Origin: Macrocystis pyrifera
Lineage: Eukaryota > Sar > Phaeophyceae > Laminariales > Laminariaceae
Assembly: GCA_031763025.1 (NCBI GenBank)
Contig: JASSKH010000021.1
Coordinates: 4,278,001 to 4,342,000 of the forward strand
Length of the DNA stretch: 64,000 nucleotides
Direction of reading: 5' to 3'
This document shows positions 1 to 64,000 of the stretch, in pieces. A model generated the notes under the pieces. The model ran no database searches. It saw only the letters and a program-made list of their open reading frames with translations, and was not told where the DNA came from. The position numbers and the translations under genes are program-made. Position 1 is the stretch's first letter. The number at the start of each line of letters is the position of its first letter.

Positions 1-46
1 CTTTTCATCGACAAGTAAAAAAACAGAAGACCTACTAATAGAAACG

Positions 47-586
47 GGGGGGGGGGGTGTACTCGATAGGAGAGATGTACTCGATCTCATGCACGGCCGT
101 AGTCGTATGACCATAGACCCTCGCATCCCTACAATGCCGGTACGGAGCATGTCGGGTTTTCACCGACCAGGCAGACATTGCTTGCGCTAAGCGCGAAGCG
201 CCGTGAGGTGTCCGGCGAGTCGCATGAAGGGTGAGCTGCATCCTACTAAGAACCGCTTGTGAGGCGGACTTGCATATGGATGACAGCCTCAATGAGTTAG
301 TTTAATTTCCGGTGTAGCCACTTCCAGAGACAGCAATGGGAGTACTATGTAACTGCCTCTTTGGTGCCTTACCTTGAACGCTACGTGATACGATCAACTC
401 CCTTGTGCAGAGTAAAGGTTCTTTACTTAAAGGTTCTTTACTTCGCACAAATGATCTCATTCGACAACCAGCTGTGGGCGACCACCAAAAAAAAAAAAAA
501 AAAAAAATGGTACCCTGGATGTCTAGCTCACGTAGTGACCGGCATGTTTTACAGTGTCGTTGCCAACCGACGCCAACCCGACCTGT
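47..586 (-). mobile_element. C-tailed SINE-like element, near full length
   Basis: Minus-strand copy of the ~520-bp family also seen at 29405 and 37928. The head (GGTTGGC(G/A)TCGGTTGGC type) is near 586 and the tail GAGTACACCCCCC reads as G's at 48-57. It carries an internal poly-A (here 487-506) and cuts the gag ORF. Confidence 0.75.
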
Positions 587-1395
587 ATAAAATATATAGG
601 GGAGGGGTATCGACGTGTGACGGCGCCCCCTTGAGACGAACCCATCGAGTTTTCGGTGTCTAATTCCCCTACGGGAATGTACTGTGGTGGATCCGACACG
701 AAAGCAGACAAGAAACCAACTCCTTTGGCGTAATACCGAGCATCTCTTGTCCAGGGGTTGAACTCAGATTTTAGCCCACTATACGATGGCACAGGAGTGT
801 GTTTGAAGGCCAAATGGCGCGATAGAGGCAGGTCAAATCCACCACCCAGCTCACCGCCAGGGTATGCACCCCATTCTCCTGTCCTCCCATGCTGGTCTGG
901 ATGACCCCTCGGTGGGCCAACCTCGACAGGCAACGCAGTTTCTCCGCGTCCAGTTGCTCCCAAATCTGGCGAGGCGCCCTCACGCAAATTTGTCTCTTGT
1001 TCTGCTGCAATCTCTCTTACAGCAGTGGGTACTGCCCCTTGTGGGCTCTCCCCTACAGCAGCGCTACCCTCAGCGCTGCCGGACTCCGATCGACCAATGC
1101 CTGCTTCAACGGCAGCAGTAGTCTCTCGTACTTCAGCAGTGGGTACTGCCCCTCTTGGGCTTTCCCTTACAGCAGTGGTTCCTACCTCTGCTGGACTTTC
1201 TCCTACAGCAACGCTGCCTTCAGCGCTGCCTGGCTCCGATCGACCGTTGTTCCTCATGAACTTAGTCATCATTTCCCTCATGGCGTTCAGCATCGATGCC
1301 TCTCTTTTCTCCATCACCAGCTTGACCTCGCGTCGCAGCGTTTCAACGTCAATTGGAGAGTCGCGCTCTTCTTGAGCCGATCCCTTCGAGGGCAT
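587..1395 (-). pseudogene. Retrotransposon gag-like ORF, 3' end cut by SINE insertion
   Basis: Opens with an ATG at 1395 and runs about 270 codons. It has a charged N terminus, two Ala/Glu/Ser-rich repeated blocks (around residues 55-120, sharing AEGSxAVGESP), and a gag-like segment with YSGLKSEFNPWTRDARYYAK. The frame then enters the C-tailed SINE-like element near 586, so the rest of the element is missing. Directly upstream, between the ORF and the LTR-like repeat, lies TGGTACCAGAAGTCAACG, which resembles an initiator-Met-tRNA primer-binding site. Gag identity is inferred from position and composition, not from a clear motif. Confidence 0.5.
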
Positions 1396-1440
1396 CGTTG
1401 ACTTCTGGTACCAGACCTCAAACGTTCAAGAGCACTAGTG

Positions 1441-3900
1441 TGTTCGTAGAGTCCAAGCCTGGATGCTCTGACCACCACGTGGTCTGATGAGTTTCTTTGT
1501 AATCGTTGTATTAGAGGACAGAGGAGGGTAGAGAGAGCGGAGCCTAGCTCGTGTCTCGGAGCAGAGAACGGAGCAGAGAACGGAGCAGAGAACGGAGCAG
1601 AGAACGGAGTGCTCAAACTCTCCTCGTGAACACACGGCATAATTCATAATAACGCCTGCCAAGATATACGCAACCCTCTACAACTTGTAACCGTCGCTGC
1701 TGGAACGATCCAAACGAACATACCACCATAGGTAGTTAAGCTACAGTGGAGCAACCGGTACCAGTTAGACCCCAATCCACGTATTATTGTAGCGAAGGAC
1801 AACTGTGAAGTACCAGTTACCACCGCTACCAGCTACACAGCCTGTATGCTCTGATAATCTCATACCACCAAGAAACAATCAGAGCACTAATAGCTCAGAG
1901 TACGCTCTACCAGAATACTGCACAGGCCCCAGTTTCGGTAAACCGCTATCCCATACACTGGTAGTATACCCCGGTACGAGCATTTGACACATCGTACATA
2001 CAACCACTGCTGCACTAACACTGCTGAATACGCATGGCTGTACCAGTCATATTCCCCCGAATGAACCGCACACGAAACATGGACGAGGAAGTCAACAAGA
2101 TGCAACCTGTGTCGCTGAAGCAGGCGCACACACTGCGACAGCACCCCCGACCCCCCTGTGGACCGGTGCTACGCAGACGAAGAAACGAGAACCGACGAAA
2201 TCCGCTTGGGCGGCGATACGCGGTGTACCCACGGAGGTCACGAACCCGCTCGTGAAAACTTCTCCCGGATTAACGGCTAACGTAATATGCACGAGGAAGC
2301 CGACGCGACCCCCCCGATTCGCGACCAGCAACTTGTACCATGTTCGTAGAGTCCAAGCCTGGATGCCCTGACCACCACGTGGTCTGATGAGTTTCTTTAT
2401 AATCGTTGTATTAGAGGACAGATGAGGGGAGAGAGAGCGGAGCCTAGCTCGTAGCTCGGAGCAGAGAACGGAGCAGAGAACGGAGCAGAGAACGGAGCAG
2501 AGAACGGAGCAGAGAACGGAGCAGAGAACGGAGTGCTCAAACTCTCCTCGTGAACACACGGCATAATTCATAATAACGCCTGCCAAGATATACGCAACCC
2601 TCTACAACTTGTAACCGTCGCTGCTGGAACGATCCAAACGAACATACCACCATAGGTAGTTAAGCTACAGTGGAGCAACCGGTACCAGTTAGACCCCAAT
2701 CCACGTATTATTGTAGCGAAGGACAACTGTGAAGTACCAGTTACCACCGCTACCAGCTACACAGCCTGTATGCTCTGATAATCTCATACCACCAAGAAAC
2801 AATCAGAGCACTAATAGCTCAGAGTACGCTCTACCAGAATACTGCACAGGCCCCAGTTTCGGTAAACCGCTATCCCATACACTGGTAGTATACCCCGGTA
2901 CGAGCATTTGACACATCGTACATACAACCACTGCTGCACTAACACTGCTGAATACGCATGGCTGTACCAGTCATATTCCCCCGAATGAACCGCACACGAA
3001 ACATGGACGAGGAAGTCAACAAGATGCAACCTGTGTCGCTGAAGCAGGCGCACACACTGCGACAGCACCCCCGACCCCCCTGTGGACCGGTGCTACGCAG
3101 ACGAAGAAACGAGAACCGACGAAATCCGCTTGGGCGGCGATACGCGGTGTACCCACGGAGGTCACGAACCCGCTCGTGAAAACTTCTCCCGGATTAACGG
3201 CTAACGTAATATGCACGAGGAAGCCGACGCGACCCCCCCGATTCGCGACCAGCAACTTGTACCATGTTCGTAGAGTCCAAGCCTGGATGCCCTGACCACC
3301 ACGTGGTCTGATGAGTTTCTTTATAATCGTTGTATTAGAGGACAGATGAGGGGAGAGAGAGCGGAGCCTAGCTCGTAGCTCGGAGCAGAGAACGGAGCAG
3401 AGAACGGAGCAGAGAACGGAGCAGAGAACGGAGCAGAGAACGGAGCAGAGAACGGAGTGCTCAAACTCTCCTCGTGAACACACGGCATAATTCATAATAA
3501 CGCCTGCCAAGATATACGCAACCCTCTACAACTTGTAACCGTCGCTGCTGGAACGATCCAAACGAACATACCACCATAGGTAGTTAAGCTACAGTGGAGC
3601 AACCGGTACCAGTTAGACCCCAATCCACGTATTATTGTAGCGAAGGACAACTGTGAAGTACCAGTTACCACCGCTACCAGCTACACAGCCTGTATGCTCT
3701 GATAATCTCATACCACCAAGAAACAATCAGAGCACTAATAGCTCAGAGTACGCTCTACCAGAATACTGCACAGGCCCCAGTTTCGGTAAACCGCTATCCC
3801 ATACACTGGTAGTATACCCCGGTACGAGCATTTGACACATCGTACATACAACCACTGCTGCACTAACACTGCTGAATACGCATGGCTGTACCAGTCATAT
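1441..3900 (-). repeat. Three head-to-tail LTR-like repeats (900, 924 and ~636 bp)
   Basis: Unit 1 is 1441-2340, unit 2 is 2341-3264 and unit 3 is 3265-about 3900. They are nearly identical, and each begins TGTTCGTAGAG; units 1 and 2 end GTACCA and abut with no spacer. Unit 1 is shorter by exactly two copies of the 12-bp repeat gagcagagaacg (four against six). The TG...CA ends and the adjacent primer-binding-like site and gag ORF suggest LTRs in minus orientation. The short ORFs within them are not genes. Confidence 0.65.
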
Positions 3901-4457
3901 TCACATAACCTTTTCTCGAGTTTGGTACCACCGATAAAAGTCTCGCATGAGGTATGATATTTCGCATTAATGGAGTGTTTGCGATTTTTTTTTTTTTTAC
4001 TTTTACTTCTCTAAAAATTCTCCCGAGGTAAATTTTTGAGGTAAATTTCTGAAAAAACGGCCGGAAAAGACTTCAGCGAAGTAAGGATTTCAGCGAAAGT
4101 TACGGTAACTTTTGGCTCTCTGTTTCATTGGCCTACACGCACCGAGCATTATCCCGACGCAGAACGCAACTCAAATCTCGAAGGATCAAAACACCGAGCA
4201 TCTTCCATGCCACCATGCTGCTACTCGTACACATCACGACAACCGCTGGGAGCACAGAGGCTCGAGAGGTGTAGCTTGAGTATAGCGCGCACGAGCGGCG
4301 TTGGATCGTGCCAGCGGGTCGCCGCCGCTGCTACGGTACACGCTTTCGCCCGCTTGGTGACGACGTGGAGGATGCGTCGTCCCAAAAAAGGACTCGTACT
4401 GTATTCACACTCGTACTCGTACTCGTGCTCGTAGAGAGCGCGACAGCATGACAGCTC
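3901..4457. other. No recognised gene; LTR-like fragment
   Basis: About 3900-3960 (ctcgagtttggtacca) resembles about 5930-5975, so both are probably remnants of one repeat family. A poly-T lies at 3988-3999. A small open frame at 4207-4434 is unsupported. Confidence 0.4.
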
Positions 4458-4484
4458 GTGTATCATTTCGATTTCACCATACTA

Positions 4485-4592
4485 CGGCCGCAGCAGCAGC
4501 AGCAGCAGCAGCAGCGGCAGCAGCGGCAGCGGTGGCGGCGACGGCGGCGGCGGAGCGGAGCGCGCCGGCGCTGTGGCGTGCGTAGGCCGAGC

Positions 4593-4640
<48 letters not shown>
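4485..4640 (+). repeat. CAG/CGG trinucleotide repeat tract
   Basis: Two (CAG)n blocks (about 4490-4515 and 4594-4636) flank a CGG-rich segment. A GGTGCT hexamer tract follows at 4668-4700. The open frames through it are low-complexity. Confidence 0.9.
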
Positions 4641-4641
<1 letters not shown>

Positions 4642-5062
4642 CAATCCAAAAATGGAAGTTGGTTGGTGCTGGTGCTTGCTGGTGCTGGTGCTGGTGCTGA
4701 CGCTGTTTGTTTTTGTTGCTCGCGCTGCCCCTAGCTGCGTCTAGCGCCAGCTAGCTGCTATCGCTGCTTGTAGTCGTGGGATGGCTGTGGTGGCTTCGCG
4801 GTCAACTGTGCCGCCGAAACGTTGCTGGGCTGCCGTTGCTACTCGCACGCTGTTTTTTTTTGTTCACAGCGTTCGTTCTTTTTTTGTTTGCCGCGTTGCC
4901 TCACCTCCCCACTTCCCTTCTTATTTTCGGAGGCGTCGCCTGCAGGATTTGATTTACCTCACTCGCAAACACACCGAAATCAGGAAGGGAAGGAAATTCA
5001 CTTTTTTTAGCGGAAGTAAAGTTTGTTTTTTTTTTACCTCTATCGCAAACACTCTAATATTA

Positions 5063-5816
5063 GGGCCACTCCTAACGAACAAAAAAAATCACGATTCGTG
5101 ATATTTTTGTCGTGAATCGTGATTTTTTTGTCGTGAATCACGACAAAAAAAATCACGATTCATGACACCAATTTTTTTAGCTTTTCCCTAAAAAAAAAAA
5201 AAATCACGATTCGTGACGTTTGTCGTGCCTCAAAATACGCCTGATCAAGGCACTACGCAACCCACGCGCACCAACGGTATCCGATGGTCGGTATAGGGGC
5301 ATGGCAGACTCTGCTTCGTACGCCGCTTGTGGACAACGGGCGGCTACCCAAAGACACTGCTGGGCCCGGGCTAACAAGGAGGTTGTGGCCTCGAAATTTC
5401 CAGGAGGAGGAGCCACTGCTGGAAGACAAACGCGAAAATGACCTGGGGATGTCACAGGCCAGGCCGAGCAGACGGCCTGCGAGATGGAATCTCGCGAAAC
5501 GAGCTTGGCCGACGGCCGGTGAAGTTGGAATCTCGCAGGCTGGGTCAGGCTTCGGCCATCGATTCGAATATGTCACGGGCTGGGCCAGGTGCGGACGGCC
5601 CAGCCCGGCCTGGCCGTGCCCCACTCTCGAGAGTTTGCCCCACACCCCCAAAAAACGTTGGGTTTGAAATATCAGAACTTCAACTATTTGAAAATATCAC
5701 GAAACGCGACGTTTTTCGGCTTTTTTCGTTAGAACTGAAATGTCACGGATCGTGATCTTTTGGCATGCCTAAAAATCACGAATCGTGATTTTAATTCGGT
5801 TCGTTAGGAATGGCCC
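5063..5816. mobile_element. PIF/Harbinger-like MITE with TTA target duplication
   Basis: Terminal inverted repeats GGGCCACTCCTAACGAAC (left) and GGGCCATTCCTAACGAAC (right, reverse complement) are flanked by TTA on both sides (5060-5062, 5817-5819). A 3-bp TTA duplication with GGGCC-type tips fits PIF/Harbinger. Inside both ends are palindromic arrays of AATCACGATTCGTGAT (5088-5215, 5735-5790). The GC-rich middle encodes no recognisable transposase. Confidence 0.8.
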
Positions 5817-5819
5817 TTA

Positions 5820-6704
5820 TTAATAAAAGTACGAGCACTTGAAAGAACGTACGACCACTACTGCACAAACCCTGCTGCTGTATCCGCACTTCTGCTGAAC
5901 CCGTCATATTTACTATTAATAATCGTGCCTTTCCTCGAGTTTGGTACCAAGCAAAAGTACGAGGGGATGCGTCTGGTATAATATTCCCGCAAGCACACAC
6001 TACCGGCCCATCACTGCTGTACGCATGTGTTTGCAAGTTGCGAACATAATGATACCACCGAGGGCGCAACATCCCGGGTAACGTCACACTGCTGTGCTAC
6101 AGCAGTACACATCCCCTGTAACGTCTCACTACTGTGCTACGACATACCAGAGGTACCGATCTTGCCGATTCGCTCCTGTGCTGACTTGTCCGGCCACGCT
6201 TGCCATGCCCTCGGACATAGTCCCCAAGGTCTTCCGTCCACACTCCCAGCTAACACCTCTTGTACACTCACAAGACACCACGAACGAGTCTCTCCAAGGA
6301 AGGTCCCTCCATCAAGAAAAAAAATAAAAATAAAAATGTCTGGCTGGCGAACCCTGCCTGCTCAGCGTTTAAACAGATCAGATCGATCGCTCAACACAGA
6401 GCCCTCTTCGAACTCAAACTAGTCTCACACCTTGGACCTGTAGCTCTGCCTCCGCTTCACTGCGCTGATACGTGTAGGTTGCGGCTACGTACCAGACAAG
6501 GTGTGTTTACCAAGGGCTACGATTCATGCTACCATGAATCACCGCAGTCATCTGATTGGCTTGAACTTCTTACGTACGTACAAAACTCACATTCTCTCAG
6601 TCTTCCGAGAATATTCTGCTTCTCGCAAAAAAAAAACGGCGGCAGACGTGCTTCCATTGTCTTTGTTGTCGGGAATTTTGGCAATACGAGTATACCTGGT
6701 ATAT
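5820..6704. other. No supported gene; unassigned single-copy sequence
   Basis: Holds an LTR-like remnant (about 5930-5975) and a modestly protein-like open stretch at about 6150-6320 with no recognisable family. A ~40-bp imperfect repeat around GTAACGTC(A/T)CACT lies near 6080-6140. Confidence 0.35.
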
Positions 6705-9700
6705 TTTTTCTTTTTTTCTGTTTTTCCAACAGCAAGTGTTTTCTGGTTGAAATTCGGCATAATTAATTTGAACACGAAAAATCCGCATCTGAAAATATTT
6801 GTCCAACAGAAGGCGCTTCTTTCTCGTAGCAGGTGCCACCACTACTTGCGTGTACTGATGTACGACATCTACATACAGCAGCTGTGTTTCTCCAGCAACA
6901 AAAACAGCAGCAGCAGCAGTAGCAGTGGGACGCACGAGGCCAGGGTCAGCGTCGATGTACGCTCGGCGGCTCAGCTTGTCAATCTAACCCTTGAACCCTT
7001 TGTACACATCTACAGCAGCAGCAGTGTTTCTCCAGCAACAAAACAGCAGCAGCAGTAGTAGCAGAAGGACACACGATGCCAGGGTCAGCGTCGCTGTACG
7101 CTCGGCTTGTCAATCTAAACCACTGAACCCTTTGTACACGTAGTCGATTTTGTCCTGTGTTGGTTTTGAACTCGAAATTCGGCATAATAATTTCAAGACG
7201 AAAAATCTGCACTCGACGTGCTCTGTCCAATAAGAGAGAACTTCTCGTAGCAGGTAGCAGGTGCCACCGCTACTACTGATGATGTACGACATCTACAGCA
7301 GAGCTTCTCCAGCAGCAAAACAGCAGCAGCAGTAGGACACACGAGGCCAGGTCGGCGTCGCTGTACGCTCGGCTTGTGTGTGAACCCTTCGTACATGTGT
7401 TTCCTGGTCCCGAACTCATAATTTGAAGACGAAAAATCTACAATCTGACGTGTGTCCAGCAGAGCTTCTTCTAGCAGTGCCACCACTACTACTACTGCTG
7501 CTGTACAACAACTATTATACAGCAGATACTCTCCTGCTTCTCAGTCCCCTCATCAGCAGGAGGGTGGACCTGCAGCATGTCTCGGGGACATGGCCCGAAC
7601 GCTCGTTGCTGTGGACAGGCACAGTCTGCCTACCTACGAGTACTCGTAGAGCTAGCTGGGTTTCAAAATATAGTGTGTTGTTGGTTCTGAGTTTTTTCAA
7701 CATGGCCCAGCACCAACATGTGCCTACACACGTTGCCACACCTAGCTCGAGCTGCTGTGAACGACTTACCACCGCACCAGCACCAGGAGGTCTCTTTTGT
7801 GTGTGCGCGTCCACAGAGCCCGCCGGGACTGGAATTGGTGCGGTGTGCGTCGAGGGCGGTGGTCAAACGTTGCCCAAAAAAATGTTGAATCACACACACA
7901 CCCACACACACACATACAGAAAAACTCAAAACAAGGCACCCCACGCTCGTATCCGAGCCGCTATGAAGAGGCTTTTTTTTTCTTGGAATTTTCCAAGAAA
8001 AAAAAGGCTCGCCCGCTTTTAGCGCGCTTCGCGCGCCTCACTACTAGTAATTGGTGGTAATGAGGCGCGACCTCAGCAATACCTGCAGTAGTCATATCTG
8101 CGATGCATCATGCACAACATTTATTTGATTTGTGCTGAACCAACACGAACGAACATCTACTGCTGCTGCTGTACCTACTACCTATACGCCGTCGTTGGTG
8201 AATCTCATAACCGTAAATATTCTTGGCATCATATCCTGCTCTTGAAAAACACAGACAGCACAGCAGTACGGACACACCTGTAACAAATACCAGGTACTGG
8301 ATTTTGTCGTGTGTATCCTGCTATTTCCACCTCGAAATCCGGCATAATAACTTGAAGACGAAAATATGTACTACTGCTGTGTGACCACGGAACTGGATGT
8401 CGACGGGCGGAAAGAACAAGAGACGACAAATAGACACACACCTCATATATATTTTTTTTTTTTTCTGTTTTTCCAACAGCAAGTGTTTTCTGGTTGAAAT
8501 TCGGCATAATTAATTTGAACACGAAAAATCTGCATCTGAAAATATTAGTCCAACAGAAGACGCTTCTTTCTCGTAGCAGGTGCCACCACTACTTGCTTGT
8601 ACTGATGTACGACATCTACATACAGCAGCTGTGTTTCTCCAGCAACAAAAACAGCAGCAGCAGCAGTAGCAGTGGGACGCACGAGGCCAGGGTCAGCGCC
8701 GATGTACGCTCGGCGGCTCGGCTTGTCAATCTAACCCTTGAACCCTTTGTACACATCTACAGCAGCAGCAGTGTTTCTCCAGCAACAAAACAACAGCAGC
8801 AGTAGCAGTAGGACACACGACGCCAGGGTCAGCGTCGCTGTACGCTCGGCTTGTCAATCTAAACCCTTGAACCCTTTGTACACGTAGTCGATTTTGTCCT
8901 GTGTTGGTTTTGAACTCGAAATTCGGCATAATAATTTCAAGACGAAAAATCTGCACTCGACGTGCTCTGTCCAAGAGAGAACTTCTCGTAGCAGGTAGCA
9001 GGTGTCACCGCTACTACTGATGATGTACGACATCTACAGCAGAGCTTCTCCAGCAGCAAAACAGCAGCAGCAGTAGGACACACGAGGCCGGGTCAGCGTC
9101 GCTGTACGCTCGGCTTGTGTGTGAACCCTTATTTGTACATGTGTTTCCTGGTCCCGAACTCATAATTTGAAGACGAAAAATCTACAATCTGACGTGTGTC
9201 CAGCAGAGCTTCTTCTAGCAGTGCCACCACTACTACTACTGCTGTACAACAACTATTATACAGCAGATACTCTCCTGCTTCTCAGTCCCCTCATCAGCAG
9301 GAGGGTGGGCCTGCAGCATGTCTCGGGGACATGGCCCGAACGCTCGTTGCTGTGGACAGGCACAGTCTGCCTACCTACGAGTACTCGTAGAGCTAGCTGG
9401 GTTTCAAAATATAGTGTGTTGTTGGTTCTGTGTTTTTTCAACATGGCCCAGCACCAACATGTGCCTACACACGTTGCCACACCTAGCTCGAGCTGCTGTG
9501 AACGACTTACCACCGCACCAGCACCAGGAGGTCCCTTTTGTGTGTGCGCGTCCACAGAGCCCGCCGGGACTGGAATTGGTGCGGTGTGCGTCGAGGGCGG
9601 TGGTCAAACGTTGCCCAAAAAAATGTTGAATCACACACACACACCCCACCAACACACACACCCCCACACACATACAGAAAAACTCAAAACAAGGCACCCC

Positions 9701-9798
9701 ACGCTCGTATCCGAGCCGCTATGAAGAGGCTTTTTTTTTCTTGGAAAATTCCAAGAAAAAAAAGGCTCGCCCGCTTTTAGCGCGCTTCGCGCGCCTCA
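6705..9798. repeat. 1.34-kb segmental tandem duplication (6705-8040 and 8450-9798)
   Basis: The two copies are very similar at an offset near 1,747 bp, with a ~400-bp unique spacer (8041-8449). Each contains internal ~200-bp repeats around GAACTCGAAATTCGGCATAA, CAG tracts and a (CA)n block. Each ends in a perfect hairpin, CTTGGAA/TTCCAAG with T/A arms, at 7970-8003 and 9730-9763. The open frames are shared by both copies but show no family resemblance. Confidence 0.85.
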
Positions 9799-10033
9799 TT
9801 ATAAAAATATTGGTGAAATGAAAAGGTTATTACTTGTAAAATGAAAAGGTTTCGACATGTTGCAACATCATACAACATCATATCATTCTCCCTTGTTCGG
9901 GTTATAAAGAATCAGTGCGCAGAATGATTATTTAAAATTGTCCTGTTGACCCGGGAAGCATCCAGGGGAGCCACTGGCCTATGTCCTTGACAAGGAATTA
10001 CATATTGCATACGCGCGTTCGGCTAATTGTAGG
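9799..10033. other. Unassigned AT-rich spacer
   Basis: No gene or clear repeat is seen between the segmental duplication and the fold-back MITE. Confidence 0.4.
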
Positions 10034-10550
10034 GCCACTTCTTATGCAGTCGGATTTGGAGAATTTGGTGTCAGTTAAAAAAGTCTCTTCCAGCACGTTC
10101 GCATGAGCTTTTGCCCCGGAAATGTTGAAAATTAACTAATTGGTCTTTCTCGCCTCAGAATGTTTCGGAGTTCTCTCCAAGATCTGTAAGGGGGTGTTTC
10201 CCGCTTCTCGAGGGGCCCGCTTGCAAGAAATCACCGTCCGCACCTTTCCAATCCAACTGATGAATATGATTGCAATCGTGGATCGGATCGAAAAATACGC
10301 TTTTTTCGATCCAATTGGGCGTTTGGATCGTATTTGGCCGAGTTGAATCGAAAAAGTGCGGTCGGCAATTTCCTGTATCTGGGTGCCTGGAGAAGCGGGA
10401 AACACCCCCAGATAGGTCTTGGAGAGAGGTTGGACACATTCTGAGGCGAGAAAGGCCAATTTACAATATTTCCGGGGCAAAAGCTCATGCGAACTTGCTG
10501 AAAGGGACTTTTTCAACTGACTCCAAATCCGACTGCATAAGAAGTGGCCT
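10034..10550. mobile_element. Fold-back MITE, ~250-bp arms, TAG target duplication
   Basis: Ends GGCCACTTCTTATGCAGTCG on both strands, flanked by TAG on each side. The arms stay complementary almost to the centre near 10290 (for example CGCCTCAGAATGT against ACATTCTGAGGCG). The long open frames in it are artefacts of the hairpin. Confidence 0.8.
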
Positions 10551-10789
10551 AGCACTTGTAAAATTTAGTAAAAATGGAATATAGACTAGACATATTACGA
10601 AGCTTGCAAAGTTGAGTATCAACTACTTAATCAGTCCAACTCACAACTGACGTATTTCATAATTTTATAAAATCTCGTTCCCGACCACACACATCTCGGT
10701 CTCCTCTTTTCACAGTTGTAGCATGAGGATAGTGTTATCACAATTAATATATGTATAAGTATTCGTGCGTGTGTTTGTCAATTTTCCAG

Positions 10790-11770
10790 GGCTTTTCATG
10801 GGTCATGACCCGACCCGCGGGTCGGGTCGCGAGGAGTTTAAAATTCCACGGGTCGGGTCGGGTCGGGTCAGGAAGTGTCCAAAGTTCTCTCGGGTCGGGT
10901 CGGGTCGGGTCAAGAGGTTTCAAATTTCGCGGGTCGGGTCGGGTCGGGTCAGGTCGGGTCAAGACGTGATGAAAATCTCACGGGTCGAATCAGGTCATGA
11001 CCCGCGAGAAACGGGTCACTCTCGGGTCGGGCCAGCATGACCCGCGAGTCTTTTTTTTTGCTGACCCGCGGATCGGACACGCGCATCCAGCTCGTAGATC
11101 CGACACTTGAAACACTTCCCGCTCTCTTATCCAAAGGCTTCTCTCGTACTAATACTCAACAATACGTTCGAGTATCGCAAGTTGTCGACCGGGGGCGGAA
11201 TGACCTCCTGTGTCGTTAGTGAAAGAAGCACGGGACGGGGGTTTTAACCGAGAAATATTCCTTTGGTATAATATTCAAATTAAAACATCACCCAATTCAT
11301 ATATGCATGCCCGCATCCATCCATACCCACTACAGCCAGGGCACATATCGCTGCGGAGCACAAAAATAATGAATATTTAAATGTTTCTTGAAGCGTCGAC
11401 CCACGGGCCGGATCCGCGGGTCGAACCCACGGGTCAAGATAAATGGTTTCGCGGGTCAGGGTGACCCGATCAGCATGAAACCCGTGCCTCACAGGTCAAT
11501 CGGAAGGTGGCGGGTCGGGTCGGGTCGGGTCAAGAGTTTTTTTATCTCGCGGGTCGGGTTGGGTCGGGTCAGGAAATTTTCAAATCTCACGGGTCGGGTC
11601 GGGTCGGGCCAGTAGTTTTTTAAATCTCGCGGGTCGGGTCGCGTCGGGTGAAGAGGGTTTCAAAATCTCGCGGGTCGGGTCGGGTCAAGTCAACACACCT
11701 CAAAAGTTTCACGGCTCGGGTCGGGTCAGCTGACCCGAACCGTGAGGTTTGACCTGACCTGCGAAATGCC
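10790..11770. mobile_element. GGGTC-repeat element, copy A
   Basis: Left end CAGGGCTTTTCATGGGTCAT. The body is mostly units of (CGGGTCGGGT)n plus A/T-rich spacers such as CAAGAGGTTTCAAAT, around a non-repetitive core (11110-11400). The right end inverts to GACCCGAACCGTGAG. The copy at 54168-54980 shares the core motif CCAAAGGCTTCTCTCG. A CAGGGC-type tip hints at hAT. It truncates the copia element. Confidence 0.7.
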
Positions 11771-11779
11771 GATCCTTTC

Positions 11780-13215
11780 AAAGCCGTTGAACTTGAGCTC
11801 TTGTAGTAAATCTTGAACGTGACAGGCTTCCCTCATACAAAGGGTTATCGCCACTAGTTTACTCTCGACGGTGCTCAGGCTTGTTTGTTAACGATTGAAG
11901 CGAGGATGTCCATGAGATAGGTGCTCCAGGAAGAAAGAAGATGTATCCACTTGCAGACCTGCGCTTGTCTGGATCGTTGGCAAAACTTGCATCCGCAAAT
12001 GCATCAAGTTTGGTAAATGCCCACTCTTGTAGACGATGTCAAGCTCTTGATGTCCCTTAAGGTACCGCAAAACGTGCTTCGCCTTTTTGAGGCGAGCCGT
12101 TGAGGGTTTGCTGGTTGCCCTTGTCAGTTGTTGAACAGAGTATGAGATGTCCCACCGTGTAGTTCTTGCAAGGTAGAGAAGACTTCCTACCACTGATTGG
12201 TATGGCTTGATTCCTTCTTCATCGAGAAATGTATCCGGTGGTTGATCCAGTAATAGTTCGGTTCCTGTGCTTGGTGTATTTACCGGGTTGCGGTGCTTCA
12301 TGTTGAACCGATCTAGGATGGAGCGTGTGTAGTCCCTTTGGTTGATGCGGAGTGTCCGCTCGCTCCGGTCGCGTGTGATTTTATTTCCCAAGACGAGAGA
12401 AACTTCCCCCAAGTCCGTCCTCGAGAAATTTTTTTCCTTGAGTTGTCCAAGGATAATTTTGTCCGGTCCAGTAATTAGTATGTCATCGACGTAAATTGTC
12501 AACATAGCCTACCCCCCCCCCCCCCCCATTTTGTAGATGTACATACGTGGGTCACTTTTCGTGGAGGTGAATCCGATGGTATTCAATGCTTTTCCAGGGT
12601 GAGGTGCCAAACTCGGCTGGCGGTCCTTAAGCCGTAGACAGCTTGCTTGAGTTTCATCACCAACGGTATTCCTGTTGTAGCTTCATGTATCTCATACCCT
12701 GGAGCTTGATACCTCCTCGTCGATCTTGCTTTGTAGGAACGCGCTCTCTACATCCAGCATGTAGATGTCCCAGTCGTGTTGCGTGCTGACGGCCATGAGT
12801 AGACGTTGGCTTTCAATGCGACATACGGGTGCAAACGTTGCTCCGCAGTCAATGCCCGGCCGTTGAGACCATCCTTGCACCATTAGTCTTCCTTTGAAGG
12901 TAAAGTCGCTTTTTACTTTGTATCACCTTGTGGTTGAAAGGCACAGCAGCTCTTGGAATGAGGTCGTAGACGTCGTTCTATTTCAATCTGCCCATTTCTT
13001 GATCCATTGCTTGCTTCCAATTATCCGCGTGCTGGGATGCTATAGCTTCCTTGAAGGTGTTGGGTAGAGTAATGGTGGCTGGACCCGGGTTGGATTGAAC
13101 TCCTGTTAGTGTGATGTATGCGCACTCAACGAGTGAAGCGTATGCCAGCTCGTGTGCATAATCACTTGTCGGTTTTTCGTTGTAAGGCCCCAACCGTTGC
13201 AATTCCCGCAATGTC
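11780..13215 (-). pseudogene. Copia reverse transcriptase and partial RNase H
   Basis: Includes FKEAIASQHADNWKQAMDQE (about 13050), LMVQGWSQRPGIDCGATFAP, LDVESAFLQ and the catalytic box IYVDDILITG near 12490. Then GSLLYLARTTRWDISYSV and the connection domain follow. Frameshifted RNase H pieces (STVESKLVAITLCMREA) run to about 11780. An 18-base C run (12511-12528) sits between palm blocks. Confidence 0.9.
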
Positions 13216-13370
13216 CTTGCATCGGAACCTCCGCTGTTAGCATCTCGTGCCGGTCCTGTCGATCGTAGTGAACTTGTCGGTGGAGTAGTTGGCTGTGCCG
13301 TTGTCCTTTGAGAATGTAATGTCCCTGTAGATATAGCATTGCTGCTGGGTGTGACGGATGTTGATCCTGT

Positions 13371-14115
13371 TCAACTGGGTGCGCCTCCTGAATTGGGTGT
13401 CGGAGGCCTTGGTGCACTTCCTGTGCTAGCTGTACGTTCCTTTTTGACAGATGAAGTGGATGGTGCCAAGGTAGTCTGTGTAACGTCTTGATCTTCGTCT
13501 GGTGAACTAGTCAGTGGTAGATGTCCAAGGATATCCCAGTGATGAATTTCTCCTTCTTGAAGACCTTCCTCATTAGTCTCGAGTAGGTTTTCGTGCCCAG
13601 CGAGTGGTGGTGCCTTGGGCAATGTCTCAATGAAAATCACGTTGCGACTTTCAGTGATCCTCCGCGTCTGTGGATTATAAATACGGTAGGAGCGGCTGTC
13701 CTTTCCGTATCCTACCCTTAATCCTTCCCAAGCTTTCTGCTCTAGCTTGTGTACATGAGTTTCTTTATGCACGAAAGCGCGTGCACCAATTATACGCGAT
13801 GATGACAGGTCGGGATTCCCTTTGTATAGTTGAGAATATGGAGATCTTCCTCCAAGCGCCCGATGCGGAGAACGGTTGATGATGTAGGTCGTTGTTTCAC
13901 AGATTTCTCCCCATAGGAATTTGGGCATGCCGGTGTCGATTAGTATGCAACGCACCATGTTCGTGATCGTTCTACCATCGCCTTCGGACATCCTGTTCTG
14001 CTAAGGATTGTTTATGGCAGCAAATTCTTGCTCTATGCCAGTCTGCCTACAGAAATCCCTGTAGTATCCCGCGGTGTATTCCCCCCCTTTGTCACACCTT
14101 AGCCGTTGTATCCTC
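13371..14115 (-). pseudogene. Copia integrase catalytic core and C-terminal region
   Basis: The second acidic motif CDKGGEYT is at about 14094-14071. An in-frame stop lies near 14000, before SEGDGRTITNMVR, which holds the third acidic residue. Then come WGEICETTTYIINRSPHRAL and GARAFVHKE, conserved copia integrase blocks, and a Ser/Thr/Pro-rich spacer. Confidence 0.88.
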
Positions 14116-14119
14116 ATCC

Positions 14120-15027
14120 CTAGAGGTGTGACGTAGTCGTAAGGGTGTCGATCGCTTTATCCTTGGATCGAATGGGGTAGACTACTTTCCATCTTGTGTG
14201 ATGATCGGTGAACTTGCTGATGTACTGTGAACCGTCCATGGCGTTTGGCTTGAAACTCCCAGCGAGGTCGGTGTAGACAAGTTCAAACGGTGCGGTAGTG
14301 GTGACCGTTGATATCTTCGGGTGCTTGCCTTGTGCACTCTTTCCTAGAGCGCAAGTCTTGCACGGTGTGATGCTTCCTTCGAATGAAACCCCAGAGTATG
14401 GTTGGTCTCTAAGCGTCTTCGTACTTCCCTCGTTCAGATGTCCCAGGCGGCGATGCCCAGGTATCACCATTGTTGTTTTCGATGAGAGCTGATGGAGCTG
14501 ACGTGGATGTTTGCGGTGGCAAAAGCTCCAGGTCCAATGTGAAGAGTTGTCCATCACGTCGCAGGGGAAAATTGATGTTGCCTTTTTCAAGCCGAGCATT
14601 GTCGGATATTATTGTGGTGATACCCTTGCCTTGAGCTGCACCTGAAGAGAATAGATTGCGTCCTATACCAGGCACAATTGTGATGGGTAGAGTCGCCATT
14701 CTTGTCCGGCCATTGCTGTCGGTGACCTTGCCCCGTAATTTTCCTGTAGCAGTTCCAAGTAGTGTATGCAACCCTGCTGTACTGATGGTCCGTGGTGTGT
14801 CAAATTCTTGGTAGTCAAACATTAGATGTTTGATACCTTTGACAAGCTTGTCGTCCACGATGATCCGAAGCTCCGCTGTCGACAACCATCGTAATTTTGA
14901 CTGTCTTCTGTGTGGATGCTGCTAAACTTTCCTCGTCAGAGGCTGTGAATGAGAAACCCATTGAATTCCCGCTGCCTGTAGCTGTTGTAGAGTCCTGTTC
15001 TTGAAGTGGCGTGCTGATACGTTTCAT
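14120..15027 (-). pseudogene. Copia protease and integrase N-terminal region (frameshifted)
   Basis: The aspartic protease active site MVVDSGASDH lies near 14890, just before a frameshift. Downstream are IVPGIGRNLFSSGAAQGKG and the GAG-pre-integrase zinc finger (HRRLGHLN ... CKTCALGK, 14460-14350). Next is the integrase core beginning FELVYTDLAGSF. Confidence 0.88.
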
Positions 15028-15056
15028 GACACTAACAAGGTCATCCTTGGAAACAG

Positions 15057-16306
15057 TTACTTCGTCGCTTGTTTTTTCTTGGGTTGCAGCGGTGGCGTTG
15101 TGACCCTTTCCTTGATTCTTCTGCTGTGCTGGTGGTTAATGAGAATTTTTACCACAGCCGCTTGTGCCTTGCATTCCGCGTCGCTGTGAGAGGTTGTGTT
15201 TTGAAGCGAGCACCACTTGGTCTTGGATGTTGCTCCTTTCTTCGAAGGCTTGATCCTCTTATTACGGTCAGTCGGTGCTTGGGCGATCTTCTTCGTACTC
15301 GCTGTGCACTCTCGTTGAAAATGTCCCAATTTGCCACACGAATGACATTTTAGTCCAGACTTATCTCGTCTGACTGCATCAGCAGTCATTGCTGATCCTC
15401 TTCCTTGACGCCCCGATTTAGGAAGTCCGTTGACGTACATGTTGTGCATGGTGAATTTGAGATCATCTAGCGAGAACTCGGAGTCCTTCATCGCTTGAAA
15501 TTGGATTAGCTCGTATTCGTTAGTCATGCCTGACAGAATGATATCCATTCCTCGATGCTTTGTAACGGACTCACCCGTGCTCTCGAGATCATCCGCCAGT
15601 TGATCGACTTGGACGAAGAACACATCTGGATCTTGTCCGTCCTCCATCTTGGAGTTGTCGAGCTTCCTCATCAGCGTGCGACGACGCTGCGTTGAGTTGT
15701 TTTCATACTTGACGAGTAATGCTCGCCAAGCCTCTTGCCCGTTCGCTCTTTTGCCGAGCTTTGACTCGAATTTCGACAGAAGGCTCCCTGCTGGTCCTGT
15801 CGTTATTAGAAACAGAACGCTGAACAGTGCAGCATTGGCTTGATTCCACTTGCTGATCTCCTTCTTGTAGAGTGGAGATCGAGATGCTGCTGTATCTTCG
15901 ATTTGGGGGTCTTGATGCTGCTGTTCTGCTGTAACAGTTGCATGATGTATGGTCTCCACGTCAGTCGGTAGATTTCCAAGGCGATACATCGTTGCTGCAA
16001 TGTCAAGAGCTGAACTGGCACCTCTTCCTGCAGTTCTTGGGCCAGGTCTTGTTGTTCTCCGACGTTGTCCGCGTCGTCCCCGTCAGCGTCTACCACGCTG
16101 TGCACCGGAGTATTTATGGTGCTTCGATGGAGTACCTGCGCGTCAATTTCTTGTGGCCTTTTTGGACCATTCAGCATTCCGAATATTCCTGGTCGGGCGA
16201 GCTGAAGCATAGCTCTCGTGGAGCGTTTCCAGTCTTGAAATTTGCTTGCCGTTCCATCGAACTTCGGAATGCCTCTGATGAGCGTCGTTATGTTGGTGTA
16301 CTCCAT
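15057..16306 (-). pseudogene. Copia gag (frameshifted)
   Basis: The N terminus from 16306 has IPKFDGTASKFQDWKRS, typical of copia-type gag. After a frameshift the main body (15989-15057) contains LSKFESKLGKRANGQEAWRA and a CCHC zinc knuckle, CHSCGKLGHFQREC, near 15340. A second cysteine pair, WCSLQNTTSHSDAEC, follows. Gag packages the element RNA. Confidence 0.88.
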
Positions 16307-16611
16307 TTTTCACTTTCACACACTCGACGTTCTTGTTGTTCATTTTCCATTTCTTCGCGAAGTGTACTCGTACAGCAGCCGCGACTGGATCTTCTTCTTC
16401 TTCTGATGATGCTTTGAACGGCTTGCGTTGTACAGCAGCAGTCCGAAATTTCCTTTTCTTCTTCTTGTCTTGCGCCTAGCGTAAAACCGAGGGTGTTAAC
16501 CTGTTTTTTTTTTGCGTGGTGTGACCTGACGTAGTCGATCTTGATCTTTTCGTGTGCTTTTTGTGTTGAGGTGTGTACTCTTGACAGTAGTGTATCGTCA
16601 GTGAGTGTATA
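16307..16611 (-). other. Leader region of the copia element, LTR not delimited
   Basis: Upstream of gag on the minus strand. Contains GAAGAAGAAGA tracts. I could not find a convincing LTR end or primer-binding site before the LINE relic begins. Confidence 0.35.
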
Positions 16612-17654
16612 TCATGTATACCAAGGTTTAAGTTCTACATCCGTGCCAGGGGGTAGGGGTGTGAATCTTTCGGTGAAGGCTTTCCGCAGTTGGGGGTTTG
16701 CCATCAGTTGTTGGAAGTCGATTGCCCGTCTTCTCTCCATCTCTCGCTTACGGCGGTTAGGGGCAAATCGTCCAAGCGCCCGGATGTCTGCTGTGACCAG
16801 GTTGTGATCTGATTCAGGTTTCACTAGAGGAGGTCGACGCACAGTGACATTTCATACGAGTCGTCTGTCTGGTTGCCGCGTGAGCATAAAATCCAGGCGG
16901 GAGCGACCTTTCCCACTGTTTGGGTTTTGGAAGGTGTATGAGATACCACGCTAGGGGTGCGCGGAAAAACGTACTGACAAGAGCAAGTTGTGTTTCTGTT
17001 GAGAATGCCACCATACGCCGTCCGTTGTCATTCAGCGTATCCCGCTTGTATGCACCCAGCACCTTGTCATCGAGGCAACCTCCCCCCTGGCGCCAGTGCG
17101 AGCGTTAGCATCCATATGACAAGTAGGTGTTCTCCTCTAGGCACTTGAGAAACTGTGCTGCCTATTATGGCCCAAAAAGGTCTTTGTCGCGGACTGATTT
17201 TTTACTATCAGCCGGGGCGTACGCAACCACAAAAGTGTTGGCGCCGTGAAAACTCAGGGGTGGAGGACAACAGGAGTGACAAGCAACAGGAAATCCCCTT
17301 CGATTTCCCCTCCAAGTTTAGCCGCACCTTCATGAGTCGAGCACTGATGTACTCCACAGCCAGTCCACCCTTCTCAACATCCTGCAGGATCGACTCCTTG
17401 ATGGCTATCCCTACTCCGTGTTGACCCTTGGCCTCCGTACTTCCGCCAGCTCCACTGCAGTACACAGTGAAACCCGCTGCTGTGAACCCATCCTGCCCAT
17501 CTCGTCTCATTTCCTGCAACCCAACAATATCGTACTTGCTTTGCCTGCAGACCTCCATGACCTTCTCGGCATGGCCAACACCGTTCTCGCCGTTGACGGC
17601 CAGAGCACGGACGTTGAATGTGCCCACGATCAACTCGCCCTCTCGAATCTTCAA
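16612..17654 (-). pseudogene. LINE apurinic-type endonuclease relic
   Basis: Starts near MKIREGELIVGTFNVRA at 17654. It shows the exo/endonuclease motifs GTFNVRA, DIVGLQEMRRDG and GQHGVGIAIKES. Frame-broken downstream blocks follow: WMDANARTG, FMLTRQPDRRL and finally PESDHNLVTADI near 16800, the terminal SDH motif. At least three frame changes and an early stop make it a pseudogene. The reverse-transcriptase part is absent, the copia element lying next to it. Confidence 0.85.
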
Positions 17655-18440
17655 TCTAGCGGCCCTTGTACCGCTCGATCAACTCACCGCGCTTTTCGAC
17701 CCCTTCATAGATCTATTTTTTAGACGCTTTCACCATTTAACATTTCGCCTGCTCTGGTTCTTGCCTTGCTTCCAACGTGTCGGGTGCAGCACTTCCGACC
17801 CGCCACATCCGCGTCCGTCCAGTCCCGTAGGTTGGTTACTCGGGTGGAATCTCCTGTCATTTCTACTCTCCATACTACGGAGCCCACGCTTTCCGCAACG
17901 GAGCCCCATCGTTGCCGCAGGCCTGAAAGGCCGCGGAGAACCTAATCCACGATTATTGCGGTGCAATCCCCGTCAGCGTGACCACGCCAGCGCACCACAA
18001 GCAAGGAAATACACAGAAGAGTTTAGCGCCCCGCATACACGAGGTACCGGTACCCTCCTCTGGTCCGATCGAGAAGGCCAAGGAGAAGGAAGATATGTGT
18101 ACCTGCTGCTGGTCTGACCAACTGCCTGAAACAAATAAGCACCTCGTACTTCGTACGTCGTACCAGGTACGAGTACCAGCAAAACAAAAAGGCACAAATC
18201 ACATCCAGCTGAGCGCAGCTCGGCGCAGCTCAGCTGAGCAGCGCAGCGTAGCGCCAACTTTCGCACATCCAAGGTATCATGCGAAGTAAGAAGTACCACG
18301 TAGAATCACAAGAAAGGCACACCCAGCCCCAACTCAGCTCATGCAGCAGCTCAGCGCAGTGGAGTGCTGAGCAGTGTCGTGCCATGCCGTATCGTGCTTG
18401 CTCTTTTGTGTATACCGAAAAAATAAATAACTACTTACAT
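17655..18440. other. No recognised gene
   Basis: Contains short GCTCAGC-type repeats near 18205-18375. A 229-codon plus frame that starts inside the LINE relic continues here without protein-like features. Confidence 0.35.
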
Positions 18441-18443
18441 GCA

Positions 18444-18840
18444 TCATGCGGCGTTCGGGTTGTTTCCCTGGAGCATGGAGGTCTTGTCATTAGCAAATCG
18501 CCAGTTTGGACGTAAAATTGTGGACCATCTGTTCCGTTCCAATCTTGCTTGTGAGCGGGCGGAACCGCCCGATACACGCACCTTGTATAGATAGATATGG
18601 ATACGTTCCTTCGTGACGGCTAAGAAGAGAGCGGAAATGTCCAAAGTTACGCCTATCGTCTCGGCCTGAGACCGCGATCCGTTCGCGTCCGATATCGAGG
18701 CCTGGCCCTCTCTTCTCGAAGGTCGCGTTCCCCGGCCTCCGCCGGGGCCATTCCCGCGCGTGCAATCTCGGGGTCGCGCGCCGTCGCGGAGCACGGCGAC
18801 GCTCGCTCCGTCGGGTCTTGCGGAGGTGACGAGATGTTGA
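18444..18840 (-). other. GC-rich block, possible exon(s) of unknown gene
   Basis: Base composition at 18650-18830 is much more GC-rich than the surroundings. Several frames are open on the minus strand, and a GTAAGT donor-like site lies at about 18437. No family is recognised and no frame stands out. Confidence 0.2.
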
Positions 18841-19037
18841 GTTTATTTTTTGAGACAGAAAGGTTCAACGTTTCGCTCCTGGAGATGATGGTTTCATGGT
18901 GCTGCAGAGTATCTACGATCTTCGGTCGGTCTAACTTGATATTATTCGGTATTCATCAAAATTACAGTAAAAAAAAGTCACAACGAAAAAAGCTTGATCA
19001 CCGTATTACCGCAAGGGGGCGATTTCTTGGTCTCAAG

Positions 19038-20757
19038 AATGTTATGATACTGCTTTGTATGAGGTTGGAAGCCCGGTAATTACCTGGGTTCAGGCACTGG
19101 GAACGTATCTGTAGTATCTTGGAAGGCATATCTTAGATGGAAAACCAGGGGTTTTCCAGAGACGCACGAGCTTGGTCTCAGTCTCCGCGTGCACGAAAGG
19201 AATAAAACTGCTCTTCTTCTATAGCTAAGCAAGCAACACACGTGAGTACCAACGATTACCGACTTAAAAGGCAGACCTGTCCAGGGATACAAAGTGTCCC
19301 GCAACCTTGATCTTAACAAGTGGCGTCGTTCCCGTACTCACTTTTCGTTTTTTCTTCCATGCATCTTCCTCGCCTCCCCCCCCCCCCGTGCGGGCGGCAT
19401 GGCGATGGCTTTCATTGACGATTTCTTCCTGCCCCTTAAGGCTAGGTCTTCACTTTATTTTTTTACGTACTTTGCCGGCTTCGTTGCCTCGCCGTTCAGA
19501 GGTGTGGGAGTGGGTTTTGAGGAGCCGCATCTTCGACTCATGTTCTAGTTCGTGGAATCGGGGTTTCCATGAATTTCCCATAATTCTGCATATACGGCTC
19601 ATCAGGCCAGATCTTATGCAATATTTTTTGAGTGATTGAAAAAGGCAGGAAGTCGGATTTTCCATCGGCAAAAAGCCACACCAGATCGGTGCGCCATGTG
19701 CCGTCTTATGGTGTTTTTGGTTTTATTTCATGGGAGAACAAAATAAAAAGAACAGAACCAAGATCTTGAAGTTTCCTTGAACTCTACGTACGTGGACCAC
19801 GACACGAACGAGTCGTTCACGCCGGGTTGGGCGATCAACCTTCACCACCAGCTCCTCCAAGGAACGAACGGAACGTGGAACCTCCTGGGGAGCTGCGTAA
19901 GGGGTCGCTGGACCAGCAAGGAGCTCTCGCTCTCGCGGAGCATGAGTTGCTTGCGGCCGTCGTAGTCAGAAAAGAAGAACGTTAGATTGTTTTGATACTG
20001 CTGTAGTCTCGTCCTATTCGTCTCCAAAGTTGTTTTGCCTAGAGCAGCTGCAGTTGGGCGGCCGCAAGGGACGCGATGGAAGCCAAGGTATTGATGCCCT
20101 CTCTCTCCGTAGTGGCCGATGCACAAGTGCTGGAGCCCAGCTGTGTACAAGAGTAACCAAGCATGTAGCGTCGTGACCCATCATGAGCCCTGTCTGTAAC
20201 CTATACAAAATTGTACAATGCCTCCGAGGTCTTGTGCAAAAGCAAATTTTATCACTTTCAGAGTTGATCAGAAAAGGCTGTCAAAAAAAATCACTTCCTG
20301 GAATTTCATGAGTGATAAAATCTCGGAGGAACATTTTTTCCACCAAACAGGCCCCACAAGACGTGATTTTGATAAAATCTGATCAGAAACGGGACTAGAT
20401 ACCCCGAAGCCTCCGTAAACAGCCATATAATCACCTCAAAACAAATTGCATAAGATCTGGCTTCAGAGTGGGCTAGTGTTATGATACTGCTTTGCATGAG
20501 GTTGAAAGCCCGGTAATTACCTGGGTTCAGGCACTGGGAACGTATTGTAGTATCTTGGAAGGCGTATCTTAGATGGAAAACCAGGGGTTTTCCAGAGACG
20601 CACGAGCTTGGTCTCAGTCTCCGCGTGCACGAAAGGAATAAAACTGCTCTTCTTCTATAGCTAAGCAAGCAACAAACGTGAGTACCAACGATTACCGACT
20701 TAAAAGGCAGACCTGTCCAGGGATACAAAGTGTCAACCCGCAACCTTGATCTTAATA
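19038..20757. repeat. ~280-bp direct repeats (19038-19320 and 20478-20757)
   Basis: Near-identical copies begin GTTATGATACTGCTTTG and end CCGCAACCTTGATCTTAA. They flank about 1.16 kb that contains a TIR element. Confidence 0.85.
19606..20464. mobile_element. DNA element with GCCAGATCTTATGCAAT inverted ends
   Basis: The left end (g)GCCAGATCTTATGCAAT and the right end (reverse complement) match over about 30 bp, with a few differences. The tip resembles that of the fold-back MITE at 10034. No transposase is seen. A target duplication could not be defined. Confidence 0.6.
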
Positions 20758-20849
20758 CGGATCGTCTACGTACGTACGCGCACCTTTTCGAGGAAAGGGG
20801 CGAGTCTGAGATTCGTGAACGCACTCATCGTATGGCCTATGACTCTAAG

Positions 20850-21430
20850 CAAAGGACCTTTACTACAGTACATCTATCTGCGTAGTAGTTGTAGTGGTGT
20901 ACATTAGCAGCAACATTATAGTAGTTATGCCCCCAACTCATGGTACCGCTTGCATGCTACGTCGCCGTTGTATCGAAGTTTTAGTGTTATGGGAACGGCA
21001 GTAGTAGTTGGTATTGTAGTGTAATATTTATTCATGCTGCTTCTACCTATATTGCATCTACATATTACTGGTGGTGGTGTATATATAATAGTAACAGCAG
21101 TATTACATGTAGCAGTCATGCCCCCATCTATGGTATACCGCGTGGTTATTTGACCTCTCTGACATTGTCGATGTATTGTATGAGCGTTTGGTCAGCAATA
21201 GTACTTAGTAGTAGTATTGTCAGTAGTCATAGTAGTGGTACATGTAGTAGTAGTGTACCAGGCAGTATTTTGTAGAGTGTATGCTGCTTCTACCTGTACT
21301 ACATCTGCGCAGTAGTGGCAGTGGTGTAAAGTGAAGGACATATGGTAGTCAACGCATGCTACCGCGTGCATGTAGTCGTGTAGTATCCACCACAGAAAGA
21401 GTTGCACTTAGTTCCTGCCGACTACCAGGT
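20850..21430. repeat. GTAGTA-rich ~200-bp imperfect repeat block
   Basis: Two to three copies of a unit containing TGCTTCTACCTGTACTACATCTGCGC and ATGCCCCCA(A/T)CT(C)ATGGTA, mixed with GTAGTAGT microsatellite. Confidence 0.6.
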
Positions 21431-21479
21431 ACTATAAATAATTATTACTCTTTCCTTCGAGTAACACGCTAACCCATGG

Positions 21480-22400
21480 CTCCCGTTTCCGCCAAGAACA
21501 GCTATACGGGTGTTACCTGTGACTCCCTTTTCGCCTTGCGACGCCCCCGGGGTTTCACGTTACCCACATCCCAAAGGGGAACCTTGTATTATACAGTACC
21601 AAATGGCCGTTTTTTTTTTTTTTTCCGAAACAGTTCACTTTTCTCGTTTGGCCGCGGGTCTTTTCTCGTGCTTCCTGCTGCGGGGCCCACAGGGGGGCGG
21701 CGTGCACAGTACGGTGCAAGCGTTGGCTCCGGCCGGGTTCCATGGCACATGCTCTAGGTGGTCAAAGTCACGTGACCCGGCAAGAAACTCAGGGGATGGG
21801 GTCCCACTAGCGAAAAGCCATCTAGGGGCTTGGAAACCTACCCGGATCTTCGCATTTTTGCATTTTTTTTTAGCTGCAAAGATTTTGTTCTTCTCGCTTC
21901 TTGCCGCAACTGCAACAAATAGCACGCAGCAGTGCTGCTCGAGCTCGAGCTGCTCGAGCTGCAGCATTAAAACTACAACGAAAACAGGCGTAGGAGTGCT
22001 GCTCGAGTCGAATGCTACTCGAGTGTCGCTGGGTGCTGCTGCTCTGCTGCTGCTCTGCTGCTGCTCTGCTGCTGAGTGCTCGTGTGCCCGTGGCTGCTTG
22101 GCCACGTCGTGCTCGTGTTCGTCTCGTGTTCGTTGCGCTTGAGCAATCGAGTGATCGTGGTCCCGTGTCTTTTTTTGTAGGTGCAACATAGACTTGGAAA
22201 CCTACTCATGACGCTCGTGCGCTCGAGTGCTGCTCGAGCAGTACGCAGCAGTGCAAGAACAGCAACAACAGGCGTACGAGTGCTGCTCGAATCGAGTGTT
22301 GCTCGAGTGCTGCTGAGTGTTGCTGCTGCTGCTGCTGAGTGCTCGTGTGCTCGTGCTTGGCTACAAGACGTGAGAAAAGGCTGAGCCACCATGTACGTAC
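21480..22400. repeat. Dispersed repeat plus GCTGCTCGAG-rich duplication
   Basis: About 21500-21600 shares GTTACCTG and CACATCCC(A/G)AAGGGGAACC with about 25180-25265. From 21930 to 22370 a GCTGCTCGAGT/GCTGCTGAGTGCTCGTGTGC block occurs twice. The open frames are low-complexity. Confidence 0.6.
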
Positions 22401-22509
22401 ATACCTGGTGGCATATTTTTTGGTATCTCGGTGCGATTCATAATTTTTATCGGGTCTTTGCCCAAGTATTGGGTTGCGTGTAATAGCCGAGTGTTCACTG
22501 CCCTTTGTA

Positions 22510-22960
22510 CAATATGCCGGTGCCACACGGTTTCCTTATTATTCTGCCACTACTCCTGTTGTTGCTGCCGCTACTGCTACACACAATCACGGTATAGCTG
22601 CTACTGTTGCTGGGACAGGTTGCTTTTCTTGCTGCTACCCTTGTTTTATTTTTGCCCGTGCCACGCGGTTGCTTATTATCTTGCTTCTCCTGTTGTTGCT
22701 GCCGCTGCTGCTGCACGCTGCTGCGCACAATCACGGTAGTATGGTTGCTACGACTATTACTGTTGAGGCTGGCGCCTTTTAAAATTTCTTGCTGCTACCC
22801 AAAGTAAATATTTGCCCGTGTCACACGGTGGCTTATCTTGGTGCTCGTGCTGATGACGCTGCTGCTTCACACTGTCACGGTATAGCTACTGCTGATTGAT
22901 GTTGCTGGCGCAGGTTGCTTTCCTTGCTGCAGCTCTTCGTTTTTTTGTGTCCGTGCGACT
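22510..22960 (+). repeat. ~150-165-bp tandem repeat, three copies
   Basis: Each copy runs from GTGCCACACGGT (or a variant) through GTTGCTGCCGCTGCTG and ACAATCACGGTATAG to GGTTGCTTTCCTTGCTGC. Confidence 0.75.
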
Positions 22961-23089
22961 GATGTTTTTATCACACTCTGGCTATTTCGTGTACCAGTAT
23001 ATTTTGAACCGGGTGTTAATTGCGTTGCGCGTGTGCAGGGTTGTCCATCAAGTCTTTTTCGAGCTTGATTCGTGTTGGTTGATTCTTTG

Positions 23090-24840
23090 ATCTTCCCGAC
23101 GAAACATGTGCAGTTCATGCAGATAATGCAGATCCCACCCGGTGAAGATATACAGATCACACATACCAAGATCCCACTCACGTACACACCTGCCAAATGT
23201 TACAAACCCTGCGGATCATACAGATCCTGCAGGTCATGCAAACCCACTGATAAATGTGCACGAATCATCCAGATCGAACAGACCCATCCCGATCAAGATG
23301 AACATATCATATAGATAACATATATTCCACTCAGGTAGATCATACAGATCCTGCAGATCACATATGTGTACACATCACACAGATCAAGTTCCCACTCATG
23401 TACACACGTGTGAATGTCTACCTCATACGGACCCCATCCAGGCTAAACATGATGTAAACAATAAATTATGAAGTATCCAGATTCACAAATCCTACAGATC
23501 ATGCAGATATCCTGCAAGTTCCCACTCAGGTACGCACGTGTGAAATATCTACCTCATCATGCGAAATATCTTCATCATCATGCAGATCATACAGACCCCA
23601 TCCAGGTCAAGATGAACAGATCGTGCAGATCACACAGATTCCACTTAGGTAGATCATACAGATCCTGCAGATCACACATGTGTACAGGTCCTACAAATCC
23701 TGCAGATTACACACAGATACAGACCACACAGATCAAGCTCTCACTCAGGTACAAACGTGCGAAATATCTACCTCATGCAGACTCCATCTCGGCTAAACAT
23801 GATGTAAACAAGTGTAAAGTATTCAGATTTTACAGATCCTTCAGATCATAAAGAAATCCTGCAAGTTCCCACTCAGGCACACACGTGTGAAATATCTACA
23901 TCATACAGACCCCATCCCCGCTAAATATGCTGAAAGCAAGTGTAAACTGTCCAGATTTTATTGATCATCCAGATCGTACAGAAATCCTGCAGATCATACA
24001 GATCCTGCAAATCGTACAGACCACATCCCGGTCAAGATGTGCAGATCATACAGAACACACAGATTCTACTCAGGTAGATCATACACATCCTGCAGATGAT
24101 ACAGATTCTGCAGATCATACATTTCCTGCAGATCATACAGATCCCACTCAGGTACACACCTGTAAAATATCTACCTCAAACAGACCGCATGCCGGCTAAA
24201 CATGTCATGCTGTAACCAATTATCTGGTAGGAAGTATCCAGATTTTACAGATCCTCCAGATCATACAGAAATACCGCAGGTCACACAGGTCCTGCAGATC
24301 ATGCAGACCCACCAATAAAAATGTGCATATCATGCAAATCGTGCATACCCTGTCCCCGTGTACAGATCATACAGATCACACAGATTCCACTCAGGTAGAT
24401 GATACGGATCCTGCAGATTATACACATCCTGCAGATCAATGACACCCACCGATAAACATGTGCAGATCATGCAGATCGTGCAGACGCTATCTCGCTCTAG
24501 ATGTAGAGATCAGGCAGGTCAGACAGATCCCATCCCGGTCGATATGTACTGATTATACAGATCACACAGATTCTACTCAGGTACACATCTAGGAAAGTTG
24601 TAACTACACAGATCCCCTTTAGGTCAAACATGTGCATGTCAGTGAGATCAACCAGACCCCACCTGGCACACAAGTGCAAAAGATGCGGAACGTACATGTC
24701 TCCCCTGGCAAACTGTAGTTGGAGTGTGTAGATAATAGATCCTTCAGATCATGCAGATAGATCCTCCACATCATGCACACATGGCATTTAGATCACTGCA
24801 GATCGTACAGATCCTTCAGATCCTTCAGATCATGCAGACC
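23090..24840 (+). repeat. CAGATCATACAGATCC satellite, 1.75 kb, with higher-order unit
   Basis: Degenerate repeats of about 12-15 bp (CAGATCATACAGATCCTG). They are organised in longer blocks that each include CCCACTCAGGTACACACGTG and CATGATGTAAACAAGTGTAAA. Fragments occur at about 34195-34480, 51060-51220, 51965-52060, 52360-52640 and 62010-62340. The open frames are repeat artefacts. Confidence 0.85.
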
Positions 24841-25474
24841 CACCCACGCAAAAAGCTATTCATCAGCTAATCGCGGTACGTGTATGTTCAATTAACATGT
24901 GTAGTTCATGCAGGTCGTCAAGGATCACACATATATCGATGATACAGATCCCATCCAGGCGATAAATACCTGGATGATACAAATCCGGTCAGTTTTCTTC
25001 TGAGTGCTACGCTTTCCTTTGAGCAATACAGTAGTCTATGCCTCCTATACGCCAAGACATGCGAGAGAGCATCGAAGACTAGACTACTACTCTTCGCTTT
25101 TAGCAATATTACAGTACTACTATTCTGTAACCCATGACTCATTTTACTCCGAGATTATTTTTACTCAATCCAGAGGTGAAAGGGTTTTACCTGCGTCTCT
25201 CTTTTCAATTTGCGACACCCCCCGGATTTCATACCACCCACATCCCGAAGGGGAACCTTGTATATATATATATACGATATTGTTGGCCCTGTGCTCTAAG
25301 CACTCCTCTGCGTTTCATAGACGTATTTTTTTGCGTTGTTCATGCTAGCGCGAGATGAGGTTCACCTCGCGGGACGAAACTGCCTCATCGTAATCCCCGA
25401 TCCCGACTGTGTCGGGGGCGGCCTCGGACGTGCTTGCGCCGTGCCTTGGCTGCCGGCTGGCGGGGTGTGAATAC

Positions 25475-25870
25475 GCCAGCTGTGAGTTGGACCAGTTGAG
25501 TGGTCGATACTTGATTTATTACAGTCTCGTGGCCAAAGAATTTGGTTGTCGGCCTACCTGTGCCTCGTCAGGCCTACTCTTGGCCCGTCAAACCCTCTTC
25601 CAAAATATTATATTTTTTACCCTTTGGATGTCCTTGACAGCTGTGGCCAGGTGTGCTGTGCTCGTTTCGCAGAAGCTTTTACATTGAAGCATCAGCTGTG
25701 AGCTGGACGAGTTGAGTGGTCGATACTTGATTTATGACAGTCTCGTAGCCAAAATGTTTGGTTGACAGCCTACCTTTGCCCCGTCAGGCCTACCTTTGAC
25801 CCGTCAAACCCTCTGCTGAAATATGATAGTTTTGAGCATTGGGATGTCCTTGATGGCTGCCTGTCAAGGG
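25475..25870. repeat. ~208-bp unit, two tandem copies
   Basis: Units begin CAGCTGTGAG(T/C)TGGAC and include GAGTGGTCGATACTTGATTTAT; shorter relatives lie near 44708 and 44940. Confidence 0.75.
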
Positions 25871-26573
25871 GCAAATGTGCTCGCTCGCGACGGTAAAAAG
25901 CACGAGTTTTCCGCAAAATAAATGTTGAGGTTCGTAGGCTAGCATATGGTCGGGAAACGAGCGTCACGAGCCTCTTCGGCTGCTATGCACGCCGGGCGAC
26001 CAGGCGCTGTGAGGCAGAGAAGACGGGGTCTTTGGTTTCTACCGAATGGGATGAGTCCACGCCGCGGGAGGAGCGGTACAGTGGAGGTACAAACGGTGTC
26101 GACGATTTTGTTTTTTGTTTACACGCAGCAGACAGCAGCAATGGCAATGATTGTCATCAATGGGAGTGATAGCCATTCCCATTAGGCACCAGCAATGGCG
26201 ATGACGATTATTCGGCATTGCCATTGGGCACCAGTATCACATGAAGCGTGGAGTTTCGATTGTATTGTGAAGGCGTTTTCTTTTTATCGCGTAACCGCCA
26301 AGAAAAAATTAAAGTCATGAATATGTACCGGTTACGACGAGGTACGACGACGACGTCGTGCTTCGTCCTCCTCGTGCGCCATCGAGCTCCCCTGCCCCAA
26401 CTGTTGTGCCAGGGGCAGCCTCGGGCCTGCATGATGTGCTGTTACTGCTGTTATGCTGCTGCTGCTGCTGCCGCTGCTCATCCGCTGCTCTGGTGCCGCT
26501 ACTATGTATGTGCGGCTAATGTCCTGTTCTGCTGCTGCTGCTCCTGCTGCTGCAGTGCTGCTATGCCTGGAAT
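25871..26573. other. No confident gene; CTG-rich tail
   Basis: A basic open frame begins at 25946 (MVGKRASRASSAAMHAG) and meets a GAG|GTACAA donor-like site near 26085. It could be a first exon but nothing supports this. The stretch 26430-26580 is CTG-rich. Confidence 0.25.
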
Positions 26574-28755
26574 ATGTTTTTGCTGTTAACTGTTTGTTTT
26601 AGATGTACTGAAGGCCTGCGGCACAGTATGGAGAAAAGCATTGTGGAAATAGTCGTGGAAAAAATGGATCAAAGGAAAGGTGTGGAGAATGATGAAAAAT
26701 ATGACAGAATGTGCGAGAAGTGCTGTGATGCAGGACGGGGAAATAGCGAAGTATGTTGATATTTTACAAGGAGTTGCACAGGGATGTACGTTACCACCCA
26801 CCCTATTCGAGGTATATATTAACGACCTGATAGTGGCAGTCGAAGCAGTAAAGCTGGGAGTCACGGTGGGAGGGTATTGAAATATGGACGTTGAGATCCA
26901 TATCTGTGTTGATGTGCAGTCACTTCACACGAGCATACTATGTATCTTATGACAGATGCGGAGAAATACGATATGCGGCGAGACTTGAGTTTGTTCCTTC
27001 TTGCCGACGCACTGTATTCAACTTACCTCTATCATACTGATCGTAATGCAGGGTAGCCTAACTTACCACCATAAGTATCAGGTAGAGTTTGCTATGCAGA
27101 ACGTTGCAGGGACATTGCTAGGAACGGTTCAGGGAACAATGACGGGCTGCTGTAGAATACACCTGCCCGTAGCATGGGCATTGTCTCGTGATCAGGTGAT
27201 GGCATGCCCCACCTCGCTCACTCTTCTTTCTTTCCACATTTGGCCACATAAGCGCCTTTTCCAAACATTCTCATTTCTTCATCACAAGTGATCTTCACAG
27301 ACACTTCGGTGCCGCCTCTGCATCTCTTCTCATAGAAGACAGAGCCTCGACACGCTCATTCCTCCAGAGGGAAGATACCGTGTCGAGATTAATGCTTGCG
27401 GATGATTCCGTGGGGATATTAGAAACATCGGAAGGATTGCAGAAACAAGTAAGAGAAGGCAGTAAGGTGCACTAGGGAGTGACGACGAACGCAAAAAATG
27501 TGCGCAGTAGTTGTATGTAGCGAAGATACGGTGAACCCAGCAGCTTTCAAATGGAAGTGGGGAGAAAATGAATTACAGATCGTAGACCAGTGTACGTACC
27601 TTGGCGTAGAGATCTGAAAATACTGCTCTTGGGATGCACACATAGCAAAAGTAAGAGGAAAGGGCAAATCACACGTGGGCAAAATGGATGTGATCCTATC
27701 AACAGACTCGTACCTTGCCACTAGGATTAAGAAATGTATCCAGAGGTAGAATATGCTTGGAGAAGTATGGGAAGGGAACGCGAAGCTCGTAGAACAGCTG
27801 GAAACAGTCCAGATGACGACAGCCAAAAAGTGAGGATGCTCAAATAGGACGAGTAATACATCAATAAGAGCAGAACCGGGAGTGTACCCACTCAAGACTA
27901 ATAGAGACGTGATAAGGTTGAAATGGCAATATAAAGTAAGGCACATGTCCAACATGAGATTTCCAGTCATAGCTGATAGAGCTGTACGGGGGAAAGTAAG
28001 AAAAGGGCGAGCTGGAGTAAGGTGGGATAGCGTAGTCGAGAAAGTATGGAATAATATGGGAGGAAACCAAAAAGAGGTGTTGCCCATAGATAAATTTGGG
28101 GGATACGAGTCAGAAGTAAAAGAAGGGATGGGAAGAAGGGATAAGCTGGCAATAAGAAAGGTGAAATATGAGAGACACTTGGAGATGCACGGGGGGTTAA
28201 GAGAAGATATAGGGATGAAAACGTGTTTGCACGGCCCAATGGACGTCGCGAAAACGCTGAAACTGCGATTTCATGAAGGGGACCTGGACCTGGCAGAAAG
28301 AAAAAAGAGGTATACCAGTACCCTGGAGGAGGAGGAGGAGGAGGAGGAGGAAGTAGATGCACAGATGTGCCCTTGTAGCAAAGCAATAGAGAGTAGAACT
28401 CACGTAGTGGGAGAATGTGAAATGTGCTACTGTAGGAGGAACGGGATATGCTAGAGGGGATGAGGAAAATAGACGAATGTGACATGGAGAAGTTTGGTAC
28501 ACTACAGTAGATAGTAGAGAGAAAACGATCGCTATCCTAGAGATGGATGGTGGCCACAGGTGGCGAAAGAGGAAGAGGATAAGACTAGCGAAACATTTAT
28601 TTGTATTGTACGGAAACAAGGTAATGGGCGCACAACTGTTGGGGTTGTCTTTATTAGGAGCAGGAACGTTGCTCCGTCTCGATAAGGATGCGTGATCAAG
28701 GATGACTAAGGCAAGCAACCAATGAGTACGCCCCCCCCCCCCCCCCCCCCGCCCG
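26574..28755 (+). pseudogene. LINE reverse-transcriptase relic with poly-C tail
   Basis: Broken frames in order. First is an RT block, VDILQGVAQGCTLPPTLFEV then YINDLI (26757-26830). Next is LADDSVGILETSEGLQKQV near 27395, matching the catalytic ADD box, then QCTYLGVEI near 27590. The C-terminal domain (27882-28454) has KTNRDVIRLKWQYKVRHMS and a CPC-H-C zinc motif (CPCSKAIESRTHVVGEC). Stops and frame changes lie at 26878, 27467, 27617 and later. The 3' end is ATGAGTACG followed by about 20 C. Confidence 0.9.
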
Positions 28756-28763
28756 AACTCTCT

Positions 28764-29037
28764 GGAAGTGGCCATACCAGAAATTAAATCAATTCATTGA
28801 TGTTATCATCCATATGCAAGAAAATCCGCCTTTAAAGTGGTTCTTAGTAGGATGCAGCTCACCCTTCATGCGACTCGCCCAACACCTCACCGCGCTTCGC
28901 GCTTGGGGCAAGCAATGTCTGCCTGGTCGGTCAAAGCCCGACGTGCTGCTCCGTCCCGGCATTGTAGGGACGCGAGGGTCAATGTTCATGTGACTACGGC
29001 CATGCACGATAATGAGTACACCCCCCCCCCCCCGTCC
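28764..29037 (+). mobile_element. C-tailed SINE-like element, 5'-truncated
   Basis: Starts at CTCTGGAAGTGGCC directly after the LINE poly-C tail and ends ATGAGTACACCCCCC. It matches the 3' half of the 29405 copy. Confidence 0.85.
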
Positions 29038-29080
29038 CCCCCCCCCTATTATATACATGTTGTATATATATTTATATTTA

Positions 29081-29404
29081 TTTATTTTTTTTATCATCAC
29101 TTTTACTTTCCAGCCTAACTCGTAGGAGGTTTTACCCTCAGCAATCTTCTGGACCAGCCGTGGTCACAGGTGTCGTCCCTTCTCCCCCCCCCCGGTACGT
29201 GCCTTTATTTTTTGTCGCGCATAGGGTTCAGCATTCCCACTGCTCGTCGATTTCCATCGAATGTAGCTAACTCGCGCTCTCGCGCTTTCCGCTAGTCATT
29301 TTTTTTTGCCAAAAAAAGTCCCTACGAGCTTGCACTCGGTGAGACTTGAACCCATGAAATTGATCTTGACAGGCACGCGGACCACCTACCAAGCCACCGG
29401 AGAC
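29081..29404 (-). mobile_element. tRNA-derived SINE, full length
   Basis: On the minus strand the head has box A-like GGCTTGGTAGGTGG and box B-like GGTTCAAGTCTC, with a TGCCTGTCAAG anticodon-loop-like segment that resembles tRNA-Asp(GUC). The body includes GCAGTGGGAATGCTGAACCC and GACACCTGTGACCACG and ends in an A-rich tail. A second full copy is at 59866-60200. Confidence 0.85.
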
Positions 29405-29930
29405 GGGTTGGGTTGACGTCGGTTGGCAATGGCACTGTAAAACATGCCGCTCACTACGTGAGCTAGAGATCCAGAGTACCGTTTTTTTTTGTTTTGTTTT
29501 TGCGGTAACCCACAGCTGGTCGTCGAGTTAGATCATTTGTGCGAGGTAAAGAACCTTTACTCTGCACAAGGAAATTGATCGTATCACGTAGTGTTCAAGG
29601 TAACGCGTCCAAGCGGCAGTTACATGGTACTCTCATTGCTGTCTCTGGAACTGGCTACACCGGAAATTAAACTAACTCATTGAAGCTGTCATCCGTATGC
29701 AAGTCCGCCTCACAAGCGGTTCTTAGTAGGATGCAGCTCACTCTTCATGCGACTCGCCGGACACCTCACGGCGCTTCGCGCTTGGTGCAAGCAATGTCTG
29801 CCTGGTCGGTGAAAACCCGACATGCTCCGTCCCGGCATTGTAGGGATGCGAGGGTCTATGATCATACGACTACGGCCATGCATGAGATCGAGTACATCTC
29901 TCCTATCGAGTACACCCCCACCCCCCGAAC
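29405..29930 (+). mobile_element. C-tailed SINE-like element, full length
   Basis: Head GGGTTGGGTTGACGTCGG, an internal T run (29483-29500), GTTCTTAGTAGGATGCAGCT, then the GAGTACACCCCCAC tail. It directly abuts the tRNA-derived SINE. No clear RNA polymerase III boxes were seen in its head. Confidence 0.85.
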
Positions 29931-30387
29931 GCTTCGCAGGTACTGGAGTACTCCAACTATTCTAGAACAGGTGCAACATCCCTTCCAGGAGTGCACTCCC
30001 GTTGTGGGAACGAAACACTTGGAATAAGAGCCAGATTTAGGTTTATGTACTGTGAGGTTGTACAAGGTTAACTGCTGTATTACTGTTAATAATGTTGCTT
30101 GCATTTCGGAATGCATGCCGGAATGTCGAAATGTCTGTTACGTTTCGCGCCGGACGGGTTTGTTTTAGTGTTACAATAAATAGTGCGGAGACGCTCATTG
30201 TTTTAACGGGGGGTTTTTCAACCTGAATTCCTATCGGGCGAAGTTAACGTTCCTATGTACTTGTATAAAATAAATACAGACCTCTTTGTGTTTTTGCTTC
30301 TGTACTTTCCCTTACTTTTGTACCAGTATTTGCATTTTTTTTTTCTAACATTTTTGCTTTTTGGTTTCCGCCGGTGGTGATACGAAG
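29931..30387 (+). other. Upstream of first seen hydrolase exon
   Basis: No clear upstream exon is seen. The last 60 bp are T-rich with CTAAC and look like the end of an intron, although a transcription start here cannot be excluded. Confidence 0.4.
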
Positions 30388-30594
30388 CAAATGTGGGCCG
30401 GCGTGGCGGACCACCGCGAAGGCGTCGGCTTCTTCTCCGACCCTATCGCCAAGCCCTCGCTCTTCACCTACTGGCGGACCCTGTCCGAGTCGTCGTTCTC
30501 CACCCTGTTCTTGCGGTACAAGCGCCCTACGGAGGAAGGCTCCGCAGCCGCCTCGAACTCCCCCTCGACCGCGTGGGATGCAGACGGCGTAGTG
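30388..30594 (+). CDS. Hydrolase exon 1 (first seen)
   Basis: The acceptor is an AG at 30386-30387 behind a T-rich tract with a CTAAC branch-like motif about 40 nt upstream. The donor is GTG|GTGAGT. It encodes a strongly coding-like segment (GVGFFSDPIAKPSLFTYW and onward) that I cannot place in a family. It ends in phase 0 at DGVV, which continues well into VVDRGSFVEF of the next exon. An ATG lies three bases into it, so it could also be the first coding exon. Confidence 0.7.
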
Positions 30595-33500
30595 GTGAGT
30601 CGGGGCTTGGTCTGGTATGGTGCGGTGCGGTGCGATGCGGTGCGGTGTAATGCGGTGCGTTATGATGTGATTCGCTGCAATGATATTCAGCATGATGGAA
30701 TGAAGTGTGATGCGATACGGTTCGGTTGCTGTGCGGTGCGGTCCGATACGATGTGGTGCAATGCCGCTGTTGTTGCTGGCCTGGCCACCGTCGCGCCGCG
30801 TAAGGAAACACGAGTATCGCTGCGGTGCGGTGCGATGGCAGGATGCTATACGGATCAAGCATATTTGGTGTGATGCGGTGCGATGCGGTGCAAATTAATG
30901 TGATGTGGTCCTGTGCGACGTGATCCGATTTAAATGCAAGTGCGGCGCGATGCGATGCCGCTGTTGTTGTTCAACCTCTAGATCGCCGCCCCATGTAAGA
31001 CAACGAAAGTGTCGGTGCCCGTGCGCGATCCAGTAGCACCCGCGCTTACGGTGCTTGCCCCTCGCCGCGTCTGCCCCTCGCCACGTTTTGGCGCCTCGTG
31101 GGGGCTACGAACAGTGCTTCCGACTTGTCCGAGTTTCGACGCAGTGGTTGATGTTCCACGCTACAAAACCCTCGTGACATCTTCGCTCCGAGAAGTTTGA
31201 ACACAAAAGATGGCTGATGGTTGTGATGGTCCACATTTATCCCTTACTACGTCCTATTGAACATTCCGAGAAAAATCCAAGGCGGACTATCAACCATATT
31301 GTCGATTATGTAGCACTACCTGCTAGACCGCTCTGGAACATTAAGAATGACTATGATAGTGTGCCTCCAGTAGCATTTGGCGAAGGGAGGGCCCCGGAGA
31401 TCACTGTTACCAAGTCGACGAGATTTCACGAACTCTTAAAACATACCTGGTACATTTGTTGATTATACAGCGTTGACGGAGTGGTCTATCTAGCAGGTAG
31501 TGCTATATAATCAACACATCTTTTTTCCGAGAAATTCAAACCTAGCGAATTGACCCGGGTTCAACAGAATAGTTGATAGCCCACGCTTATTCCTCATTAC
31601 ATCCTAGAACATACCGAGAAATATCCCAGGCGGTCGGAGTTATGGTGATAGTGGTAGGGTTAGGGTTTTTCAAGCCAATTATTGTCCATAGTCCACACAC
31701 ACATTCTTCATTACGTCCTAGAACATTCCGAGAATTTTTCCAGGCGGTCGGGGTTAGGGTGGTGGCGGTAGGGTTAGGGTTTAAAGTCAATTATAGTTCA
31801 ACCATTTTGTCGAAGCTGAAGCTGGTGGGCCAGGGTGTGTGTGCTGCAGCCCTCCTCCTTGCGGTCGGTACTTGCACCGTGCGTACGCGTCGGTGCGTGT
31901 ACCTCTTTGTCGTATCTGCACCTCGCCGCTTTTTTTGCTTGCGCGCTGAGGTGAGGGGCGTGCTCCGAGACTACCACAGCAATACGGTGACATTTATACA
32001 TACACATATATATATATACCGCGCGCAATTTTCTCGGGGTCGGACAGCTAACCGATCCTCTGGTCTCGTGGTGGTTGCGATCGCGGTGGGTAGCAGGTGG
32101 TCGACAGGGGAAGCTTCGTGGAGTTTAAGCCGCCAGAGGGGCCTGCTGCCGTTGCAGAGGCCGACCGCCGGGCGCGAACAGGGGTGAGTGAGCGGGTTGG
32201 TGTGCTCCTCCCGCGTGATTTTTGTGGACGTGGACGTCACCGTGCTGGCTGCCGCCGGTGACCCCCCCCCCCCCCCCCCCGAAGCGGCTGCTCAGGCGAA
32301 CTCGTTGTTGACGGCGGACTGGCTGTCGGGGAATGTCGATCGGGAGTTATCCGTTGTGTGCTGTTGCACTGGTTTGCAGCACATGTATAGGAGGTGACTC
32401 AAGCCTATCGCTCGAAATCCCTCAGGAGTCCAATTCCCACGCCGTTTTTTGGAGATAGACCTTGAAATTTGGCACACATATCCTGTGAACCCGTGTCAAT
32501 CCGTTACGGCCTGTTTTTGTTTTCTCGCCAGTCATTTTTGCTGCTGAGTTGTTTGGGATATTTGGGTCTTACGAGACTCAACATTTCCGGTGGAAAAACA
32601 GCAAAACATTCATCAACGGCTTGGAAGGGGCTCATCGAAAACGTGTGCCGAATTTCAGGTTCAATCTCTGAAGAACGGCGTGGACATTTGGACTTTTGTG
32701 CGGTAAAAAACAAAATAGGCATGGCCTCGTAATTACTTTATTTCAGTAGTATAGGATAAATTTGGCGTTAAAAATGGTTTGATATTGGTTCTACGCAGTC
32801 ATTCCTTCGTAGTTTTGCGCGAAACCTTCCACAGACATGCCTTTGAGTACCTGGAACCGGTTCGTGCATTAAAAAGAAACATGTTGAAAAACAAATCCAT
32901 TAAAAAATATATATGTTCAAAAACAAATCGCCTGGCTAGTGACCTTTTCGAAGGCATGAGGTTGGTCGGGACACAGTTTCGCCGCTAGCCAGCTCTATTC
33001 CCTTGACCAAAAAACGGTCTACGTTACCCTCTTCTGCTGATCATTTACGGTCAGCTTGATTCCAAAGTATGTGACATTCAAGTAGCCGTTGGTGGCGGCA
33101 TTCATGACTGACAAAAATTGGGGCTTACAACTTAAACCAGCCTGTCTAACCAATTGCTTAAGTGATTAAATAGTGCAAAAACAGTACGTATACTTTCGTA
33201 GAGACGATTTAATTTTTTTTATCAACATTTTTACTTTCCAGCTCAACTCGTACCAGGCATGAAATAGGAGGATTTACCCTCAGCGATGTTCTGGACACGC
33301 CGTGGTCACAGGTGTCGTCCCTTCTCCCCCCCGGCACGTGCCTTTTCCTTTTTGTTTTCGCGCATAGGGTTCAGCATTCCCACTGCTTTAGACCGTGGTC
33401 GGTCCGACTGTTCGATTGATTGCGTGAATTAAAAAAACGGGTTTTTATTTGCACGACCTCGCGCTCCCGCCTCCCGCGACATTTTCCGCCATCCTTCCGC

Positions 33501-36500
33501 CCGATACATCACCCAGGTGATCGTTCTTCCTGGAGCGCTGGTGTCTCCGCTGGCATACGCGCCTCTTGCTCGAACGATGGCTCGTAACGGGTACCCGTCG
33601 TTTTTACTGCCCTTCGATTTCAACCTCGGTGAGGCTTCCATTTTTTGTACCATTATTCATTGGATGCTGTATTGAACTCACGACCTTGGATTTGTTTACC
33701 TCAGGCCTTCTATTGTTCGCTTTGATTAGAATGAATCATGTGTTTTTTTTGCGTTGTCGCCCCTGATTTTAATCTAGGGTGGGACTCTCAAAAGGCAGCC
33801 ATATATATGTAAATACGCATCCCATCGGGTGGGACTTAGCTCCCGCCGCGATCTCCGAAGATGAATTGTAGCTACACAAAATCACGCTAATCCGAACAGT
33901 CAGACTAATCGGACGTTTGGCGCGACTATGACCAACCGACAGCTCACCACTTGTTCGAGGAAAAATGGTTGGCACGCCCTGTGTACAAAGAGACGTATGG
34001 AACCGACCCTAGCCCCTAAGCCAACTGGATCCCCCAATCAACCAACCATTGTTTAGCGCTCGTAGTAGTCCCTTTGTCTCGTGCACAGTGTATTTCAACC
34101 TTTTTGTCGAATAGTAGCAGGGCCTTCTCAACATTGTTCAAAACGTTTGTAACCCCTATGGTAGGACGCGATGTCTACGAGTAGTACACACGTCGGTCAG
34201 GTAGATCAACTGCAGACAAATAAACTACAGATACCTCATGTACAGATGGTTCATCTACAGATAGATCATCTAGATCCTAACCTACCGTTGTGAGACGTTG
34301 TGCAGGATCTGCATAGTACAGATCCCAACCCAGGAAACATGTCGTACTCTGCGTAGACCATGCGAATTAGTTCGGCTCTCCCACCCGGCAACGTGAGCTG
34401 GATCGGATAGATCAGGGATCTATCGACCTGATCTGCCCCGGAAGATCTAGATCGTCAAGTGGGGAACCGATTATCTGCCCGATATACGAGCGCGCAGCAG
34501 TAAGGGTAGGACCATGCTGCGCCCGTGCCGTACGACTCCTTACATCAACCATTGCAACCGATTTTAGCAACCCCTCACCCAATCAGTGGCCGATTGGCCG
34601 TATTTATCGTCTTCTTTTTTTCCCCTCGTAGCGACAGCTTAACTATTTGTTTCAAAATCGGTGGTTGTATCCCCGTATTCCCGGCGTTTGTGCGCCTCCG
34701 CAGCAAACATGTGGGTGGGAACGGATCATGCATCTCTATAAATTAAAACGCTTGAACTGGACAATGCGGAGCGGCGGTAAACATCTCCGCTTTCCCGCCT
34801 TTTGCACGCCTCCGCAGCAAACTTTGGGTGGGAACAGATCTGAGCGTGCATCTAACGCCTTACCGCCTTAACGCTTTAGCGAATTAGTTCGAAGCGGCGG
34901 TTGCATCCCCGCCATCCCGGGTTTTGCTCGCCTCCGCACCAAACTTCGGGTAGGAACGGATTGGAGCGTGTGTCCAACGTCTAACCGCCGTAACTAGTTC
35001 ACGAAACCGACGGCTACATCCCCGTATTTCAGACTTGTGCACGCCTCTGTAGCAAACTTTGGGTGGGAACGGATTGAAGCGTGCGTCTAACGTCCACCCG
35101 CTTCAACAGTTTTTATCTATTTACTGAGAAACGGCGGTTACATCCCCATTTTCCCGGTTTTGGCACGCCTCCGTGGCAGCCTTTGGGTGGGAACGGATTG
35201 GAGCGTGCATCTAGCGTCAAACCGATTTAATTCTTTAATTAACTAACTAGCTCAAAGCGGCGGTTACATCCCCGTTTCCCCGATTTTAGCACGCCTCTGC
35301 AGCAAACTCTCGATGGAAAACGGATTTGCTCATGCATCTAACGTCTAACCTCTGTGACTAATTAACTCAGGCGACAGTTACGTCTCCGTCTTCCCGCCCA
35401 ATGCACGCCCCCGCAGCTAACTTTGGGTGGAAACGGATCGGAGCGTGCCTCTAATATTAACGCTTTTACTGAATAGTCCAGAGCGGCGGTTACATTCCCG
35501 TTTTCTCGGTTTCCTCACGCCCTCGCAACAAACTTCGGGTGGGAACAGATTGGAGCGTGCATCTGACGTTGAAACGCTATAATAAATTGAATAAAGCGAC
35601 GGTTACATCTCCGCCTTCCCGACCTATGCACGCCTCCGTAGCAAGCTTAACTTTGGGTGGGAACGGATTGGAACGTGCTAAGTTTGACTCATTAACTAAT
35701 TAGTTCAAAGCGACAGTTATGTCCCCGTTTTCCCCCCCGTTTTTTTGCACGCCTCTGCAGCAAACTTTGGGTAGAAACAAATTTGAGCGTGCATCTAACG
35801 TTTGGCGGCTGAGACTCATTAAGTCAAGCGGCGACTACTTCTCCGTCTTTCCGACCACTACACGCCTCCGCAACAAACATTGAGTGGGAACGGATCGGAG
35901 CGTGCATGTAACTTTAACGCTTTAACTAATTGGTTCAAAGAGGCGGTTACACCCCCCCGTTTTTTCACGCCTCCGCACCAAATTTTTGGTGGGGGTGGAT
36001 TGGAGCGTGCATCTAACATCTAACCCCTGTAACTAGTTAATTAAAGCGACAGTTACATCCCTGTCTTCCCGGCCCTATGCACGCCTCCGCAGTAATTTGT
36101 TAGGTGGGAACGGGTTGGAGCGTGGGTCTAACGTCTTACTGCTTAAAACAAACAAGTTCAAGGGGCGGTTACAGCCTAGTTTTCCTGTTTTTTTGTCCGC
36201 CTCCGCAGCAAACTTTGGGTGGGAACGGATCGGAGATATCATGGAGCACTCCCTGCCTGAAGACGAAAGCTTCCCGGTTTCGCCGACCAAGTGGGTGCTC
36301 ATGGGGCACTCTATGGGCACGGTTGCCGTTGAAAAGGTGGGTAACCTTTGTGAGGCGGTGATGGGGGTGGGGGTTGGGGATAGGGGTGCGGGTGGCTGCG
36401 CGGGGGCGCTGAATTAGTTCGGTCTTGAGAGGGGGGTACTTGTTTGCAGTGTTATTGACTTATAACGGCCGCGATTTGAAGGAAGCGATGTGGGATGGGG

Positions 36501-39500
36501 TGGGGTAGGGTGGGGCGTGATCCTTGATATGGTTTCCTCGCCTTTAGATGTGCTTCCTATGAAAACAAAACTAGCCGCATCTTGTGTGGTGGTGATGGTG
36601 GTGATGGTGCTGCTGCTATGGTGGTGGTGGTGCTGCTGCTACTACCGGTGACGCTGCTGCTGCCCACGCTTTCTGCTGCCATTGCCGCTACCACAACTGC
36701 TACTGCCCGTGCTACCGCTGCCGCTTGACCCAACAAAACAGTTTTACACGAAGAGCCCGGAACGCGTGGACGGCGTAATATACTTGGGCAGCGGCAACAG
36801 GATCGGAGACGCCTTAGCGGGCATCGAAAATCTCCCAGCGCTGATCATACGAGGCTCCCGGGACCCCTCCTGCCCAGAGGAGGTGCAGTTCGCGACGCCA
36901 CTTAAGAGATTGAAAACTACTGTAGGAAATGTTGAAATGTTTGGCTAGATCGTGCGCGAAGAGGCCGTAAGGCCGGTAGCTCAGTAGGTAACACCTTCAC
37001 AGTGCATGCTGTAGCGGCGCCATACTGTATATGTTCGTTTCGTTTCGTTTCGTGGTAACATCGGACTTGCGAGAACTTCCACCAACTGATAGCCCTTTAA
37101 AACATGGGCGCAGTTCTGAAGCGAGTAAAACCATATCAGTACGCGCCTTGGTTATTACGAGCGAGTGACGGATGCGAGTTTCTAATTTTGACGGCGCGAA
37201 GCACATGGGGGCCCCTGTCGAGTTACCTGAAGCCTCCGCCGAACGCTGTATGTAGCGCCCCCTAAAGCCACAGACAAAATGCTGGCTATATAGCACTACC
37301 CACCCGCCTATTTGAGCCACGTGACAAAAAGTAGGCCAGTCAGTGGGTGGGTGGGTCGTGCTACATAATTAGCACCAAAATTCACACCGTAAATTGGATG
37401 GGTTGGGTTAGGTTGTTTTTCATTGTTTATTTATGCATACCTTCTGCCAGCGCACACGAGTCAACATCATTTGCAAGTACGCTGATGCACGAGTTCCTAG
37501 CGCCAACTATACTATATGTATTTCGCCGCCGTGTGCGTGCGTGTGTCCCCGCGGAATGAAAACAGGCGCTGGAGCAGTCGATATCGAAAATGCCGATTGG
37601 CCTCGAAACCGTCGTGGCGGAAGGAGGGAACCACAGGGGCTTCGCGTCTTACTCCTGGCAACCGCTTGACTGGGAGGTGAACAACGGGGAGGGGGGGGGG
37701 GGGGGGGGGTCGATGTGTCCTGTTCTATAGGGAGGGGGGGGGAGGGGGCGACGAGTTTTTATATCGAGGGAGGGTCTATGTGTGCTATTGTATGCAGCGG
37801 GGGGGTTCGATGCATGTTTGTGTGTCACTACATGCCGATAGAAGGCGATACGTCTCGCGTTTTAGCGGCAATGCTTATTATATACCATGCCCCCCTCCCC
37901 TCCCCTATACTATATACCTGGTATATATAGGTTGGGTTGGCGTCGGTTGGCGACGACGCTGTAAAACACGCCTCTCACTGCGTGAGCTAGACAGCCAGGG
38001 TACCGTTTTTTTTTTTTTTGGTGGTTACCACGGCTGGCGGTCAAGTTAGATCATTTTTATGCGGGGAGAACCTTCCCTCCGCACAAGGGGGATGATCGTA
38101 TCACGTAGTGAGTATATAGTGAGGCACCCACGAGGCAGTTACATAGTAAACCCATTGCTGTCTCTGGAAGTGGCCATACACTACAAATTAATTCAATTCA
38201 TTGATGCTGTCATCCATATGCAAGAAAATCCGCCTCTAAAGCGGTTCTTAGTAGGATGCAGCTCACCCTTCATGCGACTCGCCCAACACCTCACGGCGCT
38301 TCGCGCTTGGTGCAAGCAATGTCTGCCTGGTCGGTGAAAACCCGACATGCTCCGTCCCGGCATTGTAGGGATGCGACGGTCTATGGCCATACGACTACGG
38401 GCATGCATGAGAATGAGTACACCCCCCCCCCCCCCCCCCTATGGTCATACAACTGCGGCCATGCATGAGATCGAGTACCCCCCCCCCCCCCCCCACCCAT
38501 TGTTGTCTCTGGCAATAGCCACACCAAAAAATAAATCAATTCATTGACGCTGTCATCTGTATGCAAGAAATTCCGCCTCAAAAGCGGTTTTCAGTAGGAT
38601 TCAACTCACCCTTCATGCTACTCGCCCAACACATCACGGCGCTTCGCGCTTGGTGTAAGCAATGCCTGCCTGGTCGGTGAAAACCCGACTTGCTCCGTTC
38701 CGGCATTGTAGGGATGAGAGGGTCTATGGCCAGACGACTACGGCCACGCATGATATTGAGTACACCCGCCCCCCCCTCCCGCCCCCCTTCTCTGTGTTGA
38801 GTTATATGTGTGGAAGAACGTGACGGGAGTCGAGAAGTTCCCTTTTTGCGCATGTGTCGATATTCAGCGTCCCTTGCGCTTGGTGTGGTGCGGTGTGTGC
38901 TCTAGGCAGCAGCAGTGTATGGCCAACGAGTGTATACCAGAATAAGCAGAGCAAGCATTTGTGCAAGCTTACGAACAAAGCCACGGGAGGACCAGGCGAG
39001 AGCAAAAGGCGATTACAAAGCACAGCGAAAGCTGTCGATGTAGTAGCTGCAGTAGTAGTGCAAGCGTACAAGTGGAAGCCCATAGAGAGATGCCACCCAG
39101 TGGTATGTGGGTCCGGCGCGGGGCGCTGAGGACAATTGGTGTGTGTCGAAGAAAACCGAAAGAAGCCTTGACGAAAGAAGGAAAGGCCTTGTAGAGTGCA
39201 GTAGTGCTCTCTCAGCAGTGCCTGTTGCCGGAGTAATGCCGGTATTTTAGACTGGCACAGTCAGTAGATTTTCATTTCTATGCTGAAACCGGTATATTCC
39301 CCAATCCGGAGTAGTGCCGGCTGCCGCAGTAGTGCCGGTTTTTCGGGGTGATGCATACCGTCACTACCGAGGGACCACTATTGCGGGGGACCATAGTAAT
39401 AGGACCAAATATTGTTAGTAAAAATAGGTAAATATATGGTATTTTGTGTGTACGGTAGGTCTTGTTTAATGTGGTCCCCCGCAATACCGTACATCAAGTG

Positions 39501-40953
39501 CTGGTCTGTTGAGACCGGTGAGTGGTGGAACATTTGAGGAGTGAGAGTCCCTGTCGGTGGGGCTTTGATCGTCGAAGCTTGCACAAATCCTGGAACGTTT
39601 TACTTCAAGTTGTACTGAATTATCTGCAAAGACCCTCCCACGTGTGTGTGTGTGTGTTCTTCACATTAAACCGTTCTTCTACTCGTCGACATCCAGCAAG
39701 CCCAGTGTCCGTGCTGATTCTTCACCCTAGAAAGATACGAGCTCTGTGGTCACAGACTACGACACAGAGATAACACACCGTAATGCATTAATAGCCTACG
39801 CAATACCATGCCTTCGCACTAGGTGCGGCCGACACAACATACATACATACGCCAGCAACCAAAATACACCATAAAGAAAGAGAAGCAACGAAAAAAAACC
39901 AAACCGAAAAAGAACAAGAAAAAGAAAAAGAAAAGGAGAAGAATCCCAAATAAATAAATAAAATGGGAAGCCAAAGCTCAGACACATACATACTTACCCC
40001 GAGCATGAGCCAAAAGGGACGTGCAAGGGGAAAGATACGAGAAGGAAAAAGGGGACTATGCATCCCGGTGAACACTTAACTAAGTAAAAAGAGCAATAGT
40101 GAGTGGGCCAAAATACGCTCGTCACCCACCCACTATGTAGTACTTCTTTCATAAGGATAAGAAGGGAAAAAAATCAAAATGCATACCGAACGGCCGCAGC
40201 AGTTGGCGGTACGAGTAGCAAAGAAACGTCCAACCTATTAGTCGGCCTGGTACCTTGCTACCCTATCTGCGGTCTCTCTGCTACTCTCTTCTACCGCGGT
40301 TTCCCTTCTACTCCTCCTGTTCCCCCCCCTGCCCCTATACACTTGTACGCACATACAAGTACGCGTTTCTTCGAAGTGGTCTGTAAAAACGTACCACTCT
40401 GGTCGGAAATATAAGGATCGCTTATACCTTAATATGAAGACCAAGCGATCCTCATATGTTTGTCCTCCGTGGTAGGCATCAAGCATGCATAGCTTCAGTG
40501 GTCCAGAACGCGCATAAGTATATGTACGCGATCCTAGGCTCGTCCTAGCTCAGTACGTTGTCCTCGTGTTATATATGTATTCTCTCTCGTAGACAACAAC
40601 AAAAAACTGCAATCAGTATGTAGAATGACTCATGCAACTCTGTCAAATCACGGACGATACATTCAAGCTTCGACCACCATCACAGCACGCTATTCATTAC
40701 TGCGAGTTTGCCTATTTGTACCAGGTGCCTCGTAGTGCTGTATGTATACACATATGCTATACAGCCGCGGTGGTAGAACGCTTCTCTTCGAGCTATGATA
40801 CCTGCCAATCCGATACTCTACTCCGTTCTTCGCCTTCGCCTTGGTTGCTGCCCCCGCCACCATGTTTGACAGGCGACCATCACTCAGCAGGAGCAGCGGC
40901 ACATCGTGGTGGAACGTGTCATCGATTTCATCGAGCGCAGAGTCGCCGCATAG
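30388..40953 (+). CDS. Alpha/beta-hydrolase-fold protein, 7 exons seen, 5' end uncertain
   Basis: Serine-hydrolase-fold protein resembling the bacterial Abhydrolase_5-type group; the substrate is unknown. Exons are 30388-30594, 32097-32183, 33517-33628, 36209-36336, 36742-36882, 37566-37676 and 40873-40953, all GT-AG and all phase-consistent. Counting from the ATG at 30391, the product is 287 residues. In order it shows FVEFKPPEGP, the glycine turn PGALVSPLAYAPLA (from about 102), PFDFNLA, the nucleophile elbow GHSMG (Ser169), the acid strand IIRGSRDPSCP (Asp218), the histidine motif EGGNHRGFASY (His247) and a C-terminal helix QQEQRHIVVERVIDFIERR before TAG. The triad and strand order are seen directly; catalysis is inferred. 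The first 68 residues are not recognised, and an upstream exon may supply the true start, since 30387 also looks like a 3' splice site. It converges with the CenH3 gene. Confidence 0.86.
30595..32096 (+). other. Hydrolase intron 1 with GGTGCGATGC and 31.2-31.8 kb repeats
   Basis: About 30614-30960 is a degenerate array based on GGTGCGATGCGGTGC. About 31230-31790 holds three related copies of a block containing CCTAGAACATTCCGAGAA, with short GGTAGGGTTAGGG motifs in the later two. No exon was recognised here. Confidence 0.7.
32097..32183 (+). CDS. Hydrolase exon 2
   Basis: 87 nt in phase 0, between TAGCAG and GGG|GTGAGT. It encodes VVDRGSFVEFKPPEGP and a basic stretch ending RARTG, corresponding to the early beta-strand region before the VIVLPGALV turn of exon 3. 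Confidence 0.82.
32184..33516 (+). other. Hydrolase intron 2 with poly-C run and headless SINE
   Basis: Contains a C run of about 18 at 32262-32280 and unassigned AT-rich sequence. A headless copy of the tRNA-headed SINE body (about 33220-33388, minus orientation) lies close to the 3' end. Confidence 0.7.
33220..33388 (-). mobile_element. Headless SINE body
   Basis: Same body as the tRNA-derived SINE but it stops at the CCCACTGCT point with no tRNA head. It carries a ~14-bp insertion (ACCAGGCATGAAAT) relative to the others. Confidence 0.8.
33517..33628 (+). CDS. Hydrolase exon 3 (PGALVSPLAYAPLA)
   Basis: Lies between CACCCAG and CTCG|GTGAGG. It encodes VIVLPGALVSPLAYAPLART through FDFNL plus one base. 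That base joins the CA opening exon 4 to give Ala, producing the family-typical FNLA. This exact phase match is the strongest evidence for the chain. Confidence 0.92.
33629..34689 (+). other. Hydrolase intron 3, proximal part
   Basis: Unassigned sequence up to about 34190, then a fragment of the GATC satellite (34195-34480) leading into the minisatellite. No exon was recognised. Confidence 0.5.
34690..36235 (+). repeat. ~115-bp minisatellite of 14 copies built from a 3' splice site (hydrolase intron 3/exon 4)
   Basis: Units recur at about 34700, 34811, 34932, 35045, 35169, 35294, 35407, 35521, 35633, 35751, 35864, 35968, 36082 and 36201, measured at the CCTCCGCAG-like block. Each has a CTAAC-type motif, a pyrimidine-rich stretch, CCTCCGCAG and then CAAACTTTGGGTGGGAACGG. 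The last unit is the real acceptor and start of exon 4. Several copies have lost the AG. Confidence 0.9.
36209..36336 (+). CDS. Hydrolase exon 4 (nucleophile elbow GHSMG)
   Basis: The acceptor is CGCCTCCGCAG and the donor AAG|GTGGGT. It encodes NFGWERIGDIMEHS then TKWVLMGHSMGTVAVEK; Ser169 of GHSMG is the predicted nucleophile. The acceptor and the first ~27 nt of the exon are the last copy of the 34.69-36.2 kb minisatellite. Confidence 0.93.
36742..36882 (+). CDS. Hydrolase exon 5 (catalytic Asp)
   Basis: Runs from ACAAAACAG to GAG|GTGCAG. It encodes FYTKSPERVDGVIYLGSG through LPALIIRGSRDPSCPEE. Asp218 in RGSRD fits the acid of the triad. Reading through the donor would give an unrelated tail that soon stops, so splicing is preferred. 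Confidence 0.9.
36960..37010 (+). other. tRNA-like box A fragment
   Basis: GCCGGTAGCTCAGTAGGTAA resembles a tRNA D-arm, but no matching box B or cloverleaf follows. It is probably a decayed tRNA or SINE head inside hydrolase intron 5. Confidence 0.3.
37566..37676 (+). CDS. Hydrolase exon 6 (catalytic His)
   Basis: Runs from GAAAACAG to GAG|GTGAAC. It encodes ALEQSISKMPIGLETVVAEG then GNHRGFASYSWQPLDWE; His247 fits the triad histidine. About 10 bases after the donor lies a G run of roughly 20 bases. Confidence 0.9.
37928..38795 (+). mobile_element. Cluster of three C-tailed SINE-like copies
   Basis: A full copy (37928-38439, C tail at 38422-38439) is followed by a tail-only fragment (38440-38493) and a 5'-truncated copy (38500-38795). 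All end GAGTAC plus C's. Confidence 0.85.
39380..39485. mobile_element. ~105-bp palindromic MITE, family M (variant ends)
   Basis: Ends ATTGCGGGGGACCATAGTAA and its complement, with the inner motif GTTAGTAAAAATAGG. It sits in the right end of another TIR element (39200-39385). Confidence 0.8.
39640..40346 (-). mobile_element. 5'-truncated LINE 3' end with (AC)n tail
   Basis: Inverted copy of the sequence at about 61270-62003 (shares GGCCGCAGCAGTTGGCGGTA and ATGCCTTCGCACTAGGTGCG). On its own strand it ends TTAATGTGAAGAACACACAC. Confidence 0.8.
40873..40953 (+). CDS. Hydrolase exon 7 (C-terminal helix, stop)
   Basis: Acceptor GTTTGACAG, stop TAG at 40951-40953. Encodes ATITQQEQRHIVVERVIDFI and ERRVAA. 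Joined to exon 6 it reads PLDWE-ATITQQEQ, aligning with the GDGEATISREEQ-type ending usual in this hydrolase group. It lies 3.2 kb from exon 6, across an intron packed with SINE, LINE and MITE copies. Confidence 0.85.
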   Translation, partial: ATITQQEQRHIVVERVIDFIERRVAA

Positions 40954-41204
40954 ATAGATAGGCATACAGCAGTGCAGGCCTACGAACAAGCAATAAAATA
41001 CTATAAGAACATCTCCGTTCCATGTTTTGGGAGGACGCTAATACTACAAGACATGTCTCAGAACTGCAGTCCGATTCTGGGGACAATCCGCTCGAAGTCA
41101 AAGTATAGTTTGTCCCCAAAAAAACGGGACTGCCAAAACGGGACTGCAGACTAGAAGGGTTGAGAGATTGTCCTCAGCGATGAGCTTCACAAGATCGCGC
41201 GCGT
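40954..41204. other. Hydrolase 3' flank with GGACTGC palindrome element
   Basis: Downstream of the TAG. About 41078-41150 contains AACTGCAGTCC...GGGGACAA and its inverse, one member of a small palindromic family also at 41349-41445 and around the GGGTC element at 54.1-55.0 kb. Confidence 0.6.
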
Positions 41205-41311
41205 ATTACGGGGGACCATAGTAAATGGGACCAAATTTTGTTGGTAAAAATAGGAAAACATACAGGTTTTTGTGTGTACCGCAGGTGCTATTTATTATGG
41301 TCTTCCGTAAT
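41205..41311. mobile_element. Family M palindromic MITE
   Basis: ATTACGGGGGACCATAGTAA at the left; the right end is slightly degraded (TCTTCCGTAAT). Confidence 0.8.
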
Positions 41312-41348
41312 GGTAGCACCAGGTAGTCTATGCTTAAGGTTGCTTAAG

Positions 41349-41445
41349 GTTGCTTAACCCTCTCACGACCGCAGTCCCGTTTTGGGGACAAAAATCTCGA
41401 ACGCGAGGTACTTTGTCCCCAAAGCAGGACTGCGGTCCCAGACGG
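41349..41445. mobile_element. Palindromic MITE, GGACTGC family
   Basis: Arms CGCAGTCCCGTTTTGGGGAC and GTCCCCAAAGCAGGACTGCG around a ~25-bp loop. Confidence 0.7.
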
Positions 41446-41571
41446 CGGGGTGGGTGAATGGGGTTGGGACGCGTGCTCTCACGGGGGGGCATGGTAATCA
41501 GGACCCATTACATGCACAACAACCATTATAATACAGTATTTCCACTCAGAAACATTTGGTCCTGATTACTA

Positions 41572-41677
41572 CTACGGGGGACCATAGTAAATAGGACCTA
41601 CGGTACACACCAACACCTATATATTTACCTTTTTTTACTAACAATATTTGGTCCTATTAACTATGGTCCCCCGTAAT
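41572..41677. mobile_element. Family M palindromic MITE (inverted orientation)
   Basis: CTACGGGGGACCATAGTAAA to GGTCCCCCGTAAT. A diverged relative (about 41484-41570) lies immediately to its left. Confidence 0.8.
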
Positions 41678-42256
41678 ACGTACTGTACGTTCCCCCGTAA
41701 CATGATAGGGGTTCATGGTAGCCTTTTTTGGTGCAGATTCATATTTCTGAGAGCCGGGGCTTCCCGACTGAGAAACTACAGTAGCTACCCAACATCGCTG
41801 GGGAAAATATTTTTTGTTTTCATTATTTTTGCCATAAATCCCTTAAAGACATGGGATTTTGATTGTTCGCCTAGTTAAACGTTTCGGTTTTTCTCGAGAC
41901 TAGGTTCTGGGCGGGGTTACGAGCTCCGCACTTGAGGAGCTTCAGATATAGCGTTGTTGATAGTGCACATCTAATTATCGTAGGATGCCTTCTGGTTGGG
42001 TTGGTCCTCGTTCGAGAAGGGAGCTCCATACTCCAGTGCCTGCAGTAGTACTACTGTAACACCCGAAACTGGCTTTTGAGAAGATGGGTACCTGATAAAT
42101 TAGTATTCCGTTTGCCACCTGACAGTGCAGCTCTTACTCCAATCGTACCATCCATCTATAAAAGGGTAACCAGAATCCAATGACTTAAGGCGTGGAAGTT
42201 AGGTGCTGTCAAGCTGGCCTGAATACGTGAAAGAACTATGTACTGTAGGTACATAC

Positions 42257-42362
42257 TACGGGGGTCCATAGTTAACGGGACCAAATTTTGTTAGTAAAAA
42301 TTGGCAAATATATAGGTTTATATGTACATCATAGGTCCTGTTAACTATGGACCCCCGTAATA
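42257..42362. mobile_element. Family M palindromic MITE, subtype GGGGGTCC
   Basis: Ends TACGGGGGTCCATAGTTAA and its complement GGACCCCCGTAAT. The ACC to TCC change is present on both arms. Confidence 0.8.
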
Positions 42363-45300
42363 GTCGATCCCATGAACCACTACGTGACAAGGCGGGCGCT
42401 GTGTACGTAACGAACGATTATATTCTTGTGCAACACAAATAAATGGGATATCAACCGGGTAGTTCGTGAGCTGAGGACCGCCCTCCGTCATCGGTCAGGA
42501 ACATTTCGGCCGGCAAGTCCTACCTTTAATTGCAATCACCCGTATTACCGTAGGACGCGTCTGTCTGGTGGGTGTTACCGTTGGCCGGTGGTGTTTTCTT
42601 CTTCTGCGGCCAACGTATCCATGGAGAAATATTTTCGTCGTTCTCCTTTCGTGCACGCGCTTCGCGGTGATCTCTCGAGGTCTCCACCCTGTTAGCTGTC
42701 CCTATACGATTGCTGCCACACACCGCAGTTCTTCTTCTGCTCGGGGGGGGTAGACATCAATAATTCAACGCCTATACTCAATGTTGAACCCGGCAATGTA
42801 TCGTCCGGTCAGCTCATGGGAGGCTCTGAACTCCCTAAAACCTTCAAAATCGGATATCCTCAGCATGCAAAAGCCCTATATCGTAGCTTGGTGGGTGATG
42901 TTTGGGGTGGAGTGAATGCTGTTAGTAGTTGTTGTTGCTGTCCAGCTGTGCTTTTTTTGTAGCAAACAGTCGCTCTCTTCGGTGTGTGTTGTCTAGTTTC
43001 GAGCTGCAGCTATATATCATGCACTGAAGAGCCATCCCATGAGACTATAGGTGTAGGGGTACAAAAACTAACATCGCTAAAAAAGAAAAACATTCCGACG
43101 AGTTTGGGTTGGAAAGGAGAACCCCGTCAATCAGACAAAAAAAAATAGCCAAAATGCATTACTACCACCCTGTCGTGGAACGCGTCTGGTTTTGCGATAG
43201 TTACCCTATTCAGCTGTTCAGTTTCTACGGACCGCCTTTCTTTGTGGTTTCTGCCGTAATGTGTCGTGTGATGTTTCTTGCTCCATGCTGCTCTTGAGGT
43301 GTCCTGTTCGCCGCTGTTGCTCCGTGTTGTCGTGCTTGGTTTCGCTGCCGCAACTGTAGATATATATACCAGGTATATGTGTGTCATGCTGCAACTTGAT
43401 GGTACATACAACAACAGTAGCTTTTGGGGGGCGCTGGTTGGTTGGAATGCTCGTTGAGTTGGTTGCACTATTTTTGTAGTTTCGTTTGTCATCTGACAAT
43501 GTGTAGCTTGATAAGTGCCCATAACCACAACATGATTAAATTGACACGTTCGTAGATTAAAAAAAAAAAGATCTTACAATTGATATAAACCTACCAGGTA
43601 CAGTATAAGGGAACACCACGCCTTTTTTTTCGTTCAGCAGTATCAACCTATATAAATAAATGCGGAGATGTTGCGTCCGATGTCTGAAACGGTTGTTGAC
43701 GTGGCAAAATAAAATATTCGACGTCCGTTTTGGCCGCATGTATATTTTATATGTTCGCGCATCGGATCCTTCTTCCAACAGCGAGAGGTCCTAATTGCGA
43801 CACCTCATAAATAAACTCGTTCGATACTGCTGCTTGGTTGGTCGAGGCTGGCCTTTCGGTCGGTCGTTTTCGTTGGACGGATGCCACCGAGAAACACGAG
43901 GCGGACCCCTGCCGACCTCGAGCCCCTCAAACGGATAGAGCTGGGGTTGGGGTCGGGTTGGGTCTGGGCCAACGTGCAAAGGTTGATATTCTCAGTGAGT
44001 AAAACTGAGTCTCTGTTTCGGTAATTACAAATGTGTCTGTCTGTCCGTCCGTCTGTCCGCGTGCCTTATATTTTCGAACACGTTCCAATGATCGATATAT
44101 AAGGTCGTTACAGATGATATTCGTACGACGTATTCGACTCTTACGGACCATGTAGACTGAAACATACCATACCACCAGACAATATTTAGCCATATAGTAC
44201 ATCCACTACACCGTACCATCATACCATACCACCAACATATCATACATACCGTGTTTATTCCTTACCAGGTATATCATATCAACATACCATATCACAAACC
44301 GTGTTTTTTTCCATATAGTAATCAAACAGTACCATCAAACCGTACCAACACACGATATCACATACCGTGCCACACCGCACAACCCTACCTTACCACGCCA
44401 TACCCATACTGTACCAACACCACAGGGCGACTGAACAGGAGCGAGTATAGATACCGTACTACTAAATACCAACGCCACAAGAGCATTCGAGTATAGATTC
44501 CTTACTACTGTACCAACACCACAAGTACCCAAGAGCATACGTTGAAGGTGCAAGGTGATGAGGTGATATATGAGGAGGTGAAGGTGCAAAGGGAGAGCGA
44601 TGGCACCAGGGAGCAGCAGCAGCCGAAACGGCAACAGCAGCCGTAGCAGCCACGTCTGCAACTTCTGTCCTCTGTCTAATACTTTTTTACGTAAAGTGAT
44701 GAAATACATCAGCTGTGAGTTCGACTGACCAAGTAGTCGATACACAAATCTGCAAGCTGCGTAATACGCCTGTTCTATATTTCATTTATAGTATAGGGGT
44801 TGTGCACAAATTAGGATGTGTTTACATAGGAATTAGACACTGAATTTTACAAATTGTACGATAAGCCGTTCGCGCGTATTATATACCAGTATGTACTTCC
44901 TTTTATAAAAAAATAAAAATACACATCAGCCTTGCGTCAGCTGTGAGTTCAACCCGATTACTTAGCAGCCGTCGTGCGTGCAAGCGCAATGTCAAGAAAC
45001 CCCGCTGTAGACCACTGCCGCCGTAGATCTGTCACGTTCGTCATTCCCACTCTTCTAGTAATAGTAGGCTGTGAAAGAGTCTCGTGCATCACTATTAATA
45101 CCAACAATACGAAACAGATTTTTTCTAGCACATCGAATGTCCTTTACGAACCACGATGAATATCCCATATCCCCGCCCAGTACGACCACGAGTAGTACCG
45201 ATAGCCAGCACGCAGACGCTTAGGCTCCGTCAAACCCTGCCCGCTGGGGTGCCGTCTGTGCCGGTCCCGACTGGTCTCTCTCGTCACTCTCACCAAAACT

Positions 45301-46260
45301 CCAACTGCGATATGACAAAAAAAGACAAAATGAAACTGAGAACAGCGCTCGAATGCGTTTCATCGAGGGCAGTAACAATTGACCAAAGGTGTTGCACAAT
45401 TTTATTCGCAAGGTGGTGCGTGCAATCAGAGGTACCCTCGGCACCGTGCCACTCCTAGAGGGCCCCTGCCGACCTTGAGCCCCCCCAAGGGTTGAGAGTT
45501 AGGGTTGGGTCTGGGCCAACGTGCAAGAAAGATAGACATTGACCAAAGGTGTTGCGCGCTTGTTTTTGCAAGGTAGTGCTTGCAATCAGAGACACCTCCA
45601 ACATCTTGCCGCCCCTAGAGAAACGCAAGACCGGTGCGTATCTCAACCGTGCGTTGTCCACCTCTGCACGGTAGGGGGGTGGGCGCACTCATGTGTTGCT
45701 TCCCTTAGTCATTTGGTTTGACCATTGCCACGCATCTCGTTTAAACGGGGCGCGCGTGGAGTGGGGGTGAGGTAGGGCGGAGGAGGAGGGAGGGAGACAG
45801 CGCAGAGAGCAGGGCACACATAAATAAACAGAAATATTGGCAGAGACGACACACACCACAAGAAAAACGGCCAAAAGACATGATGTTTATCTTTATTTTA
45901 CTTACTATGGTACGTACACACATCACAACAACAACGCCCACCCATCCACCCGTTATACCCGCTTTGTCCATCATCATAACGTCCCCCCTCCCCCCCCCCC
46001 CTCCTCACCCCCCCCAAGCCCGAAAAGAACGCTACACCCGTTTCAGGGCGCACCCTGGCTCACAAAATTTAAGAAAAGCCTCCACGCTATAAAAATGGAG
46101 GCTTCTTCCTGCCGGCCTTTCGCGGTCTCTCTCTCCCACGGAAAAAAGCAATACGCCGAGTCGAACTTGTGATCGATCGTTTTATATACGGTTACTGTAT
46201 CGCTTTCCTGCCCGCTGTTTCACGGATATAAAAAAAAAACAACACCAACTATGTTGGTCA
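42363..46260. other. Gene-poor intergenic region
   Basis: No supported gene. A 133-codon minus frame (43127-43528) lacks family features. GTACCA/CATACC-rich sequence occupies about 44155-44530. A block with GACCAAAGGTGTTGC(A/G)C occurs twice (45380, 45542), and GGGTCTGGGCCAACGTGCAA occurs twice (43960, 45507). Confidence 0.5.
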
Positions 46261-46445
46261 CTCATTTAGGCGGCAAGTACCCCCCGCACGTGCCACTATT
46301 TCGGTCAATTTGGAAGCTTGTATATTTCGCATGAGCCACCATGTTGGTCGGTTTGGCGACATGTGCCCCGCGCATTTTGCCACCATTTTGGTCATTTGGC
46401 GGCATGTGCCCCGCATTTGCCACCATTTTTGGTAATAGTGGAGGC
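46260..46445 (+). repeat. ~50-bp tandem repeat, three units
   Basis: Units based on CCACCATTTTGGTC followed by GGCGGCATGTGCCCCGC. Confidence 0.7.
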
Positions 46446-46485
46446 GTATGCCCCCCCCCCCACACACACCTCCCTCCCTTCCAAG

Positions 46486-46796
46486 AGCTGCACATGGTGG
46501 CTGGCCGCGTTCAACGAGCCTCCGACGGGTTTCAAGAGCTCGCAGGACGCCCCGAACCAGGGGGTACGATAGATAGCCCGGGCCAGCGGGCAGGTACGTC
46601 TCTTACGAAACAATCATCACGACGCCCTCCTCGCGTACTCCAAATCAACTCTAAGCGCCGTCACGAAATGCATTTAGAAGAGGGGCATGTATCGCTCGAG
46701 ACAGCGCAGTCGTCAGGACACCAACCAAGCAGTCGGCCCGGCCCACACGAGGGTCGTGACCCTCCTAATCCCCTGAGTAGCGTCATCCTACCGTAG
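46486..46796 (+). other. Candidate exon of unknown gene
   Basis: Follows a strong pyrimidine tract ending CCTTCCAAG. One frame stays open for about 103 codons (starting near LHMVAGRVQRASDGFQELAG) to a TAG near 46795. A CAG|GTACGT donor lies inside at 46594. No homology is recognised. It could be a terminal exon, an internal exon of 108 nt, or chance. Confidence 0.3.
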
Positions 46797-49080
46797 TATA
46801 TCGCTCAAGACACGTCCGTGCTCCTTGCTCCGACCATCCGTGAAGCCGGCCGCCAGAAAAAAGCTAAATCGACGCAATGTACCGCCGGCCGCCAGAAAAC
46901 CGACACCACTACCTGAACCCCGCGCCCCCCCCCCCCCCCCCCCCCCCCTATAACTAGCTAGCTTCTACCGCATTCTCGAACCAACTTATCCACCCACCCC
47001 AGCTACAGCAGCGGGCCCACAACCCCTCCTCTTCACATCCATCTCCAAAAAAATGTTTTGAGCCTATTTATATACCACACAAGCAAAGCGTGAACGCATC
47101 GCATGCATGCGGAGCGCCTATTCTTACGTATACACTACATGCGTCACGACTCGATCACAGAGGCGTGGGGTCTCAGAAACAGTGGGCGCACTGAATATGA
47201 ACCACAGATCACAGATAGATCACGTTCAGAGCATCGTAGATGGACCACTTTCAGAAGGGGGGGGGGGGGGAGAATGAAATACAAATCCTGGGGGAAAAAC
47301 GCACCTGGTTATATGAAGAAGAGAAACCGCACGTTGCACTGATTTTTTCAACACTTATTTTCTCCCCAGGACCGCTGCTCGTTCGTGTTTGTTCCCCTTC
47401 TTTTGAAAGTGGTCCATTACCGCGAGGGAGCCTCCTCCAACAGGCCAGCACAGCCCCCCCCTACGCCGCTCTACTGTTCTGCTGTACAGGGGCGAGAGAA
47501 TCAGCCGCAGTGGCGGCTTAAGACAAAAAAAAAACACACACATACACCAACAACAACAAGAAGACAGGCAATCAATCTACCGAATGACAAGCAACGATAG
47601 CACACACATCGCCTTGGGATATTTATTCCTCACGCTTATAAGCTTGATAGCGAAAAGGGGGGGCGTATAAACGACCGAGCAATGCAGGAAGGCAGGTAGG
47701 TACCTGATATGTGTCTGTGGAAACACCACGACGGGATCTCTTCCCAACGCCGCCCTTTTCGTTGTGAGTGCCCCCCCCCCCTATTTATTCCCGGAGAAAT
47801 TCGTCTTAGAAACTCGTCCCACGGTGTATGTATGTCGTCTTGCGTGTTACCACTCTAGGTGTCTGTCAATATAAGGACCGCTTGGTATTCATGTTGATGT
47901 ATAAACGATCCTTACATTTCCGCCCAGACTGGTACACGGTATCTACTCTTGGAACGGTGCGCATGCGCGCACGACAGCACTACAGGCCAAATCAACCAAA
48001 CCGCAGTTTTCCCCCGGTTCGTTATCTTTTGAGCAGTCAGGCTACACGCGCTGTCCCTGTCCCACTTTCGCGGTCACAGCAGTGGAACAAGATCAGGCAA
48101 CCTCCGTGCGCATACTACCTACCGCCGCTCGCGTTGATCAAACTCCCTCCGCTTTGGGGTGAAGCGCGGCAGCGGCTCTCCTTTTTCCTAGATAGACAGA
48201 ACGGCGAGAAACGCTCGTAAAAAAAAAAAAAAAACGAGGAGAACCAAGAGCTCCATTTCCGCGCGAAAGGCAAAACGCCATCTGTAAAAAGCAGGGGACG
48301 ACTCCTTCCCCTCCCCCCCCCCCCCCTGCCTTTCAACAGGCATGAAATAATCCTCTGCTTCAGCCTCAGCTTTATTCCTCCCATAGCATCCGGTGCGAGC
48401 AGGCGGGGTTGCATAAGCCGTGACTCTGAAATGGTCCTTCTCGCTAAAGCGTAGAGCCTGCCCGCTAAGCGTATACCATACACTAGAGCATGCAAAACCC
48501 TCTAGGGCGTAAAACGCTGAACCGTAGAACATGCTAAGCCTTAGAAACACGCTAAAAGCGTACAACGTGCCTAAACCGTGTCTCGTAGAACACTATCGAG
48601 ATAAAAAAAAGCGTGAAACATGCTAGATAGAACACACAAAAAACAAAGCGGAGGACATGCTGAAGCTTGGAACATTCTAAGGCCGTAGAGAAGAACACGA
48701 GCGAGAACATACTCAAGAACATGATCAAGAACACTCCCAATAACATTCTCAAGAACAACCTTAAGAACGTAGAACACGACCCAAGACCCCATCCACGGCC
48801 AAGGGCGGACGAGGGAGGGAAAAATGCGCGTAGGGTGGAGGGGTTGCGATGCGGGGTCGTCGAGACAGTCCGGAGAACGCGTCCGAACCGTGGGGGTAGC
48901 AGGGCAGGCTCGGGGTGGGGCCTGCCAGGCAGCAGCAGAAGCAGCAGCATCCTGATTTTTGTCGGTGTGCCGCAGTATGGAGGTTAGAGGGCAGGCTAGG
49001 CACCATTCGCGAACCCCGGACGCCCCTGTCGATTTAATGGTGGTCCTCGGCATGTTACGCAGTTCCCCCCTTTGTTTTCG
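46797..49080. other. Region 3' of CenH3; no supported gene
   Basis: Contains a C run (about 46926-46949) and a 60-bp hairpin related to 40410 (about 47870-47925). Decayed repeats of AACATGCTAAG (48400-48600) and AAGAACATNCTC (48685-48775) follow. The long minus frame 48571-49053 lies downstream of the CenH3 stop and has no recognisable domain. Confidence 0.5.
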
Positions 49081-49131
49081 TTACTCTCGGCTCTGTCCTC
49101 GAATCCTACGCGCTAGCTGAAAGTCCCGAAC
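49081..49131 (-). CDS. CenH3 exon 5 (alpha-3 and stop)
   Basis: Begins after the acceptor CCAACCGAAG, encodes [16 protein letters not shown] and ends in TAA at 49083-49081. It matches the H3 C-terminal motif ([11 protein letters not shown]), with Phe in place of Ile as seen in plant-type CenH3. It follows exon 4 in phase 0, completing the histone fold. Confidence 0.9.
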   Translation of the reverse strand, partial: VRDFQLARRIRGQSRE

Positions 49132-51535
49132 CTTCGGTTGGAAACGATAACGATTCGAGGCAGAGAGAGAGGAGTGAGGTAGATTTAGAATTGGACAGGA
49201 CAGGACAGGAACAGGGTAGAGCACGGCAAGGCAAGGCAAGCCAAGCCAAGCCAAGCCAAGCCAAGGTTAGGTTAGGCAAGCCAAGCCAAGGCAAGGCCAG
49301 CCAAGGCCGGCCAAGCCAAGCCAAGCCAAGCCAAGCCAGGCCATTCAAAAGATCAACTACAGTAGAAAGCATTACACGGAACAGACGCACTGCATGAATG
49401 CCTCATCGAGCAAGCCGGACAACTGCACCATTCAAGTAGAATCGTCCGGCTGACCCTGGTATGTATTATCTGGGGGAGTCACCGACTTATCATACCCTTG
49501 AAGAAGAATGCTCGAACGCGCGACACTTGTCAAAGTTTGAGTATTCCACCTGTCGGGAGAGCTCACGACTGACGTCTAAATATAACGGTCTAAAAGTATT
49601 TACAAACTTGTCAGCTGTGGGGTCAACCATTTTTTACTATTTTGGACAGAAAGATCTGCGAACGAGGTTGGGCCGAGCAGGAACCTGTTCAACCGTTTTG
49701 ATAGCTTGAGTAGAATGCTCTGCGAACGAGGCTAGGCTGAGCAGGACCCTTGACAGACAGGGTACGCAGAAAAAAGCCTTGGTGGCATAGCAGCATAAAA
49801 ACTCCAGTCTGTCGCCGCTCTCACCATTATCGTCACTCGCTTGGCGTGAAGCGCACAGAGATTCGAGTCCTCGAAGAGCGAGACCAGGTGCGCCTCCGCC
49901 GCCTCCTGCCGAAACGAAACGTCCAAAAGGACGAAACGACACAAGAACGCGAAACGGCACAATTAGGCGCGAGATCCAAGACGAACGGCGCAAAAACGTG
50001 AAACGGCACAAATTAGGCGCAACGTCCAACGTCCAAAGACGAAACAGCACAAGAAATCGAAACTGTACAGTTAAGGGAAAAGACCAAAACGAAATGACAC
50101 ATAAAAAGCCACGCGTTACGTACAAATGTAGCGAATTTTCAGGACGAAACGGAAAAAGATACTCACGTCCAAGAAAAAGCGGCAGAAAAACAACGCAGAA
50201 ACACCGAAACGGCACAACAAAGCAAAAAGTGAAAAAAAAAAAAAAAAGAGAGGAGAAATAAGAGGAGAATGAACCGAACTATCCCACAGAGGAGAGAGGG
50301 GGACAGCGGGACAGCACAAAAAACAATGCCACCCTCTCTAATTCGAAGTAGTATCCTCAAAATGTAGGTGCAATTGAATACAACTGTTCCGGAATGTAGA
50401 GAAAAAATAATGCACAAATCAAGGGTACGCGCAAAAAAAGAACGAAAAAAAAAAAGAAAACGGAGCCGTACTGGCCACCATGTCGGAGTTGAACACTAAC
50501 TACGGCTCGTAGCGGGTTGGGATTTTCGTCACAACTGAATTAAAACATTTTTTTTTTTCAGTTTAATTTCACTTGACTTCTGGGCGGGACTCCGAAAATA
50601 AAGGTGGCCTGTCGATATTTTTTTTGTCGCGTACCCTATGCACAAATGGTCCTTTTTTGCTTCGGAACAGAGGGGTAGGGGAGAAGCAAATGTACCAAAG
50701 ACTGAAAAAAAAACAGCGCAACGAACAACGAAGCGGCCGCTAGACGGGGGACGGCACAGGACAGCGAAACCTCCAAACGTTCATTCACACGGGCAGAACA
50801 TATCACCGCCTCCGATTTCAAGTACTGACTGTAGATATTCCCCAAAAAAAAAAGTACGGGAAACTTGCATGCAGGGCTAAAACTGAAAAAAAATGGTCCA
50901 ACTCCAACATAGAGTAGCTTGTCCACAAAAGGTGGGTGCCGCTGCCAAAAAGGGTTGCGGAAAAGCCACTCGGAATGAAAACTGAAAACATTTTGCCGTG
51001 GAATGATCGAACAAGTCACGAGCTAGGTCATCCAAAATCTACACCCTATATCGGCCTGCATGAGACGCTGCTGTGCAGGATCTGTATCGTGTATAGACCC
51101 GACCCCGGAAACACCTGCTAGATCATGCAGATTATCAACACAGCTCTCTCTCCCACCCGGCAACATGAGCTGCATCATTCAGATCATACAGATCATACAG
51201 ATCAGGGATCTACCTATCTACCATGAAAAATATAAATCATGAAGAGATCTGATCCGTTTGATGGGTGCAAGGTTTTAGTAAAAAATATATACATAAATAT
51301 ATACCCAGTGTTGTTCCATTTCCTCGCACGAAACCCACCTGCAACGCTAAAAGAGCCGCCGCCTGCCACCGGTACGACTTCCCCGATGGTGTGAACGCCT
51401 CCTGCACCTCCTTCACCTGAAAATATGTGCACGAAGGTGTGTGTTGCGCACGGACAACAATCGGCGATAAAGCTGCCGTACCAAAACGAGGAAGTTTTGC
51501 AACTTCGTGAATGTGCTATTGTAATTCGCCACGCG

Positions 51536-51567
<32 letters not shown>

Positions 51568-54500
51568 GCTTCGGTGAGCCAGATTGAGGCGTCGAAGACT
51601 GATTGATCATGATCATCATCATCATCGTCATCACCCACCACCACCACTGCCACCGGCATTATCATGCCATCGTTATCATCATTCATCATCTTCACCACCA
51701 TCATCATCATAGCCATCCATCACCACCACCGTCATCATCACTATCATCATCGCCACCGCTTATGAGCATCACATCATTCTGTCACACTTCACGGGCTCTT
51801 AACGGGTCAGAAAGTTTCGAAATATCACGGGTCGGGTCGGGTCAGGAGGTTTGCAAACTCTCACGGGTCGGGTCACCCTTAACCGACCAGACCCGACCCG
51901 ACCCGCGCGGTTTGACCCGGCACGTCAACAACATCGGCTATATATCAGGTACATAGAATTACAGGCAATGACGGGTCATACAGATCAGAGATGCAATAAT
52001 CTGCCCTGAACTGTCCAGATCACCAAGTGGGGACCTGATCTGATCTGGAATGTCTGATCTGCCGGACGGGTGAAAACATGAAGATGAACTGGAACGCACC
52101 AGCCGCGCAAAGGGGAGCTTCCTGATGAGCAGCTCCGTCGTGCGTTGGTACGCCCTTATCTCCTTGAGAGCGCGTTCCCCCGGCCTGAAACGCCTTCGCT
52201 TCGGCTTGTTTTCGTCCGACCCCGCTCCGCCGCCCTTTCTCGACGCCAAAGACGTCCTAAAAAAGGGGTGCAGTGTCGAGCGAAGAAACGGGCGGGGGCA
52301 GGGTTAGGGTTGGTTGCGGGGGAAAAAAATTACACGTCGGACGGCCACCGTAGATCACGAACTGAATCATCTAGAGAGATCCTAACCTGCCGTTACGATG
52401 TATCGTGCGTCGGAGATACTATGACGATCTACAGCGGTGGATCTCATCTGGATCTTAACCGGCCGTTACGATGTCTTGTGCAGGATCTGTTCGAGTGCGG
52501 ATCCAACCCAAGAAACATGCCCTAATGAATAAGATAATGCAGATTATGATGCGGCTCCCACCCGGAAAAACGGACCAGATCATGCAGATCAGAGATCTAT
52601 CTGCCACTGAAAGATCTAGATCATCAGGTGGAAATGGTCTATCTGATCTGTGCGGTGTGTGGAATGTTTACGACGAGACTCATCCGAACGAATAGGCAGG
52701 CAAGCTCATTCCTTGGTCTGGTTCCCGTGGGCTTTTCTTCTTTCTGCAGCTCTTTATGAGCTATACCCACCGCATGTAATCTTCAATTTTTCTGGATGGC
52801 AAACACGATAATAGCAACACCATCGATACTCAAAACAACGAAGGGCCTCACCGCTGGCTACGAATGCTACTGCGTGATCATAAAGCAAGCAGTTTCTTTG
52901 TTCCATGTGTTTTTTTGTTGTACGAGGTACACTTTACGAACCCATCTATTATCTTCACCCCTACAGTAGTACGTATATACAGTACTTATCCACCCCCCTC
53001 ACAAGCGGTTCTTAGTAGGATGCAGCTCACCCTTCATGCGACTCGCCGGACACCTCACGGCGCTTCGCGCTTGGTGCAAGCAATGTCTGCCTGATCGGTG
53101 AAAACCCGACATGCTCCGTCCCGGCTTTGTAGGGATGCGAGGGTCTATGGTCATACGACTACGGCCATGCATGAGATCGAGTACATCGCTCCTATCAAGT
53201 ACACCCCCCCCGCCCTTCGTAACTCAGATCTATTACGGCCACATACATATAAAGCAGGCCCTTCTTCCCGCCCCCCCTCCCGACCAGAACGCGTGGAACG
53301 ATAGCGGTGGCACTTTTAGGCCTTTTTTTTCTGAATTACGGGGCTCCTTAACCCAAAATCGTCGCAGTTTCGTTTTTGTGTTGCCATGGGATCGTTTGTC
53401 GGGTACATAATGCATACGCAGCACTTTCGTTTCGCTCCAAAATCAGTTTTGGGATGAGGTGCATAAACCTCCTTAAGATCAAGTGAGGAAGCTCAGAAAA
53501 CAAAACGGTGCACATCTGCGAGTGCTGAAGCATGCGTCTACGTACGGAGGAGCGCGCCTTCTTTTGGATCGCGCAAGAGTTGGCACTTCTTTTTTTGTTT
53601 CGACTCGGCGGCTCTTGTCGAATCGAGCGTAAGTGGGGTATCATCGAACGGAAATCAAATCGCGAGTTTCATACTGGTACTGCTGGACAGGTGTTTGGCA
53701 AAAAAATCGGCGGTTGTGTACGGTGGTTGTTCTGCGTAGTGATCATGCACAGCGATAATGCACAGCGATTATGGCACACCGTCACTTTGCACACACATAC
53801 GTAGCGGTTTCGTACACCGGTTCTGCATGCACAGCGGTTTCGGCCATCAAGCAGAGGTTTTGTATGGCGGTTCAGCAAAGCGATATTCACAGCAGCGGTG
53901 GTTCTGCGCAACGGTTTTGAACGGCGGTTTTCCACAGCGATTTTGCACAGCCGTTCTGCACAGCGTTTTTGCCGAAAACACCCCTACAGAAGTATACCCA
54001 AAGAACCTGACACCTGGGAATCACAGCAGTTGTTGCTGCTCTCACAATAACTCATCGCCAAAAATCTTGTCCGTGGTCAGAGAATAGGCCCACAAATAAG
54101 AAGTGATCCATCAACGCTTCAAAGACTGCATGCAGTCCCGTTTTGAGGACAAACTACTAATAATTTGCAGGGCTATACGCGGGTCAGGAAGTGCTCAAAA
54201 TTTCACGGGTCGGTCAAGAGTTTTTCAAAATCTCGCGGGTCGGGTCAGCGCGGGTCTTGAGTTCTTCGAATCTCAAGCGTCGGGTCGGGTCGGGTCACGA
54301 GTTTCTCAAATATCACGGGTCGGGTCGGGTCGGGTCGGGTCAAGAGGTGATAAAAAGCTCACGGGTCGGGTCAAGTCATGACCCGCGAGAAACGGGTCAC
54401 TCGTGGGTCGGGCCAAAATGACTCGCGAGTTGTTTTTTGCTGACCCGCGGGTCGACCCGCGGGTCGGACCCGCGCATGCGGCCCGCGGACCCGACACTTG

Positions 54501-57455
54501 AAAAAAAAAAAAAACGCTTACTGCCCAAAGGCTTCTCTCGCACCAACACCGGATGGTTGTTCAGTATCACAGTCAAACATTAAAATACCGCCAAATATAC
54601 ATAGGCATGTCCGCACCAATCCATACCCACTACGAGTACAGCCAGGCAACGATGCAAAAATGAACACCATTTTTTTTTAGGGTGGCGACCTACGGGCTGA
54701 GTCCGCGGGTCGAACCCGCGGGTCGAGATGAATAGTCTCGCGGGTCCATCGGAATCAGGCGGGTCGGGTCAGGAGTTGTTCAAAATCTCACGGGTCAGGT
54801 CGGGTCGGGTCAAGAGGTTTTCAACTCTCGCGGATCGGGTCGGGTCGGGTGAGGACGTTTTCAAATCTCCCGGGTAGGGTCGGGTCGGGTCGGGTCAGGA
54901 GACTTCCAAAATCTCGCGGGTCAGGTCAGGTCAGCTGACCCGACCCGACCCGTGAGGTTTGACCTGACCCGCGAACAGCCCCGAAAAATTGAGTGGATGT
55001 CCCCAACATGGGACTGCAGTCCCCAAAGGGTTAATGATAATAACATAATGTCTCTTTTGGGGGGGGGGAACGAAGAAATTTTGGAATAAGAAATCGTTAT
55101 CAGCGCCGAGTGTCACACCGCATCCTTTAGTAACCATGCTCAAGGTTGATGAGGAATGGTGTCACACTAACGTTCTAACGAAACCACTGGGACTACGCGT
55201 ATGATATTGTTCGAGCGTGTTTCTTGTTGGCGGGCCCATGCTACAACAGGATACAGCAGTAGTGGTGGTCCCTCTCTAGTGCCGGCTGAGTAACGCCGGC
55301 TGCCGGCTACTAGTGCCGGTGGAATCGCTCGGCACAGATGGGACTAGCTATTAATAGTGTGGCAGTGTGCGGAGTAATTAGTGCCGGTTGCCCCTATAGT
55401 GCCGTATTGTTGGCTGGCGGTAAAACGGTTTCTTTCACAAAGATACGGACACTATAGAGGGACCACTACTGCTGTACCTGGTACCAGGTATACCTTGAAC
55501 ATCTCTTCTACCTCTCATAGTAGTACGGTATACCCAGACAGGGCTACGCGGTCCCTCGCGCGATGACGACTCTGTATTCGTCGTGGACGGTAGTCGTCGT
55601 AGCTGTCTCGACGATTCTAAAACATGTGAAAGCCGTCCTTCCTACACGACGAGCAAACAACGAATCCGACCAACACTTCCATGTACTTATTGCCGTCGAA
55701 TACCAGCTACCTGGCATGTACGGTACGTAGAACTGTCTTGTTATGATACAGATAGGTTCGATTTCATTGAGCGAATGCGCGACAGCCGAGGAAACCTTGT
55801 ACACATGCACGTGCGTGGCGTGGGTCTCAGTACAGCGGGCAGCGGTACGGGCCAGGACAGGGCAGCGACACGTACCAGGTACGGTACAAGGCACTTCTAT
55901 TACGCACGACGCAGTCAGAACACGAGCACTAATGTAGGAACGCTGAAATTTCCTCGGAGAGTAAGAAATTCGGGACTCGTTATACTGAAGTTAGTGTAAA
56001 ATGCGCCCTTTCTTAAATAAGAATTTATCAAATAAGAATTCCAGTCTGGACCTGCTTTCCTGTTTCTTACCAGGTGTTCCTGCGCTGCATGTACACACTC
56101 GAATACTGCTGTGTGTGAGCTACGTAGGGAAAGAAGGACCGCCAGAGAGTATATGTTGCCTGTTGCACCAAAGGCTCCAAAGCTACGAAGTCGGTCCTCG
56201 AGGTTGCTTGCTTCGTGCTCTGGGGTAGTGGCGAGTGAAACATGGAAACGCAAAGATTAAGATTTACCAGGCCATGTAAATTTTGAAGATTTTGTTTCGC
56301 AGATAAGATTTGATGGAGCAGGATTTGAGATTTGGATCAAAATCCAAGGTCGTGTGACTTCCTGCGATTCGGACGGGATGAGCAGAGCCTACAATTTTGA
56401 ACCGGCGTAGATTCTTGCCATCTACATACGAGTACCAGGCAGTCGGCACGGCACCTGTTTGCGACGTCACCGCTACAGCTGTAGATCTTGTTTCGTTCCA
56501 TATATCCCAAGTACGTATCAAGCCGCCTGGGTAACGAGCTGGTCCAAGGACAAGCCTATATTTTTAGTAATAGTAGAGCGTAGAGGCGACAATTTTGGGC
56601 CGGCGCAGACTCTTGACGGTCTACAGCAGTGGTCGGCAAATGTCTGCGACATGACTGCTACGTACTACTGCTGTATGCTGTAGATCGTGTTTCGTTTCAT
56701 GTCGTGATGGACCCACAGTCAGTTAGCATGAGCCGGCTGGTGACGAGCTTGTCGAAGGACAAGCCTATCTTGTCCTCGTACAGCTAGCTAGCTGCCTTAG
56801 AAAATTGCCAACACATTTTTCTGTAGTTGTATTTTCAAAACATTTTAATATATTTTTGCCACAGAAATGCAGTGCCATTTTTTTTAGGAAATTTCTCACA
56901 GTCAAAAACGTAACGAAAAGCAGAGATCAAAAGAGCAAACCCAGGAGAATCCTAGTAGTCTTGTGTGCAGCAGGCAGCATGTTCGTGCACGAGATGGGGC
57001 CAGGCAGCTTCAGTCGGCGATGGCAAAGTTTCACAACGTCCTTCGTGCACGGCGCGACCGACGCAATGGCCCCACGGCGGAAAACAGCGCTGAAGCTGAT
57101 CTCTCTGTTGCGTGAGAGGAGGGTCCTTGCCTGTCTGAAGACCCACACATAGCTGAAAATAGGCCGTGAACTCACGCCGACACCCGAGGCAAGTCACCCA
57201 GACACCGACGACTACAGCAACCATCATGTGAAAGCGTTGTAAGCGAGAGAGCAGCGCAGAGCCCAGCTTCCCAGAGCTCGGATCGCAGTTTTCAAGCCGG
57301 CTTTGGCATGGAGGACCCCACAAAACAACTCTAAAAACGCGCGCTTTTTCTCGTTCATAAAAGTTGCTGGAGTTTTGGATTTGGGTTTACCTTGGTTTCT
57401 TTGTCGGCTTCTTGCCACCCACTGCCTTCTTCGCGGAATGCTTCAGGCGCGCCAT
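49081..57455 (-). CDS. Centromeric histone H3 variant (CenH3/CENP-A-like), complete, 5 exons
   Basis: Histone H3 family protein of 143 residues that should replace H3 in centromeric nucleosomes and recruit the kinetochore. The exons are 57455-57391, 52256-52100, 51416-51339, 49905-49825 and 49131-49081. Every intron is GT-AG: the first splits one Arg codon (two bases plus one base) and the other three are phase 0. The ATG is directly preceded by an in-frame TAG, which fixes the start, and the frame ends in TAA. The H3-like tail opens [17 protein letters not shown]. Next come the alpha-N and alpha-1 helices ([19 protein letters not shown], about residues 53-71), a long loop 1 (TPSGKSY before Arg90-Trp91), alpha-2 ([19 protein letters not shown]), the HAKRVTIM loop 2, and [11 protein letters not shown] at the C terminus. 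The long loop 1 and RW are CenH3 signatures seen in the sequence; centromere function is inferred. A divergent non-centromeric H3 variant is the main alternative. Confidence 0.88.
49132..49824 (-). other. CenH3 intron 4 with pentanucleotide array
   Basis: Contains an impure microsatellite of AAGCC/AAGGC units at about 49225-49345 (plus strand), then unremarkable sequence. A near-repeat, GAACGAGG(T/C)T(G/A)GGC(C/T)GAGCAGGA, occurs at about 49660-49683 and 49726-49745. Confidence 0.7.
49825..49905 (-). CDS. CenH3 exon 4 (alpha-2, loop 2)
   Basis: The 81-nt phase-0 exon has a TTTCGGCAG acceptor and an ATG|GTGAGA donor. It encodes [13 protein letters not shown] followed by [14 protein letters not shown], near-canonical H3 alpha-2/loop-2 sequence. 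The Ala-rich EAAEAHL resembles CenH3 more than the H3 sequence EACEAYL. Confidence 0.93.
49906..51338 (-). other. CenH3 intron 3 with ACGAAACGGCAC and A-rich repeats
   Basis: The plus strand of this intron is A-rich, so the transcript is pyrimidine-rich. It has decayed repeats of the type gaaacggcacaa (49915-50230), several A runs, and a fragment of the GATC-satellite family at about 51060-51220. No coding segment was recognised in it. Confidence 0.6.
51339..51416 (-). CDS. CenH3 exon 3 (extended loop 1, start of alpha-2)
   Basis: The 78-nt phase-0 exon lies between a TTTTCAG acceptor and a CAG|GTGGGT donor. It encodes 26 residues beginning VKEVQEAF and ending [10 protein letters not shown]. 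Seven residues (TPSGKSY) separate Phe82 from Arg90, against four in canonical H3, and the Arg is followed by Trp as in known CenH3 proteins. Confidence 0.9.
51788..51935. mobile_element. GGGTC-repeat element fragment
   Basis: CGGGCTCTTAACGGGTCAG to GTTTGACCCGGCACG, a short version of the GGGTC family, in CenH3 intron 2. It follows a (ATC)n microsatellite at 51608-51765. Confidence 0.6.
52100..52256 (-). CDS. CenH3 exon 2 (tail, alpha-N, alpha-1)
   Basis: Acceptor in CACCCCTTTTTTAG with a CCCTAACCC branch-like motif upstream; donor GTGCGT after the Leu codon. Encodes a basic linker ([10 protein letters not shown]) followed by [21 protein letters not shown], an almost canonical H3 alpha-N/alpha-1 segment. 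This block alone identifies the H3 family. Confidence 0.93.
52990..53213 (+). mobile_element. C-tailed SINE-like element, 5'-truncated
   Basis: Starts near CCTCACAAGCGGTTCTTAGT and ends AAGTACACCCCCCC, inside CenH3 intron 1 (antisense to the gene). Confidence 0.85.
54106..55030. mobile_element. GGGTC element copy B (54168-54980) nested in a GGACTGC MITE
   Basis: The left half GCAGTCCCGTTTTGAGGACA (54130-54160) and right half TGTCCCCAACATGGGACTGC (54995-55016) are arms of one small palindromic element. The GGGTC element lies between them. The element ends read CAGGGCTATACGCGGGTCAG and, inverted, GGGGCTGTTCGCGGGTCAGG. Confidence 0.65.
55252..55476. mobile_element. ~225-bp MITE with CAGCAGTAGTGG ends
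   Basis: Left TACAGCAGTAGTGG(TGG)TCCCTCT and right AGAGGGACCACTACTGCTGTA, flanked by TA. The interior has repeated TAGTGCCGG. A partial relative is at 39200-39385. Confidence 0.75.
56974..57115 (+). other. Candidate terminal exon, unknown plus-strand gene
   Basis: After TGTGCAGCAG one frame reads [20 protein letters not shown] then [20 protein letters not shown] and stops at TGA 57113-57115. The composition is protein-like but it lies inside CenH3 intron 1 on the other strand, and no partner exon was found. A minus frame is also open here. Confidence 0.25.
57391..57455 (-). CDS. CenH3 exon 1 (H3-like N-terminal tail)
   Basis: Codes residues 1-21 plus two bases of codon 22. It starts at the ATG directly after an in-frame TAG and ends at a GTAAAC donor (57390-57385). 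The tail keeps the canonical H3 register, with lysines at the positions of H3 K4, K9, K14 and K18 and the Gly-Gly at 12-13. Its leftover two bases match exactly the single base needed by exon 2, which is why it was joined across a 5.1-kb intron. Confidence 0.82.
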
Positions 57456-59539
57456 CTAGTGCAAGCCAGGTTCTCCAGAGCCTTCGCCAGAGCTTGCTCC
57501 TACCCTTTTGTGTTCCAGCACCAACCACGCAACGAGCCTGCGTGTTTGGTTGCCGGAGATCACGAGATAAACGAGAAGCAAGTAGAACCAACATCGCAAA
57601 CATGCCATCGTGGGAGAACATGTCGAACGCCTTTTTGTCGTATAGCCCATTTTGAACATTAATTTAATATCCGTAGTGTACTAATATTTATATAACAACG
57701 ATACTTATATTTTCGTATTTATTATTGGTACGGTATTTATGTAATGTACCCTTTATCTTCACGGAAAATTCTTGTGCTCACTTGAAGCAGTGCATTGCCC
57801 GGACGATAGCGAGGCGCAGCTGGCCAGGAGTTACCGAGGTATGATTGGCGGGTGCACTGAGATATCATCACGGCATTAGCCATGTCTGGGTGGTCTTCCA
57901 GTTGATGCTGGTCAAGATTTGTAGCAATGATCTTGGAGACTCTGTGCTCGAATCCCGGAAACAGCACCACTTGCTTGCAGCTTGTAAAACGCAACAGAAA
58001 GAGATGATTTTATGTTTCTCTATGAAATATATTATACAATATGATACCAGAGTCAACGCAAGGGTTTCTCGCTGCTCACAACAACACGCGCATCGCTGCC
58101 TCTGAAGCATCGCGTACCGCGTACTGCACTTTCCATGAACTACTCAGCAGCAGTTTCGCGAGGTCATCAAGTCTCATTGACGGGACTGGGCTCGCCGTGG
58201 TGTTTCTTGGGGCTACGACGTGCCACTTTGTCCGTAAATTCAAGGAGCGTTCTGTTATTGGTATTATGTGTAACACGGTCCTTACATTACGGACCGAGGG
58301 TGGGTAACTTTAGCCTACGAGTATTGAGCCGCTTTTTTTTGTCGACCAAATTACCAGTTGGCACTTCCAGTTTCCAGAGCGGAGACCAAAACCACTGATA
58401 TCTGGTACCTGGCACCGTAGCTGGCAAGAAGCAATGCGCGAACGCTGTTTGTGCACGTTGAGCTAGGTTTGCCGATATGCCGGTATGCCGCGGGGCTTGT
58501 GGGCAGCATATACCCCTTTTTTACCCATTGCTCCCTCCCTACTCGCAGTAATGCTCTCGTCGTTCAGCGTACAACATGTGTACATATATACGGAGCCGTG
58601 TATCATACGTGTATACGCAATACGCAACCTCTATTAATAATATGCAAGGTGCCGCGTTCATGGTACCGTATCGAAAGCAAGGGCGTTGAGTTCACAAAAA
58701 GACTGCGGTCGTCGTTTCCTCGACGACGGTGATAAGGATCGGAACATATGTGTTGTTCGCAAGCCTCTCGACCGGATCTGTCCGAAAACAACAACTTTGT
58801 TCGGTATTTGGCACACCTTAACCTACCCGTTCTGGAGAAATCGAGAACTGAAAAAACGATCGCATCTCTTCTGTGCTGCGCTCTGCGAACTCAACGCTCT
58901 TCAACGCACCGCCGTACACCTGGTACAGCAGTATTATTTATAGGAGCTACGTGTGGCACTGGCTTTTTCTGGTTGATTCCTCGCATCTCGTCTTAGCCGT
59001 ACCCTTTCACGAGTACTGCTATACTGCTGACTGCTACTCGTACTGCTGTACATAACTGTCAGTACTGCTATGCAGTATATACTGCTGACTGCTACTCGGC
59101 TGCTCGTGCTGCTTTACATGACTATCAGTACTTAGTAGAGCAGTAGAATGGCCGACACCTGCCCTCTCCTAGGTCACGAATGAGCCCCGCAACAAAGCCG
59201 AAGCCTGAGACTTCCGAGGGAAATCGTGAGAAATTCCGGAGCTTGTACTCGTACAGGTATGCCGATATTATACGAACGCTCTGTCTCTTAAGTGCAAGGA
59301 ACGTTTGTACATAAATATTCAATCCAAACGGTCCTTATGTTTCGAGACAAGGTGATATGACAGCAGTGTGGAATCCGCTATTTACGGGGGAGGATACAAG
59401 TAATAATTAGGACCAAACATGCTTACTATTAATAGTACTACGAGTAATATTAATAGTAAAAATACTGGAGTATACGTACGCGCATAGTTTTTTTTTGCAT
59501 GTTGATGGGTCCTGATTACTTCTTTCTTTTTTTCTTTTC
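57456..59539. other. CenH3 upstream region and unassigned ORFs
   Basis: No promoter element is certain. Minus frames at 57737-57994 (KQVVLFPGFEHRVSKIIATN onward) and ending at about 58078 (MRLDDLAKLLLSSSWKVQYA) look mildly protein-like. A plus frame near 58793-58900 (NNFVRYLAHLNLPVLEKSR) does too. None is assignable to a family. Confidence 0.3.
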
Positions 59540-59706
59540 TTTTTTTTTTATCACTTTTTACAATGCATTTGCAGCCCACTCGTAGGAGGTTTTATTACCC
59601 TCGACGATCTTCTGGACAAGCCGGGGTCACAGGTGTCGTCCCTTCTCCCCCCCGGTACGTGCCTTTGTTTTTTGTCGCGCATAGGGTTCAGCATTCCCAC
59701 TGCTCT
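59540..59706 (-). mobile_element. Headless SINE body
   Basis: Same body as the SINE at 29081, stopping at the same CCCACTGCT point as the copy at 33220. Confidence 0.8.
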
Positions 59707-59865
59707 ATTAACAGTTAATACCTGGTACAGCAGTATATTCCCCCGCACTACTTCAGACTTTAATAACTGCTTCCTTTTGTTATCTCTCTTTCATAGAATG
59801 TGTATGTCGTGCCGAACGTATCTAGCATGATGACATGGCATTGCACTCTGTCTACTCTGCTTACA

Positions 59866-60200
59866 TTTTTTTTTTTTTTTTTAATCATCACTTTTACTTT
59901 CCAGCCTAACTCGTAGGAGGTTTTGCCCTCAGCGATCTTCTGGACAAGCCGTGGTCACAGGTGTCGTCCCTTCCCCCCCCCGGTACGTGCCTTTATTTTT
60001 TGTCGCGCATAGGGTTCAGCATTCCCACTGCTCGTCGATTTTCATCGAATGTAGCTATTAATAACTCACGCTCTCGCGCTTTCCGCTAATGAATTTTTTA
60101 TGCAAGAAAAAGTCCCTATGAGCATGCACTCGGTGAGACTTGAACCCACGAAGTTGATCTTAATAGGCACGCGGACCACCTACCAAGCCACCGGGGACGC
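59866..60200 (-). mobile_element. tRNA-derived SINE, full length
   Basis: Second full copy, with box B-like GGTTCAAGTCTC and GGCTTGGTAGGTGG on the minus strand and an 18-base A tail (T's at 59866-59883). The anticodon-like segment is mutated relative to the 29-kb copy. Confidence 0.85.
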
Positions 60201-60381
60201 CGGCCTATAGTACATACTGCATACTGCATGCCGGTACGTAACAAAGTAATATCTCTACAGATGCATGTGGCGTACTTTGGTGACCACATAACTTGCAACT
60301 CTCTAGGATCGAAAAATCGGCACGGTCACTATTAATACTTGTGCTGGATGTATATAGACAGGCAGAAAGAACGGTTTAATT

Positions 60382-60490
60382 ATTACGGGGGGCCATAGTA
60401 AACAGGACCTACGGTACACACAAAACCCTATATATTTCACTATTTTTTACTGACAATATTTGGTCCTATTAACTATGGCCCCCCCGTAAT
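60382..60490. mobile_element. Family M palindromic MITE (inverted)
   Basis: ATTACGGGGGGCCATAGTAA to TATGGCCCCCCCGTAAT, with GGCC tips in place of GACC on both arms. Confidence 0.8.
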
Positions 60491-60949
60491 GGTGTGAAGG
60501 AACACTCACGCCTGGTACCGGTGCTGCTGTTCTCTCCAAAGGAGAAACCTACTGATGTACGAGTACGTCTTTCTTCTTTCTTTCTTTCTTTTCTCTATAT
60601 ACCTGGTATGCCATTAATTTTTGTCACCCTACTCTCCAGCTCCCTATCAGTATTAACCGAAGTCCGGGGTCATATAGCGGGCGCTCCTCCACCCTGCCGA
60701 CCACGCTATGTGCCGAATTCAGCATGTTCTGCATACGGTACCTGGTACGTGCGTAGCCTGGGCAGGTATCCCGCTACCATCACTACCATGGGGTATTTAC
60801 TTGCAAACGAAGATGCTGCAACGCTTTTGATGCTCGTGGTCCGAAGCAGTTCGTCCCGAAAACATGGATGCGGTTCTAAAAAGTTCCACACGTCGGACAC
60901 ACAGATGATCTACAGATGTATGACCCGTTAATACTAACTACACAGTCGG

Positions 60950-62003
60950 TTGATGTTCGGGACGATCGCTGGTGGGGGGAGCCCGAAACCAGGGCGGGCA
61001 GCCCAAGACTTGGCCTAGGGCCATTGCTGAGGACCTTAGAGTGTTCAAAGCCACCGAGGGATCAACGGAAGACTCCCCCTTAGTATTTGGAGTTGGGACC
61101 GCACTGTGGCCCACTGCAGCAAAACAGACGGGAAAGTGGTACCGGGAATCCTCGAAGCAGCTGAACAGTTCATGGGCAGGTGGCACGAGGCTGAGGCAAA
61201 GCTGAGTAGACAGCGCCGTGCATCCGATGCAGGTAGTGTTGGAGGGAATGGGGGGAGGGGTAAAGAGGGGTAGAAGGAACACCGTACAAGTGTATGGGGG
61301 CAGGGGGGGGAACAGGAGGAGTAGAAGGGAAACCGCGGTAGAAGAGAGTAGCAGAGAGACCGCAGATAGGGTAGCAAGGCACCAGGCCGACTAATAGGTT
61401 GGACTTTTCTTTGCTACTCGTACCGCCAACTGCTGCGGCCGTTCGGTATGTATTGGCTTGGTGCTTTGATTTTGTTTCCATGACTTAACTTTTTCCTTTT
61501 CCCCTTCTTATCCTTGTGAAAGAAGTACTACTACATAGTGGGTGGGTGACGAGCGTATTTTGGCCCACTCATTATTTATTTTTTTACTTAGTTAAGTGTT
61601 CACCGGGATGCATAGTCCCCTTTTTCCTTCTCGTTTCTTCCCCCTTGCACGTCCCTTTTGGCTCATGCTCGGGGTAAGTATGTGTCTGAGCTTTGGCTTC
61701 CCATTTTATTTATTTATTTGAGATTCTTCTCCTTTTCTTTTTATTTTTGGGTTTGGTTTCTTCGTTGCTTCTCTTCCTTTATGGTGTATTTTGGTTGCTG
61801 GCGTACGTATGTATGTTGTGTCGGCCGCACCTAGTGCGAAGGCATGGTATTGCGTAGGCTATTAATGCATTACGGTGTGTTATCTCTGTGTCGTAGTCTG
61901 TGACCACAGAGCTCGTATCTTTCTAGGGTGAAGAATCAGCGCGGACACTGGGCTTGCTGGATGTCAACGAGTAGAAGAACGGTTTAATGTGAAGAACACA
62001 CAC
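60950..62003 (+). pseudogene. 5'-truncated LINE 3' end
   Basis: Contains a C-terminal frame (60972-61205) with GGQPKTWPRAIAEDLRVFKA and LWPTAAKQTGKWYRESSK, resembling LINE reverse-transcriptase C termini. A long 3' untranslated region follows, shared inverted with 39640-40346, and it ends GTGAAGAACACACACAC. Confidence 0.75.
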
Positions 62004-62009
62004 ACTGTA

Positions 62010-62340
62010 GATCCTAACCTCCCGTTATGAAATGTTGTACAGGATCCACGATGTACTACAGTTGTGCAGTACTACAGATCCAACCCAGGACAGACGTCCT
62101 ATATACACAGTACTACAGATCCAACCCAGGACAGACGTCCTATATACACCAAGTACCGATAGATGATGCCGGCTCCCACCCAGTATCATGAGCTATATAG
62201 AGCACACAGACCAGCTGTACGGCTCCCACCCAGTAACATGAGCTAGATAGATCACAGGGCAGGAAACCGTTTGCTCAGAGCAAGATCTACCACGTATAGC
62301 TCATGAAGTAGGAATGATTTCTATTCGAAGATCTGTCCGA
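62010..62340. repeat. GATC-satellite fragment with 41-bp direct duplication
   Basis: AGATCC-type repeats; ACTACAGATCCAACCCAGGA and the following bases occur twice in tandem (about 62072 and 62113). Confidence 0.7.
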
Positions 62341-62436
62341 CGTGTGTTGAGTTGAGACACAACACCAGCAATACCGGCCCTCTCACATATAAGGAACCAT
62401 GGGATACTGCTGTAGACAAATAAACCTGCGAGTACT

Positions 62437-62549
62437 ATTACGGGGGTCCATAGTTAATGGGACCAAATTTTGTTAGTAAAAATAGGAAAATATATATATA
62501 TATATATTTATGTATACCATAGGTCCTATTAACTATGGACCCCCGTAAT
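62437..62549. mobile_element. Family M palindromic MITE with (AT)n centre
   Basis: ATTACGGGGGTCCATAGTTA to GGACCCCCGTAAT, with an expanded TA repeat in the middle. Confidence 0.8.
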
Positions 62550-62799
62550 ACTCTGTATATTTCTTATTTGAGAAAGGGTGTATTCCACACTAACTTCAGC
62601 ATAACTTCTCCCGAATTTCTTATTTCCCCGAAGACGTGAGGCTTGATTTTCTCGTGGGGCTGTTTCTTGTGCGAGGGCCGATAATGAGAAACGTGCTGCT
62701 GCTCTTGTAGGGGTTTACTTTATTGTAGTATAGCCCAAACATCAACATTTCCCCCAGACGGAGCTGCTCACCTGAGGAGAGCTACCCAATACGTGTGCA

Positions 62800-62965
62800 A
62801 TCCGATGAGTATTGCATATTATTGTTTGCAAGCCCTTTCGATTGAGTGTTGGGCTTTTACCGTAAAAGCCTACAGACTTTCGGGGGTATTGCATATTATA
62901 GTTTGCCAGCCCTTTCGATGGAGTATTGGGCTTTTACCGTAAAAGCCTACGAATTTTCGGGAAGT
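62800..62965 (+). repeat. ~82-bp tandem duplication with hairpin
   Basis: Two copies of TATTGCATATTATNGTTTGC through the hairpin GGGCTTTTACCGTAAAAGCC. Confidence 0.8.
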
Positions 62966-63052
62966 CAGTTTTTCGGGTGACATCCTAACAGAGTGTAGCT
63001 CCTGAGGTAAGGAGCCTCAGAAAAATTAGGTGCCGCCCCTACAAGGCAAGCT

Positions 63053-63165
63053 ATTACGGGGGACCATAGTAGATAGGACCAACTACTGTTAGTAAACATA
63101 GGTAAATATATATATATAGATTTTTGTGTGTGCCGTAGGTCCTGTTTACTATGGTCCCCCGTAAT
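63053..63165. mobile_element. Family M palindromic MITE
   Basis: ATTACGGGGGACCATAGTAG to ACTATGGTCCCCCGTAAT, with a short (AT)n expansion inside. Confidence 0.8.
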
Positions 63166-64000
63166 AATAGCAGTGGAGCGGAAATCAGGTTACGAGAGCT
63201 TTCCCTAGAAGGGGTGCGTGTTGTCGGTCTCTTTTCGCCAACGGTTCGCGAATCCATAATCCATGTACATGTTGTACGAGGTTCCCAGAAAAAAATGGTG
63301 GTTTCCAAGGTCTGGTAGCAGGCAGCCCCTTCGTGCTGCAGAAGGAAACGCCTCCATATAGATGTTGGAAACCTTACATTTTTGTATGTCATCGCAACGG
63401 GATGATGAAAAGCGCCTTACATTTTTGTATGTCATCGCAACGGGATGATGAAAAGCGATACATCCCTGGCAATGCCGCAAGTTGTTTTGCGGTGCATGCA
63501 GCGGTTCTTGGTGCGGTTCTCCCTCCATTGCTTATTTCGCGGTATACCTGGTATATGCAGTACCAGGTAGGTCCGCGCTCCAATCTGCGGTAACACGTAG
63601 CACACCCAACCCTTGTTTGTGCATATGGCTGTGAGTCGACCGGAATTCACGACTACTCTTAGTTACCCGTTACCAGTGCTTATTGCGGGGGGGCGTGGTG
63701 ATCACATCCTAACATGGGCCCATATGTGTTATGAACCGTATGTGGTTCTCATTGCTACCTGGTATGTATGTACCCCCGTATTGATTGGGTGGCGAAATAC
63801 GGCACACGCCAACCGACTACAAACTTAGTTTTTTGTCAATACACACAGACGTCGAGCCACCAACGCGTGAGTCAGGTACAAAGAAGAAGCAACACTGCGG
63901 TTAACTCTCGCGCAAGCAACTATTTTAACAAACTGTTTCTACGTAGACATACATACCTGTCATGCGTGGCCAACTTACGAGTAGTTGTGAGTCAGGTACA
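63166..64000. other. No supported gene
   Basis: A 41-bp tandem duplication (TTACATTTTTGTATGTCATC..., about 63373 and 63416) and several TACC(A/T)GGTA motifs. GTGAGTCAGGTACA occurs twice (63868, 63987). Confidence 0.45.

Follow-up and report, generated by a model that had tools for sequence, protein, structure and literature searches.

The locus described here raises the question of whether five small exons in a 64,000-nucleotide stretch of DNA from the giant kelp Macrocystis pyrifera (the window) encode the CENP-A type centromeric histone H3 (CenH3) of this alga. According to a Hi-C paper on Ectocarpus, cenH3 ChIP-seq is needed to settle the composition of brown-algal centromeres (PMC11541908). 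The gene is of an expected type, and its tail is unusually H3-like. A probable brown-algal CenH3 is already named in Ectocarpus (PMC7784034). Gene structure, fold and diagnostic residues together indicate, at a probability of about 0.93, that the window gene is the CenH3 gene of M. pyrifera.

Structure of the five-exon gene

Five joined exons on the minus strand (window positions 49081-57455), a strand that the sequence-only reading had left unnamed, encode a 143-amino-acid H3-family histone followed by a stop codon. The sequence-only reading described a complete gene with in-phase joins at all four junctions and no exon longer than 157 nt, and this was borne out: the exons measure 65, 157, 78, 81 and 51 nt, all four introns are GT-AG, and the reading frame (GC3 0.75) contains no frameshift or stop. 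Exon 1 (57391..57455, 65 nt) starts with an ATG immediately preceded by TAG and encodes the beginning of the H3-like N-terminal tail, 21 residues plus an Arg codon split at the donor gtaaac. It is followed by a phase 2 intron of 5134 nt (52257..57390). Exon 2 (52100..52256, 157 nt) encodes the remaining tail, alpha-N and alpha-1, and a phase 0 intron of 683 nt (51417..52099) separates it from exon 3 (51339..51416, 78 nt), the 26 residues of which span the end of alpha-1, loop 1 and the start of alpha-2 and form the CATD-like part. Beyond intron 3 (49906..51338, 1433 nt, phase 0), exon 4 (49825..49905, 81 nt) contributes the 27 residues of the remaining alpha-2 and loop 2, and intron 4 (49132..49824, 693 nt, phase 0) leads to exon 5 (49081..49131, 51 nt), which encodes alpha-3 in 16 residues and ends with a TAA stop. 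As had also been stated, two exons lie inside unrelated long minus-strand frames in other registers, exon 4 within 49640-50278 and exon 1 within a 102-codon frame at 57358-57663.

The exons were matched against an H3 query by tblastn of the window. Exons 1, 2, 4 and 5 were matched on the same strand and in order, with exon 2 at 57.4 bits (E 3e-13), exon 4 at 52.0 bits (E 2e-11), exon 1 at 27.3 bits (E 0.007) and exon 5 at 23.9 bits (E 0.10). The top score of this query in 100 dinucleotide-shuffled windows was 29.6 bits; thus, exons 2 and 4 stand well above chance, while exons 1 and 5 owe their support to position. Exon 3 is not among the H3-query matches listed, and its support comes from its fit to CenH3s and from its splice sites. 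Splice sites were tested one intron per run by shifting donor and acceptor by up to 60 nt and scoring every in-frame, stop-free GT-AG or GC-AG choice, the modelled pair included. The modelled pair ranked first at every intron, among 18, 26, 28 and 45 choices for introns 1 to 4, respectively. At intron 1 the margin was slim (1008 versus 1001 when the acceptor sits 18 nt downstream), which makes six tail residues less certain.

The introns of the candidate gene are long and contain many repeats. Among ten long frames of the window, Pfam identified retroelement-type domains in five and nothing in the other five, and the window gave no match to Rfam families and no tRNA when scanned for them.

Histone fold, diagnostic residues and tail

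H3-family membership, claimed earlier from the translated letters, is confirmed by a Pfam Histone match of 137.5 bits to a complete H3-type fold (residues 15-138), and H3 and CENP-A chains from the PDB align to residues 1-140. The top PDB match is 5zbx, an H3.1 with a CENP-A segment (E 4.6e-43), followed by 7k78, a chain named Cse4 (E 9.4e-43); the rank of both was helped by the H3 tails that these chains carry in the alignments. When only the fold is scored the values barely differ (chimera 126.7, H3 126.2, Cse4 125.3 and Cnp1 125.1 bits).

Published criteria for CenH3 include an insertion in loop 1, no Gln in alpha-1, no Phe85 and no Thr at a third position (PMC4359364, PMC7052976). The third position is 118 in print, but our own count of H3 (Met as 1) places the Thr at 108 and finds another residue at 118, and 108 was used. 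Loop 1 of the kelp product is TPSGKSY (51372..51392, minus strand), three residues longer than that of H3 and equal in length to that of Cse4. At the site of H3 Gln69 (numbered from Met 1) the product has Ala (codon 52106..52108, minus strand, within exon 2), at that of Phe85 it has Trp (51366..51368, minus strand, within exon 3), as in all five CenH3s compared, and position 108 is Ser rather than Thr. The last of these is a weak test since Cse4 and Cnp1 retain the Thr. The hallmarks on which the CenH3 call had been based (a longer loop 1, an Arg-Trp after it and an Ala-rich alpha-2) all hold. Gain in loop 1, loss of Gln69 and the change of Phe85 to Trp occur together in 5/5 CenH3s compared, one of which (HTR12) is a provisional sequence, and in 0/5 H3s. 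Loop length, Gln69, Phe85 and Thr108, the canonical features of H3 and H3.3, all differ in the kelp product, and identity with either histone was rejected on these grounds.

The tail is changed yet H3-patterned, with 22 of 45 positions up to RPG identical to H3 and an alignment score of 61 (2000 shuffles: mean 10.0, maximum 48). It retains K4, K9, K14 and K18, as well as K27 by alignment, and has lost K23 and K36. The mitotic phosphorylation sites Thr3, Ser10 and Thr11 are also lost, and the Ser after K27 is Gly. The Ectocarpus paper proposes that a retrotransposon chromodomain recognizes cenH3 or another centromere protein (PMC11541908). It is conceivable, though a long shot, that the H3-type lysines of the kelp tail could bear a methyl mark of their own and dock the chromodomain of brown-algal centromeric retrotransposons, an idea that the H3-type tail makes concretely testable. 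At the other end, the product terminates in QSRE, which is polar. CENP-C is reported to recognize a hydrophobic C-terminal tail (PMC9252888), and the polar end therefore counts against the CenH3 reading.

Rival identities and the kelp genome

A phylogeny against H3 and CenH3 sequences, the check that the sequence-only reading had proposed, gives a divided answer. With the loop columns dropped, the kelp product falls on the CenH3 side at only 83/90, and the tree does not reject its placement on the H3 side (AU p 0.113) or its pairing with a divergent H3 variant on contig C199 (p 0.079). Once the diagnostic columns are removed, resolution is lost for the known CenH3s and the kelp product alike; thus, the CenH3 call is carried by the hallmarks and not by the tree.

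The H3-side placement would suit a diverged H3 variant that serves outside centromeres, as a replacement, germline or stage-specific histone, and acquired its longer loop 1 and Trp independently; so would the H3-patterned tail with K4, K9, K14 and K18 and a fold identical to kelp H3 and H3.3 at 65/97 positions (67.0%). Identity of the fold to the five CenH3s compared is lower (54.0-65.5%), and CenH3 folds in general are reported to be only about 50% conserved with H3 (PMC8015243). Such a variant is nevertheless very improbable, as the three diagnostic changes appear jointly in every CenH3 compared (HTR12 provisionally) and in none of the H3s compared, and the scored H3-type loci offer no better CenH3 candidate in a genome that holds pieces of a CENP-C gene.

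The histone-family scan of the genome gave 25 scored matches representing nine H3-type loci, a copy number from an incomplete scan, since the H4 gene in locus L004 is not among the listed matches. The other eight loci comprise six intronless H3 genes, one H3.3-type gene and one further variant. Among the scored matches none of these eight carries the CenH3 hallmarks, all having a loop as long as in H3 together with the Gln and the Phe. The candidate CenH3 gene shares none of its four intron positions with the H3.3-type introns seen in the kelp genome, and a recent origin by copying of an H3.3-type gene is thereby made less likely. The CENP-C pieces, a CENP-C motif and cupin exons, lie on contig C219. 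By phmmer, the motif matches 7bxt_K (E 1.6e-5) and 4x23_V (E 1.3e-4), both chains named CENP-C, and the pattern used to find it would be expected 0.03 times in the stretch of C219 concerned, an estimate from shuffles of the window and not of C219. Two exons joined give a Mif2/CENP-C cupin at 30.3 bits against a Pfam cut-off of 29; one exon alone scores 18.9 bits (E 0.77), under the cut-off, and similarly weak matches occur in 8 of 14 prokaryote controls. In the PDB the cupin had weak matches, with E 0.011 to cupins of other proteins and E 0.24 to a chain of CENP-C.

It is highly improbable that the C199 variant (L009) is the kelp CenH3 and the window gene something else. The variant has also diverged, being 55% identical to the window fold, and a missing loop-1 insertion is not an absolute bar since a Dictyostelium CenH3 is reported without a longer loop 1 (PMC9252888). 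However, it retains Gln69, Phe85, Thr108 and the H3 loop length, on which it was rejected as a true CenH3, though not absolutely. It also shares the intron position EAYx|VGLF with H3.3, and its tail-like piece is in a different frame from its fold; the variant may thus be broken, or a derived H3.3. That the window gene is a decayed or untranscribed copy, as its long, repeat-rich introns might suggest, is scarcely credible: the scored histone matches include no second locus of this kind, and the gene has five open exons, GC3 of 0.75, intact GT-AG sites and no lesion in the joined exons. A pseudogene was rejected. A close viral relative was rejected as well: 16 IMG/VR stretches matched a pattern and none encodes a relative by tblastn, a search that reaches close relatives only and may omit records from the genome to which the window belongs.

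As the CenH3 gene of giant kelp, the locus is predicted from its sequence to be transcribed and spliced into a 143-amino-acid histone that would be deposited in place of H3 in centromeric nucleosomes and act at the kinetochore. CENP-C would recognize the CenH3 nucleosome and link it with the outer kinetochore. The candidate is a protein to tag or to raise an antibody against and would be useful for locating kelp centromeres; the CENP-C gene provides a second, independent centromere target. In plants, haploids can be induced by altering CENH3, and haploid induction by this route could interest kelp breeders.

Comparison with known CenH3s

The sequence-only reading overstated the case in calling the gene hidden. 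Multi-exon CenH3 genes are normal, with reports of seven exons in cereals (alpha form) and nine in Arabidopsis species (PMC8603533) and of four in rat and chimpanzee (PMC549713), and Ectocarpus, a brown alga of the same class, has the probable CenH3 already named (PMC7784034). In the oomycete Phytophthora sojae, also a stramenopile, the CATD-bearing CENP-A was at first given a wrong gene model that missed an intron, and the protein has been tagged and mapped by ChIP-seq (PMC7082073).

Human CENP-A shares WQAxALLALQEAAEA in alpha-2 with the kelp product, and Gln69, Phe85 and Thr108 are all replaced in both (fold identity 60.8%), but the kelp loop 1 is one residue longer and the C-terminus differs. 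Unlike the kelp tail, the human tail aligned to H3 no better than 56 of 500 of its own shuffles. Cnp1 of Schizosaccharomyces pombe has the RxRPG start, the Trp and an 11-residue stretch in common with the kelp product (64.3% fold identity), whereas its loop 1 is another three residues longer and Thr108 is retained. Cse4 of Saccharomyces cerevisiae retains Thr108, where the kelp product has Ser, and its tail is long (the fold begins at residue 131 of 229 in 6uph) whereas that of kelp is short and H3-like. The two proteins nonetheless agree in the length of loop 1, which aligns ungapped, in Ala at Gln69 and Trp at Phe85, and in the motifs FARLVKEV and RWQ, with 62% identity across the fold.

Structure and surroundings of the gene

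The candidate CenH3 gene lies on the minus strand in five exons (57455-57391, 52256-52100, 51416-51339, 49905-49825 and 49131-49081), which are all open and, when joined, encode a product of 143 aa. The four introns measure 5134, 683, 1433 and 693 nt and all have GT-AG borders. The sequence-only reading had the exon coordinates, lengths and phases right and left the strand unstated. The ATG is immediately preceded by TAG, which could alternatively act as the acceptor of a 5' UTR intron. When the window was searched with an H3 sequence, exons 2 and 4 scored 57.4 and 52.0 bits and exons 1 and 5 scored 27.3 and 23.9 bits, against a chance ceiling of 29.6 bits (the top of 100 dinucleotide-shuffled windows). 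Because of these scores, the support for exons 1, 3 and 5 comes from their order, strand, frame and splice sites rather than from score alone. For each intron, donor and acceptor were then shifted by up to 60 nt and scored against a panel of H3 and the CenH3s of S. pombe (Cnp1) and yeast (Cse4). Including the modelled pair, introns 1-4 allow 18, 26, 28 and 45 in-frame, stop-free choices, and the modelled pair is top-scoring at all four; its margin is narrow at intron 1 (1008 versus 1001 for the runner-up) and clear at introns 2-4 (1008 versus 972 or less). Since the gene and the panel sequences have a common ancestry, the test bears on splice choice rather than on use in the cell. The product matches the Pfam Histone family at 137.5 bits (cut-off 26.4).

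The window also contains repeats and mobile-element remnants. Tandem arrays with CGGGT-type units, most some 40 bases in size, occur at 10930-11693, 51803-51874, 54206-54372 and 54760-54891, several of them within introns 1 and 2, and a CAAGC pentamer array of 23 copies (49227-49343) lies in intron 4, about 95 bases from exon 5. A KPDMLRPG(F/I)VGMR... reading is common to 29813-29917, 38338-38376 and 53102-53230 (plus strand), the last within intron 1; the three places are probably one interspersed repeat. Ty1/copia retrotransposon remnants at 11888-16082 (minus) hold domains in separate frames: gag with a zinc knuckle, gag-pre-integrase (slightly below the cut-off), a retroviral SH3-like domain and RVT_2. 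A frame at 17211-17678 (minus) matches Exo_endo_phos at 30.9 bits and is probably a remnant of a non-LTR retroelement endonuclease. Two pairs of like-starting frames, at about 2092-2586 and 3016-3510 (minus, 924 bases apart) and at 7423-8022 and 9167-9724 (plus, about 1740 bases apart), are probable local duplications.

Assignment among the H3 histones

By published criteria for CenH3 (PMC4359364, PMC7052976), it is the diagnostic sites of the predicted protein, and not overall similarity, that decide the assignment to CenH3. The longer loop 1 of the sequence-only reading is borne out, with three residues more than H3 and a length equal to that of Cse4, and Gln69 is replaced by Ala, Phe85 by Trp and Thr108 by Ser. 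In the PDB, the top match is 5zbx, an H3.1 with a CENP-A segment (E 4.6e-43), followed by a 7k78 chain named Cse4 (E 9.4e-43), which like 5zbx has an H3 tail, with plain H3 1f66 close behind (E 1.1e-42). Fold-only scores are near level (chimera 126.7, best H3 126.2, Cse4 125.3, Cnp1 125.1), so overall similarity is indecisive. Over the fold, the protein shares 67.0% of residues with kelp H3 and with H3.3, 64.9% with frog H3, 58.8% with yeast H3 and 54.0-65.5% with five CenH3s, values to be expected if H3 is slow to evolve.

A phylogeny, proposed as a check in the sequence-only reading, gave a divided answer. A tree of 11 rows with loop columns removed places the protein with the CenH3s at 83/90 and beside Cse4 at 81/86, and without the long-branched HTR12 its separation from the H3s stands at 84/88. 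In the same 11-row tree, AU tests reject neither its grouping with the H3s (p 0.113) nor its pairing with a divergent H3 variant on contig C199 (p 0.079). When the three diagnostic columns were removed in addition to HTR12, the known CenH3s were ungrouped and only human and chicken CENP-A were resolved.

The C199 variant (L009:4635-4967 and 8045-8146) has introns, 55.2% fold identity to the window protein and the loop length of H3, and keeps Gln, Phe and Thr. It may be either a novel H3 variant or an H3.3 copy in decay, and a KQTARKT piece resembling a tail is found upstream in a different frame. The variant emerged from a histone family scan of the genome, in which all 39 candidates were scored and gave 25 matches, all classified: six intronless H3 genes (L001-L006), two matches from one H3.3-type gene with introns on C223, two from the C199 variant, two from the window gene (exons 2 and 4) and 13 to H2A or H2B. 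The scan covers the best candidates and can miss small exons, as with the window gene (2 of 5 exons detected), and L004 holds an H4 gene, yet no H4 is among the 25; the window CenH3 is single copy among the scored matches and no further. Introns of the kelp H3.3-type gene were seen near residue 5, in Arg40 and before VGLF; the last position is common to the C199 variant, and none of the four window-gene introns matches any of them.

A likely CENP-C gene and the proposed function

A genome scan with CENP-C_C, the family of the C-terminal cupin of CENP-C, gave one match (C219:12569176-12569274; 18.9 bits, E 0.77), which is under the cut-off and is equalled in weakness by matches in 8 of 14 prokaryote controls. 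A second exon lies upstream, and joining the two cupin exons (C219, plus strand, about 12568.6-12569.3 kb) by the first of three joins found by script (AAG|GTGGGG / GCCAG|GTG) gave a peptide that passes the cut-off of 29 with 30.3 bits (E 5.3e-7). Its PDB search was weak, with other cupins (yxaG and quercetin dioxygenase) leading at E 0.011 and a CENP-C chain fourth at E 0.24. A CENP-C motif pattern has a sole match, GVRRSGRQRVAPLKWWKGDNIQY (C219:12566143, plus), on the cupin's strand and three kilobases upstream; this sequence finds CENP-C chains of solved structure at E 1.6e-5 and 1.3e-4. The chance expectation in the searched C219 stretch is 0.03 (from 26 matches when the 64-kb window was shuffled 100 times), and the real window holds 0 matches. 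Since motif and cupin stand in order, these pieces (L025/L026 and L024) are likely a CENP-C gene, and the genome would thus have both the centromere mark and its usual reader.

Gene structure and CENP-C pieces are demonstrated; from CENP-A biology, the partner of the histone would be H4, a chaperone would recognise the histone by its loop 1 and alpha-2, and after deposition at centromeres it would be read there by CENP-C. The reported target of CENP-C is a hydrophobic C-terminal tail (PMC9252888), whereas the window protein ends in polar QSRE. A probable CenH3 has already been named in Ectocarpus (PMC7784034), and in an oomycete, tagged CENP-A has been mapped (PMC7082073). A literature search, with most subscription papers and preprints outside its reach, found no study of CenH3 or CENP-C in giant kelp; the word 'histone' is absent from the main text of the kelp genome paper (PMC10498591). 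The gene is an ordinary one and a useful tool, with a mildly odd tail.

An H3-like N-terminal tail

The predicted tail is about half altered and retains the H3 pattern, with 22 of 45 aligned positions identical up to RPG (counted by hand on the alignment). It keeps K4, K9, K14 and K18, and by alignment K27, and lacks K23, K36, Thr3, Ser10 and Thr11. Putative centromeres of Ectocarpus contain a retrotransposon with a chromodomain, which the authors of that study proposed to recognise cenH3 or other centromere proteins (PMC11541908); an H3-like CenH3 tail would be a putative target for such binding. CenH3 tails are typically highly divergent (PMC4751559) and not alignable across distant species (PMC8015243). 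The kelp tail aligned to H3 without RPG scores 61, against a mean of 10.0 (s.d. 8.8) and a maximum of 48 in 2000 shuffles. The short tail of S. pombe Cnp1 scores 19, which 0 of 500 shuffles reach; as that test includes the common RYRPG end, the contrast holds against human CENP-A only, whose tail scores 21 against H3, a value reached by 56 of 500 shuffles.
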